Source: Botrimarina mediterranea (GTDB taxonomy: Bacteria > Planctomycetota > Planctomycetia > Pirellulales > Lacipirellulaceae). From it: a stretch of DNA of 64,000 nucleotides. The notes beneath the pieces were generated by a model, which saw only the letters and a program-made list of their open reading frames with translations, was not told where the DNA came from and did no database searches. Shown here piece after piece: positions 1 through 64,000 of the stretch (its first letter is position 1; each line of letters begins with the position of its first letter). Location: positions 3,381,363-3,445,362 of the forward strand of contig NZ_CP036349.1 of the NCBI RefSeq assembly GCF_007753265.1. The letters run 5' to 3'. Position numbers and translations under genes: made by a program.

Positions 1-324
1 GACCCGACCCAGCGCGCTGTCCATGACGACGCGCAGACTCCGGCCGGGGCCACGTTCGACCAAGATACCCACGAGGTAGATCATCAGCACCACGCCCACC
101 AGCCCGATGACATAGGCGGTGGCTTCGCACGCCGAGACCGTCATGCCTGCCGAGCGAAGCAGCTTGCCGAAGCTGCTGGAAGGGCCGACAAGATTGTGAA
201 GAAACACAACAAGCCAGGCCAACACCGCCAGCGTGAGCGCTAGGGGCAGAACGCCTAGGATGCCGGTCAAGTAGGTGCGGGATATCCGTTGCCAGAAGGT
301 CAGCGGAACCATTGGTTCGGACAT
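1..324 (-). CDS. DUF502 family membrane protein (N-terminal part, truncated by window edge)
   Basis: The minus strand from the ATG at 322-324 stays open for 108 codons to the window edge. It starts MSEPMVPLTFWQRISRTYLT, followed by a hydrophobic segment (GILGVLPLALTLAVLAWLVV) and a second one around residues 68-87 ending in LVGILVERGPGR. The GxLxxLPLAxTxxVLxWL stretch followed by a short loop and a second helix with an LVG-x-L end is the pattern I associate with DUF502, a small two- to three-helix inner-membrane family of unknown function. The C-terminus lies outside the window. The gene is divergent from the SLC13 permease. Family assignment is by recognition only; the open frame and membrane segments are seen directly. 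Confidence 0.7.
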   Translation of the reverse strand, partial: MSEPMVPLTFWQRISRTYLTGILGVLPLALTLAVLAWLVVFLHNLVGPSSSFGKLLRSAGMTVSACEATAYVIGLVGVVLMIYLVGILVERGPGRSLRVVMDSALGRV

Positions 325-672
325 GAGGTCTCTGGGGATCGCCTCCGCACACGAAAGACGCAATGCCGCTTTAGAGCCGATTCTAATCCGCGCAGCTAGA
401 CCCGCACAACGAGTTCGCACATTGTCCGGGGTGATGACCTCTTGATGGGTTCTTAGTCGCAACCGTCGACGGGGCGCGGCGGGTAACCGCGTGGCTAACC
501 GGGTTTATGGTGGACATTCGCAGGGTGCGGGTTAAGCTACGCTCGCCGATTGCGTCCGGCCTGCTCCTTGCACGTGAAACAGCTTGTGTGGCCTCTTGCC
601 ACCTAGCTATTGAGCGCCCTCCGTGACGTGTTCAGCTGAGCTGGCGACTTTCTTACCACGAATCGTCTGCGT
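325..672. other. Intergenic region between divergent genes, no gene seen
   Basis: This 348-base gap separates the start of the minus-strand DUF502 gene from the plus-strand SLC13 permease. Promoters for both genes should lie here, but I see no convincing -35/-10 pair, palindrome or RNA structure. Minus-strand frames that enter the region from the permease gene have no membrane or domain character and look like shadows. Confidence 0.5.
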
Positions 673-2505
673 ATGAGCACCGAGCTCGGAATCGTTCTTG
701 GCCTGCTGTCGGCAGCGATCGTGATGTTCGCGGTCAATAAGCCGCGGATGGATGCGGTGGCGCTGATCATGCTCACACTGCTCCCGTTTACGGGGGTGGT
801 GTCGATGAGCGAAGCCCTGGCGGGATTCAGCGACTCGAACATCGTGCTGATCGCCGCGCTCTTTGTGCTTGGCGATGGCCTGGTGCGCACCGGGGTGGCC
901 CAGGCATTGGGAGACTGGCTGCTGGCCCGCGCGGGCGAGAGCAACACGCTGCTGCTGATGCTGCTGATGGTTGTCGTCGCGGGCCTAGGAGCCACCATGA
1001 GCTCAACCGCCGTGACAGCGATCTTCGTTCCTGTCGGGTTGCGCATCGCTCAGAACACGGGCGTAGCACCTAGCAAACTCATGATGCCGATCAGCTCCGC
1101 CGCCTTGATCAGCGGCATGATGACGCTGATCGCTACGGCGCCAAACTTGGTGGTCAATAGCGAACTGGTGCGCCACGGGTTCGACGGGTTTAATTTTTTC
1201 AGCTTCACGCCGTTCGGCGCGGTAGTGCTCGTGCTGGGGGTGGTGTATATGCTCATCGCCCAGCGCTGGCTGCCGGCCGGTGAACAGGGGGGCGCCGCCG
1301 CCAGCGGCAAGCCGACGCTTTCGGATTGGATCAGGGAGTACGGCTTGTCCGCCCGAGAGCACCGCCTGCGGGTCCTTGCGGACTCTTCGCTTGTAGGCCA
1401 CACGGTGGCCGAGGCACGGATGCGGGATACGTCCGGCGCGAGCCTTATCGGAATCGAACGCCATGGCCGGCTTATCGAACCCCACGCCAATACCGAACTC
1501 CACGACGGGGACGTGCTCTTTGTCGATCTCTACGCCGAAGACCCCGACGTGGACGCTCTGCGTCGACAGTTCTCTCTCGAACCGCTGCCACTGACCGGAG
1601 CGTACTTCAGCGACTACCAGCAGCAGATTGGTATGGCCGAGGTGGTGGTCCCGGCCTCGTCCAACCTGATCGGTAAGTCGCTCGTCGAATCGGACTTCCG
1701 TCACCGCTATCGGCTGACCGTCATCGGCTTGCGGCGCGGGACCACGGCCATTACGCGGTCGATCGAGAACGAGCCGCTCGTCGCCGGCGATACGCTGCTG
1801 GTAACTGGTCCGTGGGACGCTGTCCGCGGCTTACAAGTCGATCGACGCCATTTAGTGGTCTTCAATCTGCCTGCGGAAATGGACGAGGTGCTGCCGGTCC
1901 CGGGCAAGGCCGCCGTAGCGGTAGGGTGTCTGCTGCTGGTCGTGGGGCTGATGGTCAGCGGCCTTATTCCCAACGTCCAGGCCGCGCTCCTCGGCTGCCT
2001 GCTGATGGGGGCCCTTGGCTGCATCAACCTCAACACCGCTTATAAAGCGATCGACTGGAAGACCATCGTCTTGATCGTCGGTATGCTCCCGTTCTCAATC
2101 GCCTTGGACCGCACCGGGGGCGTCGATCTGGCTGCCAACGGCCTGATGGACCTCATCGGCGAAGCGGGGATCTACGTTGTGCTCGCGACGCTCTTCGCGT
2201 TGACAGCGATCCTCGGCATGTTCATTTCCAACACCGCCACAGCAGTGTTGATGGCGCCCGTCGCGATCACGCTCGCCGGGGACCTGGACGCTTCCCCCTA
2301 CCCGTTTGCAATGATTGTCGCGCTGGCCGCCTCGGCGGCGTTCATGACGCCCGTCTCTTCGCCGGTGAACACACTGGTCGTGGGCCCGGGCAACTACCGC
2401 TTCTTTGACTTCGTCAAGGTCGGGGTGCCGTTCACTTTGATCGTGCTGGTGGCGAGCGTCTTGCTGGTGCCGCTGCTGCTTCCCTTGGCTCCACCGCTTC
2501 CGTGA
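673..2505 (+). CDS. SLC13-type (DASS/ArsB-NhaD superfamily) permease with two RCK_C domains
   Basis: A 610-residue inner-membrane carrier, probably sodium- or proton-coupled anion uptake; the substrate (dicarboxylate, sulfate or other) cannot be told from sequence. An N-terminal membrane half (residues 1 to about 200) contains the FSDSNIVLIAALFVLGDGL segment. Two cytoplasmic RCK_C/TrkA_C-like domains follow (about 222-290 and 321-390), and a second membrane half begins near 405. The SNTATAVLMAPVAI stretch near residue 519 is the typical SLC13/NhaD re-entrant motif. The membrane-RCK_C-RCK_C-membrane order and the length are usual for bacterial SLC13 permeases. ATG at 673 is the first start in frame. 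The next gene is 140 bases downstream on the same strand, so co-transcription is possible but not compelling. Confidence 0.9.
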   Translation: MSTELGIVLGLLSAAIVMFAVNKPRMDAVALIMLTLLPFTGVVSMSEALAGFSDSNIVLIAALFVLGDGLVRTGVAQALGDWLLARAGESNTLLLMLLMVVVAGLGATMSSTAVTAIFVPVGLRIAQNTGVAPSKLMMPISSAALISGMMTLIATAPNLVVNSELVRHGFDGFNFFSFTPFGAVVLVLGVVYMLIAQRWLPAGEQGGAAASGKPTLSDWIREYGLSAREHRLRVLADSSLVGHTVAEARMRDTSGASLIGIERHGRLIEPHANTELHDGDVLFVDLYAEDPDVDALRRQFSLEPLPLTGAYFSDYQQQIGMAEVVVPASSNLIGKSLVESDFRHRYRLTVIGLRRGTTAITRSIENEPLVAGDTLLVTGPWDAVRGLQVDRRHLVVFNLPAEMDEVLPVPGKAAVAVGCLLLVVGLMVSGLIPNVQAALLGCLLMGALGCINLNTAYKAIDWKTIVLIVGMLPFSIALDRTGGVDLAANGLMDLIGEAGIYVVLATLFALTAILGMFISNTATAVLMAPVAITLAGDLDASPYPFAMIVALAASAAFMTPVSSPVNTLVVGPGNYRFFDFVKVGVPFTLIVLVASVLLVPLLLPLAPPLP

Positions 2506-2647
2506 CTTTATTGCTGCAAATAGCCGCGGCCTATCGTTGAACACGCTCTTCGCTGGCTTTCTAATCCAGCGCTGCTGGCGCTCGATCGATTTCAGTTGAT
2601 TGGAAGAATAACGTCGTTTCGAAACTCAGACCGCTGGCAGGATCACG

Positions 2648-4192
2648 ATGGCGGGCGAGCAGGAAGAGAAACGTCTATCGCTGCTGCAAAGGACGCTCGA
2701 CCTCGTCGAACGCGTCGGCAATCGGGTCCCGCATCCGGTGCTAATCTTCTTGGCCCTGATCCTGCTAGTGATCGGGCTCTCGCACGCGCTCTACCTTACG
2801 GGCGCAGAGGTCAACTATGACGTCATCAACCCGGAGACGCACAAGATCGAAAGAGCCACCACCGCGGCCCGCAGCCTGCTGACCGCGGACGGCGTCCGCA
2901 ACATGGTGACTGGCTTGGTGCCGAACTTCATGGGCTTCTCGGCAATCGGGCTTTTGATCGTGGCGATGCTCGGCGTCGGCGTGGCGGAAGAGTCGGGGCT
3001 GATCAATGTGCTGATCCGTACGCTGGTGGCCATCTCGCCCGGTTGGGCGCTCACGTACATCCTGGCGTTTGTCGGGATCCTTTCCAGCATCGCCTCGGAC
3101 GCCGGGTACGTGGTGCTCATCCCACTCGCCGGCGCGGCTTACGCCAGCCTGGGCCGGCACCCGCTGGCGGGCATCGCCCTGGGCTTCGCCGCGGTCGCAG
3201 GGGCGTTCAACGTCAACATGCTCATCAAGCCGCTCGACGCGGTCATGACCGAAATCACGAACGACGCCATCCACATGGTCGATCCATCACGGTCGATCGA
3301 CCTGATGGCGGGGTTTTGGTTCTCATTGGCCTCGGTCCCGTTCTTAGTCATCGTAATCGCGCTCGTGACGGACCGCTTGATCGCACCGCGATTGGGCGCC
3401 TACGCCGGTGAATCCGAGGGCCCACCCGCCGGCGCCGTACGGACCCCGGCCGAGACGCGGGGCCTCGTCTACGCCGGCCTGGGGTTCTTGGCGGTGCTGC
3501 TGCTGTTTGGCGTCCTATCGCTTCCCGACGCCGCCCCGCTACGTAACCCCGAGACTGGCGCCCTGATCGGCAACTCGCCGCTGATGAACGGCCTCATCGT
3601 CCCGATCATGCTGGTCTTCCTGGTCATGGGCGTTGCGTTCGGTGTTGGCGCCGGGACCATCAAGACGCCAACCGAAGTGATCTCGGCAATGATCAAGGCG
3701 GTTTCGGGGCTGGGGGGCACGATCGTGCTCTTCCTTGTCATCAGCCAATTCATCGCCTACTTCAACTACAGCAACATCCCCACGCTGATGGCGATCCGAA
3801 TGGCCGAGGGGCTCAAGTCCGCTAACGTCGATGCGCTATGGCTGCTGTTGGGATTCATCGTCGTTGTGACGGCGCTGAACATCGTCTTCACCCCTGCGAT
3901 CGCCAAGTGGGCGATCTTCGCGCCGGTGTTCGTGCCGCTGTTCATCACGCTGGGCGTCGATCCGGCGGCGGTGCTGTCCGCTTATCGCGTCGGCGATTCG
4001 CCCACCAACACGCTGACGCCGCTGAACGCGTACTTCGCACTGGTGGTGGGGTTCGCACGCCAGTACGACACCAAGGCGGGCGTCGGCACCATTGTGGCGC
4101 TAATGCTCCCGTATGCAGTCGCGATGTCCGTCTTGTGGGCGGGGCTGTTCGCAGTCTGGTACTTGCTAGGCCTCCCCTGGGGATTGCATTGA
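2648..4192 (+). CDS. AbgT family transporter (p-aminobenzoyl-glutamate type)
   Basis: A 514-residue multi-spanning inner-membrane transporter. The N-terminal VERVGNRVPHPVLIFLALIL, the long hydrophilic loop at about 55-85, and the late GDSPTNTLTPLNAYFALVVG motif near residue 449 are diagnostic of the AbgT family. Members import p-aminobenzoyl-glutamate or export antimetabolites such as sulfonamides; which applies here is unknown. An AGGA ribosome-binding sequence lies just before the ATG at 2648. It is followed 68 bases later by a PepT-like M20 peptidase and then a glutaminase. In E. coli, abgT sits beside the M20-type hydrolase genes abgA/abgB, so a role in importing an amidated or peptide-linked glutamate that is cleaved inside the cell fits the context (inference). 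Confidence 0.9.
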   Translation: MAGEQEEKRLSLLQRTLDLVERVGNRVPHPVLIFLALILLVIGLSHALYLTGAEVNYDVINPETHKIERATTAARSLLTADGVRNMVTGLVPNFMGFSAIGLLIVAMLGVGVAEESGLINVLIRTLVAISPGWALTYILAFVGILSSIASDAGYVVLIPLAGAAYASLGRHPLAGIALGFAAVAGAFNVNMLIKPLDAVMTEITNDAIHMVDPSRSIDLMAGFWFSLASVPFLVIVIALVTDRLIAPRLGAYAGESEGPPAGAVRTPAETRGLVYAGLGFLAVLLLFGVLSLPDAAPLRNPETGALIGNSPLMNGLIVPIMLVFLVMGVAFGVGAGTIKTPTEVISAMIKAVSGLGGTIVLFLVISQFIAYFNYSNIPTLMAIRMAEGLKSANVDALWLLLGFIVVVTALNIVFTPAIAKWAIFAPVFVPLFITLGVDPAAVLSAYRVGDSPTNTLTPLNAYFALVVGFARQYDTKAGVGTIVALMLPYAVAMSVLWAGLFAVWYLLGLPWGLH

Positions 4193-4260
4193 CCCGGAGG
4201 GCCGCAACAGACGCTTTCACTTCCTCCTCGGAATGACTCTTCCTTTCATACGCAACAGAC

Positions 4261-5466
4261 ATGAGCAGCGACACGATCCCGTTCGACGAAGCCTCGGCCG
4301 AAGCGCTGCTGATGCGTTTTCTGGCGGTCGATGGCGTCACCGGCCACGAGGCGGCGATCGCCGCCGAGGTATCCGCCTCGCTAGTTGAGGTCGGAGTGCC
4401 GCCGTCGATGATCAAGTACGACGATGCCCACAAACGCATCCCGCTGCCAACCGAGACCGGTAACCTGATTGCAACGATGCCGGGGACTCGGCCTGGCCCG
4501 CGGCTCTTATTCTCGACGCACCTCGACACCGTACCGCTGTGTGCCGGCGCCAAACCCAAGCGGGAAGGGGACCGCATCATCAACGAGGCAGCGGGCGCCG
4601 CTCTGGGTGGCGACAATCGGACGGGCTGTGCGGTGCTCGTCGCGATGGTCGAGACGCTGCTCAAGCACAACCTGCCTCACCCGCCGATCACGCTGCTGTT
4701 TACGGTGCGAGAAGAGAGCGGCCTGCACGGCGCCCGCGAGCTCGACCCCGACGACCTGGGCGGCGCCGCGATGGGCTTCAATGTCGATGCTCAGGTCCCT
4801 GCGAACCTAGTGATCGGCGCCGTCGGCCAGGTGAACTGGCAGGCCGAGATTCACGGCAAGGCGTCGCACGCGGGCGTCGCGCCAGAGAAAGGAATCTCTT
4901 CGACGCTGGTCGCTTCGATCGCCTTGGCGGAGGCCCACAAGAACGGCTGGTTTGGCAAGATCAATCGCGCCGAAGGGAAGGGAACCAGCAACCCCGGCAT
5001 TTTTGAGGGGAAGCCCGGCGCGTCCGCAGGAGACGCCACCAACGTCGTGACCGATTACGTCCACCTCGTCGGCGAGGCGCGGAGCTTCGATGAAAACTTC
5101 GCGGTGCAGATCGCGGCGGCCTACGAAGCGGCCTTCGAGACGGGCCGATTGGCGGTCGCTGATTTGGACGGCAACCACGCCAAGGTGAAGTTCACCGCCA
5201 AGCCCTCCTATCCGCCTTTTCAACTGCCGGAGGATTCACCCGCGGTCGATCGCGCGAAGCGGGCGGCCGAGACGCTTGGCCTTTCTGCGATGACGTTGCA
5301 CTCCAACGGCGGGCTCGACGCCAACTGGCTCGTGCGACACGGCGTGCCGGCGGTCACGATCGGCGCCGGCCAACACGAGATCCACACCGTCAACGAGTTC
5401 GTTGACCTGCCTCAGTACTTCGATGGCTGTCGGCTCGCTATTGCGATCGCCACGCTGGACGATTGA
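4261..5466 (+). CDS. M20 family metallopeptidase, PepT-like
   Basis: A 401-residue, probably cytoplasmic di-zinc aminopeptidase or amidohydrolase. Visible metal and catalytic motifs, by position: H87-L-D89 in FSTHLDTVP, D118 in GGDNRTG, E151/E152 in VREESG, D176 in FNVD, and H375 in HTVNE. H203 within GKASHAG belongs to the inserted dimerisation domain (about 185-300). The GGDNRTG and NVDAQ context resembles peptidase T-like proteins more than ArgE or DapE. The substrate is probably a small peptide or N-acyl amino acid. It lies between an AbgT-type importer and a glutaminase, with the glutaminase start 20 bases after its stop, which suggests one operon. No signal peptide is seen. Confidence 0.88.
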   Translation: MSSDTIPFDEASAEALLMRFLAVDGVTGHEAAIAAEVSASLVEVGVPPSMIKYDDAHKRIPLPTETGNLIATMPGTRPGPRLLFSTHLDTVPLCAGAKPKREGDRIINEAAGAALGGDNRTGCAVLVAMVETLLKHNLPHPPITLLFTVREESGLHGARELDPDDLGGAAMGFNVDAQVPANLVIGAVGQVNWQAEIHGKASHAGVAPEKGISSTLVASIALAEAHKNGWFGKINRAEGKGTSNPGIFEGKPGASAGDATNVVTDYVHLVGEARSFDENFAVQIAAAYEAAFETGRLAVADLDGNHAKVKFTAKPSYPPFQLPEDSPAVDRAKRAAETLGLSAMTLHSNGGLDANWLVRHGVPAVTIGAGQHEIHTVNEFVDLPQYFDGCRLAIAIATLDD

Positions 5467-5486
5467 AACACCATTCCCGACACGCC

Positions 5487-6491
5487 ATGTCCAAGACCCC
5501 ATCAGCAGGCGCGAACAAGCCCGCCCACTACGTCTCGACCGGTCACCTGCCGACCCCCGATTCGATTAATGCGCTCGTTGCCGAGGCGTACTCGCTTTAC
5601 AAGTCGAACACCGAGGGGCAGAACTCGCAGGTCTATCCGGCGCTGCAGAGAGTCCCTTCCGATCTGTTTGGCATCTGTCTCGTCGGGACCTCCGGCAACA
5701 CGTACGAGATCGGCGACTCACGGCACGAGTTCACGATCATGAGCGTCTCCAAGCCGTTCGTCATGGCGCTAGTGTGTGAGGCGCTAAGCCCCGCCGAGGT
5801 GCGTGAGAAGATCGGCGTCAACGCCACGGGCCGAGCGTTCAACTCACTCGAAGGGATCGAACGCGGCGACGGCGGCCGCACCAACCCGATGGTCAATGCC
5901 GGCGCCATTGCTACTACAAGCCTCACTCCAGGGAAGACCCTCCACGACAAGTGGCGATTCATCCATGAGGGCCTCTCGCGCTTCGCCGGTAGAGAACTGC
6001 CGCTGTGCGAAGAGGTCTACAAGTCAGCGAGTGAGACCAACTTCCGCAATCAGTCAATCTCCCGCATGCTGCAAAGCTTTGGGCGAATCTATATGGACCC
6101 GGCCGAAGCGACTGACCTGTACACCAAGCAGTGCGCCCTGAACGTCACCGCCAAAGACTTGGCGACCATGAGCGCGACGCTCGCCGACGGAGGCGTGAAC
6201 CCCATCACCAAGGAACGCGTCGTCGACGCCGACGTTTGCCATTACGCGTTGGCGGTGATGGCGACAGCGGGCCTCTATGAGACTTCCGGCGATTGGCTCT
6301 ACGAAATCGGCCTCCCCGGCAAGAGCGGCATCGGCGGCGGCATCGCCACGGTCTCGCCCGGCAAGGGCGGACTCGCCACTTTCGCTCCGCCGCTCGACGG
6401 CGCCGGGAATAGCGTGAAGGGGCAGTTGGCTACCAGGTACCTCTCCCAAGGGCTCGGGATGGACCTGTTTGTTTCTCAGCCCGAAGCGTGA
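5487..6491 (+). CDS. glsA: Glutaminase (GlsA family)
   Basis: Hydrolyses L-glutamine to glutamate and ammonia in the cytoplasm. The 334-residue product matches the usual serine-dependent glutaminase fold. The catalytic S-x-x-K is S86-V-S-K89, in the segment EFTIMSVSKPF. Other conserved blocks are FGICLVGTSGNTYEIGD, NPMVNAGAIATTSL and GLPGKSGIGGGIATVSPGKGG. I chose the ATG at 5487 because an upstream TTG at 5463 would overlap the previous stop and add eight residues without family similarity. It lies between the PepT-like peptidase and an MFS transporter (30-base gap), consistent with a glutamine/glutamyl-compound catabolic unit. GlsA enzymes in other bacteria contribute to glutamate supply or acid resistance; no regulatory site is visible here. 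Confidence 0.95.
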   Translation: MSKTPSAGANKPAHYVSTGHLPTPDSINALVAEAYSLYKSNTEGQNSQVYPALQRVPSDLFGICLVGTSGNTYEIGDSRHEFTIMSVSKPFVMALVCEALSPAEVREKIGVNATGRAFNSLEGIERGDGGRTNPMVNAGAIATTSLTPGKTLHDKWRFIHEGLSRFAGRELPLCEEVYKSASETNFRNQSISRMLQSFGRIYMDPAEATDLYTKQCALNVTAKDLATMSATLADGGVNPITKERVVDADVCHYALAVMATAGLYETSGDWLYEIGLPGKSGIGGGIATVSPGKGGLATFAPPLDGAGNSVKGQLATRYLSQGLGMDLFVSQPEA

Positions 6492-6521
6492 ACCACCTCC
6501 TCCCCATCGCGCCCGGCGAAC

Positions 6522-8165
6522 ATGAGCCAAGCCAAGTCCCCCATCATCGATCAAGACGCCCGCGCCTCGTGGTTGCCGATGATTGTCATCGCGATGGGGC
6601 AGATGTTGATGTCGTTCAACGTGGCCGCCATCCCCGTGTCGATGGGAGGGATGGTCGAAAGCTTCCAGACCCCGCCAACGACGGTCGGCACCGCGGTGGT
6701 GCTGTACTCGCTTGGGGTCTCCGGCTTCATCATGCTGGGCGCCAAGTTGAGCCAACGGTTTGGCTCGAAGATTTTCTTTCAGATGGCGGTCGCGCTGTTC
6801 CTCGTGGCGATGATCACCATCGTCGCCAGCCCTACGGCGGAAGTCATGCTCGCCGGGCAGGCGATTGCCGGGCTCGCCGGCGCGGCGTTAGTGCCGACGC
6901 TCGTGGTGCTGATTGCGGATCACTACCGCGGCAAGCAACAGGCAGAGGCCGTCGGCTGGCTCGGCTCGGCTCGGGCCATCGCCGGCGTGCTGGCGTTTGT
7001 CATCGTCGGGTCGGTCGCCACATGGCTCAGCTGGCGATACGCCTTCGGGTTATTGATCGTGCACGCCGCGATGCTGCTACTCTTGAGCTTCAAGCTCAAA
7101 CGCTCGCACCCCAACCCCAAGGTCGGCATCGACCTCTTCGGCGTTTTGCTCTCGGCGTGCGGCGTGATCCTGATCACGTTCGGTTTCAACAATCTTAGAA
7201 ACTGGGGCGTTACGATCGCCAGCCCCGCGGCGCCATTTGACATCGCGGGCGTTTCACCCGCCCCCGCGATGATCGTGGTGGGGGTCGTGGTGCTGGCCGC
7301 GTTCTTCGCTTGGTCGCAGGGCCGCGCCAAACGGGGTAAGACGCCGCTGTTGGCGCTGGATGTGGTTGATTCGCCGTTGGAGTGGGGTACCGTCGTCGCG
7401 CTATTCTGTATCGTCAGCATCGAGGGCGCCATCAACTTCTCGGTGCCGCTCTACATCCAGATCGTTCAAGGGAACACCAGCCTTGCGACCTCTATGGCGA
7501 TGATGCCATTCATGCTCACCGTGTTCTTTACCGCGATCTTAATCGTACGGCTCTACAAGCGGTTCACGCCTCGCCAGATCGCCACGGGGGCGTTCCTCCT
7601 CGTGGCGGCCGGCACGGCGTGGCTCGCGTTTGTGATCCGAAACGACTGGAGCGTCCCGCCGGTGATCGCCGGTCTGGTGATGGTGGGCCTCGGTCAAGGG
7701 GCGCTGGTAACGCTGCTCTTTAACGTGCTGGTTACCGCATCCCCAAAAGAGCTCGCCAGCGACGTCGGCTCGCTCCGCGGCGTGACGCAAAACCTCGCAG
7801 CGGCGGTCGGAACCGCGCTAGTGGGGGCGATGCTCGTTGGCCTTCTCACGTCGGTTATCGTCGCCAACCTGGGGGACAACCCCGTCCTCAAGGCTGAGCT
7901 CGCCGACCACGTGAACCTCAGCAACCTGAACTTCATGAGCGACGCCCAGCTCGAAGAACGGCTCGGCGGAGTTGGCGTCTCGCAGCTGCAAGTCACCGAA
8001 GCGTTGCAAATCAATCGTGACGCCCGGATGCGTGCGCTCAAGACGGGCTTCTTGGTGCTGTCGGGCGTCGCTCTACTGGCCCTTGTGCCGTGTCGATGGC
8101 TTCCCGCCTACCGCCCGCACGAAATCCCCGGCGAGGCGACCAGCAGCGTCAAACGCAGTAAATAA
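6522..8165 (+). CDS. MFS transporter, DHA2-like (14 TM)
   Basis: A 547-residue inner-membrane protein with enough hydrophobic segments for about 14 helices, typical of the DHA2 (EmrB/QacA-like) drug:proton antiporter group. A motif A-like loop, GAKLSQRFGSK, sits near residues 73-83. The helix-4/5 region with GWLGSARAIAGVLAF matches the 'SARAIAG' form of the proton-coupling region. A periplasmic loop near residues 465-500 precedes the last helix. It begins 30 bases after the glutaminase stop, so it may share that transcript, and lies about 110 bases before an RND adaptor gene. The substrate is unknown; either antimicrobial efflux or metabolite export is possible. Confidence 0.88.
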   Translation: MSQAKSPIIDQDARASWLPMIVIAMGQMLMSFNVAAIPVSMGGMVESFQTPPTTVGTAVVLYSLGVSGFIMLGAKLSQRFGSKIFFQMAVALFLVAMITIVASPTAEVMLAGQAIAGLAGAALVPTLVVLIADHYRGKQQAEAVGWLGSARAIAGVLAFVIVGSVATWLSWRYAFGLLIVHAAMLLLLSFKLKRSHPNPKVGIDLFGVLLSACGVILITFGFNNLRNWGVTIASPAAPFDIAGVSPAPAMIVVGVVVLAAFFAWSQGRAKRGKTPLLALDVVDSPLEWGTVVALFCIVSIEGAINFSVPLYIQIVQGNTSLATSMAMMPFMLTVFFTAILIVRLYKRFTPRQIATGAFLLVAAGTAWLAFVIRNDWSVPPVIAGLVMVGLGQGALVTLLFNVLVTASPKELASDVGSLRGVTQNLAAAVGTALVGAMLVGLLTSVIVANLGDNPVLKAELADHVNLSNLNFMSDAQLEERLGGVGVSQLQVTEALQINRDARMRALKTGFLVLSGVALLALVPCRWLPAYRPHEIPGEATSSVKRSK

Positions 8166-8277
8166 CGGTTGATGGCTATCCCAATGCTTTGCCGCAGCCT
8201 ACAAAGCTCGCACAGCGGCGCACTCGAATTCGCTGTCGTCTTCTCCCCGTTGTCTTCACACGATTGGAAGCAGGCCC

Positions 8278-9564
8278 ATGCGGCACGCCCCGACCCGCCC
8301 CACGCCGGGCGGACTGTTAACCCTAGCCGCCGTCAGTTTGATCGCAGGCTGCGAGCAGCCCGAGCCCGTCCGGGTCGATCGGCCTCGCCCGGTGAAGACC
8401 GTCACCGTCTCCGCATGGGAAGATGCGCATACCCGCGTCTTCCCGGGCCGCGTCGAGGCGTCTCGCCGTGTTGAGCTGGCATTTCAGGTGGCCGGCGTGA
8501 TAACAGAGCTTCCAGTCAAAGAAGGCCAAGAAGTTTCCGCTGGAGACATGATCGCACAACTGCGGACCGACGAGTTCCAGGCGCGACTCGAAGCCCTGAT
8601 GGGACGTCTCGACCGCGCCCGGGCAGAACTGCAATCGGCGCTTGCCGGCGAACGCCCCGAAGAGCGACTGCGTCGCGAAGCGGATCTGCGCAGCGCCCGC
8701 GCCCGACTAGCTAACGCCCAGACCGAGTACGAGCGATACGCCCGCTTGCTGCCGGGCCGCGCGATCAGCCGCGCCCAGTACGACCAGGCGGAGACCGCCG
8801 TCCAAGTTGCAGACGAAGCCTACCAAGCGTCGCTACAGATCCTAGAGAAAGCCGGCATGGCGCGGGAGGAAGAAGTGCTCGCCCGACGCGCCGATCTTCG
8901 GGGCTTAGAAGGCCAAGTGGTCGAGGCGCAGCTACAACTCGACGACTGCACGTTGCGGGCGCCGTTCGACGGCGTGATCGCCCAGCGGTTTGTCGAACAA
9001 GGCGAGAACGTCCAGGCAAAGCAGCGCGTCGTGCGGTTCCAAGACGTGGACGAGATCGAGATCATCCTCGACGTTCCCGAGAGCATCATGGCTGCCGACA
9101 TCCGCACCGCGGAGATCGTCTCGATGGTCGCACGGTTTACTGGCGCACCGGGGATCGAGTTCCCCGTCACCATCCGGGAAGTCGCCCAGTCCGCTGACCC
9201 CGTGACGCAAACCTTCCAGGTGCGCGTCGTCATGCAGGCGCCCGAAGGCGTCCGAGTGCTGCCCGGCATGACGGCTACCGTAACCGCATCGTTCCGCCGC
9301 GCGGCGGTGCTGGGAAATCGCATCCTGGCGCCCGTCACCGCGGTATCGAAGGACGCTTCGGGTCGGCAGGTGGCGTGGGTGCTCGACGACGAAGGCAAAG
9401 TCGCTCCGCGACAGGTGAAACTAGGAGAAGTGACCGGTGGGCAGGTCGAGGTCCTCGAAGGACTCGAACCGGGTCAACGCATCGCCTCGGCCGGGACGAG
9501 TTTCCTCCGCGAAGGCATGAAAGTGCGTGATCTGGGCGACGCGTTGGGGGTTACCGCACAATGA
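8278..9564 (+). CDS. RND efflux periplasmic adaptor (HlyD/MFP family), lipoprotein
   Basis: A 428-residue membrane-fusion protein that would link the inner-membrane RND pump encoded next to an outer-membrane channel. A lipobox (LIAGC, Cys25) predicts lipid anchoring. The order is lipoyl half (FQVAGVITELPVKEGQEVSAGDMIAQL, about 65-100), an Arg/Glu-rich coiled-coil hairpin (about 100-215), the second lipoyl half (LDDCTLRAPFDGVIAQRF), a beta-barrel and a membrane-proximal domain ending near residue 420. GGAAG-like sequence precedes the ATG at 8278. Its stop overlaps the start of the permease gene by four bases (ATGA at 9561-9564), implying translational coupling. No outer-membrane factor follows, so an unlinked TolC-like protein must serve it, or the one at 51021. 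Confidence 0.92.
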   Translation: MRHAPTRPTPGGLLTLAAVSLIAGCEQPEPVRVDRPRPVKTVTVSAWEDAHTRVFPGRVEASRRVELAFQVAGVITELPVKEGQEVSAGDMIAQLRTDEFQARLEALMGRLDRARAELQSALAGERPEERLRREADLRSARARLANAQTEYERYARLLPGRAISRAQYDQAETAVQVADEAYQASLQILEKAGMAREEEVLARRADLRGLEGQVVEAQLQLDDCTLRAPFDGVIAQRFVEQGENVQAKQRVVRFQDVDEIEIILDVPESIMAADIRTAEIVSMVARFTGAPGIEFPVTIREVAQSADPVTQTFQVRVVMQAPEGVRVLPGMTATVTASFRRAAVLGNRILAPVTAVSKDASGRQVAWVLDDEGKVAPRQVKLGEVTGGQVEVLEGLEPGQRIASAGTSFLREGMKVRDLGDALGVTAQ

Positions 9565-12500
9565 ACCCTGGTGTCGTATCCGTCAACAACAGCCGAGTTG
9601 TCTTCGCGGCAATGGCGCTCCTGCTCGCCGGCGGCATCGCCGCGTACATGAACATCGGGCGTCTGGAAGACCCCGAGTTCACCATTAAAGAAGCGCGGAT
9701 CATCACGCTCTACCCCGGGGCCAGCGCCGAGGAAGTTGCGCAGGAAGTAACCAACCCGATCGAAACCGCCGTCCAGCAGCTCGGTCAGCTTGAGCGCGTG
9801 ACGAGCGAGTCGCTCCGCGGGCGGTCGGTCGTCTCGGCGGTCATCAAGGATCGCTACGACCGCGACCGTATCCCGCAAGTGTGGGACGAGCTGCGCCGTA
9901 AGATCGCCGACGTACAGCCGCAGCTCCCTCCTTCAGCGCGGGGGGCGTCGATCGTCGTCGATAACTTCGGCGACGTGTACGGAATCTTCTTCGCGATCAC
10001 CGGCGAGGGGTACTCGTTCCCCGAGGTCCGCCGGTACACGGAGTTCCTCCGTCGCGAGTTGCTGTCGGTGCCCGGGGTGAAGAGCATCGAGCTCTTCGGC
10101 GCCCAGCAAGAAGTGGTGTTCCTCGAGATCAGCCGCCACCGTTTAGCGCAGCTGGGCGTCAATGAAGAGCAGCTCTACGCCAAACTCCAGGAGCGGAACG
10201 TCGCCGCTGATGGCGGCCGCGTGAGGGTCGGCGACCAGCACATCCCGATCGACCCGCAGGGCGAGTTCGAGACGGTCGATGCGATGCTGCAGATCGTGAT
10301 CGGCTCGGATAGCACTGGCCGGCAGCTCACGTTGGGCGACGTTGCGACCCTCGTGCGTGGCGATCAAGACCCACCGCGGCGCCTGCTGAAGTTCGATGGC
10401 AAGTCGGCGGTCGGCCTCGGCATCTCCACTATCCAGGGCGGCAACGTTGTCACACTCGGTGAGGCGATCCGCGCTAAGCTCGCGCAGCTCGAGCATTTGC
10501 AGCCTCTTGGCATCGAGATCGGCGAAGTCAACTTCCAGCCCGAAGCCGTCAGCCTAGCCACCGGCGAGTTCATCTTCAACCTGCTCAAGGCGGTCACCAT
10601 CGTTTTCGTCGTGCTGCTACTGGCGATGGGCCGCAAGACAGGGCTGATCATCGGCGTCGTGCTGTTCCTCACCATTATGTCAACGTTCTTCGTCATGCAC
10701 GCCGACGGCGACATCCTCATGGAACGGATCTCGCTCGGCGCGCTGATTATCGCGCTGTGCATGCTGACTGACAACGCGATCATCGTGATCGAGGGGATCA
10801 AGGTCGGCATTGAGGCGGGCCGGAACAAGATCGATGTCGTCCGCGAAGTCGTGGCGGAAAACCAATGGCCGCTGTTCGGCGCGACGGCGATCGGCGTCAT
10901 CGCGTTTGCCGCTATAGGTTTGTCAGAGGACAGTACAGGCGAGTACACGCAGTCGCTGTTCTGGGTCATCCTGATTGCGCTGAGCCTCAGCTGGGTGTCG
11001 TCGATCACGATCACGCCCCTGTTGAGCTACTTAATCTATAGCCCCACGGCAGGCGCCGCCGACGCCGCATCTGGCGGCGCCGCCAATCCGAACAAGGCAA
11101 GCGCATACGACAGCCTGCCGTTCCGTATCTACCGGAACCTTTTAATCCTGGCGCTGCGGTACCGTTGGCTAGTGGTGGTGATCTCGATCGCCGCTTTTGT
11201 CGCGTCGGTCATTGGATTCGGCAAAGTGACCCATAGTTTCTTCCCTCCCGCCACGCGGCCGCAGTTCTTGGTCGATGTTTTCCTGCCTGCAGCCACCCAT
11301 ATCCGTGAAACGGAAGACCTCGCCGCGGACGTTGAGGCCCTCATCCGCGCCGAAGACGGCGTTAAGCACGTCACAGCCTTCATCGGCGGCGGCGGACCGC
11401 GATTCCTCTTGGTCTACTCGCCCGAGAACGAGAACTCCGCCTACGTGCAGCTCTTGGTAGAGGTGGACGACTGGCGTTCCATCGACACGTTGATTGGCGA
11501 CATCCAGGGAAAGCTCGACGACGGATTCCCGGACGCCAACGCGATCGCGAAGAAGTTCTTGCTAGGCCCCGGCGAGGGAGGTCGCATCCAGGCCCGCTTC
11601 CGCGGGCCCGACTCCGCCGTGCTCAAGCAACTAGGCGACGAGGCGCAGCGGATACTCCGCGAAGAGGGGGACGCTCTCTGCGTGCGGAGCGATTGGCGCG
11701 AGCCGGTCAAGGTGATCCGCCCCACGCTGCTCGACCTGCAAGCTCGCCGCAACGGTATCAACCGCATCGACGTGGCCCGAGCGCTTGAGAGCAGCTTCGA
11801 GGGACGCCGGGTCGGCTTCTTCCGCGAGCCGGGGGACTCCGCCACGGGCCAGTTCCCGCAAGAAACCCGCCTGTTGCCGATCATCGCGCGGCCTCCGCTC
11901 GCCGAGCGCAACGACGCCAGCGCTGTGGCCAGCGTGCAAGTCTGGAGCCCCGTCGCCGGGCGGATGATCCCGCTCAGTCAGGTCAGTTCGGGCTCCGAAG
12001 TGGTATGGGAAGACCCGATCGTGATGCGCCGCGACCGTTTCCCAACACTTACGGTGCACGGCGACCCCCGTATGGGGCTGCCGAGCCAGTTGTTCGCCCG
12101 CGTGCGCGATTCGATCGAAGCGATCGAGATCCCCGAAGGCTACACGCTCGAATGGGGCGGCGAGTACGAAAACTCCCGCGACGCCCGCGCCGCGCTCGCA
12201 CAGTCGATCCCCGTGATGCTGGCGCTGATGGTGTTCATTGTGGTGGCGATCTTCAACTCGTTCCGTGCGACGCTGCTCATCTGGCTCGTGATGCCGCTCG
12301 CCTTGATTGGGGTCACCGCCGGCCTACTGCTGACCGGCATGCCCTTTGGCTTCATGGCGCTGCTAGGCGTGCTCGCTTTGGGGGGTGAGCAGATCAAGAA
12401 CCAAATCGTCGTGCTGAGCAAGATCCTCACCGAGCGCAGTAAAGGAAAAGACCCTTACGAGGCGATCCTCGACGGCGGCGCCGCCAAGATGCGGCCCGTC

Positions 12501-12686
12501 TGCATGGTGGCGATCACGACGGTGCTCGGGATGATCCCGCTGCTGAAGGACCCGTTCTTCGGCGCGATGGCGGTGTGCATCATGTTCGGCTTGTCGTTCG
12601 CGGCGGTGCTGTCGCTGATTGTCACGCCGGTGCTCTACGCGATCTTCTTCGGCATCCACGCGCCGACGACGAAGAAAGCCCAGTAG
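9561..12686 (+). CDS. RND efflux transporter permease (AcrB/MdtC-like)
   Basis: A 1041-residue, 12-TM inner-membrane proton-driven pump with two large periplasmic loops. The N-terminus (NNSRVVFAAMALLLAGGIAA, then YPGASAEEVAQEVTNPIE) is standard for the family. TM4 reads LTDN-AIIVIEG with D404; the usual pair of aspartates is replaced by D-N, a form also seen in some MdtC/TriC-like pumps. TM10 keeps the proton-relay lysine (K946 in GEQIKNQIVVLS). The end is close to the TM12 boundary (FFGIHAPTTKKAQ). It is translationally coupled to the adaptor upstream. The substrate class is probably organic compounds rather than metal ions (inference), since the CzcA-type DFG-IVDGAVV context is absent. Confidence 0.93.
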   Translation: MNPGVVSVNNSRVVFAAMALLLAGGIAAYMNIGRLEDPEFTIKEARIITLYPGASAEEVAQEVTNPIETAVQQLGQLERVTSESLRGRSVVSAVIKDRYDRDRIPQVWDELRRKIADVQPQLPPSARGASIVVDNFGDVYGIFFAITGEGYSFPEVRRYTEFLRRELLSVPGVKSIELFGAQQEVVFLEISRHRLAQLGVNEEQLYAKLQERNVAADGGRVRVGDQHIPIDPQGEFETVDAMLQIVIGSDSTGRQLTLGDVATLVRGDQDPPRRLLKFDGKSAVGLGISTIQGGNVVTLGEAIRAKLAQLEHLQPLGIEIGEVNFQPEAVSLATGEFIFNLLKAVTIVFVVLLLAMGRKTGLIIGVVLFLTIMSTFFVMHADGDILMERISLGALIIALCMLTDNAIIVIEGIKVGIEAGRNKIDVVREVVAENQWPLFGATAIGVIAFAAIGLSEDSTGEYTQSLFWVILIALSLSWVSSITITPLLSYLIYSPTAGAADAASGGAANPNKASAYDSLPFRIYRNLLILALRYRWLVVVISIAAFVASVIGFGKVTHSFFPPATRPQFLVDVFLPAATHIRETEDLAADVEALIRAEDGVKHVTAFIGGGGPRFLLVYSPENENSAYVQLLVEVDDWRSIDTLIGDIQGKLDDGFPDANAIAKKFLLGPGEGGRIQARFRGPDSAVLKQLGDEAQRILREEGDALCVRSDWREPVKVIRPTLLDLQARRNGINRIDVARALESSFEGRRVGFFREPGDSATGQFPQETRLLPIIARPPLAERNDASAVASVQVWSPVAGRMIPLSQVSSGSEVVWEDPIVMRRDRFPTLTVHGDPRMGLPSQLFARVRDSIEAIEIPEGYTLEWGGEYENSRDARAALAQSIPVMLALMVFIVVAIFNSFRATLLIWLVMPLALIGVTAGLLLTGMPFGFMALLGVLALGGEQIKNQIVVLSKILTERSKGKDPYEAILDGGAAKMRPVCMVAITTVLGMIPLLKDPFFGAMAVCIMFGLSFAAVLSLIVTPVLYAIFFGIHAPTTKKAQ

Positions 12687-12746
12687 TGCCCGGCGGAAGA
12701 AGAGCGATCACAAAGTGTTCTACGAAGCCAACGCCCACCACGAGCC

Positions 12747-13601
12747 ATGCCCCGACTGCGCATCACCCACAAGACCGCGTATCGCTACAGCGTACCCGTC
12801 TCGTTCGGGACCCACCGCGCGATGCTGCGGCCGCGGGCCTCGCATGAGCTGCGGGTGCTGGCGGCGTCGGTCGAGATTGAGCCCAAGGCGGATGTCCGCT
12901 GGCTGCTGGACATCGAGGGGAACTCGGTGGCGGTGCTGACGTTCGCCGAGCCCGCAACGCTGCTGCGTCTGATCACACAGATTGAGGTTGAACTGCTGGA
13001 CGACATCCGAATCGAGTGCCTGATCGACCCGATCGCCCGCCTGTACCCATTTCAGTACTCCGCCGAAGAGCAGGTCGCGCTGGTGCCCTACCGGTTGCCG
13101 AGCTACCCGCTCGACGGCCCGGCGCTGCACAATTGGCTCAGTTCGCTCTACCAGCCCGGCCAGTTGATTGACACCTACGATCTCCTCAACCGACTCAACA
13201 CGCACATCTACCAGACCCTGAACTACCGAGAGCGCTATGAGCCGGGCGTGCAGCTCCCTCACGAGACGCTCGCGCTTGGTGGCGGCTCTTGCCGCGACTA
13301 CGCCGTTCTGATGATGGAAGCGGCCCGCTACTGGGGCTTCGGCGCCCGTTTCGTCTCGGGCTACGTGCGGCTTGAGGAAGGGCAGCACGGATCGACCCAC
13401 GCCTGGACCGAGGTCTATCTGCCCGGCGCCGGCTGGCGGGGTTTCGACCCCACCAATAACAAGCTTGCCGGTATCGAGCACATCCCTGTCGCGGTGGCCC
13501 GCGAGCAGCAACAAGCCGCGCCCCTGGCGGGCAGCTGGGACGGCCCCGGCGACGCCTTTGAGGGGATGGAAGTCTCGGTGCAAGTGGTCTCGGTCCCCTA
13601 G
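12747..13601 (+). CDS. Transglutaminase-like cysteine protease
   Basis: A 284-residue protein with an N-terminal beta-sandwich domain (about 1-125, beginning RITHKTAYRYSVPVSFGTHR) and a C-terminal transglutaminase-core domain. The catalytic triad is visible: C182 in GGGSCRDYA, H218 in GSTHAWTEVYLPGAGW, D234 in FDPTN. This two-domain layout is the common bacterial TGase-like (SMART TGc) peptidase, thought to act in proteolysis or amide hydrolysis; the physiological substrate is unknown. No signal peptide is seen, so it is probably cytoplasmic. It follows the RND permease by 60 bases on the same strand and could be on the same transcript, without obvious functional connection. Confidence 0.9.
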   Translation: MPRLRITHKTAYRYSVPVSFGTHRAMLRPRASHELRVLAASVEIEPKADVRWLLDIEGNSVAVLTFAEPATLLRLITQIEVELLDDIRIECLIDPIARLYPFQYSAEEQVALVPYRLPSYPLDGPALHNWLSSLYQPGQLIDTYDLLNRLNTHIYQTLNYRERYEPGVQLPHETLALGGGSCRDYAVLMMEAARYWGFGARFVSGYVRLEEGQHGSTHAWTEVYLPGAGWRGFDPTNNKLAGIEHIPVAVAREQQQAAPLAGSWDGPGDAFEGMEVSVQVVSVP

Positions 13602-13738
13602 CCCTGAGCCCCGACCTCGGCGCGATCGGCGAGCCCGGGGACGCGTAAGCTAGACTTCACTTATCCCGGCGGTCAGACTCTCAGCTAGACAGATCCGGAC
13701 AACGCCTCAGCCACCCTTCCAGCAATCAAGCCCTCATC

Positions 13739-14350
13739 ATGGACGCAGCCCGACACAGCGCACTCAAAGACGTCCTGGCCAGCGAGCTCGCAGCGCTCCG
13801 CAGCTACTGGGGCTGGTTCCTCGGGCTTGGCGTCGCGATGATCGTCGCGGGCTTGGTCGCCCTGGGCTGGTCGTGCATCACCGAGGTGACGTTCTCGATC
13901 ACTTGGCTGTTTGGCTTCTTGATGCTGGCCTCCGGCATCGGCGAGATCATCGGCTCGTTCTGGGTCGGTCGGTGGAGCGGCATGTTGGTCCATCTCCTGA
14001 TCGGCGTCCTCTACGCGCTGGTCGGTATGATGATCATCGACCAACCCGAGAGCGCCGCGATTCAGCTCACGCTGATCATCGCCATCTTCTTGATGATCTC
14101 GGGCGCCTTCCGTGTGGTGTTCGCGGTTAGTGAGCAATTCCCCGGTCGGGGATGGGTTCTGGTGAACGGCGCAATCACCTTCATGCTGGGCCTGTTTATC
14201 TACAAACAGTGGCCGGCTTCGGGCCTGTGGGTCATAGGGCTGTTCATCGGCATCGACCTCGTCTTCAACGGCTGGGCCTGGGTGATGCTGGCGATTGGTC
14301 TCCGTCGCAGCGGCGCAGCGCGTGTCTCCCACACCGCGGTAGAGAGTTGA
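13739..14350 (+). CDS. HdeD-like (DUF308) membrane protein
   Basis: A 203-residue protein with six clear hydrophobic helices, from WGWFLGLGVAMIVAGLVAL (about 24-44) to GLWVIGLFIGIDLVFNGWAW (about 162-182). The spacing of the three helix pairs and the GxxxGxxE/FR pattern (ASGIGEIIGSF; ISGAFRVVFA) match the HdeD/DUF308 family, which in E. coli contributes to acid resistance at high cell density. The molecular role is not established. The ATG at 13739 gives a short amphipathic N-terminus before helix 1. It is flanked by a protease gene and a porin gene without tight spacing; nothing regulatory was seen. Confidence 0.82.
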   Translation: MDAARHSALKDVLASELAALRSYWGWFLGLGVAMIVAGLVALGWSCITEVTFSITWLFGFLMLASGIGEIIGSFWVGRWSGMLVHLLIGVLYALVGMMIIDQPESAAIQLTLIIAIFLMISGAFRVVFAVSEQFPGRGWVLVNGAITFMLGLFIYKQWPASGLWVIGLFIGIDLVFNGWAWVMLAIGLRRSGAARVSHTAVES

Positions 14351-14557
14351 CTTCGCCCCCGAGATCGACGCTGAGTAGGCAGTGCTGACGCTGAACGCAT
14401 TAGCGGCGTTGCTTGCAGCGATACCAGGAGCGAAACCTCTTGCGCTGAAACGCCCCTCCATCCGCTATATCTTCTCACGCCGATCTGCCGGCGGCGCCGA
14501 TGGCTGAGACGACGGTCTAGCCTAGTGGGCGCGGGGCTGCCTATCAGGGGGTGGGCG

Positions 14558-16126
14558 ATGGTGCGAGCAGCAATCACGGCGCTGATGCTCTTCAGCACGA
14601 CCATGGCTGCGCGCCCAACCGATGCGCAGTCGCCGGACGTGGCCCCGCTTTCCAACCCGCTCGGCGCCGACGCCGGTCCCTCTCGGGCCCCGGTCGAGAC
14701 TTCGACGGGCAATCTTCAGTACGAGTACGACTACCTGAACGCCCAGAACGTCCCGGGCGCTTTGGACAACGACCCGCTGGCCGATGATCTGCCGGCGTAC
14801 TATTACTCGCCGCGTCCGTACCGTGACGACGAGGGCGCCGTCCGACCGATCGCCGACTACGGCCCGCCCGGATATCAGCCGCGCGAGCAGCAAGAGGGAC
14901 CGGCCGTGCCGGAGTACGCCCGTCTTGCGCCGCCGACGCTAGTGACCGAAGACCAGCGGGACGACCTTGTTGTCCGCGGCATCTATCCCGGCTCGTTCTT
15001 GGCGCCGGGCACGAACACGTCGTTCCGCTTGCGGGGGTTCGTTCGCCTCGGCGCGCTGATGGACTTCGACCCGGTCGGCAGCACCGACTCGTTCGTCACC
15101 AACACGATCCCCGTCGCGCAGCGCGCGGGGCAGAACTTCAATATGAGCGGCCGCGCCAGCCGCATCGCTTTCGAGTCTTGGACCCCCACCGACTACGAGG
15201 ACCTGACGGTTCACACGTTTGTCGAGGGGGACTTCTTCAACGGCGCGCCGCAAGCGGCCGGCGGTGGGGGCAATCCATTCCGACTGCGACACGCCTTCAT
15301 CGATGTGGGCTACTTCCGTTTCGGGCAGCAGAACTCGGCGTTCATGGACGGCACGAACTGGCCGAGCCTCGTCGATTTCCAGGGGCCGAACAGCTGGGCC
15401 AATCAACGCCAGCCCTCGGCCCGCGTCACGCTGCCGGTGTGCGACGATCTCTTTTGGGCGGGGGCGATCGAGCGGCCGTTCTCTGACATCACGTTCGATC
15501 CGGCGCTCGGCGCGGCGGTCCAAGACGTCCCCGACTTTACGACACATGTCCGCTACCAGCGCACACGGGGCCACGCCCAGCTCGGCGCCTTGGTTCGCGG
15601 CGTCGGCTATCGCCCTGCGGGCGAGGCGGTCACCCGTCAGACGGCCGCCGGTGTGAGCGGCAGCGTGGTGATGCACCCGTGGGCCGTCTTGATGGGCACC
15701 GACCCTGTCCACGACCCCGACCCCTCGGGGTGGACGCGTAGCCGGTTGTTGATGCAGGCGACCTGGGGCCCAGGCGTGGGACGTTATTTGAACGACCTGG
15801 CGGGGCAGGGTCTCGACGGCCAAGTCAACCCGCTCACCGGCGACATCGAGCTCGTCGAGGCGCTTGGCTGGAACTTCAGCTACGAGCATTGGTACAACGC
15901 CCAGTGGCTATCGAACTTCACCCTCGGCAAGGTGGACGTCGATAACAGCGCCTTCGCGGCCGGAGGCACGTACGCCAGCGCACAGTACGTCGCGGCGAGC
16001 CTGTGGTGGATCCCGCTGCCGCGACTAGCGATCGCGACTGAATTGATGTGGGGTGAACGTCAAAACGAAGATGGCCAATCCGCCGACGCCCAACGCCTAC
16101 ACGGCATGGTGCAGTACAATTTCTAG
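14558..16126 (+). CDS. DcaP-like outer-membrane porin
   Basis: An outer-membrane beta-barrel protein of about 522 residues. A signal peptide (AAITALMLFSTTMAA) is followed by a low-complexity linker of roughly 100 residues rich in Tyr, Pro and acidic residues. The barrel begins near FRLRGFVRLGALMDFDPVG. Conserved segments include ASRIAFESWTPT, FVEGDFF, FRLRHAFIDVGYFRFGQQNS and WPSLVDFQGPNSWANQRQP, characteristic of the DcaP/OmpK-like trimeric porins that take up dicarboxylates and other small anions. It ends in a C-terminal Phe (MVQYNF), the barrel-insertion signal. A GTG at 14525 would extend it by 11 residues, but the ATG at 14558 starts a normal signal peptide. The linker preceding the barrel is longer than in proteobacterial DcaP. 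No partner is obvious in the neighbourhood. Confidence 0.85.
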   Translation: MVRAAITALMLFSTTMAARPTDAQSPDVAPLSNPLGADAGPSRAPVETSTGNLQYEYDYLNAQNVPGALDNDPLADDLPAYYYSPRPYRDDEGAVRPIADYGPPGYQPREQQEGPAVPEYARLAPPTLVTEDQRDDLVVRGIYPGSFLAPGTNTSFRLRGFVRLGALMDFDPVGSTDSFVTNTIPVAQRAGQNFNMSGRASRIAFESWTPTDYEDLTVHTFVEGDFFNGAPQAAGGGGNPFRLRHAFIDVGYFRFGQQNSAFMDGTNWPSLVDFQGPNSWANQRQPSARVTLPVCDDLFWAGAIERPFSDITFDPALGAAVQDVPDFTTHVRYQRTRGHAQLGALVRGVGYRPAGEAVTRQTAAGVSGSVVMHPWAVLMGTDPVHDPDPSGWTRSRLLMQATWGPGVGRYLNDLAGQGLDGQVNPLTGDIELVEALGWNFSYEHWYNAQWLSNFTLGKVDVDNSAFAAGGTYASAQYVAASLWWIPLPRLAIATELMWGERQNEDGQSADAQRLHGMVQYNF

Positions 16127-16247
16127 GCCGCCTGACGCTGCGCGCCTACGAGTCTTCAGCTCGGTCTACAACAGGCATAGGTCAGCAATGCCTCGGTGCT
16201 AACGCCACTGCGGACGAAAGGCGGTTCAGGCATAATCGTTGCTGGCA

Positions 16248-17027
16248 CTAACGGTCGCAGCCCGCGGTGTTAGATGTCGTCGCAGACAGGTAGCGCGGCG
16301 CCAAGTCTTCGGCGCCGAGGATCTCGTTGCGGGAGAAGCTGTCGACAAGCTGGCCATCGACCAGCACAATAACACGATCGGCATGATAGGCGACGACAGG
16401 GTCATGCGAAACGATCGCCGCGGCGCGACCTGCCGAGGCGCCAACCTGCTGCAATAACTGACAAACCGATTCGGCGTTCTTGCGATCAAGATTTCCGGTG
16501 GGCTCGTCCGCCAACAAGATACGCGGCTCATTCACTAGTGCCCGAGCGCTTGCGACCCGCTGTTGCTCTCCCCCGGAGAGTTGCGGCGGTCGCCGACCAC
16601 CGTGCCCAGCCATGCCAACCTGCGACAGCTTGTCGCTCGCTAGCTCGCGCGCCCGCGCACGACTCTTTCCACTAAGCAGTAGTGGCAGCGCGACATTGTC
16701 GAGAGCCGTCAGCGTCGGCAACAGGTTGTAGGATTGGAGAACGATACTTATCTCACTGCACCGTAGCGCCGTCAGCTGGGCGTCGGATAGCGTGGCGAAG
16801 TCGCGATCCCCACAACGGATGACGCCGCCGTCCGCGCGGACTAGTCCACCGAGTAGATGGAGTAAGGTCGTCTTCCCGGACCCAGAGGCTCCCATGACGG
16901 CGACGATCTCGCCCGCACGGAGAGTAATATCAACACCCGCCACGGCGCGCACGATGGCATCGCCACTGCCGTACGATTTGCGGATCCCTGAAGCGACAAG
17001 GACTGAACTGCGGGCGTTAGAGACCAC
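16248..17027 (-). CDS. ABC transporter ATP-binding protein (LolD/MacB-like)
   Basis: A 259-residue nucleotide-binding subunit. Walker A is G46-A-S-G-S-G-K-T-T54, the Q-loop is near VLQSYN, the signature is LSGGEQQ at 150-156, and Walker B is ILLADEP at 170-176 followed by TGNLDRKN. The [22 protein letters not shown] and [10 protein letters not shown] contexts place it in the LolD/MacB/FtsE subfamily, which pairs with FtsX-type permeases and usually drives extraction of lipoproteins or peptides rather than import. The start is a GTG at 17025-17027. It lies 20 bases after the reconstructed permease stop (17048), consistent with one operon. A tail of about 40 residues after the H-loop (IVSHDPVVA) is not distinctive. 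Confidence 0.9.
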
Positions 17028-17047
17028 TTCGACCTGCCTGAATTAAC

Positions 17048-19860
17048 CTAACCTCGCCGCGCGGCGCTGATGATCGAAGCCGGCGTTGTCCTACCGACCC
17101 GATACGCCGCCCACAAGGCCGCGAGACTACAGACCATGGCGGTGGCGGCGACGCCTGGCCACAACCAAGACCAAGGAACGGTCTGCGTTGGCTGGATGCC
17201 GGCAAAATCAAGCCGGTAGCCCACGACGCTGGCACCTCGAGCATCATCGCCGCCCCAACTCCACCCAGCAGCACCGAAACAGGGATCGCCGCAGCGCCCA
17301 ATAGCAACGCTTCGGCAATCGTTAATCGGGCTAAGCCCCAACGCGTCAAGCCGCAGCAGCGCAAGACGCCGAGTTCGCGCGACCGTGCTTGGAACGCACC
17401 CACAAGGGCGCCACTAACTGAGAGCAGGCTGAGGCCTAGCACCAGTAGCGGCGCCTGACCCATCCGCTTCACCGCGGCGCCGCCCCAATCGCCGCGCAAC
17501 GACGCGCGGGTACGGTCGAGGCCGTCAACTTGCACGACTCGCTCTTCCACTACGACGACGGTCTCGCCGTCGGGTCGGTGCTCGACGGGTCGCTTTAAAT
17601 CAATCGCCTCTGCGATCACCGATTCGATCGCGATACGATCGTCGCGGGATCGCGCGTACGCCTCGTCCTTCGAGAGATCACTGCGGAATCTCGAAGGGCT
17701 TCCGTCGGCAATTGGCAGCGTGTCACCCAGCAGATAATTCACATCCGCGACAGGGAAGTCCCGTCTCACGGCATTGGCGTCAAGGACAAGCATGGCGGTG
17801 TGCTTATCGCCGTGAAGCCGGACCTTGTTCAGTTTTGTCGCCATCCGCCAACCGCGTAGTTCCAAGATCCCGGCGACTCGATACGTGCGTTCCGCACGTC
17901 CATCGATTGAAGGAGTCGCGACGGACAGACGATCGCCGACTCTCGTGCGGTGGCTAGCCGCGTACCAAGCACTGACGAGACACATGTCGCCTCGCTTGAG
18001 CCCGGCTTCCGCGGACTCGCGATCACCATTGATAAACTCAAACGGTAAGCTGCCGGGCTCTCTCCCTAGCGAACGCTCGACATCGATCCCCATGACTAGC
18101 GTCGGGATCGCTATGTCAGCCTTATTGAGGTGCGTGTCTACAAGCGTAAGCGGGTGATACTCCTCGAACTCGGGCTTGGATAACAACTCCATGGCCTCGT
18201 CCCTATCAAGGCCGTACGGGTGGATCGAAACGAGCCAGCGCGGAATGGCGGGGTCGATGATGAACGACTCCAGCATCGATGCGCCCCAGCAGAGCATCCA
18301 AATGAATCCACCCAGTCCGATCGCGATCGCGATCACTGCCCCGGCGCTGCGGGCGCCGTCGGCGGCAACATGATCGGCAAGCACCAGCGACTCGGTTCTC
18401 GTAAGAACTCCGACGGGACGCACCAAGAGTCGGCTCGTCCAGCGGATGATTAGCGGTGTGGCGAGCAGTGCCGTCAGTGCGAGGCAAGGAACGCCGAACC
18501 ATGAGAGGAGCTCAGCCCTCGTGAAGGACTGGGCAGGCGTGGCTGAGATCATCGCAGCAGCTAGCGCGGCAATGGAGACCCCGGTGATCGCCGAACGATT
18601 CGCGAACCGTGCAACCCTCTCGGGATCGTCTTGCTCCACGTCAAAATCACCGGGCAGCCTTCTCGTTGCAGCGATCGCCGGCCAAGCAGCTCCGGCCAGC
18701 ACTCCTAGCAATGTCACACCGGCGGCCATGGCGATGCTCGCCAGATCGGGCATTGAAGGGACCCGCAGCATCGGGAGGTAAGCCGCCAATCCAGCCATCG
18801 CCGCCCACACCAAAAGGACGGCTCCCAGCACGCTAATGGCGGCCATGGTGATGGCCTCTGCGAGAACCAGCATCGCGAGTATCTTTCGATTCGCCCCCAG
18901 GCATCGCAACAAGCTCGACTGTGCGGCGCGTTCGCGGACAGCGTTTCCCTGTACGCTCAAGGCGATACACACGACACAGGCGCCGGCGAGAAGTACAGCT
19001 GATTGCACGGCAAGCCGGGCCGATTCCGCCGCGGGGCCGCGCAGGGCGGCTTCTTGAAGCGACGTGCTGTCCCAGAATTCGAGCCGACCGGCGCGGTCTC
19101 TCAACCGCGGTCGCCAATCGGCTAGGAAAACGACCTTGTCTTCAGCATGTTGCAGGTAGACCCGTGCATCGGAAGGTGGCAACGACCGTCCGGCTAACTT
19201 GAGGGCGGCCGAAGCGCTGATCTGCCGCGCCGTCAAGCGAATCCCAGGCGGGGACGCGACCATCGCCATGTCGGTCGGCAAGATTCCTACAACCCGCGCG
19301 GCATGAACGCCGGTGTCGCTTTCCAAGAGCCGCCAAGAACCGACGCTTTGCCCCCAGATAACAGACGGGACCGCGATCTCGATGAGGTCTGACTCGCCCG
19401 TCGCCAGCTGGCGCCCGCTGGCGACGGGGCCGCGCGGCTTGTCGTCATCCCAAGCCACAAAGGCGTCACGTCGCCCCGGAATCCAACCGCCCATGCCCCC
19501 GTCTCCCAGACTGTAGAAAGTCTCCGTGTCGAGTTCGCCAGATTCGAGTCCCGGTAGATCGACGGCCCGCACTGTCACAGCGGTAGCGACAAACGAAACG
19601 CGGGGGTCGGCGCGCAGCGATTCGATGAGACCGCTCTCCACAAACGGATGCACCGCGTCGGTCGCGGCCAGATGCACTTCCGCGGGCCCCAGCAGGGTTT
19701 GCGCCGCGCGTGGCGTCTGGTCGCGGAGGGCCTGCCGCCCAATCAGAGCGGCAAGCAGTAGCGCCGTAGCGAACGCGATCGCCACACCAGCCGCGATGAA
19801 GCGACCCGGGTGTGACCTAAGTTTGGCGGCAAGCAGGAGACGGACCGCAGAACTCGACAT
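17048..19860 (-). CDS. ABC transporter permease (FtsX-type), probable frameshift near C-terminus
   Basis: A large permease with an N-terminal TM (GVAIAFATALLLAALIG), a periplasmic domain, two FtsX-like blocks (helices near residues 280-400 and 430-540), a second periplasmic domain and a final FtsX block beginning KRMGQAPLLVLGLSLLSVSG. The uninterrupted frame runs to a stop at 17017 (947 codons) but loses sense after GGVGAAMMLEV. It continues with Arg/Ser/Pro-rich sequence and would overlap the ATPase gene. In another minus-strand frame, residues from GYRLDFAGIQPTQTVPWSWL onward give the expected last helix and a typical FtsX ending, TTPASIISAARRG, with a stop at 17048. A single -1-type shift in about 17216-17250 would join the two. 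I give the reconstructed span; a real mutation, a sequence error or recoding are all possible. Confidence 0.78.
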
Positions 19861-20220
19861 CGCTTCGCTCGGATCGATTGCCCCACATCTCGACGCTTGA
19901 GAACACTCTCCCTCTCAACGAATCAGCGATCCTATCGCTACGGACCGCGGACAGGCGCCAGCGACCTCGATCACTTACTGCTTTCCACCTAATTTCGATC
20001 TCAATAGAGATAGAACGGGTTGCCGCCGCGTCGCTGAAATCGACACGGTGTCGAGGCAATCGACTCCGCTCCTGTTGAAATCCTGGGGGTTTTGGGCTGG
20101 TCGAACCATCTCCGAGCCTCAGGTAGAATAACTTTCGTCGCCGGCGTCTGTGATGGGCACTGGCCCGGCTATCACCTTGCAACGCAATCCTTTTCGCTCG
20201 CTTGCCTAACCAACTCTCCT
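19861..20220. other. Intergenic region between divergent genes
   Basis: This 360-base gap lies between the ABC permease start (minus) and the GH43 start (plus). It holds a short perfect inverted repeat, AGCGAT-CCT-ATCGCT at 19925-19939, and another, ATCTC-AATA-GAGAT, near 19999-20012. Either could be an operator but both are short enough to arise by chance. The frame leading into GH43 is open from 20092 but lacks a secretion signal in that extension, so I treat it as non-coding. Confidence 0.4.
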
Positions 20221-21273
20221 ATGACTCGCGCCTGTTCAATTGTTTTCGCCCTGTTGGCTCTTGCTGGAGCGGCGTCCGCAGAAGAAAGAGCGACCTACAC
20301 GAATCCCGTCTACTCGGGCGGCATGCCCGACCCCGGCGTGCTCGTCCACGAAGGGACCTACTATGCCTTCGGCACGACCGGCGCCGACCGACTGGCGGAC
20401 GGCCGAGTCTTCCGGGTGCTCAGCTCAACCGACCTGGTCAATTGGACCGACCACGGCGGCGCGTTGGCGCCGCCCACTGACGACAACAACAAGCAATACT
20501 GGGCGCCAGAAGTCGCCTACCACGACGGTGTCTTCTACCTCTATTACTCCGTCGGCACGCTCCATGATCTCAACTTCGAGATTCGCGTTGCGACGAGCGA
20601 CTCGCCGCTTGGGCCGTACAAAGACAACGGACTCCCGCTCGAGGACGGCGCCGGCGCGCCGTTCTTCATCGATGGACACCCCTATGAAGACGACGACGGC
20701 CAGTGGTACTTCTTCTACGCCAAGGACTTCACCGACACCGACGCGGGATTCCGCGCCGGGACGGGCATCGTCGTTGACCGGCTTATCGACATGACGGAAC
20801 TCGCCGGCGATCCCAAGGTTGTCGTCCGCGCGCGGCACGACTGGACCCTCTTCGAGGCCAACCGCGCGATGCCGATGCTCGGCGACAAGATGTTCGATTG
20901 GCACACGATCGAGGCGCCTTGGGTCGTCAAGCGTGACGGCAAGTACTATTGCTTCTATAGCGGCTCGAACTTCGGCACCACCAACTACGGCGTGGACTAC
21001 GTGGTCGCCGACTCAGTGATGGGCGACTACAGCGACCAAGGCCGCTACGCCCGCGTGCTGCGCGGCGTCACGGACCTCGTGCGCGGCCCCGGGCATCACT
21101 CAATCGTCAAAGCGACCGACGGCAAGACCGATGTCGCGGTCTACCATGCCTGGGACCCGAATATGACGCGTCGCGAGATGTGCATCGATCCGATCGTGTG
21201 GACGCCCTACGGCCCCCGTTGCGTGGGACCCACAGTGGCGCCGGTCGAGTTGACGCCGGCGATTCAACGGTGA
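20221..21273 (+). CDS. Secreted glycoside hydrolase family 43 enzyme
   Basis: A 350-residue five-bladed beta-propeller enzyme, probably an arabinofuranosidase/xylosidase or galactosidase acting in the periplasm or outside the cell. A signal peptide (CSIVFALLALAGAASA) ends near residue 20. The three GH43 acids are recognisable: D37 in GGMPDPGVLVHEGTYYAF (base), D151 in FFIDGHPYEDDDGQWYFFY (pKa modulator) and E231 in HTIEAPWVVKRDGKYY (acid). VRGPGHHSIV near residue 294 is also typical. An upstream ATG-type start at 20092 would add 43 residues ahead of the signal peptide, so 20221 is preferred. It converges on the minus-strand DUF1559 gene and marks the left edge of the glycan-degradation region. 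Confidence 0.92.
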   Translation: MTRACSIVFALLALAGAASAEERATYTNPVYSGGMPDPGVLVHEGTYYAFGTTGADRLADGRVFRVLSSTDLVNWTDHGGALAPPTDDNNKQYWAPEVAYHDGVFYLYYSVGTLHDLNFEIRVATSDSPLGPYKDNGLPLEDGAGAPFFIDGHPYEDDDGQWYFFYAKDFTDTDAGFRAGTGIVVDRLIDMTELAGDPKVVVRARHDWTLFEANRAMPMLGDKMFDWHTIEAPWVVKRDGKYYCFYSGSNFGTTNYGVDYVVADSVMGDYSDQGRYARVLRGVTDLVRGPGHHSIVKATDGKTDVAVYHAWDPNMTRREMCIDPIVWTPYGPRCVGPTVAPVELTPAIQR

Positions 21274-21361
21274 TGTGTCACTTTCGCCGCCGCTCGTACG
21301 TTCAAAGAAGGCCGCTGATCCGTCGGAAGTAGAGGTACGGCGTCAGTGATCGCCGGACCGC

Positions 21362-22369
21362 TTACAGGTCTTCGAGGCTGTAGGTCTCTTCGCCGGCACG
21401 GGTGACGAAGCACTCGAGAATCGCCAGGTCGGCGTCCTTCTGAATCGTGCGTGTGCTGCCATCGCAGAGTGTGGTGATCAAGACGCCGGGATGATCACCG
21501 CCGAACCAAGCGTTGCAACCGGCGCCGGACTCGCAGCCTTCACCAGGGTATTGCTTCGGAACTTGCGAAACGCTGCCTCCCTCCCGACGACTGAAATCCA
21601 CGCCGCGCCCACCATCGGGAAGAGCACTCTTTACTCGGCTCAGAGCTCCCAGTCCAAGTATCGCGCCCGGGTTGTCGAGACCGTCGTAGATCGAAACTCG
21701 CGCTGCGAGCCAATAAGAGTTTTCGCCGACCATCAGCGTCTTCGACGTGCCATCAATGATCTTTGACAGTTTAGTCCGCGACTTGAACCGGTTCCCTGGC
21801 AACGACTTCGGCAGAATGATTGCGCCATCGAAGACGTGATCAAAACCACCGTTGCCAGAGCGGAAGGTGCTCGACACACAGGCGTAGTCGCCTTGAATGC
21901 CTCGCGTGCTCCCCGCGCCGTTGACGGCGCCGCCGGTGGGAGTTTGGATATACGGAATCACTTCCGACTTTAAGTAGTTCAGCGGCTGTTCGTGGATACG
22001 GGAAGGACAAAGGAACGTTGGAACGACCGTTTCCTTAACCAAGTCCGGCTGATCCCTAAAGTTGCGAGTGAAGTCCGCGGCGTTGCTGATCGCCGCTTCC
22101 TCCATGTACGGCAGCACGACGCCGGCCCAAGTGAACCCGCCGTCCCACATCCGGCTGGGCGGCAATTCCTTCGTCGAGTCGTGGTACATGTGGATCGCCA
22201 GCCCGATCTGCCGGCAGTTGTTCAGACACTGCGACCGCCGCGCCGCCTCACGGGCGGCCTGCACGGCCGGCAGCAGGAGCGCCACGAGGATGCCGATGAT
22301 CGCGATCACCACCAACAGTTCGACCAGGGTAAACGCGTTGCGGCGTTGCGATCTACCTTCCACTTGCAT
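21362..22369 (-). CDS. DUF1559 pseudopilin-like protein
   Basis: About 335 residues. It opens with a type IV/II pilin-type signal: a short charged leader, then [20 protein letters not shown] and [18 protein letters not shown], giving a prepilin peptidase site before Phe and a long N-terminal helix. The globular part is the planctomycete DUF1559 domain, with [10 protein letters not shown] and a C-terminal H-x9-DG motif (H in [15 protein letters not shown], spacing exactly nine). The family is thought to assemble in or at the envelope; its function is unproven. ATG at 22367-22369 is preferred because GGAGAAGG stands eight bases upstream; an upstream frame extension has no homology. It is the last gene of a minus-strand run after three PEP-CTERM genes. 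Confidence 0.9.
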
Positions 22370-22440
22370 CTTGCCTTCTCCGTAGTATTCCACGCTTGCG
22401 CCAACCGTTGCGAGCGGCCTTGGCGACAGTATTCCGACTC

Positions 22441-24354
22441 TCATCGGCGTCGAGCAGCCAGTCCGAGCATCACGACGACCATCGCAACCGATGACGGCTC
22501 GGGGACCGCACTAGCGACCGACGAGGCCGCGCCGGAGGTGGCGCCGTAATTGTCCCGCCACAGCTCGTAGTGAGCCTCTCCAACGGTCCCCAGACCGTTG
22601 TCGTTCGGCAGGCCGGCGGCGCCCAAGTTGTCCCGATAGACCGTGTAGTCCGCGGCGTTGACGATGCCGTCGTTGTTAAAGTCTCCCGCCGGCGGGACAT
22701 AGGCTTCGTAAACCACCACGCCCGCGGTCGCTTCCTCTTCGCCCATCAGCAGGAAGTTGAAGTCGAGGTCTTGGGCGCTGCCATCGAAGAGTTCGCCGAG
22801 GTTGAGCGTGGCGCCGGGCGCCAACGTTGTGAACCCGGTGGTGTTGAACTCGACAAGTTGATTCGCGCTGTTGTTGATGGCTTCGACCCAGTCGGTCCCC
22901 GCCCCGTCGATGCCGGTCCAGCCCGCCGTGTCGAGCGACCCCGCGGCCGAGAGGATCTCGTAGCCGTCGATCTCGACCGTCGTCGCCGACGTGTTGCGGA
23001 GCAACGTGTCGCCCGAGCCAGACGGATCGACCTGCAGCACCAAGGTATTGGCCTTCGAGCCGGTGTATTGAACGACGCCGGGGATTTGGGCGCCGTCCGA
23101 GGAGCGACGGAAGGTGAACTGGAGGTCATCGACATTGGCGCCGAACTCGCCGGCCAGCGGGTTGTAGATCGCGCCCAGCGAGACGTCCGCGCCAAAGGTG
23201 GCGTCGGCGCCGATCTTCAATTCGCCGATGTTGTCAGCCCGCTGATCTGTCTCGATCCAGTCGGCGCCGAGTTGGCCCCCTTCGCTCAGGCTGGTCCAGG
23301 CGCTCGGCGAGGCGTTCAACAGGCCGCCTTCGGAGCCGATGAAATAACCGTCGAGTTGAACGGTTGACGAGCCCGGGTGGGTGAGCGTAGCGACGCCCGT
23401 GTCTCGATTGACTTCGAGCACGAGAACCTCTTCCAGGCCGATCTTGTAATCCATCTGGCCGCCCGAGGCGACCTTGGTCGCAACGAGGTTCTGGTTGTAC
23501 GCCAGCGACAGATTCGAGTTGATGCTGGAGAAGCTGCCGTTGAACGAGTCGGCTTGCAACACCGTCCAGGAGTCGCCCAGGGCGGGCGTGTAACCGATGT
23601 CCAACGTCAGTGAGCCATTGAGGTTCGCCGTGCCGCCGGCGGTGATCTTGCCGCTGGCGTTGTTGCCGGTCGCTTGAACGATGTAGTTCGAATTGCCCTG
23701 CGAGCCGAAGGCCAGGGCGCCACCGACGGCGAAATTGGCGTTCGAGTAGACGTGCGTTACGGCGTTCAGCTGGGCGCTGCCGGCCGTAAGCGACGCGGTC
23801 CCGGCGCCGGCGCCGCCGACGACGATCGAGTTCGCCGCGTTGTTGCCGGAGACGAGGCTCGATTCGGCCGACATCGTCCCGCCCGGCAGCACGGTGAGCG
23901 TGCCGGTTCCGCTGGCGCTACCCACCGTGATGTTGCCGTTGACGGCCCCGCCGACCAAGGCGCGCATCACCCCGCCGCTGCGCACCTCGACGGCGCCGGA
24001 TGTCCCACTGGCCTCGCCAATCACGATCCGGCCCGGATAGATCCCACCATCACTCGTCACATAAGCCAAGCCGCCGTTCTCGATGTAAGCGTTTTCGCCA
24101 TCACCGATCGCGTGGTCTGGGATGAAGTTAAGTTGCAAGCCCGAACTCCACCAGTACGACTCGCCGTCGGTTCCAGCGCCGTTGGTGTCGAGGTTCCAAT
24201 CGCCGTTGGGCGCGGGCTCTGCCGTCGTCGGCAAGTTCTGGATGCCGTCGCCGCGGAACTGATAGTTCGTCTGCGCCGCGGCTTGGTGAGTCACCCCGAG
24301 GGCCGCTGCAATGCAGGCGGCGAGCAGGGCAGGAGCTTTAGCACGTTGAGTCAT
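22441..24354 (-). CDS. PEP-CTERM protein with dockerin-like motif and autotransporter-like repeats
   Basis: About 637 residues, exported. A signal peptide ([21 protein letters not shown]) follows the ATG at 24352-24354, which has GAGAGG upstream. The N-terminal half is Gly/Ala/Thr/Ser-rich and repetitive ([37 protein letters not shown]), the pattern of beta-helical pectin-lyase-like or autotransporter passenger domains. Two similar lamin-tail-like segments follow. A dockerin-like motif ([20 protein letters not shown], about 556-577) precedes VPEP, a hydrophobic stretch and RRR, the full PEP-CTERM signal for exosortase processing. No catalytic residues are recognised, so binding or structural display is more likely than enzymatic activity. 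It is followed 71 bases later by the DUF1559 gene. Confidence 0.85.
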
Positions 24355-24480
24355 TTTCAATCGCCTCTCGACGCTGGTCATAGGTCGCTCGATCATCGGC
24401 TGTGAGACGCCGGACTGGCGTTTGGGAGTGGTGTCAACTCGTAGCGGTCGGATCCGTTGAACTCGGTCGCAGAGGGCTTT

Positions 24481-25458
24481 CTAGCGTCTGCTGTCACGAC
24501 GCCGGCGGGCCGCGCAACCGATGACGCCAAACGCGGCAACCGCCGCGGCGGTCGGTTCGGGGACCGTTAGGAACGCCAGCGCGCCCGCCGGGACCGGCCC
24601 GGTGTAGTTGTCCTTCCAAATCTGGAAGTCGTCGAAATCAACGAGTGTGTCGCCGTTAAGGTCGCCGCTGGCGATATCGACGACCGTCTGGCGGAAGTTC
24701 GTTGCGATCGCTTGAAGGTCGGTCTCGATATCGACGATGTTGTCGCCGTTGGTGTCGCCAGGGAGGAAAGTCGGCTGCGTGCTGACGAGGAAAGACAACC
24801 CGACATCACGCGCCGAATTCGACGCGCCGGACTCGGTGTAGTAGCGCCCGTTGGCGTAGCCATCGTTTCCTTCGGAGTCATTGGTGAAGGTCAGCAGCCC
24901 GATCGAGGGGTCCGACGGCGAAGAGAAACGCGTCGACAGTTCGATGGCGTAGCCCAAGCTATCCGACTCCGAGCCACGCGCCAGCAGCGAGAAGACCGTG
25001 GCGCCGGTCAGCGATAGCCGCAGATGCGTCGCCGAATCGGGCACAACGCCGTCGTAGGTTAGTTCGCGGAACAGGTTCGCCGGCGAGAACTGGTCATCGC
25101 CCCCGGCGAGCACGTCGTCGACCTCATAGATGCGGACCGTCATCCCGGTGACGCCACCGGACTCGCCGTTGAAGGCCAGCGTGATGTCGCCGACGTTGAA
25201 CGTCGCCGGGTTTTGGAAGGTCTGCCGCAACCTGCGGTCTCCGGCGACACCGCGTTGCGCGTTCCCGGAGTACTGCTCCGTGTCATACGGATCGACGGTG
25301 AAAATCGCCGGGCTCTCACCGAACCCGTCGGCCGGGTCGGCGGTGGCGACCACCGCCGCGTTGGCGGACAGGCACAGCAGAGGGAGGGCCAGCAACCCAG
25401 CGGCCGCGACCAGCAGCTTCGGAGTGGTAACCTGACGGCGTGTAGGCGACGTGTGCAT
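24481..25458 (-). CDS. PEP-CTERM protein with dockerin-like segment
   Basis: A 325-residue secreted protein of unknown function. A signal peptide (LLVAAAGLLALPLLCLSANA) is followed by a beta-rich domain (about 40-220) containing TFQNPATFNVGDITLAF and TGMTVRIYEVDD, reminiscent of carbohydrate-binding or discoidin-like sandwiches without a firm match. LPGDTNGDNIVDIETDLQAI and SGDLNGDTLVDFDDFQIWKD form a paired dockerin-like EF-hand region. The C-terminus has VPEP, an alanine-rich helix and an Arg-rich end, i.e. PEP-CTERM. GAGGA stands ten bases before the ATG at 25456-25458. It is the middle one of three consecutive PEP-CTERM genes. Confidence 0.85.
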   Translation of the reverse strand: MHTSPTRRQVTTPKLLVAAAGLLALPLLCLSANAAVVATADPADGFGESPAIFTVDPYDTEQYSGNAQRGVAGDRRLRQTFQNPATFNVGDITLAFNGESGGVTGMTVRIYEVDDVLAGGDDQFSPANLFRELTYDGVVPDSATHLRLSLTGATVFSLLARGSESDSLGYAIELSTRFSSPSDPSIGLLTFTNDSEGNDGYANGRYYTESGASNSARDVGLSFLVSTQPTFLPGDTNGDNIVDIETDLQAIATNFRQTVVDIASGDLNGDTLVDFDDFQIWKDNYTGPVPAGALAFLTVPEPTAAAVAAFGVIGCAARRRRDSRR

Positions 25459-25546
25459 CCAGAAGTTCCTCAGGGCGGTGTCGCAAGCGGTGTCCGACAG
25501 CGCGAACGGTCCGCCGATTAGTTGAAGTTAGGCGAAGTGGCTCGTA

Positions 25547-26548
25547 TCAAACGCGACGCTGGCGGCTACCGGCAAACGCGGCGGCGGCGATCATCAGCAG
25601 GGCAGCGGAGGTCGGCTCGGGGACGGACAAGAAGCCGAGATTGGCGCCCTCGAGCGAGCCGCCGGCATCGAGGAAACCCGTCTTCCAGAGACGGAAGTCG
25701 GCGAACGTGACGTCGCCGTCTCCGTTGAGGTCACCGTCGGTATACGCAAGGCCGCCGAGGCTGTAGTTCGTCCGGATCGGGTCGAGGTCCGCCAGATCGA
25801 CGACGCCGCTCAGGTCGGTGTCGCCGGGGATTGGGGTGAAGGCCAGTCGCAGGCTGTTCTCCGCCGACGCCTCACGGGCCGTCAGACGCCACTCGGTCCC
25901 GATCGGCAAACCGGTCTCTTCGTTGACCCGTTCATCGGCGAGAAAGAAACTGACGACGCCGTTGGTGTCCGCATCCAAGAACGCGTCAAGATTGAGGTCG
26001 GTTGTGTTCGATTGCAGCGGTTCGCCGTCGATCAGAGTAATCGTGCCGAGCAGCATCACCTCCGTCAGGTCGATGCCGAGATCGCCAGCGGCGGTCGTCG
26101 CTACCGTGGGGTCGAAACCAAGGCCGTGTTCGTACCGCAGCGAACTCTCCGACCAGTTGGCTTCTCCGACCGAGCCGTCGGGGACGTTGTCGAGGTTCTG
26201 TTCGCCGTCGTTCAGGCCGTAGACGTTGAACGTTCCGTTGCCGTCACGGCCGTTGGCGAAGGTTCCTGTCAATGTGGCGAACGGAAAGAGCCGCGTATCG
26301 ATCGACGAGATGTCGTACTTGAAGACGCCGACCTTCTTACGGGTGGTGGAACCGGAAGCGTCGTTGGCGAAGTTCCGGATCTCAAGGAAGTCACCGCGGT
26401 CGTTGGTCGTCGAGGGACCACGGCTGGTGTCGTTCGACGTGTTGGCGTCGTCGGTCGCGGTCAGGTAGACCTGCGCCTCGACATCGGAGATCAAGACGCC
26501 GCCTAACAAAAAGGCCGACGCAAGGATTGCTAGCGTGCTGCACTTCAT
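25547..26548 (-). CDS. PEP-CTERM protein with DNRLRE-like and dockerin-like regions
   Basis: About 333 residues, secreted. A signal peptide (LAILASAFLLGGVLISDVEA) follows the ATG at 26546-26548; an upstream extension of 31 residues lacks similarity. The mature part (EIRNFANDASGSTTRKKVGV, then FKYDISSID, LTGTFANGRDGNGTFNVYGL and SWRLTAREA-type ending SAENSLRLAF) resembles the DNRLRE beta-sandwich often found as a carbohydrate- or matrix-associated module. A dockerin-like pair follows (PGDTDLSGVVDLADLDPIRT and DGDLNGDGDVTFADFRLWKT), then VPEP with an Ala-rich helix and RQRRV. It is the first gene of the minus-strand group and would be transcribed from the region shared with GH29. Confidence 0.85.
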   Translation of the reverse strand: MKCSTLAILASAFLLGGVLISDVEAQVYLTATDDANTSNDTSRGPSTTNDRGDFLEIRNFANDASGSTTRKKVGVFKYDISSIDTRLFPFATLTGTFANGRDGNGTFNVYGLNDGEQNLDNVPDGSVGEANWSESSLRYEHGLGFDPTVATTAAGDLGIDLTEVMLLGTITLIDGEPLQSNTTDLNLDAFLDADTNGVVSFFLADERVNEETGLPIGTEWRLTAREASAENSLRLAFTPIPGDTDLSGVVDLADLDPIRTNYSLGGLAYTDGDLNGDGDVTFADFRLWKTGFLDAGGSLEGANLGFLSVPEPTSAALLMIAAAAFAGSRQRRV

Positions 26549-27132
26549 GGTGTCTCTTGGTCGTTCAACGTGACGGAGCAGCGACCACCGCAGGGCAACG
26601 GCTGCTGCGGTGAGAGCGGTCCAGATCAGGTAGTCGGGCAAATCGAAGAGCCCTGCGTCGTCAACAAACGTCGATGCGATAGCAAGAACAGTTCGGCGCC
26701 GCTGTGCTTAGGCAGCGAAACTCAGTTGGGTTTGCGAAACGGAACCGCACGCCAGCGAGCGAGCGTTCGTGCGTCCTCAGGAAATCCAAGCTGCTATTAG
26801 TTCATTCATCTACTCACGCAGAGCAGACTCGAACGCCATCTCAAAGGAGGTCGTTGGTGAGTAGAACGCGAAAAGGGAGTCCGGCAATCGCCTTCGACTT
26901 GCGTCCAGTTGTCACTCACCCCGCGTCTTGAAGCAAGTCGCTTAGTTTGCAATTGCTTGGCGAATAATCGCACGTCGAGAAGCCGCCTTCTTTTGCGACA
27001 CGCGGTGTCGCACCGCAGCTGGATGGCACACCATTGCCGCTTCAACGACGGCCCGATTCGACGCCTTGGCGTTGGGGGGATGGCGTAGCCTAACCTTGAA
27101 TACCTCCTCCTCATTATTGCGAGCTTGCATCG
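26549..27132. other. Intergenic region between divergent PEP-CTERM group and GH29
   Basis: A 584-base non-coding region that should hold promoters for both the minus-strand PEP-CTERM/DUF1559 group and GH29. It contains the 19-base palindrome listed at 26994-27012. The short frames that cross it (for example 26806-27114 on the minus strand) are Arg-rich with no domain character and are not supported as genes. No riboswitch-like fold or tRNA was recognised. Confidence 0.5.
26994..27012. promoter_or_regulatory. Palindrome, candidate operator upstream of GH29
   Basis: TGCGACAC-GCG-GTGTCGCA is a perfect inverted repeat with eight-base arms and a three-base centre, 120 bases before the GH29 start. 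Size and symmetry are like sites for dimeric LacI, GntR or TetR-type regulators. No protein is assigned to it. Confidence 0.4.
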
Positions 27133-28830
27133 ATGATTTGCAATTCCGCCCGCGCACGCGCTAAGTCTGCCACCGCTGTTGGCTCACGGACGATCGCGCT
27201 CATCGCGACGGCCGCGTTGCTACCCGTGGTCTCCGCGCAACCCGGCGTCGATTCGGTCGCCAGGCTCGACTTCCCGATCGCCGATGGCCCGTTCGATCCC
27301 AACTGGGAGTCGATCTCCGCCAACCATCCCGGCACGCCCGAGTGGTTCCGCGAGGCGAAGTTCGGCGTCTGGATCCACTGGGGCCCGCAGGCCGCCGGCC
27401 GCTCGAACGACTGGTACGCCAAGCACATGTACCTGGAGGACCACCCAGCCGCCGCGAACCATCGCAAGAACTTCGGGCACCCCTCGGAGTTCGGCTACAA
27501 GGACGTGCTCAACCAGTGGCGCACGCCGAAATTCGACGCGCAGCGTTACATGCAGATGTTCCACGACGCCGGCTTCCGCTACGCCGTCGTCATGGGCGTG
27601 CACCACGACAACTTTGATCTCTGGGACTCGAAGCATCAGCCGTGGAACTCGGTGAACGTCGGGCCCAAGCAAGACCTCCTCGGCGCGTGGGCGAAGGCGG
27701 CGCGCGAGGTCGGCATCCGTTACGGCGTCTCGTTCCACCACGAGTACACTTGGTGGTGGTGGCAGCCCGCGTTCGGCGCCGACAGCAAGGGCGACAAAAA
27801 GGGCGTCCCCTACGACGGCCTGCTCACCGCCGCCGATGGCAAAGGCCAGTGGTGGGACGGCCTCGATCCGCGGCAGCTCTACGGCAGGCCGCTCGAAGGC
27901 TACCCCGAGTACGAACCCGTCCACCTCATCGCCCACGGCCGCGAAGGCATCTTCGAGAAGCACCTCCCTTATGCGGAGCAGTACGCCACGCAGTGGGCCC
28001 AACGCATCCAGGACGCGGTCGAGCAGCACGACCCCGACTTCATTTACACCGACGGCAACTCGTCGCAACCGTTCAGCGGCAAGAAGAGCGGCTCGGGCTA
28101 TCGCTGCGACGCGGCGCAGCGCGTGGTCGCCGACTACTTCAACCGCACGCTCGAACGACGTGGAAAAATCGACACGCTGGCAATCATCAAGTTCAGCGAA
28201 CCCCGCACCGGCCTCGCCTCGACCTCAGAAAGCCGCGTCCCCGCCGAGATGCGCGCCGACCGCGCCTGGATGGGTGAGCTGGCGATCGGCGGTTGGTTCT
28301 ACGAACCCGGCTTCTACTACGACGCCGGGTCGGTCGTTCGCGCGCTATTAGAGTTCGCCTCGCGCGACGGCAACTTCGCCGTCTCCGTACCGCTGACGCC
28401 CGAAGGGGGACTCGATCCCGGCGCGCCGGAGATGCTCGCCTCGATCGGCGAGTGGATGCGCGTCAACGGCGAGGGCATCTACGGATCGAAGGCGTGGAAG
28501 GTCTTCCGTGAAGGCGACCGCACGCTGCCGCGCGGCGCGCTCGGCAAGAAGCAAGCCGACTTCGAGTTCACGACTGAAGACCTCCGCTTCACCGTCGGCA
28601 AGGACAGCGCGCTCTACGTCTGGGTGCTGACCACGCCCGAGCCCGGCGCCGAGGTCCGCGTCGCGTCGCTCGGCAAGGCGGCGGCCCTGCTCGAGGAAGA
28701 ACCCGCGCGCGTCGAGTTGCTCGGCGCCGACGCCGAGGTTGAATGGTCGAGAGACGAAGACGCAATGACGATCATCTACCCTAACGCTACGGGCCTCCAG
28801 CACGCCGTCGGCTTCCGCATCACGCCGTAA
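27133..28830 (+). CDS. Alpha-L-fucosidase (GH29), secreted
   Basis: A 565-residue enzyme releasing L-fucose from glycans. A signal peptide (TIALIATAALLPVVSAQ) ends near residue 36. The (beta/alpha)8 domain shows REAKFGVWIHWGPQAAG, NDWYAKHMY, FDAQRYMQMFHDAGFRYAVV, GVHHDNFDLWDSK and FHHEYTWWWW. D307 in FIYTDGNS is the probable nucleophile. A beta-sandwich domain is expected from about residue 420 on, where GALGKKQADFEFTTEDLRFT occurs. The WHEW-like acid/base residue of GH29 is not conserved well enough for me to point to it. It is divergent from the PEP-CTERM group and followed by a sodium:solute symporter 422 bases downstream. The role in fucose-containing glycan degradation is well supported by family; the linkage specificity is not. 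Confidence 0.93.
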   Translation: MICNSARARAKSATAVGSRTIALIATAALLPVVSAQPGVDSVARLDFPIADGPFDPNWESISANHPGTPEWFREAKFGVWIHWGPQAAGRSNDWYAKHMYLEDHPAAANHRKNFGHPSEFGYKDVLNQWRTPKFDAQRYMQMFHDAGFRYAVVMGVHHDNFDLWDSKHQPWNSVNVGPKQDLLGAWAKAAREVGIRYGVSFHHEYTWWWWQPAFGADSKGDKKGVPYDGLLTAADGKGQWWDGLDPRQLYGRPLEGYPEYEPVHLIAHGREGIFEKHLPYAEQYATQWAQRIQDAVEQHDPDFIYTDGNSSQPFSGKKSGSGYRCDAAQRVVADYFNRTLERRGKIDTLAIIKFSEPRTGLASTSESRVPAEMRADRAWMGELAIGGWFYEPGFYYDAGSVVRALLEFASRDGNFAVSVPLTPEGGLDPGAPEMLASIGEWMRVNGEGIYGSKAWKVFREGDRTLPRGALGKKQADFEFTTEDLRFTVGKDSALYVWVLTTPEPGAEVRVASLGKAAALLEEEPARVELLGADAEVEWSRDEDAMTIIYPNATGLQHAVGFRITP

Positions 28831-29252
28831 AAAAATCTTGGCCGGATTCCCAAATTCGACCCGCCGAGGGCGGCTCTGCCCGCGTCGGAAAGACGACCCC
28901 CCTCAGACCCCTCTAGAACGCACGAGGATGGCCCTAGAACGCGTCTTGAGGCCCCACTCGAAAATCCCTCAACCAACCCAGAAATCGCGGTAAACGAGCG
29001 CCTGGAGGCTCGCAAGGAAACACCGGCCTTCGCTGCATTTTCAGGCAAAAAGTGGCTAAAAGCAGTTGCAATACCTAACCACATTTCGCGCGTTTCAAGG
29101 CGTCGGTTCCGACCCCAGAACCGATCGACCGGGCCGCGTCAGCGAACTATCATTCGCGTCTGGGTTCCGCGTCTGGGGATCCGTGTCGGGGATCGTGCGG
29201 CTGTGCTGCGACGCCTTCCCTCATCGTTAGGGAACCGTACGAGCAAATCGGG
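28831..29252. other. Intergenic region between GH29 and the symporter
   Basis: A 422-base gap. A short direct repeat (CTAGAACGC) occurs twice near 28913-28940, and a weak inverted repeat CGGTTC-CGACCCCA-GAACCG lies around 29103-29122. Neither is strong. A run of seven A follows the GH29 stop without a preceding hairpin, so I do not call a terminator. No gene seen. Confidence 0.4.
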
Positions 29253-31238
29253 ATGGCGGGCGCCTACCTCAACGCGCTAGACGGCGTCGTTATCGCGCTC
29301 TACCTGGGCGTGCTCTTGATCCTCGGCGTGTATCTCCAAGGACGCGCCAGCGCCGGCTTGCGGCACTACCTGGTGGGCGACCGCTCGATGCCATGGTGGA
29401 TGCTTGGCGTCTCGGGGGTGATGGACTTCTGGGACCTAGCCGGCTCGATGGTCATCGTCTCGTTCCTCTTCCTCTTGGGGCCGCAGGGGTTGTTCGTCGA
29501 GTTCCGCGGCGGCGCCGTGCTGGTGCTTGCGGTAACGATGCTGTGGACCGGCAAATGGCGGCGGCGTTCGGGCTGTATCACCAGCGCCGAGTGGATGCTC
29601 TTTCGCTTCGGCGACAACAGGGCAGGGCGGGCCGCACAGCTGGCGCGCGTCGTCGCCGGAATCGCCATCACGACGGGGCTGATCGCTTACCTAGCGAAGA
29701 GCGCCGGACTGTTCCTTTCAATGTTCCTGCCGCTAACGCCGGCGCAATGCGCGATGCTGCTCATCGGCACGGCGACCATTTACTCGATGTTCTCGGGCTT
29801 CTACGGCGTGGTGATCATCCACGCGCTGCAGTTCTTGATCGTGCTCATAGCCGCTGCGGCGATCATCTACTTGTGTGTGAGTCAGACGCCCGACTTCGCC
29901 GCCCTGCAGGACGTGGCGGCACAGGTGACCGGCAACCCGGATTGGGGAGCAACGCTCCCCGCGGTGCGCGTCGCCATGCCGGCGGGCTACGAAGCGTATG
30001 AGCCGCTGCTGCTGCTCGCCGGCTTGTATTTGCTGCGTAACGTGCTGTTCGGCATGGGCGCCGGCGACGACCCCAAGTACTTCGCCGCAAAGAGCGACGT
30101 CGATTGTGCAAAGCTGAGCCTGCTGTGGATCACGCTGATCGCCGTGCGCTGGCCGACGATGATGGCGATCGCGGTTCTGGGCGTCGTCGCAGTGGGCGCC
30201 GCATTGCCCGACCCCGCAGCGGTGCGTGAAGCGGTCGCAGCCGTCAACGCCGCCTATCCCGATGGGGATTGGGACCAGATCACGGCTCGCATCGCCGCTT
30301 CTCGTGCGACGGCGCCTACCGAACTCACCAACGATCTCCGGCAGGCATTGGGCGACGACTGGCCAACTCGCCTGCAACTCACCACGCGCCAAGGGACGGT
30401 GAACCCCGAACGGGTCGTCCCCGCCGTGTTGCTCTACGCTATCCCGCCGGGGTTGCGTAGCCTCGTCATCGTTTCGCTGATGGCGGCGGCAATGGCGGGC
30501 TTCGGCGCCTGGATCAATCAAGCGGCCGGACTCTTCACGAACGATTTTTATCTGAAGCACGTGCGTCCCGCGGCGCCGGTGCGCGAGCAGATCAACGTCA
30601 CGTGGGCGTTCATCCTCGCCATCGTCACCGCGGGACTCACCTTTGCTTACTCGGCAACGAACATCAACGACATCTGGTCGTGGATCATCATGGGGCTCGG
30701 CGGCGGGATGATCTTTCCCCAAATGCTGCCGCTCTACTGGCGCCGCTTCAACGGCTTTGGGTACGCGGCCGGCATGATCGCGGGCCTAACAGCTGCGCTC
30801 GCGCAGCGAACCGCCGCCTCAATGCTCCCACCCGTCTACGAAGTGCTGAACGAAGAGTGGTGCATGCTGCTGGTGATCAGTGTCGTCTCGTTGATCGCGG
30901 CGGTCACGGGTTCCTGCCTAACGTCGCCGACACCCGCCGCCGTGCTCCAAGACTTCTTTAATCGGACGAGACCGTTCGGATGGTGGAGGCGCGAGCGCGA
31001 GTTTTTGCCACGGGCACAACAAGCAGCGATCAACGCCGAAAACCTACGTGACCTTCTAGCGCTGCCAGTCGCGCTGACCTACCAAGTGGCGATCTTCTTG
31101 GCGCCGATGCTGCTCGTCGTCCAGAAATGGACCCACGCAGGCGTCTGTTTCGCCGTTGCGCTAGCTGCCTTCGCGATTCTGTATTACGCCTGGCTCGCGC
31201 CGATGGAGCAGACGACGCCGCAAGAAGACCTTCTGTAG
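29253..31238 (+). CDS. Sodium:solute symporter (SSF family)
   Basis: A 661-residue inner-membrane transporter with about 13-15 helices. The N-terminus (VVIALYLGVLLILGVYL, then the RHYLVGDRSMPWWMLGVSGV signature) is typical SSF. Further family features are the FYGVVIIHALQFLIVL helix and the MAAAMAGFGAWINQAAGLF segment around sodium-binding TM8. A hydrophilic insertion (about 320-385, VREAVAAVNAAYPDGDWDQI onward) between helices is longer than in the classic sugar symporters. The location beside GH29 and among glycosidase genes suggests uptake of a released sugar such as fucose or mannose (inference). Its last codons overlap the left arm of a long palindrome. Confidence 0.9.
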   Translation: MAGAYLNALDGVVIALYLGVLLILGVYLQGRASAGLRHYLVGDRSMPWWMLGVSGVMDFWDLAGSMVIVSFLFLLGPQGLFVEFRGGAVLVLAVTMLWTGKWRRRSGCITSAEWMLFRFGDNRAGRAAQLARVVAGIAITTGLIAYLAKSAGLFLSMFLPLTPAQCAMLLIGTATIYSMFSGFYGVVIIHALQFLIVLIAAAAIIYLCVSQTPDFAALQDVAAQVTGNPDWGATLPAVRVAMPAGYEAYEPLLLLAGLYLLRNVLFGMGAGDDPKYFAAKSDVDCAKLSLLWITLIAVRWPTMMAIAVLGVVAVGAALPDPAAVREAVAAVNAAYPDGDWDQITARIAASRATAPTELTNDLRQALGDDWPTRLQLTTRQGTVNPERVVPAVLLYAIPPGLRSLVIVSLMAAAMAGFGAWINQAAGLFTNDFYLKHVRPAAPVREQINVTWAFILAIVTAGLTFAYSATNINDIWSWIIMGLGGGMIFPQMLPLYWRRFNGFGYAAGMIAGLTAALAQRTAASMLPPVYEVLNEEWCMLLVISVVSLIAAVTGSCLTSPTPAAVLQDFFNRTRPFGWWRREREFLPRAQQAAINAENLRDLLALPVALTYQVAIFLAPMLLVVQKWTHAGVCFAVALAAFAILYYAWLAPMEQTTPQEDLL

Positions 31239-31319
31239 GAGGCGTCTCCGACGCCGATTACGCGCACCATTATCTATCGGCACGGTGCGCGTAATCGGCG
31301 TCTCCAGACGCCTCCTACA
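31234..31319. repeat. Long near-perfect palindrome (REP/MITE-like element)
   Basis: Left arm 31234-31268 and right arm 31284-31319 are complementary over about 35 bases with only a small mismatch/insertion at the CC/GGA position, separated by a 15-base loop. The arm reads TGTAGGAGGCGTCT at the outside and CGATTACGCGCACC at the inside. It starts inside the symporter stop codon (31236-31238). No T-run follows, so it is not a standard intrinsic terminator, though it would form a strong hairpin in RNA. The GTAGGAGGCGTCTCCGACGCC form is one I recall as dispersed in planctomycete genomes, which would make it a mobile or REP-like repeat. Confidence 0.75.
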
Positions 31320-31468
31320 AACCGGTGGCTAAGGCCCCGCGGCTGATAAATCTTCGCCAACAAAATCAGCCGGCACGCCTTAGCGTCCGGTTCTTCTAGG
31401 CTCTTGCTGCCGTTGGCAAATAAAATGAAAGAGCTCAAACCGGCGCCATCTCTCCGCGCCCTCCGTGG

Positions 31469-32560
31469 TTAACCAGCAGCGCCCCCAATCGGCCCAGTCG
31501 ACTCGCCTTCAAAGAGCACTAGCTTCCGGGGTTCGTGCAGCAGCTCTTGGTCCCAGCTCTGGCGATCGCCGCCGGCGATGATCCACTCGAGACACTTGGC
31601 GATGAACTTCTCGGCACGTGGGCGTTCGAACGACGTGATCGAGGGGCTGATAAACCGACCGATCCCTTCGTTGTCGATCGTGCAGACCGACAAGTCCCGG
31701 CCGATCTCGACGCATTGCTCCCGCGCCGCCCGGACGACTCCCAGCGCAGCGGGCAGCGTGATGCACAGCACCGACGTGGCGCCACGCCCTTCGGTCGCCA
31801 GCCACTGCCGCGCCGAGGCGATCGCCGACTCAAAGATATTGCCGTCGGTCGTGCAGGGATCGTCGTAAACCGTGCCGGTTATCTCAGGCTGCTTCCCAAT
31901 CCATTCCCGCCAGGCGTCGATCCGGGCCATCGTAATGGCGTTGTGCCCCTGCACGTTGAGGCAATCGATGCGCTCGTGGCCCAGGCCCACCAAGTGATCG
32001 AGTAACTTGCTCGTATGCCGCGGCGGGAACAAGACCACCGACGGGATGCCAAGCTCCGTCAGGTCCTCCGACAACGCGACCACCCCGTTGGCGTTGGCGA
32101 GCAGGTTGGCGATCCACTGCGGGATCGGCTCGGAGTTCGTGACGAGGAACACGCCGTCGAACTGCCGCAACGACTCGGTGATGACCGGATCGTCCCAATG
32201 CAAGTAATTCTGCACCCGGATCCGCGCGTCGTGCGCCCGCGCAACGTGCTCCGATACAAACAGCCATTGCTGAAGGTCCGGCGAGAACGAATCGGGCGCG
32301 AGCGACGGCGTCAAGAACGCAATCTCACGGCCCGCGGCGCTGTCGCCCTCCTGTGACTTGGGTTTGGGGCGCCGATTTGACGCCCGTTCAACGAGCCCCT
32401 TGCGCTCAAGTTCACCGAGCGCCTTACGCAACGTCGCGCGGCTCACGCCGCACTCTTCGGCAAGGTCGCGCTCGGCGGGCAGGCCAGTGCGCGCGTATTC
32501 GCCGTTGGCGATCCGTCGTTCGAGGAAGTCGGTCAGTTGTACGAGTTTCGATCGGCCCAT
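31469..32560 (-). CDS. GntR-headed regulator with LacI/PBP1-type effector domain (AraR-like)
   Basis: A 363-residue transcription factor. The N-terminal winged helix-turn-helix is GntR type (LPAERDLAEECGVSRATLRK and ALGELERKGLV, about 28-58). A short basic linker is followed by a periplasmic-binding-protein fold of the LacI kind (about 80-350): IAFLTPSL, FDGVFLVTNSE, VVALSEDLTELGIPSVVLFP, and SVCTIDNEGIGRFISPSITS near the end. This GntR-LacI arrangement is known from AraR of Bacillus, a repressor released by a sugar. Here the effector is probably a sugar from the surrounding glycan locus (inference). It is transcribed away from the PEP-CTERM gene at 33055, with a composite palindrome between them. 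Confidence 0.9.
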   Translation of the reverse strand: MGRSKLVQLTDFLERRIANGEYARTGLPAERDLAEECGVSRATLRKALGELERKGLVERASNRRPKPKSQEGDSAAGREIAFLTPSLAPDSFSPDLQQWLFVSEHVARAHDARIRVQNYLHWDDPVITESLRQFDGVFLVTNSEPIPQWIANLLANANGVVALSEDLTELGIPSVVLFPPRHTSKLLDHLVGLGHERIDCLNVQGHNAITMARIDAWREWIGKQPEITGTVYDDPCTTDGNIFESAIASARQWLATEGRGATSVLCITLPAALGVVRAAREQCVEIGRDLSVCTIDNEGIGRFISPSITSFERPRAEKFIAKCLEWIIAGGDRQSWDQELLHEPRKLVLFEGESTGPIGGAAG

Positions 32561-32797
32561 TTCATGCCAGCGTCACCGTTACAGCCAAGCCGCGAGGCCG
32601 CCCGGGGTGCGGATTCGCAAAGCGAAGAGTACGGACCCACCCACCACCAATCAAGGCGACGACGCCCGCCGATGACGTTCCGTGTCGGCGCCGGCCTTTC
32701 AGCCTAATCATCGCGAGGCCCGCCGCGATCGCCTTTCAGAACTCGCCTTCGGGCGATCTAGCCGCCTACCAACCGCCTCAGAGCGATACGTCTTTTT

Positions 32798-32843
32798 TAC
32801 CAATATTGGTCCACACCTGTTGCAATGTAGACCAATTTTGGTA
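32798..32843. promoter_or_regulatory. Composite operator: two ACCAAWWTTGGT sites in a 46-base inverted repeat
   Basis: TACCAATATTGGTCCACA (32798-32815) and TGTAGACCAATTTTGGTA (32826-32843) are inverted copies matching at 16 of 18 positions around a 10-base spacer. Each arm contains its own 12-base palindrome, ACCAATATTGGT (perfect, 32799-32810) and ACCAATTTTGGT (32831-32842), with centres 32 bases apart, about three helical turns. It lies between the GntR/LacI-type regulator and the PEP-CTERM operon, the place expected for a shared operator. Assignment to that regulator is inference from position. Confidence 0.65.
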
Positions 32844-32847
32844 TGTT
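32820..32847 (+). promoter_or_regulatory. Candidate sigma-70-type promoter for the PEP-CTERM group
   Basis: TTGCAA at 32820-32825 and TATGTT at 32842-32847 are 16 bases apart and each match four of six consensus positions. The spacer is filled by the right palindromic site, so a bound repressor would cover it. The start of the downstream gene is about 200 bases away. Planctomycete promoter consensus is poorly defined, so this is tentative. Confidence 0.35.
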
Positions 32848-33054
32848 CGTAGTTGTTGGATCGTTTCCGCCGACAAGAGTGGCGTTGCTCAAGGGGGGTC
32901 ACCCGTTGCTGACCGCCCGGTAAGGAACGTCCGACACGCTCTTCACTCCTCTGTTCACGCTGTGCTGTTCAGGCCGTCCAGGTCTTGGCGGCTTTCTAAT
33001 CTGCGTCCCTTATCTGCGGCCTCATTGTCACTCGACTCTTGAAGGAGGGTTCTG

Positions 33055-34503
33055 ATGCGTAGCGCAACTACGTCGGTAGCGTTGATCGCCCTGATGCTCA
33101 TCGGCCTTTCGCCGGCACAAGCGCAGATCGAATGGATCGGCGCCAACAGCGACGATGCCCTGGACGGGACCAACTGGGACGGCGGCGTCCTTCCCGGCGT
33201 CAGTGATAGCGTCGTCTTCCGCAACGGTGGCGATTCGAATCCGCTGGCGGACTTCGGCGCCGCGGACGTGGAGTGGGCCCACATGCTCATGAATCACGCC
33301 GACGTTGGTACGACACTAACCGGCGCCGGCACGATCACCTTGAACACGCCCGGCGCCGGGGTCGATATCGGCGTCAAGAGCTTCGAGACTCAGGGCGGCG
33401 AACGTCTCTCGGTGATCCACCCGAACATCATCGCCAACGGCGTGATGGAAGCCCGCAACGGCCACAACGTTGTCTTCGAAGGGGACGTCACTTCCTACAC
33501 GCTGCACTCGTACAACAACTCGGTCTTCACGTTTAACGGCAACTACACCCAAACGGCCTACGACGGCAGCGAGTTCTTCACCGGCAACCACGAGGGGAGT
33601 TCGATCGTCTTCAACGGCGGCCTCAATCTCGACCGTCCCGCGTTCTACGGCGACCTCGGCATCCGCAACGGCCTCACCGTCGCCTTCGGCCCCGATGTCG
33701 TGCTCACCAAGACCGGGCCCTTCGAGACAACACCCGGCCTCGGAACAGTGAACCTCTACAACCAGTCCACCATCCGCCTCGACGGCGACAACGCGCTCGA
33801 CGCCAACACCGACCTCTTCTCTCGTGACGGCGGCGGCGTTGGTGAGAATACGCTTGATCTCAACGGCTTCAGCACGACGGTCGAGTTCATCGCCACGGTG
33901 CCCGACGCCGGCCCCACCAGTTTTGTCGTCGATTTCGGCGAACAAGCCGGCGCAAATACCTTTCGCTGGCTCGCGTCGCACTGGATGCCGGGCAACTACA
34001 AGATCACGAACTTCGAGGTCGGCGTCGATACGCTCGAACTCGGCGAGCTGGGATCGTTCTTCTGGACCGCCGAGGACACGACGACCGAAGGCGGCGGCTC
34101 GCCCGACATCGAGGTCAAGAAGTCGCAGATCACGATCAACGGCCTCCCCTACGCGGCCTACGACCCGCTGAAGACCGACGCCTACTGGACGCTCGTCGAT
34201 CCCACCGTTAGCCGTGCAATCGAGGTCTTCAACGCCCCGCTCTTCGGCGACTTCAACGACGACGGCGAAGTGAACGCGGCTGACTACACCGTCTTCCGTG
34301 ACAACCTGGACGGCAACTCTGCAGCGCTGAATGGCAACGGATCGGGCGCCGCCACAGTCGGTCCCGCCGACTACCAGCTCTGGACGCAGAACTACGGCCG
34401 GACGAGCGGCTCGTCCGTTGCGATCCCCGAGCCCGGCGCGATGCTCCTCGCTATTACGGGCGTGGCGTGGTGCGGACGCTCGCGCCGTCGAACCTCCGTG
34501 TGA
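33055..34503 (+). CDS. PEP-CTERM protein with beta-helix-like body and dockerin-like motif
   Basis: A 482-residue secreted protein. A signal peptide (VALIALMLIGLSPAQAQ) is followed by WIGANSDDALDGTNWDGGVLPGVS, the 'xWxG...NWxxGxxP' opening of many autotransporter-like or surface beta-helix proteins. The central part is beta-rich and Asn/Gly-rich. [20 protein letters not shown] (from about 398) is a dockerin-like half-repeat, and the C-terminus has IPEP, a short helix and RSRRR. A strong AGGAGG stands six bases before the ATG. It is the first gene downstream of the composite operator and resembles the next gene over its whole body, so the two look like a tandem duplication. No enzymatic motif recognised. 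Confidence 0.85.
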   Translation: MRSATTSVALIALMLIGLSPAQAQIEWIGANSDDALDGTNWDGGVLPGVSDSVVFRNGGDSNPLADFGAADVEWAHMLMNHADVGTTLTGAGTITLNTPGAGVDIGVKSFETQGGERLSVIHPNIIANGVMEARNGHNVVFEGDVTSYTLHSYNNSVFTFNGNYTQTAYDGSEFFTGNHEGSSIVFNGGLNLDRPAFYGDLGIRNGLTVAFGPDVVLTKTGPFETTPGLGTVNLYNQSTIRLDGDNALDANTDLFSRDGGGVGENTLDLNGFSTTVEFIATVPDAGPTSFVVDFGEQAGANTFRWLASHWMPGNYKITNFEVGVDTLELGELGSFFWTAEDTTTEGGGSPDIEVKKSQITINGLPYAAYDPLKTDAYWTLVDPTVSRAIEVFNAPLFGDFNDDGEVNAADYTVFRDNLDGNSAALNGNGSGAATVGPADYQLWTQNYGRTSGSSVAIPEPGAMLLAITGVAWCGRSRRRTSV

Positions 34504-34572
34504 TCCGTCCTCTTGATGCTGCTGCTTGTCTTGTCCTCGCTTTCGCTTGCCTTGTCCGAGGTAGAAGGTCTC

Positions 34573-35715
34573 ATGATTGGCTTCTGGTGCAAATGCTCTT
34601 TGGTCGTGGCTTTAGGACTTGTCGCTAGTCCGTCCCAGGCCGTGACGACGACATGGCTCGGCGTCACGTCGGGCGACGTCAGCGACCCAACGAACTGGAG
34701 CGCCGGCGTCCCCGGCGCTGCCGACGAAGCGATCGTCGTGACCGCGCCGAACGCTCCCGATTTGCTGGGTAGTTCGGTCACTTGGGGCAAGTTGACGCTC
34801 AACGGCGCCACGGACATCGCCGACAGCCTCGGCGGGGCGATCCTCAACTTGGCTAGCGCGGACATCGCGCTGTTCTCCGGAGGCGCCCACAGTTCGACGA
34901 TCGCACCGGCGCTCAATGTCACCGGAAAGATTCAGACGAATGGCGAGCACAACGTCGCCTTCAACGGCCCTGTTACCGCGGCCAAGGTCGAATCCTTCGG
35001 CACAGCAGTCGCCAGCTACAACAACTCACTCACGCTTACGGACAGCTTCGTCACGATCGGCGCCGACGCGGAGATCGTGATCAACAACACCCTCAATTGG
35101 AACTTCGCCGGCGAGAAGGGCTACAACGGCGGCGGGGGCGCCTTCGTTATCGGCGCCGGCTCGACGGTCAACTTGGGCATCTTCAACCTGTTCGATCAGG
35201 CGACGGTCCGCACCGACGCGGACAACGTCCTCACCGGCGCCACCGACCTCTGGGGCCGGCACGCCAACTCGACACTCGACCTCAACGGCTACAGCCAAGG
35301 CGTCGAGTTCCTCGCGACGAACGCGGGCTCGAACATGGTTATCGACTTCGGCGCAACGCCGGGCGCCAACACCCTGGTATGGGACGCGTCCTTCAATAGC
35401 GACGGCGCGTACGACGTCGTCAACTTCGAGGCCGGAATCGATACGCTCGAGTTCGGCCAGTACGGCAACGGCCTCGGCTTCAACGACCCCACGCTGCTCA
35501 GCCAGATCACTGTCAATGGCGCCGCCTACTCGGCGTCGAATCCCGGCGGCGGCCTGAGTTGGTGGAACGCTATCGCGACGCCCAATGCCGGCGACGATCC
35601 CGGCCGCCAGATCGCCGTCTATTACGCGGCCGTTCCTGAACCAGCCGCGCTGGCGATGGCCGTCGGCGCGGCGTTGGTTGCCAGCATGCGTCGATCGAAC
35701 AGGGCCTTAGTGTGA
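34573..35715 (+). CDS. PEP-CTERM protein, paralogue of the upstream gene, without dockerin-like motif
   Basis: About 380 residues, secreted; signal peptide CSLVVALGLVASPSQA. The body matches the upstream gene in order: TWLGVTSGDVSDPTNWSAGV at the front, NGEHNVAFNGPVTAAKVES versus NGHNVVFEGDVTSYTLHS, STLDLNGYSQGVEFLAT versus NTLDLNGFSTTVEFIAT, then VIDFGATPGANTLVWDAS and NFEAGIDTLEFGQYG. It lacks the dockerin-like motif and goes directly to VPEP, an alanine-rich helix and MRRSNRALV. The frame is open from 34513, but the ATG at 34573, behind GAAGG, starts a good signal peptide. The 60 bases before it read SLALSEVEG-like in this frame and may be a dispersed intergenic repeat. Function unknown; display or binding is likely. 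Confidence 0.82.
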   Translation: MIGFWCKCSLVVALGLVASPSQAVTTTWLGVTSGDVSDPTNWSAGVPGAADEAIVVTAPNAPDLLGSSVTWGKLTLNGATDIADSLGGAILNLASADIALFSGGAHSSTIAPALNVTGKIQTNGEHNVAFNGPVTAAKVESFGTAVASYNNSLTLTDSFVTIGADAEIVINNTLNWNFAGEKGYNGGGGAFVIGAGSTVNLGIFNLFDQATVRTDADNVLTGATDLWGRHANSTLDLNGYSQGVEFLATNAGSNMVIDFGATPGANTLVWDASFNSDGAYDVVNFEAGIDTLEFGQYGNGLGFNDPTLLSQITVNGAAYSASNPGGGLSWWNAIATPNAGDDPGRQIAVYYAAVPEPAALAMAVGAALVASMRRSNRALV

Positions 35716-35825
35716 GGAGAGAGTGGGGTGAACTCCCGCCAAAGGCGAGGCGCCGCAGGCTTGGCGCTGGCGTCTTCCAGCGCCAAGCCGTGCCGCCAAC
35801 CGAGGCCTCGTAGATACCGAGAAGT

Positions 35826-38800
35826 ATGAACTTCCATCGCAAAGCAACGAGAGGCAAACGCTGGCGATACGCCGCCCGGGGCTGTCGGTTGCTAGTCGCG
35901 GCGCTGGCGATGGCTTGCTCACCTGCTGTCGCTTCGTTGTTTCAACACCTGGACGCCTCCGCGCCGGGCTCACTCGTCGACCTGGGCGGACAGCTCACCT
36001 GGATCGACCTGTCAGGCAACGGTCACAACGCCATCGACACCTCCGCAGGGTCGGGATCGGTGTCGCTGTCGTACGACGACTCCATCTTCCCCACCGGCCT
36101 CCCGAGTGTGCGTTTCAACGGCGCCGGCTGGAACAACTACGGTCGGCTTCAATTGCTCAGTCCCTCTGCATCGGACGCCGTGCTCAACCAGGCGGGCCCG
36201 AACCCGACGGGCTTCAGCATGTTGGTCGTCGCGAAAGGCGACGCGGGCGCCGCGGCGTCGGACTGGAACGATCTGCTCGGCAATACCACCGACGTCGGCG
36301 ATGGCGCCTTCTTGATGCGCTACAACGCCGGCAACGGCGTCTTTCAGGGCGCGTTGGGCGGCCTGACAGTGCAGAACAATTACCAGGGACAGAACAACTA
36401 CAGCGGCGCGGCCACGGTTCTTGCCTTCAACTACGATCCGTCCCAACCAAATGGCGAGATCACGCTGGCGAGCTCGCTCAACGGCTATAGCCAAACCTTC
36501 AACCTCAGCAGTCAGGCCTCGCGCGATTTCTCGAACAACGACCCGCTCACCCTCGGCAAGGCCTTCGATACGATCGGCCGGCTATTCGTCGGCAACATCG
36601 GCGAAGTCAAGCTTTACGACGCCGCATTGACGTCACAAGAGTTCGCCTCCGGGATAACGGCCCTTGACCGCAAGTGGAACGCCAGCCCCGATGGCCGACT
36701 CGATCTGGTCATCGACCGCGCGACCGGCGCCGCGACGCTACGCACCTACGGTTCGACGAGCATCGACCTAGCAGGGCTGCGGCTCAGAAGTGAGACGGGA
36801 TCGCTCGACCCCAGCGACTGGCTCTCGATCACCGACCACTACGACGCGAACAACGGCGGCGATTTCGACGCCGTGAGCCCGTGGCTCAAACTCAGCCAGA
36901 AGGCGACGGACCTGAGCGAGGCGACCTTCGGCGTCGGCACGGTTCAGCCGGGCGAGGTCCTGGAGCTTGGTTCAGTGTTCCGGTTGGGCGCCAACGAGGA
37001 CATCGAAGCCGAGTACGCCGACCCCCTCACCCAGAAAGCCAAGCACGTTCACGTGCGATACGCCAACGCAGCGCCCGCCGACCTGCTGCCCGGCGACTTC
37101 AACAACGACGGGTCCGTCAACGCCGCGGACTACACCGTCTGGCGTGACAACCTCTGCGCCGAGGTCTCTCTACCAAACGAAGTGGTTTCGAACGGACGAA
37201 TCAGCAACGATGACTACCTGACTTGGCGCGACGCCTACGGATCAACAGCAGCACCTGCCCAGCTAGCCGTTGCGGTTCCGGAGCCCGTTGCCGTCTCGAT
37301 GTTGGTCTTGCCCGCCATCATGGCGTGTGGGATTCGGCTCAGTCGGCTCAGCCGTGCCACGGGGATTGGCGCCCTCCTGCTGGCGACATTGATGCTAGGC
37401 GCCCCCCGTGAAGCTGACGCCGTCGAAGCGACCGTCGGCGTCTACTACTACCCTTGGTGGGACACTCACGACTGGGACGACTCGCTCCGCGCACGGATGC
37501 TCCCTGAGGACCACGCGCCGCTCGCGGGCTACACGCCGAGCTCGGACGCCGACTTGATCGCCGAGCACATCAATCAAAGCCATCGGGGCAACATCTCGCT
37601 GTGGGCGACCAGCTGGTGGGGTCCCGGCACGATCGAGGACGTGGTCCTCCAGCAGAACATCCTCACGCATCCCCGTGCGAGCGAGTTGACCTACGCGATT
37701 CACTATGAATCGACCGGCAGGTTCAACGGCTTTGAAACGCCCGACTTCTCGAACCTCGTCACCGACTTCGAGTACCTAGCCGAGAACGTCTTCTCTGACC
37801 CCAACTACCACCGCATCGACGGCCGGCCGGTGGTCTTTATGTACGTCAGCCGGGCCTACTTCAATAACCCCGAAGCACGCCAAGCCCTCGACGACGCCCG
37901 CCAGGCGTTGATCACCACGCACGGGTACGACCCCTACGTGGTGGGCGACGAGGTCTTTGACGCAGGCTTCAACAGCGGTCGGGCCGCCGAGTTCGATGCG
38001 ATGACAACCTACGACGTCTTCGCCATGTCGGGGTTCAGCTCGGGTACGGTGTCGCAAGGAGACATCCAGCAGGCCAACTCGAAGTACGCCGCTGCCGCCG
38101 CGGCGGGCGCCACGGTCATCCCCGCCATCACCCCCGGCTACAACGACAAGGCCGTCCGCGACGGCAACCGTGCGACGGGACGCTACTTCACGGGAGAAAC
38201 CATCGAGCAGGCCGGGAGCGTGTTCACGGCGCTGATCGACGACGCCGCCGGGCCTAACCTTGACGCGTCGACAGGCAACTTGCTGATGGTCAACTCGTTC
38301 AATGAGTGGCACGAAGACACCCAGATTGAGCCGACGGTCGTCGCTCCACCGAGCTCCACCGACAACTCACAGACGGGCACAGACCTGACCACCGGCGTGA
38401 CCTACGAGGGCTACGGCTACAAGTACCTCGACCTGCTCCGCACCCACACCACCGAAGGCGGACCGGTCCTCATCGACGGCGACGCCGACTTCGACGGCGA
38501 CCTCGACAGCGACGATGTCGTCGCTTTTGTCGAGGCGTGGGGCGCCGAATACCTGCACGAAGGCGTCCGCGTCGGCGGGTACGCCAGCCGCACCTCGATG
38601 CCTGATTTCAACTACGACGGCGTCGTCGATTTCGTGGACTGGTTTTACGTCCGCGCCAACGTCCCCGACGCCGCGTCGGCGGACCTGCTGGCGTTGCTCG
38701 AGGTTCCCGAACCCGACGCCGGCTTGCTCATCGGCGTCCTGATCGTGACGGCTGCGATGAGACTATCGACGCGCAGCGTAATTGAACGTGATTCGTGGCG

Positions 38801-38861
38801 AACCATGGTCGTCGTCCAACGCGACGGCCGGCACTGCCCCCCAGGGGAGAGGCAAGAATGA
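35826..38861 (+). CDS. Fusion of LamG/dockerin-like PEP-CTERM protein with GH99-type endo-alpha-mannosidase and second PEP-CTERM
   Basis: One uninterrupted frame of 1011 residues. Part one: signal peptide (to about 38), a LamG/concanavalin-like domain (LDASAPGSLVDLGGQLTWID opening, about 40-280), a lamin-tail-like segment, a dockerin-like motif ([20 protein letters not shown] from 423), then VPEP at 484-487 with a hydrophobic helix and Arg residues (CGIRLSRLSR), a complete PEP-CTERM. Part two starts at once with what looks like a signal peptide (GIGALLLATLMLGAPREADA). The GH99-type domain runs from about 533 (VGVYYYPWWDTHDWDD), with the catalytic pair E827/E830 in NEWHEDTQIEP. Dockerin-like repeats (886-947) and a second VPEP at 960-963 follow. 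GH99 enzymes cleave alpha-mannosides internally. The stop overlaps the next start (ATGA). Whether it is processed into two proteins is unknown. Confidence 0.85.
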   Translation: MNFHRKATRGKRWRYAARGCRLLVAALAMACSPAVASLFQHLDASAPGSLVDLGGQLTWIDLSGNGHNAIDTSAGSGSVSLSYDDSIFPTGLPSVRFNGAGWNNYGRLQLLSPSASDAVLNQAGPNPTGFSMLVVAKGDAGAAASDWNDLLGNTTDVGDGAFLMRYNAGNGVFQGALGGLTVQNNYQGQNNYSGAATVLAFNYDPSQPNGEITLASSLNGYSQTFNLSSQASRDFSNNDPLTLGKAFDTIGRLFVGNIGEVKLYDAALTSQEFASGITALDRKWNASPDGRLDLVIDRATGAATLRTYGSTSIDLAGLRLRSETGSLDPSDWLSITDHYDANNGGDFDAVSPWLKLSQKATDLSEATFGVGTVQPGEVLELGSVFRLGANEDIEAEYADPLTQKAKHVHVRYANAAPADLLPGDFNNDGSVNAADYTVWRDNLCAEVSLPNEVVSNGRISNDDYLTWRDAYGSTAAPAQLAVAVPEPVAVSMLVLPAIMACGIRLSRLSRATGIGALLLATLMLGAPREADAVEATVGVYYYPWWDTHDWDDSLRARMLPEDHAPLAGYTPSSDADLIAEHINQSHRGNISLWATSWWGPGTIEDVVLQQNILTHPRASELTYAIHYESTGRFNGFETPDFSNLVTDFEYLAENVFSDPNYHRIDGRPVVFMYVSRAYFNNPEARQALDDARQALITTHGYDPYVVGDEVFDAGFNSGRAAEFDAMTTYDVFAMSGFSSGTVSQGDIQQANSKYAAAAAAGATVIPAITPGYNDKAVRDGNRATGRYFTGETIEQAGSVFTALIDDAAGPNLDASTGNLLMVNSFNEWHEDTQIEPTVVAPPSSTDNSQTGTDLTTGVTYEGYGYKYLDLLRTHTTEGGPVLIDGDADFDGDLDSDDVVAFVEAWGAEYLHEGVRVGGYASRTSMPDFNYDGVVDFVDWFYVRANVPDAASADLLALLEVPEPDAGLLIGVLIVTAAMRLSTRSVIERDSWRTMVVVQRDGRHCPPGERQE

Positions 38862-39913
38862 AGACGTTATCGAACGCAACGAAGGATGTTAGCCGCTCCG
38901 ACAGCGGCGGATACCGACTCGGAGGCTTTACGCTCGTCGAGCTGCTGGTGGTGATCGCCATCATCGGCATCCTGGTGGCCCTGCTGCTGCCGGCGGTGCA
39001 AGCGGCCCGTGAAGCGGCGCGGCGTACGCAGTGCGTCAACCAGATGAAGCAGATCGGCCTCGGGGCGCTGAACTATGAATCCACGAAGGGGGAGTTTCCC
39101 CCCGGTGCGATGGCCTACGGCACATGGGGAGTTCTCCCTGCCAACCGGCCTCAAGTCCCTTTTCTGTGCCCCAACGAAGACTGCAACGGCACTAACTGGG
39201 CGATCGAACTATTGCCGTTCCTTGAGCAGCAGCAGATCTACGACTGGTACGACCAAACTGAGCACAATTTCGAAGAAGGCGATCCCGACGGCGACGGCCT
39301 CTACAACCAGCGTGTGCGTGACATCGAATTCGCAATGATGAAGTGCCCCTCCGACTTCGCGGCAAACAACCTCGACCAAGTGCCCGCGCCTGGTTCCTAC
39401 AAAGCGATGGCAGGCGTCATCACACAACTACCAGGCGGAGCGTGGATCAATTGGTCGAGCCCCAAGGGGCCTCCCAGCAATCCAGCGATGGCCGTCATTA
39501 AGCAAAACTACCGCTATCGCGGGCTGCTACACGCTGTCGGCGCCTACAACGTCAAGCCCGAGAAGATGAAGAACGTGATCGATGGCGCCAGCAAGTCGTT
39601 AATGATCGGTGAGTACCACTGGGAAGGTGACGGCGACCCTGAACCAGTATGGTGGGCCGTGACCCATCGAAACTTCAATAAAGGAGAGGCGTTTGCCGAC
39701 CCACTCTTGCGTTCAGGCAACCTGGATCACTGTAGAAGGAACATCGTCACGGCGCCTGAGTCCTGGGCGTGCGACCGCACCTACGGCTCAATGCACGCTG
39801 GCGACGGCGGCAACTGGCTACGAGTCGATGGTTCCGTGGCGTTCATCACGACTTCGCTCGATGGCCTACTCTACGAAGCGATGGCCACCATCGCCGGGGA
39901 GGATGGCATCTGA
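38858..39913 (+). CDS. DUF1559 pseudopilin-like protein
   Basis: About 351 residues. A 24-residue leader with charged residues ends in YRLGG, followed by [20 protein letters not shown] and [18 protein letters not shown], the pilin-type processing site and helix. The C-terminal part carries SLMIGEYHWEG and a late H...DG element (HAGDGGNWLRVDG, spacing ten rather than the usual nine). GGAGAGG stands five bases before the ATG at 38858, which overlaps the stop of the GH99-type fusion gene in ATGA. Its own stop overlaps the next ATG (TGATG). The tight coupling indicates stoichiometric production with the PEP-CTERM/GH99 protein and the lipoprotein. Function of DUF1559 proteins is unproven. Confidence 0.92.
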   Translation: MKTLSNATKDVSRSDSGGYRLGGFTLVELLVVIAIIGILVALLLPAVQAAREAARRTQCVNQMKQIGLGALNYESTKGEFPPGAMAYGTWGVLPANRPQVPFLCPNEDCNGTNWAIELLPFLEQQQIYDWYDQTEHNFEEGDPDGDGLYNQRVRDIEFAMMKCPSDFAANNLDQVPAPGSYKAMAGVITQLPGGAWINWSSPKGPPSNPAMAVIKQNYRYRGLLHAVGAYNVKPEKMKNVIDGASKSLMIGEYHWEGDGDPEPVWWAVTHRNFNKGEAFADPLLRSGNLDHCRRNIVTAPESWACDRTYGSMHAGDGGNWLRVDGSVAFITTSLDGLLYEAMATIAGEDGI

Positions 39914-40401
39914 TGTATCGATTCAATCAATACAGCGTTCTCGCTAGCGCGATGCTCACTCTGCTTGGCGTCACGACCGGCTGCGGCGACAGCAAGTTCA
40001 AGTTTGCGCCGGTCGAAGGCCGCGTGCTGCTGGACGGCCAGCCCGTCGCCAAAGCGCGTGTTGTATTTATGCCACAGTCCCGCAATGAGGACGGCGAAAC
40101 AGGACCGTATTCAGGCGGCAAGACGGACGCCGATGGACGATACACCCTTACGTCCACTGACGAAGAATCCCGTCTCGGCGCCGTTGTCGGACCTCACCGC
40201 ATTGTCATCAGCACGAAGCGGGCGCATCGCCATCCCACCAAGCTGGACGTAGAAATTATCGACGCACCGGAAGTTATCCCCGCCGTCTACACCAACTACC
40301 GACTCTCGCCGCTGACGTTCGACGTTCCTCCGGGCGGTTCGACCTCTGCTGATTTCTCACTCGAAAGCCAAGCCAAACAGTACCGCCGTATCGGCTACTG
40401 A
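39913..40401 (+). CDS. Small lipoprotein with carboxypeptidase-regulatory-like beta-sandwich
   Basis: A 162-residue protein. The N-terminal signal ends in a lipobox (LGVTTGC), so it is probably anchored to a membrane facing the periplasm. The rest (VEGRVLLDGQPVAKARVVFM, GGKTDADGRYTLTST, GPHRIVIST) is the transthyretin/CNA-B-like sandwich very common in planctomycete lipoproteins that sit downstream of DUF1559 genes. The ATG at 39913 shares a base with the preceding TGA, and GGAGG lies ten bases before. The frame is open upstream to 39769, inside the DUF1559 gene, but a start there would destroy the lipobox signal. Role unknown; a scaffold for the pseudopilin or PEP-CTERM proteins is possible. 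Confidence 0.88.
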   Translation: MYRFNQYSVLASAMLTLLGVTTGCGDSKFKFAPVEGRVLLDGQPVAKARVVFMPQSRNEDGETGPYSGGKTDADGRYTLTSTDEESRLGAVVGPHRIVISTKRAHRHPTKLDVEIIDAPEVIPAVYTNYRLSPLTFDVPPGGSTSADFSLESQAKQYRRIGY

Positions 40402-40413
40402 AGACGAACAACG

Positions 40414-42789
40414 ATGATGAGCGACACCTCGATGCTTCACGATGAACCCTGCACACGCCGAAACGCTCGACAAGTCGTATCGCTCGTCGCCGTCTTTACG
40501 CTGATGGCTTCGGCGGCTATCGCTGACAACACCCACTACGTCAATCCGTTCATCGGTACGGGGGGCCACGGGCACACCTTCCCCGGCGCCACGACGCCCT
40601 ACGGCATGGTGCAGCTCAGCCCCGATACGCGGACGCTCGGCTGGGACGCGTGCGCGGGTTATCACCATTCGGATAGCTCGATCCTCGGCTTCAGCCACAC
40701 GCATCTCAGCGGCACGGGCATCGGCGACCTGGGCGATGTTCTCTTCATGCCGGCGGCGGGCGATGCCCAAGTCGTCCCCGGGCCCGAGGATGACCCCGAC
40801 GCCGGCTACCGCAGCCGCTTCATCCATGACAACGAGCGCGCCGAGCCCGGCTACTACCGCGTTCATCTAGCCGACGAGGACATCGACGCCGAGCTCACCG
40901 CCACGCCCCGCGCCGGCTTCCATCGCTACCACTACCCCGCAAGCAAGCCCGCGCAGCTGGTGATCGACCTCGCCCACACGATCCACGGGCACCATAACCC
41001 GCGCACCGAACTGAAGGTTATCAACGACCGCGAGATCGTCGGGCTCAAGCAGTCGCGAGGCTGGGCCGAGCACCACTACGTCTACTTCCACGCCAAGTTT
41101 AATCGGCCCTTCACCGCGAAGCTCTACGCGAACACGCAGGAGAAGCAGGGCGACAGCGTCTCGGCCGAAGGCGGCGCGCAAGCCGTGCTGACTTTCGAAG
41201 CAGGCGATGATGTCGTGTTAGCGAAGGTCGGCATCTCGGCGGTCGATTATGACGGCGCGCGGAAGAACCTCGAGGCCGAGATCGCCGATTGGGATTTCGA
41301 GAAGGTCCGTAGCGACGCCAAGCTGGCTTGGCAGAAGCAACTCGACAAAATCAACGTTAAGGGCGGCGCGCCGGACCAGCGCGTCATCTTCTACACGGCC
41401 CTCTACCACACGGCGATCAGCCCCTACCTATTCTCCGACGCCGACGGACGCTACCGCGGCGTCGATCAAGAGATCCACACGGCGACCGACGAGCCGGTCT
41501 ACACGGTCTTCTCGCTGTGGGATACCTTCCGGGCGTTCCACCCGCTGCTGACGATCACCGACCCCGATCGCAACGCCGCGTTTATTCGCACATTGCTGAC
41601 GCACTACGACCAAGGCGGCGTCCTGCCGAAGTGGGAACTGGCGGGCAACTACACCGGCACGATGATCGGCTACCACGCCGTCCCGGTGATCGTCGACGCC
41701 TACGTGAAAGGGCGCCGCGACTTCGATGTCGAGAAGGCGTACCGGGCTGTTGTCGCTTCGGCGCACTACGACCGTGACGTGGCCCCGCAGGCGTCTGACG
41801 CCGTACGCACGGCGCTCGTCCCGGCCGCCAAGAGATTCAATGACGAGCTCGGCTTCATCCCCAGCGACCAAGAGAACGAGTCGGTCTCCCAGGCGCTCGA
41901 GTTCGCCTACAACGATTGGTGCATCGCCCAGTTCGCGACGGCGCTCGGCAAATCGGACGACACCGAGAAGTACTTCGAGCGGGCTCGTCGCTACCGCCAG
42001 TACTTCGACACCGAGACCGGCTTCATGCGTGGACTCAACACCGACCGCACGTGGTCCACGCCCTTCAACCCAAGATTCTCCGAGCACCGCCGCGACAACT
42101 ACACCGAAGGCAACGCCTGGCAATGGACATGGTTCGCGCCGCATGACGTGCCGGGTCTGGTTGATCTCATGGGAGGTCCGGCGCCGTTTATCAAGAAGCT
42201 CGACCAGCTCTTCACCGAAGACTCGACGATCGATGGCGCCAACAGCTCGGTCGATATCTCCGGCCTCATCGGGCAGTACGCCCATGGCAACGAGCCGAGC
42301 CACCACATCGCCTACCTCTACAACTATGTCGGCCAGCCGTGGAAGACGCAGCGGCTGGTGGATCAGATCCTGACGACGCTCTACCACAACGACCCCGACG
42401 GGCTCTCCGGCAACGAAGACTGCGGCCAGATGTCGGCGTGGTACTTGCTCAATGCGATGGGCTTCTATCAAGTTTCACCGGGTGACCCGACTTACTCGAT
42501 CGGCCGGCCCTTGTTCGATGAAGTCACGATCCAACAAGAGAATGGCAAGACCTTCACCCTCCGCGCCATCAACAATTCGCCGGAGAACCGTTACGTCCAA
42601 TCGGTGAAGCTAAACGGCGACGGCCTATCCGCCCCGTTTTTCAGACACGCTGCGATCGTGGAAGGCGGCGTCCTGGAGCTCGAAATGGGACCCTGGCCAG
42701 AGAAACGGCATCTGGCGGCGAAGGCAGGCGCCGGCGCGACGGACGGGCCGTTGCGTGACGAAAATCCGCAACTCGGAGGCAACGATTAG
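40414..42789 (+). CDS. GH92 alpha-mannosidase, secreted
   Basis: A 791-residue calcium-dependent exo-acting alpha-mannosidase. A signal peptide (VVSLVAVFTLMASAAIA) ends near residue 37. The N-terminal beta-sandwich has YVNPFIGTGGHGHTFPGATT, PYGMVQLSPDTRTLGWDACA and GFSHTHLSGTG. The (alpha/alpha)6 barrel carries YHTAISPYLFSDADGRYRGV, YTVFSLWDTFRAFHPLLT, GNAWQWTWFAPHD and GLSGNEDCGQMSAWY, where E668 is in the position of the GH92 catalytic acid. It starts 12 bases after the lipoprotein stop, so it belongs to the same operon. With the GH99-type protein upstream it suggests endo/exo degradation of alpha-mannan or N-glycan high-mannose chains. Confidence 0.95.
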   Translation: MMSDTSMLHDEPCTRRNARQVVSLVAVFTLMASAAIADNTHYVNPFIGTGGHGHTFPGATTPYGMVQLSPDTRTLGWDACAGYHHSDSSILGFSHTHLSGTGIGDLGDVLFMPAAGDAQVVPGPEDDPDAGYRSRFIHDNERAEPGYYRVHLADEDIDAELTATPRAGFHRYHYPASKPAQLVIDLAHTIHGHHNPRTELKVINDREIVGLKQSRGWAEHHYVYFHAKFNRPFTAKLYANTQEKQGDSVSAEGGAQAVLTFEAGDDVVLAKVGISAVDYDGARKNLEAEIADWDFEKVRSDAKLAWQKQLDKINVKGGAPDQRVIFYTALYHTAISPYLFSDADGRYRGVDQEIHTATDEPVYTVFSLWDTFRAFHPLLTITDPDRNAAFIRTLLTHYDQGGVLPKWELAGNYTGTMIGYHAVPVIVDAYVKGRRDFDVEKAYRAVVASAHYDRDVAPQASDAVRTALVPAAKRFNDELGFIPSDQENESVSQALEFAYNDWCIAQFATALGKSDDTEKYFERARRYRQYFDTETGFMRGLNTDRTWSTPFNPRFSEHRRDNYTEGNAWQWTWFAPHDVPGLVDLMGGPAPFIKKLDQLFTEDSTIDGANSSVDISGLIGQYAHGNEPSHHIAYLYNYVGQPWKTQRLVDQILTTLYHNDPDGLSGNEDCGQMSAWYLLNAMGFYQVSPGDPTYSIGRPLFDEVTIQQENGKTFTLRAINNSPENRYVQSVKLNGDGLSAPFFRHAAIVEGGVLELEMGPWPEKRHLAAKAGAGATDGPLRDENPQLGGND

Positions 42790-42937
42790 CCACCCGGCGT
42801 GAGATAAGCCACCGCTTCAGCCCCACGCGGACGCTTGCCCACCACCCCAAGAAAGTGACTATCATGTCAGCCAGCAGCGTGTCGCTGCGTCGCCTCGTCC
42901 TTCAGCTACTCATCAACGCCAGAGAACCGAGCCCCCG

Positions 42938-44260
42938 ATGAACGACTCACGCCGGCAGTTCTTAAAGCAATCCGCCGCCGCGGCTTCTGTCGTCCCCTAC
43001 TTCCTGAGCAGCCAGCCCGCCTTCGCGAATGCGTCGGCGAACGACCGCCCGCGGATGGCGTGCATCGGCGTCGGCAGCCAGGGCATGCACGACTCGGGTC
43101 AGCACGCCCGCTTCGCCGACATCGTGGCCGTGTGTGACGTAGACGCGAACCACGCCGAACGCGCCCGTGTCGCCGAGAACATCGGCCGCGGCAAGGCGAA
43201 GGCCTACAGCGATTATCGCAAGGTTCTCGACCGCTCCGACGTCGACGTGGTGAGCATCGTCACGCCCGACCACTGGCACGTGAAGATCGCGATCGAGGCG
43301 CTCGAAGCCGGCAAGCACGTATTCTGTCAAAAGCCGCTGACGCTGACGCTCGAGGAGAACCAGCTCGTACGCGCAGCGGCGAAGAGGCATCCCGATCGCG
43401 TCTTCTTCATCGGCACGCAGCAGCGAGCCGACTCACGTCGCTTCCTCCGCGCCGTCAACATGGTGCAGAAGGGGCTGCTCGGCGCCATCAAGAAGGTGAC
43501 GATCGGCATCGATGGTTCTCCCACCGGCGGGCCGTTCCCCGTCGAAGAGGTCCCGAAGGAACTCGACTGGGAGATGTGGCTGGGCCAGGCGCCGCTGGTT
43601 GACTACCGCGCGCGGCGTTGCCACTACGAGTTTCGCTGGTGGTACGAGTACTCGGGCGGCAAGTTTACCGACTGGGGCGCGCACCATATCGACATCGCCA
43701 GCTGGGCCATCGGCCAAACGAGCGAAGGGCAGGGCCCCGTCGAGATCGATGGCTCGAGCGCGAAACACCCCGTCGAGTTCGTCGATGGCATGCCCGCCGT
43801 TGATGACAGTTACAACACGTCGCACGACTTCTCCGTGAAGTGTCGTTTTGAGAACGGCATTGAATTCGACGTCACCAGCCGTGAGCGCAATGGCATCCTC
43901 TTCGAGGGCTCGCGCGGCCGGCTGTTCGTCAATCGGGAGAAGATCACGGGCGTTCCCGTCGAAGAAGACTGGGACGCCGGCATGTACGGACGTGAAGAAC
44001 TCACCGAGTTGTACAAGGGCAAGCCCCACGAGGGACACTGGGAGAACTTCTACCGCACCCTGCGTGAAGGGGGCCTGCCTGTCTCCGACTTGTACTCGCA
44101 CCTACAGGTCATGAACACCTGCCATCTGTGTGCGATCGCTTCGAGGCTGGGTCGCAAGATTACTTGGGACCCCAAGAGCGAGCGCATCGTGGGCGACGAC
44201 ACTGCCGCCGGCCTAGCATCGCGCGAGCAGCGAAAGGGCTACGAAGTCCCTCGGGTCTAA
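42938..44260 (+). CDS. Gfo/Idh/MocA family oxidoreductase with Tat signal
   Basis: A 440-residue NAD(P)-dependent dehydrogenase-like protein. A twin-arginine leader (SRRQFLKQSAAAASVVPYFL) predicts export. The Rossmann fold begins RMACIGVGSQGMHDSG, followed by ADIVAVCDVD, DVVSIVTPDHWHVKIAIEAL and GKHVFCQKPLTLTLEEN; the last is the family's EKP motif with Gln for Glu, as is common in exported planctomycete members. The second domain has RWWYEYSGGKFTDWGAHHID, resembling glycosyl-transforming enzymes. Some exported Gfo/Idh/MocA proteins act on glycosides with tightly bound NAD, so a glycosidase-like oxidation-elimination reaction is conceivable. It follows GH92 by 148 bases on the same strand. 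Confidence 0.93.
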   Translation: MNDSRRQFLKQSAAAASVVPYFLSSQPAFANASANDRPRMACIGVGSQGMHDSGQHARFADIVAVCDVDANHAERARVAENIGRGKAKAYSDYRKVLDRSDVDVVSIVTPDHWHVKIAIEALEAGKHVFCQKPLTLTLEENQLVRAAAKRHPDRVFFIGTQQRADSRRFLRAVNMVQKGLLGAIKKVTIGIDGSPTGGPFPVEEVPKELDWEMWLGQAPLVDYRARRCHYEFRWWYEYSGGKFTDWGAHHIDIASWAIGQTSEGQGPVEIDGSSAKHPVEFVDGMPAVDDSYNTSHDFSVKCRFENGIEFDVTSRERNGILFEGSRGRLFVNREKITGVPVEEDWDAGMYGREELTELYKGKPHEGHWENFYRTLREGGLPVSDLYSHLQVMNTCHLCAIASRLGRKITWDPKSERIVGDDTAAGLASREQRKGYEVPRV

Positions 44261-44334
44261 AGGCCGATCGCAGTCACGGCGTCATCAATCCTTACGAACC
44301 GTAGAACTCCCTGCGGTAACGCTCACCCTGCGCA

Positions 44335-45702
44335 ATGGCCGTACATCACATGGGCACGTACATGATTCGGCTCGTAGCCTCCTCGATGTTCGCCGCCGCC
44401 CTTGTGGCGGCGTCAGCAGTTGCTCAGACGACGCCCGCTTTCAAGATGAGCGGCGCCGCGACGCGCGAAGAGATCCTAGACCATACACTCTCCGCTTACC
44501 GTGGGCGGAGCGCGCGTCGCGAAAATCCTCAACTGCTCGGCAGCGTGACGTGCGGCTATCAAGGATGGTTCACGTGCCCGGGCGACGGATCGGATCGCGG
44601 CTGGCATCACTGGGGCAAAGGCGGGGATTTTAGGCCTGGCGCCTGCACCATCGACCTCTGGCCGGACGTCAGCGAGCTCAGCGAAGCCGAGCGCTACCCG
44701 ACAGCCTTCCACAACGCCGACGGTTCGCCCGCAGAAGTCTATAGCTCACTCAACGCCACGACCATCGACCGTCACTTCGCATGGATGAAAGAGCACGGCA
44801 TCGACGGCGTCTTCTGCCAACGCTTCGCCGGCGAGGTGCGTGGCGCCCACGGCCTTTACCACTTCAACACGGTTCTCAACAACTGCCGCGCAAGCGCCAA
44901 CCGCCACGGCCGCGCTTGGGCGGTGATGTACGACCTATCCGGTCTAGGCGAAGGCGAGACGAGCGTCGTCATCGAAGACTGGAAGGCGCTCATCGGCCGC
45001 ATGCGAGTCGGGCGCGACACCAAGGACAAGGCTTACTTACACCACATCGGCAAGCCACTCGTCGCGGTGTGGGGCATCGGCTTCAACGATGGCCGTCGCT
45101 ACACGCTCGACGAGTGCGTAAAGCTCATTGACTTCCTGCAGAACGACCCCGAGTACGGCGGCTTCGCCGTGATGATCGGCGTGCCGTCGTACTGGCGAGA
45201 GATGGAGCGCGATTGCGTCAACGACCCCCGGCTGCACGACGTGATCCAACAAGCCGACATTGTCAGCCCCTGGGCCGTCGGGCGTTTCGGCGATCTCGAA
45301 GGGGCCGAAACCTACGCCAACGAAGTCACCCGGCCCGACCTCGAGTGGTGCGACGACAACGGGATCGACTATCTTCCGGTTGTCTTCCCGGGCTTCAGTT
45401 GGCACAACATGAACCCCAAATCGCCCAGCAACCAGATCCCACGCCGAGGCGGCAAGTTCCTCTGGAAGCAGTTCAACGAAGCCGCCAACGCCGGCGCAAA
45501 GATGACTTACGTCGCGATGTTCGACGAAGTCGACGAGGCGACCGCGATCTTCAAGTGCACCAATGCGCCGCCGGTCGGAGAATCGACGTTCATCGACTAC
45601 GAGGGCCTCCCAAGCGACCATTACCTATGGCTGGTTGGGCAGGGTCGGCGGCTCTTGCGGGGTGAGATCCCCTCCGGTGACGCCCTCCCTCCCCGCCGCT
45701 AG
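44335..45702 (+). CDS. GH71/99-like secreted protein
   Basis: A 455-residue protein, probably a glycoside hydrolase. A hydrophobic signal (LVASSMFAAALVAASAVAQ) follows several possible starts (44335, 44350, 44362); none has a good ribosome-binding site. GSVTCGYQGWFTCPGDGSDR and GWHHWGKGG near residues 63-100, YSSLNATTIDRHFAWMKEHG, YDLSGLG and the end part FLWKQFNEAANAGAKMTYVA and MFDEVDEATAIFK match the GH71/GH99-like group. E398 and D/E residues in FDEVDEAT stand where GH99 proteins have EWHE, including the same E-x-x-E spacing. Substrate is unknown; mannoside or related glycan is suggested by neighbours. It is the last gene of the carbohydrate region. Confidence 0.82.
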   Translation: MAVHHMGTYMIRLVASSMFAAALVAASAVAQTTPAFKMSGAATREEILDHTLSAYRGRSARRENPQLLGSVTCGYQGWFTCPGDGSDRGWHHWGKGGDFRPGACTIDLWPDVSELSEAERYPTAFHNADGSPAEVYSSLNATTIDRHFAWMKEHGIDGVFCQRFAGEVRGAHGLYHFNTVLNNCRASANRHGRAWAVMYDLSGLGEGETSVVIEDWKALIGRMRVGRDTKDKAYLHHIGKPLVAVWGIGFNDGRRYTLDECVKLIDFLQNDPEYGGFAVMIGVPSYWREMERDCVNDPRLHDVIQQADIVSPWAVGRFGDLEGAETYANEVTRPDLEWCDDNGIDYLPVVFPGFSWHNMNPKSPSNQIPRRGGKFLWKQFNEAANAGAKMTYVAMFDEVDEATAIFKCTNAPPVGESTFIDYEGLPSDHYLWLVGQGRRLLRGEIPSGDALPPRR

Positions 45703-46105
45703 CGCGTTCGCTTAGCCGCGATTGAAACCTTCTCGGCGTCCCTCTGACGCCCACGGCCTCTTTTGCCCCGACAAAACGACATGTGCGGACTAAAGGCGCC
45801 TTACCTTAAGAATTTGTAAGGCAACTCGCCCTGTTGCCCGCAACCTATCCTGCCGAAACTGCCGTAGAGTTATCGGGCGATGAAATCCTGCGCTGTGACA
45901 GGGATTCCTTGCCCCAATCGGCATGAGAGTGACCTACACCTCCCGTCGGTCAAACATCCCTCCCTAAACACAAGACGCGGCGCGTTGCGAGAGTTCAACT
46001 GACCAATCGCAACCACGCGCAAGCGTCTGTCCCACCTCCGATTTTGCGGCCCCACGCAGCACGCACCGCTGCCGGTATCTCGTGAAGCCCCACAACGCTA
46101 GGACA
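45703..46105. other. Intergenic region before the second RND operon
   Basis: A gap of about 400 bases. It contains the inverted repeat at 45798-45822 (listed separately). No gene is seen; a short minus-strand frame at 45870-46055 has no support. The promoter of the RND operon should lie here; I cannot assign -35/-10 boxes with confidence. Confidence 0.45.
45798..45822. promoter_or_regulatory. Inverted repeat, candidate operator of the RND operon
   Basis: GCCTTAC and GTAAGGC form perfect seven-base arms around an 11-base AT-rich centre (CTTAAGAATTT). The arrangement is about 280 bases before the adaptor start. It could be a binding site for a response regulator or a weak RNA hairpin. No regulator gene lies next to it. 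Confidence 0.35.
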
Positions 46106-47410
<1,305 letters not shown>

Positions 47411-47421
47411 GCGCGCCCTCC

Positions 47422-50400
47422 ATGTTCGCACGCATCCTTCACCGGCCCGCGCTGGCCATCGTGATCTCGCTGATCATCCTCTTCCTCGGAGGACTTGCGA
47501 TCGTCACGCTGCCGATCTCGCAATTCCCGTCCGTGGCGCCGCCCAGCGTCGTGGTCTCGGTCTCGTTCCCCGGCGCCAGCGCTAAGGTGCTGATCGACTC
47601 GGTGCTTGTCATCCTCGAGCAGTCGATCAACGGCGTGCAGGACATGCGCTACATGATCTCCGACGCCACTAGCGCCGGAGAAGCGACGATCCAGGTCGTC
47701 TTCGAGCCCGGCACGGACCCGAACGTCGCGGTGATGAACGTCAATAACCGCGTTCAAGCCGTGAAGAACAACCTGCCGCCGATCGTCGATCGCGAAGGCA
47801 TCATCGTCATGCAGAACATGGCGAGCATGCTGATGTACGTGAACGTCTTCAGCACGGACAAGAACGTCGATCAGAACTTTCTCTACAACTTCGCCAACGT
47901 CAACATCCTGCCTGAGATTGCGCGCATCCGAGGCGTCGCCAAACCCACGATCCTTGGCAATCGCGCCTACGCGATGCGGGTCGAGCTCGACCTCGAACGC
48001 ATGCGCGCCTATAGCGTTTCCGCCGACGACGTGATGGAGGCCTTGGCGGAGCAGAGCATGATCGGCTCGCCGGGCCGTCTCGGGCAGGCGACCGGGACGA
48101 CCTCGCAGACGATCGAGTATGTCCTCACCTGGGTCGGACGCTACGACAAGCCCGAGCAGTACGAGAACATCATCCTGCGAGCCAAGTCCGACGGCGAGAT
48201 CCTGCGGGTCCGCGACGTGGCGAAGGTCTCGCTCGGATCGTCGTTCTACGACCTCTACTCCGACATCGACGGGTACCCGTCCGCGGCGATCGTCCTTAAG
48301 CAGACCCCCGGCAGCAACGCAACGGAGGTCATCGAGGAGGTCAAAGAGAAGATCGAGCAAATCAAAGCAGAGACCTTTCCGCCCGGCATGGACTTCGAGA
48401 TCAGCTACGACGTGTCGAGCTTCCTCGACGCCTCGATCGAGAAGGTGCTGCACACATTGCTTGAAGCCTTCGTACTCGTCTCGCTGGTGGTCTACCTCTT
48501 CCTCGGCGACGCCCGCAGCACCTTGATCCCGACGCTCGCGGTGCCGGTGTCGCTGATCGGCGCATTCTTCTTCATGCTGTTGTTCGGCCTGTCGATCAAC
48601 CTGATCACACTCTTCGCGCTGGTCCTAGCGATCGGCGTCGTGGTGGACGACGCGATCGTCGTCGTCGAAGCCGTGCACGAGAAGATGCACACGAAGCACT
48701 TGTCGCCTTACCGCGCGACCCAAGAGGTCATGCACGAGATCAGCGGTGCGATCATCGCCATCACCATGACGATGACGGCGGTCTTCGTGCCGGTGACCTT
48801 CATGCCTGGCCCGGTCGGTGTTTTCTACCGTCAGTTCGGCTTAACGATGGCGATGTCGATCGTGCTCTCAGGCATCGTCGCCCTCACGCTGACGCCGGTG
48901 CTGTGCGCAATGATCTTGAGGCCGATCGACCCCCAACAGAAGACCAGCTACAACCCCCTAACGCTCTTCCTGCGTGGCTTTGACGGCGGCGTCGTGCGCA
49001 CCACCAATGCCTACGGCTGGTTCGTCGGTAAGATCGTCAAGCAGCGGCTGCTGACATTGCTGGTGGTCGCCGCCTTCGGCGCCGGCATCGTCTTCGTGAA
49101 CACGGTGCTCCCCTCGGGATTCATCCCTCTGGAAGACCAGGGGATCATCTACGGCATCATCCAAACGCCGCCCGGCTCGACGCTCGAGTACACCAACGCC
49201 AAGTCGCATGAGTTGCAATCGATCTGCGAGGAGCTCGAAGAGATCTCTTCCGTCTCGTCGATCGCCGGCTACGAGATCCTGACCCAGGGCCGTGGCTCGA
49301 ACGCCGGCACGTGCCTCATCAACCTCAAGCCCTGGGAAGAGCGCGAACGCACCTCGAAGCAGATCATTGAGGTGCTTGAGGAACGCGGACAAGAGATCTC
49401 GAACGTCAAGCTCGAGTTCTACGAGCCCCCGGCGGTGCCGGGCTTCGGCGCGGCGGGCGGCTTCTCGCTCAACTTGCTCGACAAGACCAACAGCGGCGAC
49501 TACTCGCGAATGGGCGAAGTGACCGATCGATTCCTCGCGGCCCTTGAGGAGCGAGAGGAACTGAAGGGCCTCTTCACGTTCTTCGCCAGCGACTACCCGC
49601 AGTATGAAATCATCATCGATAACGACGTGGCGATGCAAAAAGGTGTCTCGATCGGCGAGGCCATGAGCAACCTCTCCATCGTCGTGGGCAGCACCTGGGA
49701 GCAGGGCTTTGTCCGCTTCGGGCAGTTCTACAAGGTCTACGTCCAGGCGGCGCCGGAGTTCCGACGCTACCCCGAAGACTTCGAGAACCTGTTCATCAAG
49801 AACGACCGCGGCGAGATGGTGCCATACTCCGCCTTCGCCAAGCTCGTGAAGATGCAGGGCATGAACGAAATCAGCCGCTACAACCTTTACACAACCGCTG
49901 CGATCCAGGGCGCCCCGGCCGCGGGGTTCAGCACGGGACAAGCGATCGCTGCGATTAAGGAGGTCGCAAAGGAAACCCTCCCGCGCGGCTACGACATCGA
50001 CTGGCAAGGCCTCTCGTACGACGAAGCGAAGAGCGGCAACACGGCGATCTACATCTTCTTGATCGTCGTGGTGTTTGTGTATCTCGTTCTCGTCGGTCAG
50101 TACGAGAGCTTCCTGCTCCCGCTCGCGGTGATTATCTCGCTACCGGTCGGCTTGTTCGGCTCGTTCCTGCTGCTCAAGGCGATGGGCCTCTCGAACGACG
50201 TCTACGCACAGATCGGCCTCGTGATGCTGGTTGGCCTCTTGGGCAAGAACGCGATCCTGATCGTCGAGTTCGCCGTGCAGAGGCGCGACGAAGGCGTGAG
50301 TCTCGTGGACGCCGCGATCGAGGGCGGCAAGCTCCGCTTCCGTCCGATCCTGATGACCTCGTTCGCGTTTATCGCCGGTATGGCGCCGCTGATCCGCGCG

Positions 50401-50595
50401 ACGGGCCCGGGCGCGATCGGCAACCGCACCATCGGCGCCACGGCGGTCGGCGGCATGCTGGTGGGCACCGTGGTTGGCGTCCTCTTGATCCCCGGCCTTT
50501 ATTACATCTTCGCAAGGATGGCCGACGGCAAGAAGTTGCTGAAGGATGAAACCCACCAGCCATTGAGCGAACGCTTCGAGTTCGAACGCCACTGA
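47422..50595 (+). CDS. RND efflux transporter permease, HAE1 (AcrB) type
   Basis: A 1057-residue, 12-TM trimeric pump. The N-terminus FARILHRPALAIVISLIILF and LPISQFPSVAPPSVVVSVSF is classic HAE1. TM4 keeps the proton-relay pair D409-D410 in VVDDAIVVVEAV, and TM10 has K942 in LLGKNAILIVEFA. The porter domains contain PGSNATEVIEEVKEKIEQIK and SSIAGYEILTQGRG. It is closer to AcrB/MexB than the pump encoded at 9561. The substrate is probably hydrophobic or amphiphilic compounds. It lies 11 bases after the poly-Asp adaptor, and an outer-membrane factor follows after 425 bases, so the window encodes a full tripartite system. Confidence 0.95.
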   Translation: MFARILHRPALAIVISLIILFLGGLAIVTLPISQFPSVAPPSVVVSVSFPGASAKVLIDSVLVILEQSINGVQDMRYMISDATSAGEATIQVVFEPGTDPNVAVMNVNNRVQAVKNNLPPIVDREGIIVMQNMASMLMYVNVFSTDKNVDQNFLYNFANVNILPEIARIRGVAKPTILGNRAYAMRVELDLERMRAYSVSADDVMEALAEQSMIGSPGRLGQATGTTSQTIEYVLTWVGRYDKPEQYENIILRAKSDGEILRVRDVAKVSLGSSFYDLYSDIDGYPSAAIVLKQTPGSNATEVIEEVKEKIEQIKAETFPPGMDFEISYDVSSFLDASIEKVLHTLLEAFVLVSLVVYLFLGDARSTLIPTLAVPVSLIGAFFFMLLFGLSINLITLFALVLAIGVVVDDAIVVVEAVHEKMHTKHLSPYRATQEVMHEISGAIIAITMTMTAVFVPVTFMPGPVGVFYRQFGLTMAMSIVLSGIVALTLTPVLCAMILRPIDPQQKTSYNPLTLFLRGFDGGVVRTTNAYGWFVGKIVKQRLLTLLVVAAFGAGIVFVNTVLPSGFIPLEDQGIIYGIIQTPPGSTLEYTNAKSHELQSICEELEEISSVSSIAGYEILTQGRGSNAGTCLINLKPWEERERTSKQIIEVLEERGQEISNVKLEFYEPPAVPGFGAAGGFSLNLLDKTNSGDYSRMGEVTDRFLAALEEREELKGLFTFFASDYPQYEIIIDNDVAMQKGVSIGEAMSNLSIVVGSTWEQGFVRFGQFYKVYVQAAPEFRRYPEDFENLFIKNDRGEMVPYSAFAKLVKMQGMNEISRYNLYTTAAIQGAPAAGFSTGQAIAAIKEVAKETLPRGYDIDWQGLSYDEAKSGNTAIYIFLIVVVFVYLVLVGQYESFLLPLAVIISLPVGLFGSFLLLKAMGLSNDVYAQIGLVMLVGLLGKNAILIVEFAVQRRDEGVSLVDAAIEGGKLRFRPILMTSFAFIAGMAPLIRATGPGAIGNRTIGATAVGGMLVGTVVGVLLIPGLYYIFARMADGKKLLKDETHQPLSERFEFERH

Positions 50596-51020
50596 CTCCC
50601 TAGAGCCGATGACGCGCGCCGTTACACATTGCCAAGGGACTAGCGCAAATAAGTCATTCTATTTCGCGTGCCCGTCCTTGCTTAACACACAAGAGCCGAT
50701 TTCGCCGAACCGTCGGCACAATCCATGAAGGGTTATCGCGCGGGCGGACGAACCAGTGAGAGGCTGGAAGAACCGCCGCGGCGCCCGCCTTCACTCGCCA
50801 CGACTTCAGCCTCCTACCAACCTCCACTACCCGCCAAGCGACAGCATCCAGGCCACAGGGATCGCCCCAACCGCCTGGAGCATGCGTGCTACCGAGACAC
50901 AAGCCGCCCTCAAGGACGAGGGCGAGCTAGCAACCTTCCGATGGCTCGGCGCCGACAGGCCGCTTGGCTGTCGGCGCCCGGGGTCGGAGCGTCCCGGGTC
51001 TTCACGTCAGGGATCGACGT
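50596..51020. other. Intergenic region between RND permease and outer-membrane factor
   Basis: A 425-base gap inside an otherwise compact operon. A weak inverted repeat, GCGCAAATA ... TATTTCGCG, lies near 50643-50668. Frames crossing the region (for example from 50725 or 50756) are Arg/Pro-rich and start without ribosome-binding sites; I do not support a gene. The outer-membrane gene could have its own promoter here. Confidence 0.45.
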
Positions 51021-52790
51021 ATGAACCAACCGGCAAGATTTCGCTCCACGCGGCCACTGGCCGTGATTCTGGCCTGCGGCCTCGTGCTGTCACTGCCGGC
51101 GTGCCGACTCCCTAAGCTGTGCTGTGCGCAGAAGGGCGAGCCGCTGCCCGACTCGTTCAACGGCGAGGTCAGCCTGGATAGCTCGGCACAGCTTGGCTGG
51201 CGCGAGTTCTTCGACGACCCAACGCTCAGCGGCCTGATCGATCAAGCGCTCGTCGGCAACCAAGAGCTCAAGATCCTCGCTCAGGATATCCGCATCGCCA
51301 ACTTCGAGATCATGGCGCGGCAGGGCGAGTACCTGCCGTTCGTCAATCTCGGCGCCCGCGCCGGCCTCGAGAAGTCGAGCGTCTACTCGCGCGAAGGCGC
51401 CGTCGAGGAGAACCTGCTCGCCAACGGCAAGGCGTTCCCCGACCCGCTCCCCGAGTTCCTCGTGGCGGCGAATGTCTCTTGGGAAATCGACATCTGGCGC
51501 AAGTTGCGGAACGCCAAAGACGCCGCGGCGCTCCGCTACTTCGCGACGCGCGATGGCCAGAACTACGTCGTCACGCGGCTCGTGGCCGAGGTCGCCGAGA
51601 ACTACTACGAGCTGCTTGCACTCGACAATCGCATGATGGCCCTCGACAAGACGATCGAGATCCAGCAGCAGAGCCTCGACTTCTCGATCGCCAAGAAGGA
51701 GGCCGCCCGCGAGACCGAGCTCGCCGTCCAGCGGTTCGAGGCCGAGGTCCGCAAGAACCAGAGCGAGAAGCTGATCGTCCAGCAGCAGATCACCGAGGCC
51801 GAGAACCGCATCAATTTCCTGTTGGGCCGCTATCCGCAGCCGGTTCCGCGGCAATCGGCGAGTTACATCGACCTCCAGCTGCACGCCTTAAGCACCGGCT
51901 TGCCGTCGCAGTTGCTACAGAACCGCGCCGACATCCGCCAGGCCGAGCGCGAGCTCGCCGCACGGGGGCTCGACGTCCGCGTCGCACGGGCACGGTTCTA
52001 CCCCTCGCTCAGTCTCACAGCCGGCGTTGGCTATCAAGCCTTCAACACCAAGTACCTGTTCATCAGCCCTGAGTCGCTCATCTACAACGCGGCCGGAGAA
52101 CTCGTCGGGCCGCTCATCAACCGCAAGGCGATCAAGGCCGATTACCTCAGCGCGAACGCCGCTCAGATCCAGGCCGTCTACGACTACCAGCTCACCGTTC
52201 TCGACGCCTACACCGAGGTCATCAACCTGATGAACAAGGTTGAGAACTACAGCCAGAGCATCGCGATCAAGAAGCAACAGCTCGCAGCGCTGGAATCCTC
52301 GGTCGATAACGCCACCAAGCTCTTCCAGAACGCCCGCGCCGAGTACATGGAGGTGCTGCTCGCGCAACGCGACCTCATTGAGGCCCGGATGGTGCTGATC
52401 GAGACCAAGCAAGAGCAACTGTCGGCGGTCGTCAACGCGTACCAGGCGCTCGGCGGTGGGGCTTATGGCGGCTATAGCTTCTTGGCGGACGCAACGAACC
52501 CCATGGGAGGGACCGAACTCATCGCCCCACCAGAGAACTTCCCGGCGGCGAACGAACCCCTTACGCAACCCGACAGCACAACGCCGCAGAGCCAACCGTT
52601 GCCAACATCGGACGGCGACGCTCCCGCCACGGACCTCCTGCCATACCCCGACGCGATCCGCGATGGCTTGGACGCCGCGCCGACGCCGTCATCGGATGCG
52701 ACGCCACAGGAAACCGGCTCCTTGCTCAAGCCCGATGGTCCGGCGCTCAACAGCCAAGGGAACTTCCTGAAATGGCCCTGGCAGAGCTGA
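51021..52790 (+). CDS. Outer-membrane efflux factor (TolC/NodT-like lipoprotein)
   Basis: A 589-residue outer-membrane channel subunit. The ATG at 51021 has AGGGA seven bases before it and gives a lipoprotein signal (ILACGLVLSLPAC). Two TolC-type repeats follow: the first with WREFFDDPTLSGLIDQALVG, NQELKILAQDIRIANFEI and the helices around LVAEVAENYYELLALDNRMM; the second with LLQNRADIRQAERELAARGL and DVRVARARFYPSLSLTAGVG, then LFQNARAEYMEVLLAQRDLI. A tail of about 110 residues after YQALGGGAYGGY, rich in Pro/Thr/Asp/Gln, is longer than usual. A frame open from 50964 is not needed. It ends 18 bases from the convergent giant CotH gene. It probably completes the RND pump upstream and might also serve the pump at 8278. 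Confidence 0.92.
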   Translation: MNQPARFRSTRPLAVILACGLVLSLPACRLPKLCCAQKGEPLPDSFNGEVSLDSSAQLGWREFFDDPTLSGLIDQALVGNQELKILAQDIRIANFEIMARQGEYLPFVNLGARAGLEKSSVYSREGAVEENLLANGKAFPDPLPEFLVAANVSWEIDIWRKLRNAKDAAALRYFATRDGQNYVVTRLVAEVAENYYELLALDNRMMALDKTIEIQQQSLDFSIAKKEAARETELAVQRFEAEVRKNQSEKLIVQQQITEAENRINFLLGRYPQPVPRQSASYIDLQLHALSTGLPSQLLQNRADIRQAERELAARGLDVRVARARFYPSLSLTAGVGYQAFNTKYLFISPESLIYNAAGELVGPLINRKAIKADYLSANAAQIQAVYDYQLTVLDAYTEVINLMNKVENYSQSIAIKKQQLAALESSVDNATKLFQNARAEYMEVLLAQRDLIEARMVLIETKQEQLSAVVNAYQALGGGAYGGYSFLADATNPMGGTELIAPPENFPAANEPLTQPDSTTPQSQPLPTSDGDAPATDLLPYPDAIRDGLDAAPTPSSDATPQETGSLLKPDGPALNSQGNFLKWPWQS

Positions 52791-52808
52791 GCCGCTCGGG
52801 CGCGCCTG

Positions 52809-55800
52809 TCACCAAACCCGAAGGTTGATCGCAAGCGATTCCTTGCCGGAAAGTTCCTCGTCCGTGGTATCAATAAGCATCGACGCCGATCCCGTGCCTT
52901 CCGCCTGTTGCGCGTCAACGACCGGCGCCACGGCATAAAGCAGCTCGAGCGCCCGATCGTAGTCGTGCGCGATCGATGCCTGCCGTGGCACGGCACGGCG
53001 GACAGGCGCCGACGACGCGACCACTGTTGACGCCTGGATCAACTGCGGAGCAGGGGAGGGGGCCACGTCCTGATTGGTTGCCGACGCCTCTGCCGACGAC
53101 ATCTCCGCTAAATCGATAGGCGACTCGGCAGCGGACTCCCAGACGAGCTCGCGCGACGGTTCAATTGCTGACTCGGGGAAGTCGCGGGCAACCACTACGG
53201 GCGCCGGCGACTGATGGCCAAGGTTGTCGCGCCAGACCGTGTAGTCGGCGGCGTTCACCAAGCCGTCGCTGTTGGCGTCGCCGTCGGCCTTCGTGACGCC
53301 GCTTGCCTTTCCGTAGTGAGCGCGCCAGATGTCGTAGTCCGACTGATTGACGAAGCCGTCTTCGTTGAAGTCAGCGGTGTGGTAGGGCACAAAAGCGCTG
53401 CCGGGATTTGGCGTCTTGGCCGTCCATGAAGCGACGGCGTCGCCGAACGCCACCGCTTCGCCGCGTGTCAGAGACGCCCCACCGCCATCGGCGCCGGTCG
53501 GCCATGGGACCGTCGCCGTGTACGTCACACGATCGACCAGGTAGTAGCCCGGCTCGGTCTCACCGGACGGCGGAGCGGTCGGCGCCTGCAGTTCGATCTC
53601 TTCTCCACGGTCGTCGAGGCCGCCCGAAAACGCCCCCACCAATCGCACGCCGGAGTCGATGCCGTAGTAGACGCGGAAGGCGTTGGCGAGCGTGGCATTG
53701 GTCGGATTGAAACTGACAACGACAACCGTCTCGCCCGCAGCGATGCTCGTCGCCGAGGGGAACACAAAATCGACGCCGCCGCTCAACCGCCATCCGGCAA
53801 GGTTGAGCGCCGCCGCCGTCGAGTTGTGCAGCTCAATGAACTCAAGTTGCGACTCGCTGATCCCTGCGCCGGAGCCCGTGGGGTGGTACTGGACTTCACT
53901 GATGACGACCCCGGCCTGCATCGGCGCACCATTGGGGCTGCCGATCGAAGGCGTCGCCAGCGGGAAGAGGCCGTAGTTCGTCTCGCCATCGGGCGCACGA
54001 CCGAGCGACACGCCGGTTAGCGTCGCGTCGAACGACACGTCGTCAGCAAAGCGGATCGGCTTGCCGTCGGGCGCCGACGCCACGAGGTAAACGTCGTCTC
54101 CGCCGGCGCCGATCGCAAAGTCGCTGGCGTTCGCACCGCCGCCCGCGTTGAAGTGCGATTCGTTAAAGACAATCAGCCCGCCGGCAGCCAGGATCGTCCC
54201 GGAAGGGATCTGGTACTTCAGCAAGTTGGTCCCTTGATCCGACAGCCACCAGCCCGAGATGTCGATCGCGGCGCCCGTCGTGTTGATCAGCTCGATCGCA
54301 TCGCCGTTGGACGCTACCGGGTTGGCGAGCACCTCGTTCACCACGACGTCGATGGTCGTGACCGGCGCCGCCGCCGGTGTACCGTTGACGGAGCGGCTCG
54401 CACGCCAGTTGCGGGCGTCTTCGTAATCTCCTTCGGTGTCGATCACCTCAAGCGACGAGCCGTCGCCATCGGTGCGCTTGTACCAATCGTCGCTGTACTC
54501 GAACTGCTGGATCACCGTCAGGTCGCTCGCCAGCACGATCAGCTCTTCGCCGCCGTTGCTCAACGCGCCGGACCACTCGCCAGCGATCGGTAGCCCGTCG
54601 CCGTAGCGTGACTCGAAGTTGCCCTGGTCTTCGAGTACCAGGACCCGCTGTCCCGGCGCCAAGATCGTGCCGTTGGGGAAGACGAACGTCACGCCGCCGG
54701 CGATCTGCACGTTGCTGAGGTCGATCTCGTCGGTCGTGCTCGTGTTGATGAACTCGATGAACTCGAACTCCTCGCCATCAACCACGTCTTCACCGAGCTG
54801 CGGCATGCCTGCCGTGGGGTTGTAGTGCAGCTCGGTGATACGCAGGTGGTCCTTCGTCAGCTCCAGGTTGTTTGCGACCGAAGGGGTGAACTCGATCGGA
54901 TCGGACCAGTGGCTCCAGCGGCCAGTCGAGTCCTGGAACCGCACCCGCGCGCGGTGCAGCTCTCCCGGCTTAACGGCCGATGCCGGTGGATCGATCGTCG
55001 CATCGAAGGTCGACAGCGGGCCCGACTCCCAACTCGCGGTCCATTCGTCGAGGAACTTGACGCTCGTGTCGTAGCCGGCAGACGAAGGCGTGACCTCGGA
55101 GACCCGCCATTCAATGGCGCCGAAAGTGTTGTTCCCTTGGGGATCGGTAAAGGCCGTTGTCTGGAACGATAGTTCGTTCGCCGCCATCCCTTGATCACCG
55201 ACGTAGCTGATCGTCGGCTTGTTGGGGATCAGCGCTTCTTCACCCGAGGCGTTGAGCAAACCGTCCAGGTAAGCCGCCCGCCCGCCGGGGCCTACCCCGC
55301 CGCCCGGTCCCGCGCCGCCGCCGGGCCAGTTGCCGCCCGTAAAGGCGAAGTCGAGCATGTCCTGCACGAGGTTTGTGATCGACGTCGCTCCAGCGCCGCC
55401 GAGACCCGCGTAGCTACCAGACTCGTTCTCACTAACGTTCTGCCACCGCGCCCGGTCCGCCGCTTCGAGCGGCAGTATGGTCGAGGCAAGCTCGGTGATC
55501 ATCCCCACGATCTGGTCGGGCTGCCAGATTAGGTCGCGCAATTCGCGGAGTGTATTGTAGTACTCTGGCTTTAGCAGGCTGTCGCGATAGGCATCGTTGT
55601 TATTCTCAAACAGGGCGTCGTAGACGACGTCTTTGCCCTCGTTCCACGTCGGCCCCCAGGTAGCGTCGGTGTCCCACAGCATCAGCCAAAGCTTGCCGAG
55701 GTTGTCGTTCTCCGCCAGGTAATCGGGCTCGAAGTAGTACACCATGTTCTTATTGGAGTCGGGCCAATAGTCATAGTGACGGACCGCTTCGACGAGCGCG

Positions 55801-58583
55801 TGGAAAATGAAGTACTTCTCGAGGTTGACCCGGTACTCGATGTCCGTGCTTGCGCGCGACAGGACGTACTCGATGTAATCATGGTCCGAACCGTCCGACA
55901 CCGCGTCGGACGATTGGTAATCCTGCTGGCGTAGGGCGTCTTGCGATTGGTTGATGAGCTTGTAGAGGTTGCCCGCCTCGAGGTCGTGCGCGTCGAGGAA
56001 CCGTTTGTCATAGTCCTCGAGGGCGAAGTTGATCCCCCAGAAGTCGCCGTTCCATTGGTCCGGCGCCTCGGCGGCGTCATCGATCACGCGGAATTGGAAC
56101 CAATGCGTGTCCACGGCCGGCACGCCCATCATGTTCGACAGCATCATCGTCATCGCTTCATTTAGCGAATAAGTGAGCGTCGAATGGTTGTCGAAGCCCT
56201 TGCCGGTAGTCAGCGTCTTCCATTGCTCGGGGTAAGGCACGCCCTCTTGGTCGAGCGGCTCGAACCAATGGCCGTCGTTGAAGCGAAAACGCATGCTCCG
56301 CTTGCCCTCGCCGTAATAACGCCCGTTGGCGCCGCGGAGGCGGTAGGTGATGTTGTCGTAGACCTTGCCATTGTAGACGATCGCCCCGGTCCAGTTGTAT
56401 ACGAATCGCCCGTCCGATCCCTGCGGCACCTGATCGGAGAAGTCGTAGGCGACCGCATCTTCGATGTCTTGGTTGCGCGTCAACAGATGGTAGGTCGGCA
56501 ACGACGCCAGGTCGTCGTAGTCGGCAAGCACCTGACCGTCGCCATCGGTGTACTCGGGGATGCCGTCGTAAACAAAGTAGGCGAAGTTGAACGACGCGTC
56601 GTCGGCGTAGGGCGCCACGGCCGAGGCGCCGAGCAAATCGCTCACCTGCATCCGATACCGCACCAGGGTGCGGTGCGACTGCGCAGGAATCACCGCGGTA
56701 TAGATGCCATCGTCCGCTACCGCGTCCGATCCGGTACCGTTATCGACCATCGCAACGCTGACCCAGTTGTCCGGGTCGAAGTACTCGGGGTTGGCGGTTG
56801 GACGGGCGTCGGGATTGGTCAGCAGTTCGCCGTAGGAAGCCGGCAGTCGCGCGGGGAGGTACTCGCCAGGGGCGACGATTTGGTACTGCAAGATGACCGA
56901 GGCCACACCATTGGGATCGCTCACCGCCGCCGTGACAACGCCCGAGTTGGCCGACGTAGCGCCGCCATCAACGGTCACCTCAGTAATCGCCGGCGCCGCG
57001 TTGACAGCGAAGGAGTTGTTCTGCGAACCCGGGGTCGCCCGCGGGTACTCGACGACGACCCGCACCGTGCGCGTCGTCGTCCCTTCGGCGTTCGTGGCGG
57101 AGAGCGTGTAGGTGGTCGTCTGCGTGGGCGAGACGACGATCTGCGTCTGGCCGGTCACCGTGCCGACGCCGCGATCGATCGACAGCGACGTCTCGTCGTC
57201 GACGTCCCATGACAGCGTCACCGACTGGCCGGCCAGGATTTCGTCGCTGCTGGCGGTGAACGAATTGATCTGCGGGCCGAGCGCCAGCGCGTCGGGGCCC
57301 GCTGTGTAGCTGGTGGCGACCTCGGCCGTCGACAGGGCGCGGTCGTAGATACGGAACTCGTTGTGGTAGCCGTCGAAGAGCGGGTCGTTCCACTGCGAGC
57401 GACCGAGCCAGTTGTTGTTGTCGTTGATGTCCGCCAGGTCGATGAGGGTCGGACTGCTCGCGATCGGCTGGCCGTTGACGTACAACGTTTGCAACTCAGT
57501 CTCGCTGTTCCACGTGACGGCGAAGTGGTGCTCGACGTTCAGCTCCGGCGCCTCGCTCCAGTCCGCCGAGCTCTCTGACCCCGACGCGCCAAAGCGGTGG
57601 GTGACCCGCAGCGTGCCGTTCCCCGATTGCGGGATCAGCGTGATGTAATCTTGGTTGCTGGCGCTGGGCGAACGGTCCTCGCCGGCGTCGCTCGTGCCGA
57701 AAGAGAAGATTTCCGCCCAGGTCCGATTGCGGGTGATCGTCCCCCACCACTCGAAGGTGGCGTCATTGCCCAGGTCTGAAACAATGCCATTCGGCAGGTC
57801 GACATAGGCGCCCGAGTTGAATGGGAACTGATTGGACCCTTGCCCGCTGTTGGCGCTGACGTCGAGCACGCCGCTACCGAAGGACGCAAGGTCTTGCGGG
57901 TCAACGAGTGCGCCGTCGGCGTTGCCGACACTGTCGTCGAGGTTCCCTGAGAAACTCCAGCGGTGCACGAGGTCGTTAAGCGCACCGGCGCTGGCGGGCT
58001 CTTGCTCATTCGTCTCACCGAAGAGCGGCACGAGGTAAGATGGCCGCCAGTTGCTGCCGAGGTTGTTGTCCAGCAGCGGGTTGATCAGTTCCATCGAGCC
58101 GCCGCCACCGTCCGCAGCGATCGGCCAGGGGAACGTCGCGCCGTACTCGACCTCATCGACGAGGTCACCCTGAGCATCGGAGAGGGCGATGCGTTCGCCG
58201 TCATTGTTCAGCCCGCCCGAAAACTGCCCGATCGCTGTGACGCCGAACGCCTCGTACAAACCGGCCGGGTCCTCCGCGATCACGACGTAACCGCCGGCGG
58301 GAATCGTCTGCCCAGGGGCGAACGTGTACTCGACCCCGTCACTGAAGCGCCAGCCCGACAGGTCGACCGGTGTCGCCGCCGTGTTGTGGAGCTCAACGAA
58401 CTCCTCCAGGCTCGTGTTGTCGGCCGAGTTGTAATGGATCTCGTTGATGACGACGGCCATCATCCGCCGGTCTTCGAGCCCCTCGACACGCATCCGCCGC
58501 CGCGCCCGTTGATTCCCGACCTTCGCCCGCGGGGCCTTGGTGAGCGTACGAAAACCCCACTGCCGATTCCGAAAAGACGCCAT
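52809..58583 (-). CDS. Giant CotH kinase/lamin-tail protein with LEPR-type leader
   Basis: A 1924-residue protein. The leader RMRVEGLEDRRMMAVVINEI is a variant of the planctomycete LEPR-XLL N-terminal motif instead of a classical signal peptide. Order: lamin-tail domain (about 42-190), LamG-like domain (about 205-430), Ig-like domain (SFTASSDEILAGQSVTLSWD onward, to about 515), further beta-rich region, CotH atypical kinase domain (about 720-1090, with W970-D-T-D973 followed by ATWGPTWNEG as metal-binding motif), then at least three more lamin-tail domains (LRITELHYNPTAG; VVNEVLANPVASNG; VVISEVQYHPTGSG). Two dockerin-like repeats (about 1738-1786) and a polar tail of about 138 residues close it; no PEP-CTERM is seen. 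CotH proteins phosphorylate surface or spore proteins in other bacteria. Function here unknown. Confidence 0.9.
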   Translation of the reverse strand: MASFRNRQWGFRTLTKAPRAKVGNQRARRRMRVEGLEDRRMMAVVINEIHYNSADNTSLEEFVELHNTAATPVDLSGWRFSDGVEYTFAPGQTIPAGGYVVIAEDPAGLYEAFGVTAIGQFSGGLNNDGERIALSDAQGDLVDEVEYGATFPWPIAADGGGGSMELINPLLDNNLGSNWRPSYLVPLFGETNEQEPASAGALNDLVHRWSFSGNLDDSVGNADGALVDPQDLASFGSGVLDVSANSGQGSNQFPFNSGAYVDLPNGIVSDLGNDATFEWWGTITRNRTWAEIFSFGTSDAGEDRSPSASNQDYITLIPQSGNGTLRVTHRFGASGSESSADWSEAPELNVEHHFAVTWNSETELQTLYVNGQPIASSPTLIDLADINDNNNWLGRSQWNDPLFDGYHNEFRIYDRALSTAEVATSYTAGPDALALGPQINSFTASSDEILAGQSVTLSWDVDDETSLSIDRGVGTVTGQTQIVVSPTQTTTYTLSATNAEGTTTRTVRVVVEYPRATPGSQNNSFAVNAAPAITEVTVDGGATSANSGVVTAAVSDPNGVASVILQYQIVAPGEYLPARLPASYGELLTNPDARPTANPEYFDPDNWVSVAMVDNGTGSDAVADDGIYTAVIPAQSHRTLVRYRMQVSDLLGASAVAPYADDASFNFAYFVYDGIPEYTDGDGQVLADYDDLASLPTYHLLTRNQDIEDAVAYDFSDQVPQGSDGRFVYNWTGAIVYNGKVYDNITYRLRGANGRYYGEGKRSMRFRFNDGHWFEPLDQEGVPYPEQWKTLTTGKGFDNHSTLTYSLNEAMTMMLSNMMGVPAVDTHWFQFRVIDDAAEAPDQWNGDFWGINFALEDYDKRFLDAHDLEAGNLYKLINQSQDALRQQDYQSSDAVSDGSDHDYIEYVLSRASTDIEYRVNLEKYFIFHALVEAVRHYDYWPDSNKNMVYYFEPDYLAENDNLGKLWLMLWDTDATWGPTWNEGKDVVYDALFENNNDAYRDSLLKPEYYNTLRELRDLIWQPDQIVGMITELASTILPLEAADRARWQNVSENESGSYAGLGGAGATSITNLVQDMLDFAFTGGNWPGGGAGPGGGVGPGGRAAYLDGLLNASGEEALIPNKPTISYVGDQGMAANELSFQTTAFTDPQGNNTFGAIEWRVSEVTPSSAGYDTSVKFLDEWTASWESGPLSTFDATIDPPASAVKPGELHRARVRFQDSTGRWSHWSDPIEFTPSVANNLELTKDHLRITELHYNPTAGMPQLGEDVVDGEEFEFIEFINTSTTDEIDLSNVQIAGGVTFVFPNGTILAPGQRVLVLEDQGNFESRYGDGLPIAGEWSGALSNGGEELIVLASDLTVIQQFEYSDDWYKRTDGDGSSLEVIDTEGDYEDARNWRASRSVNGTPAAAPVTTIDVVVNEVLANPVASNGDAIELINTTGAAIDISGWWLSDQGTNLLKYQIPSGTILAAGGLIVFNESHFNAGGGANASDFAIGAGGDDVYLVASAPDGKPIRFADDVSFDATLTGVSLGRAPDGETNYGLFPLATPSIGSPNGAPMQAGVVISEVQYHPTGSGAGISESQLEFIELHNSTAAALNLAGWRLSGGVDFVFPSATSIAAGETVVVVSFNPTNATLANAFRVYYGIDSGVRLVGAFSGGLDDRGEEIELQAPTAPPSGETEPGYYLVDRVTYTATVPWPTGADGGGASLTRGEAVAFGDAVASWTAKTPNPGSAFVPYHTADFNEDGFVNQSDYDIWRAHYGKASGVTKADGDANSDGLVNAADYTVWRDNLGHQSPAPVVVARDFPESAIEPSRELVWESAAESPIDLAEMSSAEASATNQDVAPSPAPQLIQASTVVASSAPVRRAVPRQASIAHDYDRALELLYAVAPVVDAQQAEGTGSASMLIDTTDEELSGKESLAINLRVW

Positions 58584-58748
58584 GCCGTGCCTGTTCTCTA
58601 CGTGCTCTCTACGGCGACCAATTGCGGCCGCGGGCCTTGTTCCAGCGGCGAACTAGGCCCGCTGGGAGCCTGTACGCCTGGACCGTTTTTGATAAGACAA
58701 TCCCGAAAAGATGGGGCAGTCCGCCGTAGGTAGATGGAACGCCAACCG

Positions 58749-58776
58749 TTAAAACTTAACCAAATTCTCACATAAT
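58749..58776 (+). promoter_or_regulatory. Candidate promoter
   Basis: TTAAAA (58749-58754) and CATAAT (58771-58776) are 16 bases apart in an AT-rich island unlike its surroundings. They match a sigma-70-type pair only loosely. It would serve the PEP-CTERM gene at 59053. Confidence 0.25.
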
Positions 58777-58790
58777 CCCCCCGGGGGATT
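58774..58790. promoter_or_regulatory. AATCCCCC-C-GGGGGATT palindrome
   Basis: Perfect eight-base arms around a single central base, directly overlapping the end of the candidate -10 box. Could be a repressor site; no regulator is linked to it. Confidence 0.35.
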
Positions 58791-59052
58791 TATCTCGTTC
58801 CGCTAGGGCTCTCTAGGTCTCATCCTGGCTACGAAACGCCGAAGCGGAGACCAAATGGGGAAAATTCTACGTCCGCCGGCGGCCTCACTTCGGGAGGAAA
58901 CGACGCCCCGAAGAGAGCCCTTCCTGGCATCCAAACGGTGGACCTCACCTGTCCGTTGGATCAAACTAAACTGCTACCGATCCGCTGCCGTTGCCTTCCG
59001 CTGGCGGCGTCTCGTCAATGCGGATTCCCCACAACCCCCGAGGCCAGCACCG

Positions 59053-59877
59053 ATGATTCGTGCCCGCGTAGCCTTCATGCCACTCCTGATCCTCGCTTGC
59101 GCGAACGTCAATGTCGCCCCTGCAGCCGAGGTTGTGGCTTTCTGGGGCTTCGCGGATGACTTTGACTTCGACACGAATCCCAACAAGCAAGACTTCGCCG
59201 CCGACGTCGATGCAACTGCCTCGGGCGACGCCAACCTCCAAGCCTATCTCGGCGTCGCCGACGAGCTCGACAACAACGGCGGCAACGGCTTTGCTTACAC
59301 CTCAGCCACTAGCGGCCTTAGCTACGGGCCGACTCGATCGCTGAAGTTCGACGACGCCCGCGGCGGAGGTGATGACTTTGACATTGATGGTGTCTCGACG
59401 TTCCTCGTCGACAAGAACGACGGCGCCGGCGCGCTCAGCGACGACTTCAGCAATGACGCGATGATGTACCTCACTTTCAATGGCGCCGGCTTCAGCGACT
59501 TCCAGATCCGTTTCGACATCGAAGGCAATCCAGACGACTTGCCTAGCACCTTCGACATCTTCTACCGCGTCGACGGCCCGTCCGGCACGTGGTTCCGTGA
59601 CCCCGCGCAGAACAACCTCGGCCTTACGTTCATGGACTATGTCCCGGCCGACCCCGAGAATCAGATCGCCGACAGCGGCTTGATCGCGTTATCGCCTCTA
59701 CTCAACGGCGCCTCGAACATCGAGATCATCCTCAACGACTTCGCCGAAGGCGGCAATGGCGAGGTCGAGTTTGACAACATCGAGATCATCGGCGCACGCA
59801 TCCCTGAACCGGCCAGCGTGCTGATTATGGCAGTCGCTCTCGCATCGACTGCGGGAGTGCGTTCGACGAGGCGTTAA
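59053..59877 (+). CDS. Small PEP-CTERM protein of unknown function
   Basis: A 274-residue secreted protein. The signal peptide (VAFMPLLILACANVNVAPAA) follows the ATG at 59053, which has GAGG nine bases upstream. The mature part begins EVVAFWGFADDFDFDTNPNK and continues as an Asp/Asn/Gly-rich beta-sandwich, with FQIRFDIEGNPDDLPSTFDI and FRDPAQNNLGLTFMDYVPAD, a pattern common in planctomycete PEP-CTERM proteins without known function. It closes with IIGARIPEPASVLIMAVALA and Arg residues, the sorting signal. It lacks a dockerin-like motif. It sits between the two giant CotH genes and could be part of the same surface structure (inference from position). Confidence 0.82.
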   Translation: MIRARVAFMPLLILACANVNVAPAAEVVAFWGFADDFDFDTNPNKQDFAADVDATASGDANLQAYLGVADELDNNGGNGFAYTSATSGLSYGPTRSLKFDDARGGGDDFDIDGVSTFLVDKNDGAGALSDDFSNDAMMYLTFNGAGFSDFQIRFDIEGNPDDLPSTFDIFYRVDGPSGTWFRDPAQNNLGLTFMDYVPADPENQIADSGLIALSPLLNGASNIEIILNDFAEGGNGEVEFDNIEIIGARIPEPASVLIMAVALASTAGVRSTRR

Positions 59878-60183
59878 ATCAGCTTCGACCGACCCTAATG
59901 CGGGAGGCGACGATGTCGCCGATGACGGCCTGAATTCCGTGTCGGTGTGGCGCGCGTCGTCGGCTTCTGGGAACGCCCCTCACCCTCTCTCTGTATTTGA
60001 CTCGCGGCATTTCTGCCGCCGCGATGTGGCCGTTGCGTTAATTTTTGATTAAGATCACAGCACTACTCGTGCATGAGGCGCCTCTGTGGAGCCTCTCACG
60101 GCGAGCGATGACAGTCGCCCGTCTGCGCACGCCATCTCATCGATTCAGCAGCGACCGATTGCAGGGACGGACCAAAGACCGCT
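59878..60183. other. Intergenic region before second CotH gene
   Basis: A 306-base gap. A small perfect inverted repeat, GGCGAC-GAT-GTCGCC, lies near 59906-59920 soon after the PEP-CTERM stop; without a T-run it is not a clear terminator. An AT-rich segment near 60035-60055 (TTAATTTTTGATTAAGATC) may be part of a promoter. No gene seen. Confidence 0.4.
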
Positions 60184-63100
60184 ATGCGCCGAAAGACCAA
60201 GGCCTTCCAATCGCGTCGTCTCCTCTGCCAACGGCTTGAGCCGCGCATCGCGCTGGACGCGTCGATGCTCCGCATCACTGAGGTGATGGCGGCGAACGAC
60301 GAGACGCTCTACGACTTCGAGGGCGACGCCTCCGACTGGGTCGAGATCTACAACCCCTCCGCTGCGACGGTCGATCTCTCTGGTTTCTATCTCAGCGACC
60401 GCAAGAACAACCCGACGAAGTGGGAGTTCCCCGAGGACGCATCGGTCGCGGCGGGTGGCTACCTCGTCGTCTTCGCTTCGGACAAAGACCTCCTCGCCCC
60501 GAACGGGGAACTACACGCCAGCTTCGCATTGTCGGCTGACGGTGAGTACATCGGCCTGTTCGACGATGACGGCGTCACGGTCGTTGACGAGATCTTCCCG
60601 GGCTTTCCCGAACAGACCGACGACGTTTCGTTTGGACTATCGATGGAACCGACGGGCGCTTCGACGGTGCTCGTCGGCGGGGGGGCACAAGGCCGCGCCT
60701 GGGTCCCCACGAGCAGCGTCTACGACGCAACGTGGACCAGCCCCGAGTTCAATGACGCGCTCTTCAACATCGCGGGTCCGACGGGCTTTGGATACGAATC
60801 TTCGCCTGGCAACGCCGTCAACTTCACCAGCCATATCGGCACAACGGTTCCGGCAGGCACGACATCGCTGTACGTGCGCATCGAGTTCGATCTGACAACG
60901 CTTGCGGGCATTGACCAGCTCAAGCTGGCTATGAAGTACGACGACGGCTTCATCGCCTACCTCAACGGCGTCCCGATCGCCGAATCGAACGCGCCCGAGG
61001 GCGCGCAATGGAACGCCACCGCTTCGGGGCTGAACGAGGACGACGACGCGATTGTCTATGAAGAGTTCGACGTCTCGGGCGCGATTTCGTCGCTGGTGAT
61101 CGGCGAGAACGTCCTGGCGATCCACGCACTGAACATCTCCAACACCAGCTCCGACTTCCTGATGTCGCCGCTGCTAGTCGCCGAGCAGTCCGTCATCACA
61201 ACGCCTGAGACGCTCGGCTTCTTCGACGTCCCTACTCCCGGATACGGCAACGGCGAGAGCTTCGCCGGGTTCGCCACCGAGCCGACCTTCAGCGTCCCGC
61301 ACGGCTTCTACGACACGCCGCAGTCGATCGCGCTCGCCAGCGCGACGCCCGGCGCGACGATCCTCTACACCACCGACGGCTCAACGCCGACGGTCAACGC
61401 CAACCTCGTCCCGACCAACGGCGTTGTCTACACGGGCCCGATCACCGTCAGCGGCACACGGACCATACGGGCGATCGCGTACCGACAGGACTTTAAGACT
61501 TCCTACGTCCAATCGGCGAGCTACCTCTTCCTCAACGACATCGTCGCTCAGTCGCCTCAGGGCCAAACACCCCCCGGCTGGCCCGTCAGCGGCGTCAATG
61601 GCCAGGAGATGAACTACGGGATCGACCCTGACATCATCAGCCAGTACGGCGTGCAGGCGGTCAAGGACTCCCTCCTCTCGATCCCGACAATCACGCTGAC
61701 AACCGATCTGGCGAACCTGTTCAATTCGTCTACGGGCATCTACGTTAATGCCGGCAACCGAGGCCGCAACTGGGAACGACTCACGTCGGTCGAACTGATC
61801 AACCCCGACGGATCGGAAGGCTTCTCCACCACCGCGGGCCTGCGGATCCGCGGCGGTTACAGCCGCGGCGATTTCAATCCCAAGCACGCCTTCCGCCTCT
61901 ACTTCCGTGGCGACTACGGCGACGGAAAGCTCAACTACCCGCTGTACGGGGACGACGGCGTCGATGAGTTTGACGTCCTCGATCTCCGCACCGCCCAGAA
62001 CTACTCCTGGTCGTCCGAAGGCAACGTCCAAAACACGTTCCTGCGCGAAGTCTTTGCACGCGACACACAGGCCGACCTCGGTCAGCCCCACACCCGTAGC
62101 AATTACTACCATCTCTATCTCGACGGTCAATACTGGGGCATTTTCATGACCCAGGAACGCATTAGTGAAGACTTCGGTGAGAGCTACTTCGGCGGTGAGG
62201 CCTCGGACTACGACGTTGTGAAATCCGACCTCGCTGTTTCCGGGGGCACCGAGATCGCCGACGGCAACGACGCCGCATGGCGCCAGTTGTTCGAGCTCGC
62301 CCAGACCATGGCGGATAGCCCCGGCCGGTACGCCAACAATTACTGGACCATGCAAGGGCTTCACCCCGACGGCTCGCGCGACCCGTCGCTGCCGGTGCTG
62401 CTCGACGTAGGCAACCTCGTCGATTACATGATGATCATCATCTACACCGGCGGCTACGACTCGGGCATCTCCCAGTTCCTCAACAACGAGCGCGCCAACA
62501 ACTGGTTCGGCATCCGCAACCGCGTCACGGGCGAGCAAGGCTTCCAGTTCTTCCTTCACGACAACGAGCACTCGCTCGGCGCCGGCTCGGGCGTTCACGG
62601 CACCTTGGGCATCGACCGCACCGGCCCCTTCATCAGCAACAACGACCGGGTCTTCGAGCAGTTCAACCCGCACTTCCTCCACCAAGACCTGCTCTCGCAC
62701 CCCGAGTACAAGCAGAAGTTCATCGACCGCACGCAAGAGCTGTTCTTCAACGGCGGAGCGCTGACTGTGGACGCCAGCATCGCGCGGATGCTCGAGCGTA
62801 AGGAGCAGGTCGATCCGGCGATCATCGCCGAGGCCGCACGCTGGGGCGACTCGAAACTCAGCACGCCCCGGAACAAGTCGACCTGGGAATCCGAGGTCAA
62901 CTGGCTGATCAACACCTACTTCCCAACCCGGGGACCGCTCGTCCTCAACCAGCTCCGCGCCGACGGCCTGTTCACTTCCTTCGCCGCCCCAACGTTCAGC
63001 CAGTTCGGCGGTGAAGCGCCCTTCGGCTTCGAGCTGTCCATGACCTCAGGCGCGGGCACGATCTACTACACAACCGACGGCCAGACCGACCCCCGCAGCA

Positions 63101-63795
63101 TCGGAGGCGCGGTCAACGCTTCAAGCGAGGTCCAAGCCTACGGCGGGCCGATCCCACTCGCCGGAGAGACGACCGTCATGGCGCGCCTACGCACGCTCAG
63201 TGGGCAATGGTCGGGCCTCGTCAAGGCGACCTTCGATGTCGCGACCAATCCAGGGGACTTCGACTCCGACGGCGTCGTCGATGAAGACGATTACCTCGTC
63301 TGGCGTGCAACCTACGGCTCGACCACCGACCTCCGCGCCGACGGGAACGCCGATGGCGTCGTTAACGCCGCCGACTACACGGTCTGGCGGGATCAGCAGC
63401 ACGCGGCACAAGTCTTAGCGGCGGCGCTCGCCAGCACGCCGCCAACCGAAGTCGACGCCCCTCCCCAGCCCGAGGTGGCAGCCACCGTCAGCGAAAGTGA
63501 ATCCACGCAGACCGAGTCGTCCGCTATCGGCGTCAACACGCTGAGGTGGATCGATACGCCACTCATCACCGCCACATCGTCGGCGCTAAGCCGATCGGCA
63601 ACACCGATGAGCGATCCTGGGCCGACTCCCCACCGTGCGCGGCGCCTGCTGCTGCTCGACAGCCATCAGCAGCAAGCCGCCGAAGAGTCCGTACCGACTC
63701 GCTATCGCCCCTCCACGCGGCAAGACTTGCAATCCGTCGATTCGGCGTTCGCATCGCTCGAAGAGTCGATTGAATGGCGATCACTCTCGCTTTAG
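60184..63795 (+). CDS. CotH kinase/lamin-tail protein with LEPR leader
   Basis: A 1203-residue protein. The leader KAFQSRRLLCQRLEPRIALD carries the LEPR motif in its standard form. Order: lamin-tail domain (about 28-150, LRITEVMAANDETLYDFEGD onward), a beta-sandwich with galactose-binding-like features (about 170-330), a chitobiase-C-terminal-like domain (FYDTPQSIALASATPGATIL and YTTDGSTPT, about 375-460), CotH kinase domain (about 500-910, with HDNEHSLG near 792 in the metal-binding position), and a second chitobiase-C-like unit (YYTTDGQTDPRS). Two dockerin-like repeats follow (PGDFDSDGVVDEDDYLVWRA and [19 protein letters not shown], about 1025-1068), and a polar tail of about 135 residues. 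No PEP-CTERM. Domain content resembles the giant protein on the other strand but they are not simple copies. GACGGA lies before the ATG. Confidence 0.9.
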   Translation: MRRKTKAFQSRRLLCQRLEPRIALDASMLRITEVMAANDETLYDFEGDASDWVEIYNPSAATVDLSGFYLSDRKNNPTKWEFPEDASVAAGGYLVVFASDKDLLAPNGELHASFALSADGEYIGLFDDDGVTVVDEIFPGFPEQTDDVSFGLSMEPTGASTVLVGGGAQGRAWVPTSSVYDATWTSPEFNDALFNIAGPTGFGYESSPGNAVNFTSHIGTTVPAGTTSLYVRIEFDLTTLAGIDQLKLAMKYDDGFIAYLNGVPIAESNAPEGAQWNATASGLNEDDDAIVYEEFDVSGAISSLVIGENVLAIHALNISNTSSDFLMSPLLVAEQSVITTPETLGFFDVPTPGYGNGESFAGFATEPTFSVPHGFYDTPQSIALASATPGATILYTTDGSTPTVNANLVPTNGVVYTGPITVSGTRTIRAIAYRQDFKTSYVQSASYLFLNDIVAQSPQGQTPPGWPVSGVNGQEMNYGIDPDIISQYGVQAVKDSLLSIPTITLTTDLANLFNSSTGIYVNAGNRGRNWERLTSVELINPDGSEGFSTTAGLRIRGGYSRGDFNPKHAFRLYFRGDYGDGKLNYPLYGDDGVDEFDVLDLRTAQNYSWSSEGNVQNTFLREVFARDTQADLGQPHTRSNYYHLYLDGQYWGIFMTQERISEDFGESYFGGEASDYDVVKSDLAVSGGTEIADGNDAAWRQLFELAQTMADSPGRYANNYWTMQGLHPDGSRDPSLPVLLDVGNLVDYMMIIIYTGGYDSGISQFLNNERANNWFGIRNRVTGEQGFQFFLHDNEHSLGAGSGVHGTLGIDRTGPFISNNDRVFEQFNPHFLHQDLLSHPEYKQKFIDRTQELFFNGGALTVDASIARMLERKEQVDPAIIAEAARWGDSKLSTPRNKSTWESEVNWLINTYFPTRGPLVLNQLRADGLFTSFAAPTFSQFGGEAPFGFELSMTSGAGTIYYTTDGQTDPRSIGGAVNASSEVQAYGGPIPLAGETTVMARLRTLSGQWSGLVKATFDVATNPGDFDSDGVVDEDDYLVWRATYGSTTDLRADGNADGVVNAADYTVWRDQQHAAQVLAAALASTPPTEVDAPPQPEVAATVSESESTQTESSAIGVNTLRWIDTPLITATSSALSRSATPMSDPGPTPHRARRLLLLDSHQQQAAEESVPTRYRPSTRQDLQSVDSAFASLEESIEWRSLSL

Positions 63796-63849
63796 CAGCG
63801 GCACGATCATCGACTCCGAGCGGGCCCGTCGGCAGCGACGCCGCCCAAC

Positions 63850-64000
63850 TCACTCCGTGTCCCGCATCGCCTGAACACGCCGCAACAGATTGCCGACGAC
63901 GGGGTCGTTCGGTCTGAGGGCGTTCATCTTCCGTAGCGTCTCAATCGCTTCGGCCTTCTTCCCTGCTTGCTCGTAGAGCAGCGCCAGCGCCGTCAGGTAT
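63850..64000 (-). CDS. TPR-repeat protein, C-terminal end (truncated by window edge)
   Basis: The minus strand reads YLTALALLYEQAGKKAEAIE followed by TLRKMNALRPNDPVVGNLLR and a stop at 63850-63852. The alternation of A, L, Y and P at the standard positions (LALLYEQAGKKAEAIETL, then RPNDP) is one tetratricopeptide repeat unit. Only about 50 residues are visible. It converges on the CotH gene, 54 bases apart. Confidence 0.75.
   Translation of the reverse strand, partial: YLTALALLYEQAGKKAEAIETLRKMNALRPNDPVVGNLLRRVQAMRDTE

Follow-up and report, generated by a model that had tools for sequence, protein, structure and literature searches.

Within the window, a stretch of 64,000 nucleotides from Botrimarina mediterranea (contig NZ_CP036349.1), 35826-38861 on the plus strand is a single frame of 1011 codons that is open from end to end. 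The following features were assigned to it.

35826..38861, plus strand: two predicted PEP-CTERM-type surface proteins on a single 1011-aa chain, from the ORF and a full-length orthologue (L002/L031 in genome G003)
35826..35933, plus strand: predicted N-terminal signal peptide of unit 1, ending in A-V-A before S37, by inspection of the sequence
36291..36641, plus strand: Laminin-G/ConA-lectin-like region of unit 1 (PF13385, E 0.0017, a weak match under the Pfam cut-off)
37089..37151, plus strand: Dockerin type I-like repeat of unit 1 (PF00404, E 0.0092, under the Pfam cut-off)
37275..37286, plus strand: internal VPEP, residues 484-487, candidate exosortase site, from the sequence; excised segments gave no PF07589 match
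37287..37334, plus strand: junction helix 1, residues 488-503, putative stop-transfer segment from outside to inside, by hydropathy
37335..37355, plus strand: basic turn RLSRLSR, residues 504-510, between the two AlphaFold-predicted helices
37356..37421, plus strand: signal-peptide-like helix 2 and c-region, residues 511-532, ending in A-D-A before V, by layout and from the orthologue (A-S-A before Q)
37421/37422, plus strand: candidate signal peptidase I site of helix 2, before V533
37521..38345, plus strand: GH99 catalytic domain of unit 2 with E827 and E830 (PF16317, E 1.6e-20; PDB 4acy/4acz, E 1.2e-15)
38703..38858, plus strand: terminal VPEP signal, long-tailed (V960 to the C-terminus, 52 aa; PF07589, 13.8 bits in the profile search, below the cut-off of 20.7)

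The initial annotation had described an in-frame fusion that places a sorting signal, followed by a signal peptide, in the middle of the protein. The open frame, with its junction at residues 484-533, bears this out, and the second VPEP reported at residue 960 is present as well. The internal copy has the layout of a PEP-CTERM signal, with VPEP, a hydrophobic stretch and the basic residues R504, R507 and R510, and lies away from the C-terminus, 524 residues being found downstream of the motif. A second hydrophobic stretch (511-526) and P-R-E-A-D-A before V533 follow. On inspection this segment has the layout of a type I signal peptide (basic n-region, hydrophobic core and AxA), and RLSRLSR doubles as the basic cluster of the PEP-CTERM signal and the n-region of the signal peptide. 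The mid-protein signal peptide thus fits in layout, with an n-region that it shares with the PEP-CTERM tail. With regard to the internal sorting signal, the layout stood, whereas recognition by profile did not: neither PF07589 (E up to 10, two excised segments) nor any NCBIfam PEP-CTERM model matched. Because these models failed, the identity of this internal copy comes from its layout and from the class of junctions described below; the signal is weak, with no Pfam match and with VPEA in the orthologue. In the AlphaFold model of the 1011-aa chain, helices at 488-505 and 510-524 were separated by a short turn, at low confidence, and unit 1 was poorly modelled (mean pLDDT 45.7).

The GH99-type domain with E827-W-H-E830 proposed for the second part was confirmed by PF16317, which matched residues 566-840 above its cut-off, and by alignment with FNEWHE of the solved endo-alpha-mannosidases 4acy and 4acz (4acy is a near-twin of 4acz). 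The EWHE motif was invariant across 9 aligned GH99 proteins, including E827 and E830, residues with a catalytic role. Homology of the domain to these enzymes is clear and the E..E pair is retained; the difference is that here GH99 is unit 2 of a surface-protein fusion.

A fused orthologue with 61-62% identity over its full length was present in G003, a different species of the same genus, in partial synteny and with neighbours in common. Its junction contains VPEA in place of VPEP, and A-S-A before Q in place of A-D-A before V. Recent loss of a stop codon, which the initial annotation had offered as the simpler alternative, was rejected, as G003 carries the same fusion at 62% identity. Removal of the stop codon by a sequencing or assembly error was rejected on the same ground and is next to inconceivable: no point in its support was found, a fused orthologue in the genome of a second species is a strong argument against it, and many further fused genes occur in both single-contig and draft genomes. 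The two parts are not always separate in orthologues, being fused in G003; GH99 is a separate gene, with a hydrophobic, signal-peptide-like start, in seven other loci of the same family (L003-L009).

Rule-based scans of fetched loci identified 85 such junctions in 57 frames of 28 planctomycete genomes, with one to nine junctions per frame; these counts are not a census, since rules for motif and hydropathy picked out the junctions and loci were fetched partly because they matched. Some junctions may be false, namely those of L144 and L152, where the frame is short and lacks a terminal PEP, and that at 1967 in L139. This recurrent class was absent from the initial annotation: nine junction genes are known in the B. 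mediterranea genome (this gene and eight more), and up to nine internal junctions occur in a frame elsewhere. Of the 54 frames with a closed 3' end, 50 had a PEP within the last 45 residues, and of the 35 with a closed 5' end, 30 had a signal-peptide-like start. Among 83 PEP-CTERM matches in the B. mediterranea genome, 33 were opened (two further matches in frames >500 aa, at 1661640 and 5279936, lie outside these 33), and 6 of the 33 were internal with PF07589 above its cut-off. The best PF07589 stretch was internal in L143 (1062-1086) and L157 (918-941).

One cargo, which we label 'DRxYxFG', illustrates persistence of the fused state. Of its 82 matches, 63 fell in frames 900 aa or longer, a junction was seen in 23 of 30 inspected loci, and a tree of these 30 loci could be explained by just 3 switches between the fused and the separate state (the label 'alone' of L216 in this tree is doubtful, as it lies in a 1395-aa frame, apparently as the first unit). 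These data suggest that the fused state of this cargo is old and has persisted across many genera. Because the fused frame is kept in another species and junctions of this kind occur repeatedly, the fusion is beyond chance; it looks like a recurring way to make several surface proteins per translation and not like a sequencing accident.

Of the 85 junctions, 82 had [VI]PEP and 63 carried an exact AxA behind the second helix; in 17 polytopic proteins, 23 out of 138 helices were followed by one (Fisher p 8e-18). A smaller polytopic control (8 of 16 helices, p 0.06) was not significant; the 138-helix control was. In an earlier set of 60 junctions, AxA followed the second helix in 46 and the first helix in 16, and N-terminal signal peptides, used as a control for this set and located with a crude start finder, had AxA in 69 of 119 cases. 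The distance from PEP to the predicted cut in the 60-junction set had a median of 47 aa (quartiles 45-49); a score of our own making set the cut position. The loop between the helices was basic, with a median of 10 aa. Adjacent hydrophobic helices with such a short basic loop resemble a stable hairpin, as do the low-confidence AlphaFold helices of this gene, and the hairpin might remain uncut, giving one membrane protein with two outer domains joined by a two-helix anchor. This is quite unlikely, as a plain hairpin needs neither the excess of AxA after the second helix nor a near-universal PEP.

Alternatively, only the signal peptidase I site may work in this gene, so that unit 2 (GH99) would be freed at its N-terminus and go on to its own terminal PEP signal, and unit 1 would stay anchored by the hairpin with a decayed internal PEP site. 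An AxA-type site is present in both orthologues (ADA and ASA), the internal signal has no Pfam match, and the change from VPEP to VPEA in G003 affects a Pro that is close to invariant elsewhere, being present in 158 of the 160 terminal signals among the fetched loci. Against this reading, which we consider unlikely, the copy in the window retains VPEP, the helix and the basic turn, and the motif is kept by nearly all junctions of the class. Exosortase action at the internal site would be less certain in this gene because the Pfam match is missing and the orthologue has VPEA.

Selection on the junctions bears on whether these frames are translated throughout. In four orthologous pairs, dN/dS was 0.29-0.39 at the junctions and 0.07-0.27 in the downstream units, and the pooled junction pN/pS was 0.58 (198 codons, 95% interval 0.48-0.69); the junctions evolve as coding sequence. 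Amino-acid identity of the junctions was low (0.34-0.55), which fits hydrophobic signals but weak constraint too. It could be that these are effectively two genes, with neutral loss of the stop codon and with unit 2 made mainly from an internal in-frame start near its signal peptide. In the window, ATG occurs at residues 492 and 499, with a similar place in G003, and the L102/L149 pair retains ATG right before the second signal peptide. Neighbouring PEP-CTERM genes that are in frame and separated by a stop codon do exist; reading past the stop codon of separate terminal PEP-CTERM genes reached an in-frame signal-peptide-like segment in 10 of 158 cases, several of them chance-like, so stop loss between neighbours would be an easy origin of the fusions. 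Internal initiation may be possible for most junctions because some ATG, GTG or TTG lies between PEP and the second helix in 79 of 85. However, this stretch has no ATG in 44 of 85 junctions and none of the three codons in 6, and the loop alone lacks ATG in 67 and all three in 30. L026 has no start there, yet its downstream part shows a dN/dS of 0.07 against L118; a start with an SD-like upstream sequence was present in just 7 of 60 junctions; and one cargo has kept its fused state across many genera. We regard the two-gene explanation as improbable.

Exosortase_EpsH (PF09721) was detected by profile search at three loci of the B. mediterranea genome. The best exosortase, in a 310-aa frame of L051, contains ACSG, NAAR and HDMAG, in agreement with the Cys, Arg and His motifs given in PMC1569441.

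Bacterial precursors in which signal peptidase cuts the chain at an internal signal are known, e.g., the Bradyrhizobium cytochrome b/c1 precursor, which resembles the present case in having one chain, an internal signal sequence and a second exported protein. It differs in that it is not known to involve a sorting signal or exosortase, whereas here there are serial units and PEP-CTERM cargo. In structural polyproteins of the flavivirus type, stop-transfer and signal helices alternate and signal-peptidase sites lie on the outer side. The likeness extends to both traits, although cleavage in our case is predicted; the systems are unrelated, and here export is bacterial and an exosortase-type site occurs at every boundary. 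Among the literature matches listed, none described internal PEP-CTERM polyproteins, nor were 'PEP-CTERM' and 'polyprotein' found together in one paper of the literature searched. According to Haft et al. 2006 (PMC1569441), described PEP-CTERM signals are near the C-terminus, 87% with fewer than ten further residues, and the very few signals whose tails are much longer may, it was suggested there, not function. The junctions share with that system the PEP motif, helix, basic cluster, N-terminal signal peptide and a genomic EpsH-type exosortase; they differ in that the internal copies are many, conserved and each placed directly before a new signal peptide.

We lean towards Sec-exported polyproteins, with hairpins of ~47 aa cut by signal peptidase I and exosortase, as the best reading. 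The whole chain would be made by one ribosome, and unit 1 would be exported via its N-terminal signal peptide until the PEP-CTERM helix stops transfer, leaving the Arg-rich turn in the cytoplasm. The next hydrophobic segment would act as a new signal sequence and restart export, so that unit 2 is outside too. At the outer end of helix 2, signal peptidase I may then cut after AxA; exosortase may cut at PEP, outside helix 1. The predicted products are a lectin-like protein and a GH99 enzyme in a fixed 1:1 ratio, with a short hairpin peptide that stays in the membrane. The idea in the initial annotation that one translation product could yield two surface proteins or a membrane hairpin is supported, and the gene is, on balance, a two-unit member of a recurrent planctomycete class of PEP-CTERM polyproteins.

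More generally, Planctomycetota, and rarely a second PVC phylum, seem somewhat more apt than not to make serial surface polyproteins of two to ~10 units joined by exosortase/signal-peptidase hairpins of ~47 aa. If true, serial polyproteins of surface proteins, an arrangement familiar above all from viruses, would be in use in bacteria, and surface enzymes, binding proteins and scaffold modules would be co-exported in fixed ratios from one translation. Many long planctomycete 'PEP-CTERM proteins' would then have to be read differently, and the junctions would offer a natural substrate for direct tests of exosortase cleavage, with released unit, hairpin and next unit as separate products.

Wider profile surveys, which under-count because only part of each genome's candidates was scored at strict E-values and in which many rows are the profile's own source sequences, gave matches in 14 of 43 genomes of the family (those in G002 and G026 not full-length and stop-free), 12 of 196 of the order and 9 of 392 of the phylum. 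Full-length, stop-free matches in the phylum survey were limited to G361, G279 and the B. mediterranea genome, and the motif scan missed one such row (G361:C226). In the phylum of a Pontiellaceae genome, matches occurred in 25 of 288 genomes; among 45 rows, 43 were partial or crossed a stop and two (L225 and L227) were full-length and stop-free.

The frame at 35826-38861 was found to be uninterrupted over 1011 codons in translation and comprises two units. Unit 1, the lectin-like part, starts with an N-terminal signal peptide (by inspection) and gave weak Pfam matches to a laminin-G-like region and a dockerin. The units are separated by the following feature:

Residues 484-532, + strand: internal junction, VPEP / VAVSMLVLPAIMACGI / RLSRLSR / ATGIGALLLATLMLGA / PREADA

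Directly after PREADA, VEATVGVYYYPWW forms the beginning of the GH99 domain of unit 2 (PF16317, E 1.6e-20), which matched the endo-alpha-mannosidases 4acy/4acz in a structure-database comparison (E 1.2e-15). E827-W-H-E830 was unchanged across a 9-member GH99 alignment, and a second, terminal VPEP is present at residue 960. The in-frame join of a PEP-CTERM-type protein to a GH99-type enzyme, described in the initial annotation, was confirmed by the single open frame, both VPEP motifs (484-487 and 960) and PF16317. The internal PEP signal was recognized by neither Pfam nor NCBIfam, and the terminal one scored under the Pfam cut-off. From V960 to the end the latter spans 52 aa, longer than usual, and the frame's end overlaps the next gene's ATG as ATGA (38858-38861). 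AlphaFold placed helices at 488-505 and 510-524 with a short turn between them, at low confidence; the GH99 part was modelled better and unit 1 poorly.

It had been suggested that a stop codon between two genes was recently lost. However, among 59 genomes searched for orthologues (own genome and 58 relatives), a near full-length match without a stop (62% identity) was detected in G003, a genome of the same genus, which contradicts this suggestion and also argues strongly against sequencing error or a fresh accident as the source of the fusion. The G003 junction reads VPEARASMVGALAMVLTASFVRRIPNTLIGSAALVLASLSLTAPASA|QDATVG. A 20-kb stretch of G003 has counterparts of the symporter, GntR-type regulator, fused gene, DUF1559 gene, next small gene and second GH99-like gene; none was found at E 1e-15 for the GH92 gene, the oxidoreductase or the two PEP-CTERM genes just upstream. 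L003-L009, the 7 other same-family loci retrieved, each carry the GH99 protein as a stand-alone gene with a signal-peptide-like start of its own. Because it is separate there, the GH99 fusion was likely derived within the genus.

Similar junctions recur. The own genome has 83 PEP-CTERM matches, and 6 of the 33 opened, picked mostly for long frames, contain internal PEP signals; in all of them a basic cluster, a second hydrophobic segment and an AxA-like site come next. Counting the window gene and two others, 9 junctions are known in this genome. Searches with profiles built from 20 (A1) and then 51 (A2) junctions detected further cases in the genus, family, order and phylum. Rule-based scans of fetched loci yielded 60 junctions at first, then 85 distinct ones in 57 frames. 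By our count from locus tables these represent 28 genomes, of which 25 belong to the family, or 24 if the doubtful locus L152 is excluded, and the others are G068, G279 and G361. As lower bounds, since many fetched loci are incomplete, 42 frames have one junction, 10 two, 2 three, 2 four and 1 nine. The last (L139, G068:C91) is a 2531-aa frame open at the contig 5′ end, with one of its nine PEP/signal-peptide junctions doubtful; the genome, a draft, belongs to a different family. The phylum of a Pontiellaceae genome, named Kiritimatiellota in NCBI, yielded two junctions with the same PEP, basic and signal peptide order (L225 in G590, L227 in G664), which are rare there. The class looks concentrated in Lacipirellulaceae because strict profile searches, which under-count, found few cases outside the family.

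PEP-CTERM regions are placed near the extreme C-terminus in passages of PMC1569441, which add that very few have much longer tails and that these may be non-functional. No publication joining 'PEP-CTERM' with 'polyprotein', also with exosortase added, was found in literature largely without subscription papers. Analogous cases are viral polyproteins and precursors with an internal signal, such as those of the cytochrome b/c1 type.

Some observations count against a special mechanism. An in-frame signal-peptide-like stretch lies past the stop of 10/158 separate PEP-CTERM genes, so that one stop-codon loss would make such fusions easily. Some of the 10 are in-frame neighbour genes, such as 33055-34503 and 34513-35715 just upstream in the window. 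These adjoining PEP-CTERM-type genes share a frame, with 9 bases from stop to next listed start codon, a layout to be expected of a precursor to such a fusion. PEP-CTERM genes with an in-frame signal-peptide-like stretch past the stop include those in L039 (minus strand), L105, L115 and L141.

Some fusions may be nearly neutral. Those involving a recurrent cargo family that begins with DRxYxFG, and is labelled so here, have persisted long, which argues against near-neutrality for many fusions. Searched in 43 genomes of Lacipirellulaceae, this cargo gave 82 matches in 24, with frames of at least 900 aa in 63 (median 1412), below 600 aa in 18 and of 745 aa in one. A PEP-type junction was present just upstream in 23 of 30 inspected loci (22 PEP, one VPEG) and absent from 7. 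The tree of these 30 loci, in which the label of L216 is doubtful, has 3 fused/separate changes versus shuffled means of 6.3 and 6.4, which argues that the DRxYxFG fusion is old and inherited. Matches are expanded in G015 (15), G023 (16) and G016 (12), many in 1300-1660 aa frames, and the cargo can be a middle or last unit (L190, L155) or perhaps a first one (L216).

From the outside, the junction would run through a helix, a basic turn and a second helix back to the outside, in agreement with the positive-inside rule. PEP and AxA would both lie on the outer face, where signal peptidase I and exosortase could cut the hairpin. Such cutting is the favoured reading because of narrow length, AxA excess and the presence of exosortase. 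With the signal peptidase I site placed by our own score, PEP-to-cut length has a median of 47 aa (quartiles 45-49), roughly the length of a PEP-CTERM signal and a signal peptide that share a basic cluster. Exact AxA follows the second helix in 63/85 junctions; in 17 polytopic proteins it follows 23/138 helices (p 8e-18). Exosortase matches occur at three own-genome loci, the best keeping the Cys, Arg and His motifs described in PMC1569441. For the window gene the putative exosortase step is the weaker half, because the G003 orthologue has VPEA at the internal site, a form seen once among 160 terminal signals.

Judged from sequence, the junction is translated and under constraint. In four orthologous pairs, dN/dS was 0.29-0.39 from PEP to cut, 0.09-0.30 in upstream units and 0.07-0.27 in downstream units, single values being rough as dS is high (2.9 for the window junction); pooled pN/pS over 198 junction codons was 0.58 (95% interval 0.48-0.69). 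Many of the 85 junctions lack a start codon that could serve the second signal peptide: 67 loops between the helices lack ATG and 30 lack ATG, GTG and TTG; over the interval that begins at PEP and reaches the second helix, these counts are 44 and 6. L026 has no start codon in the latter interval, yet its downstream part is kept relative to L118 (dN/dS 0.07), which suggests that translation through the junction is the sole source of at least some downstream units. Unit 2 of the window gene could instead come from internal initiation, for which in-frame ATGs are present at residues 492 and 499.

Neighbours of the window gene include an SSF symporter, a GntR/LacI-like regulator, a DUF1559 protein with an N-methylation motif, GH92, a Gfo/Idh/MocA oxidoreductase and a second GH99-like gene, a set that suggests use of alpha-mannan or N-glycans:

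29253-45699: likely locus for the utilisation of alpha-mannan or N-glycans, by gene content
44320-45699: second GH99-like gene, sub-threshold (30.3 bits, cut-off 33)
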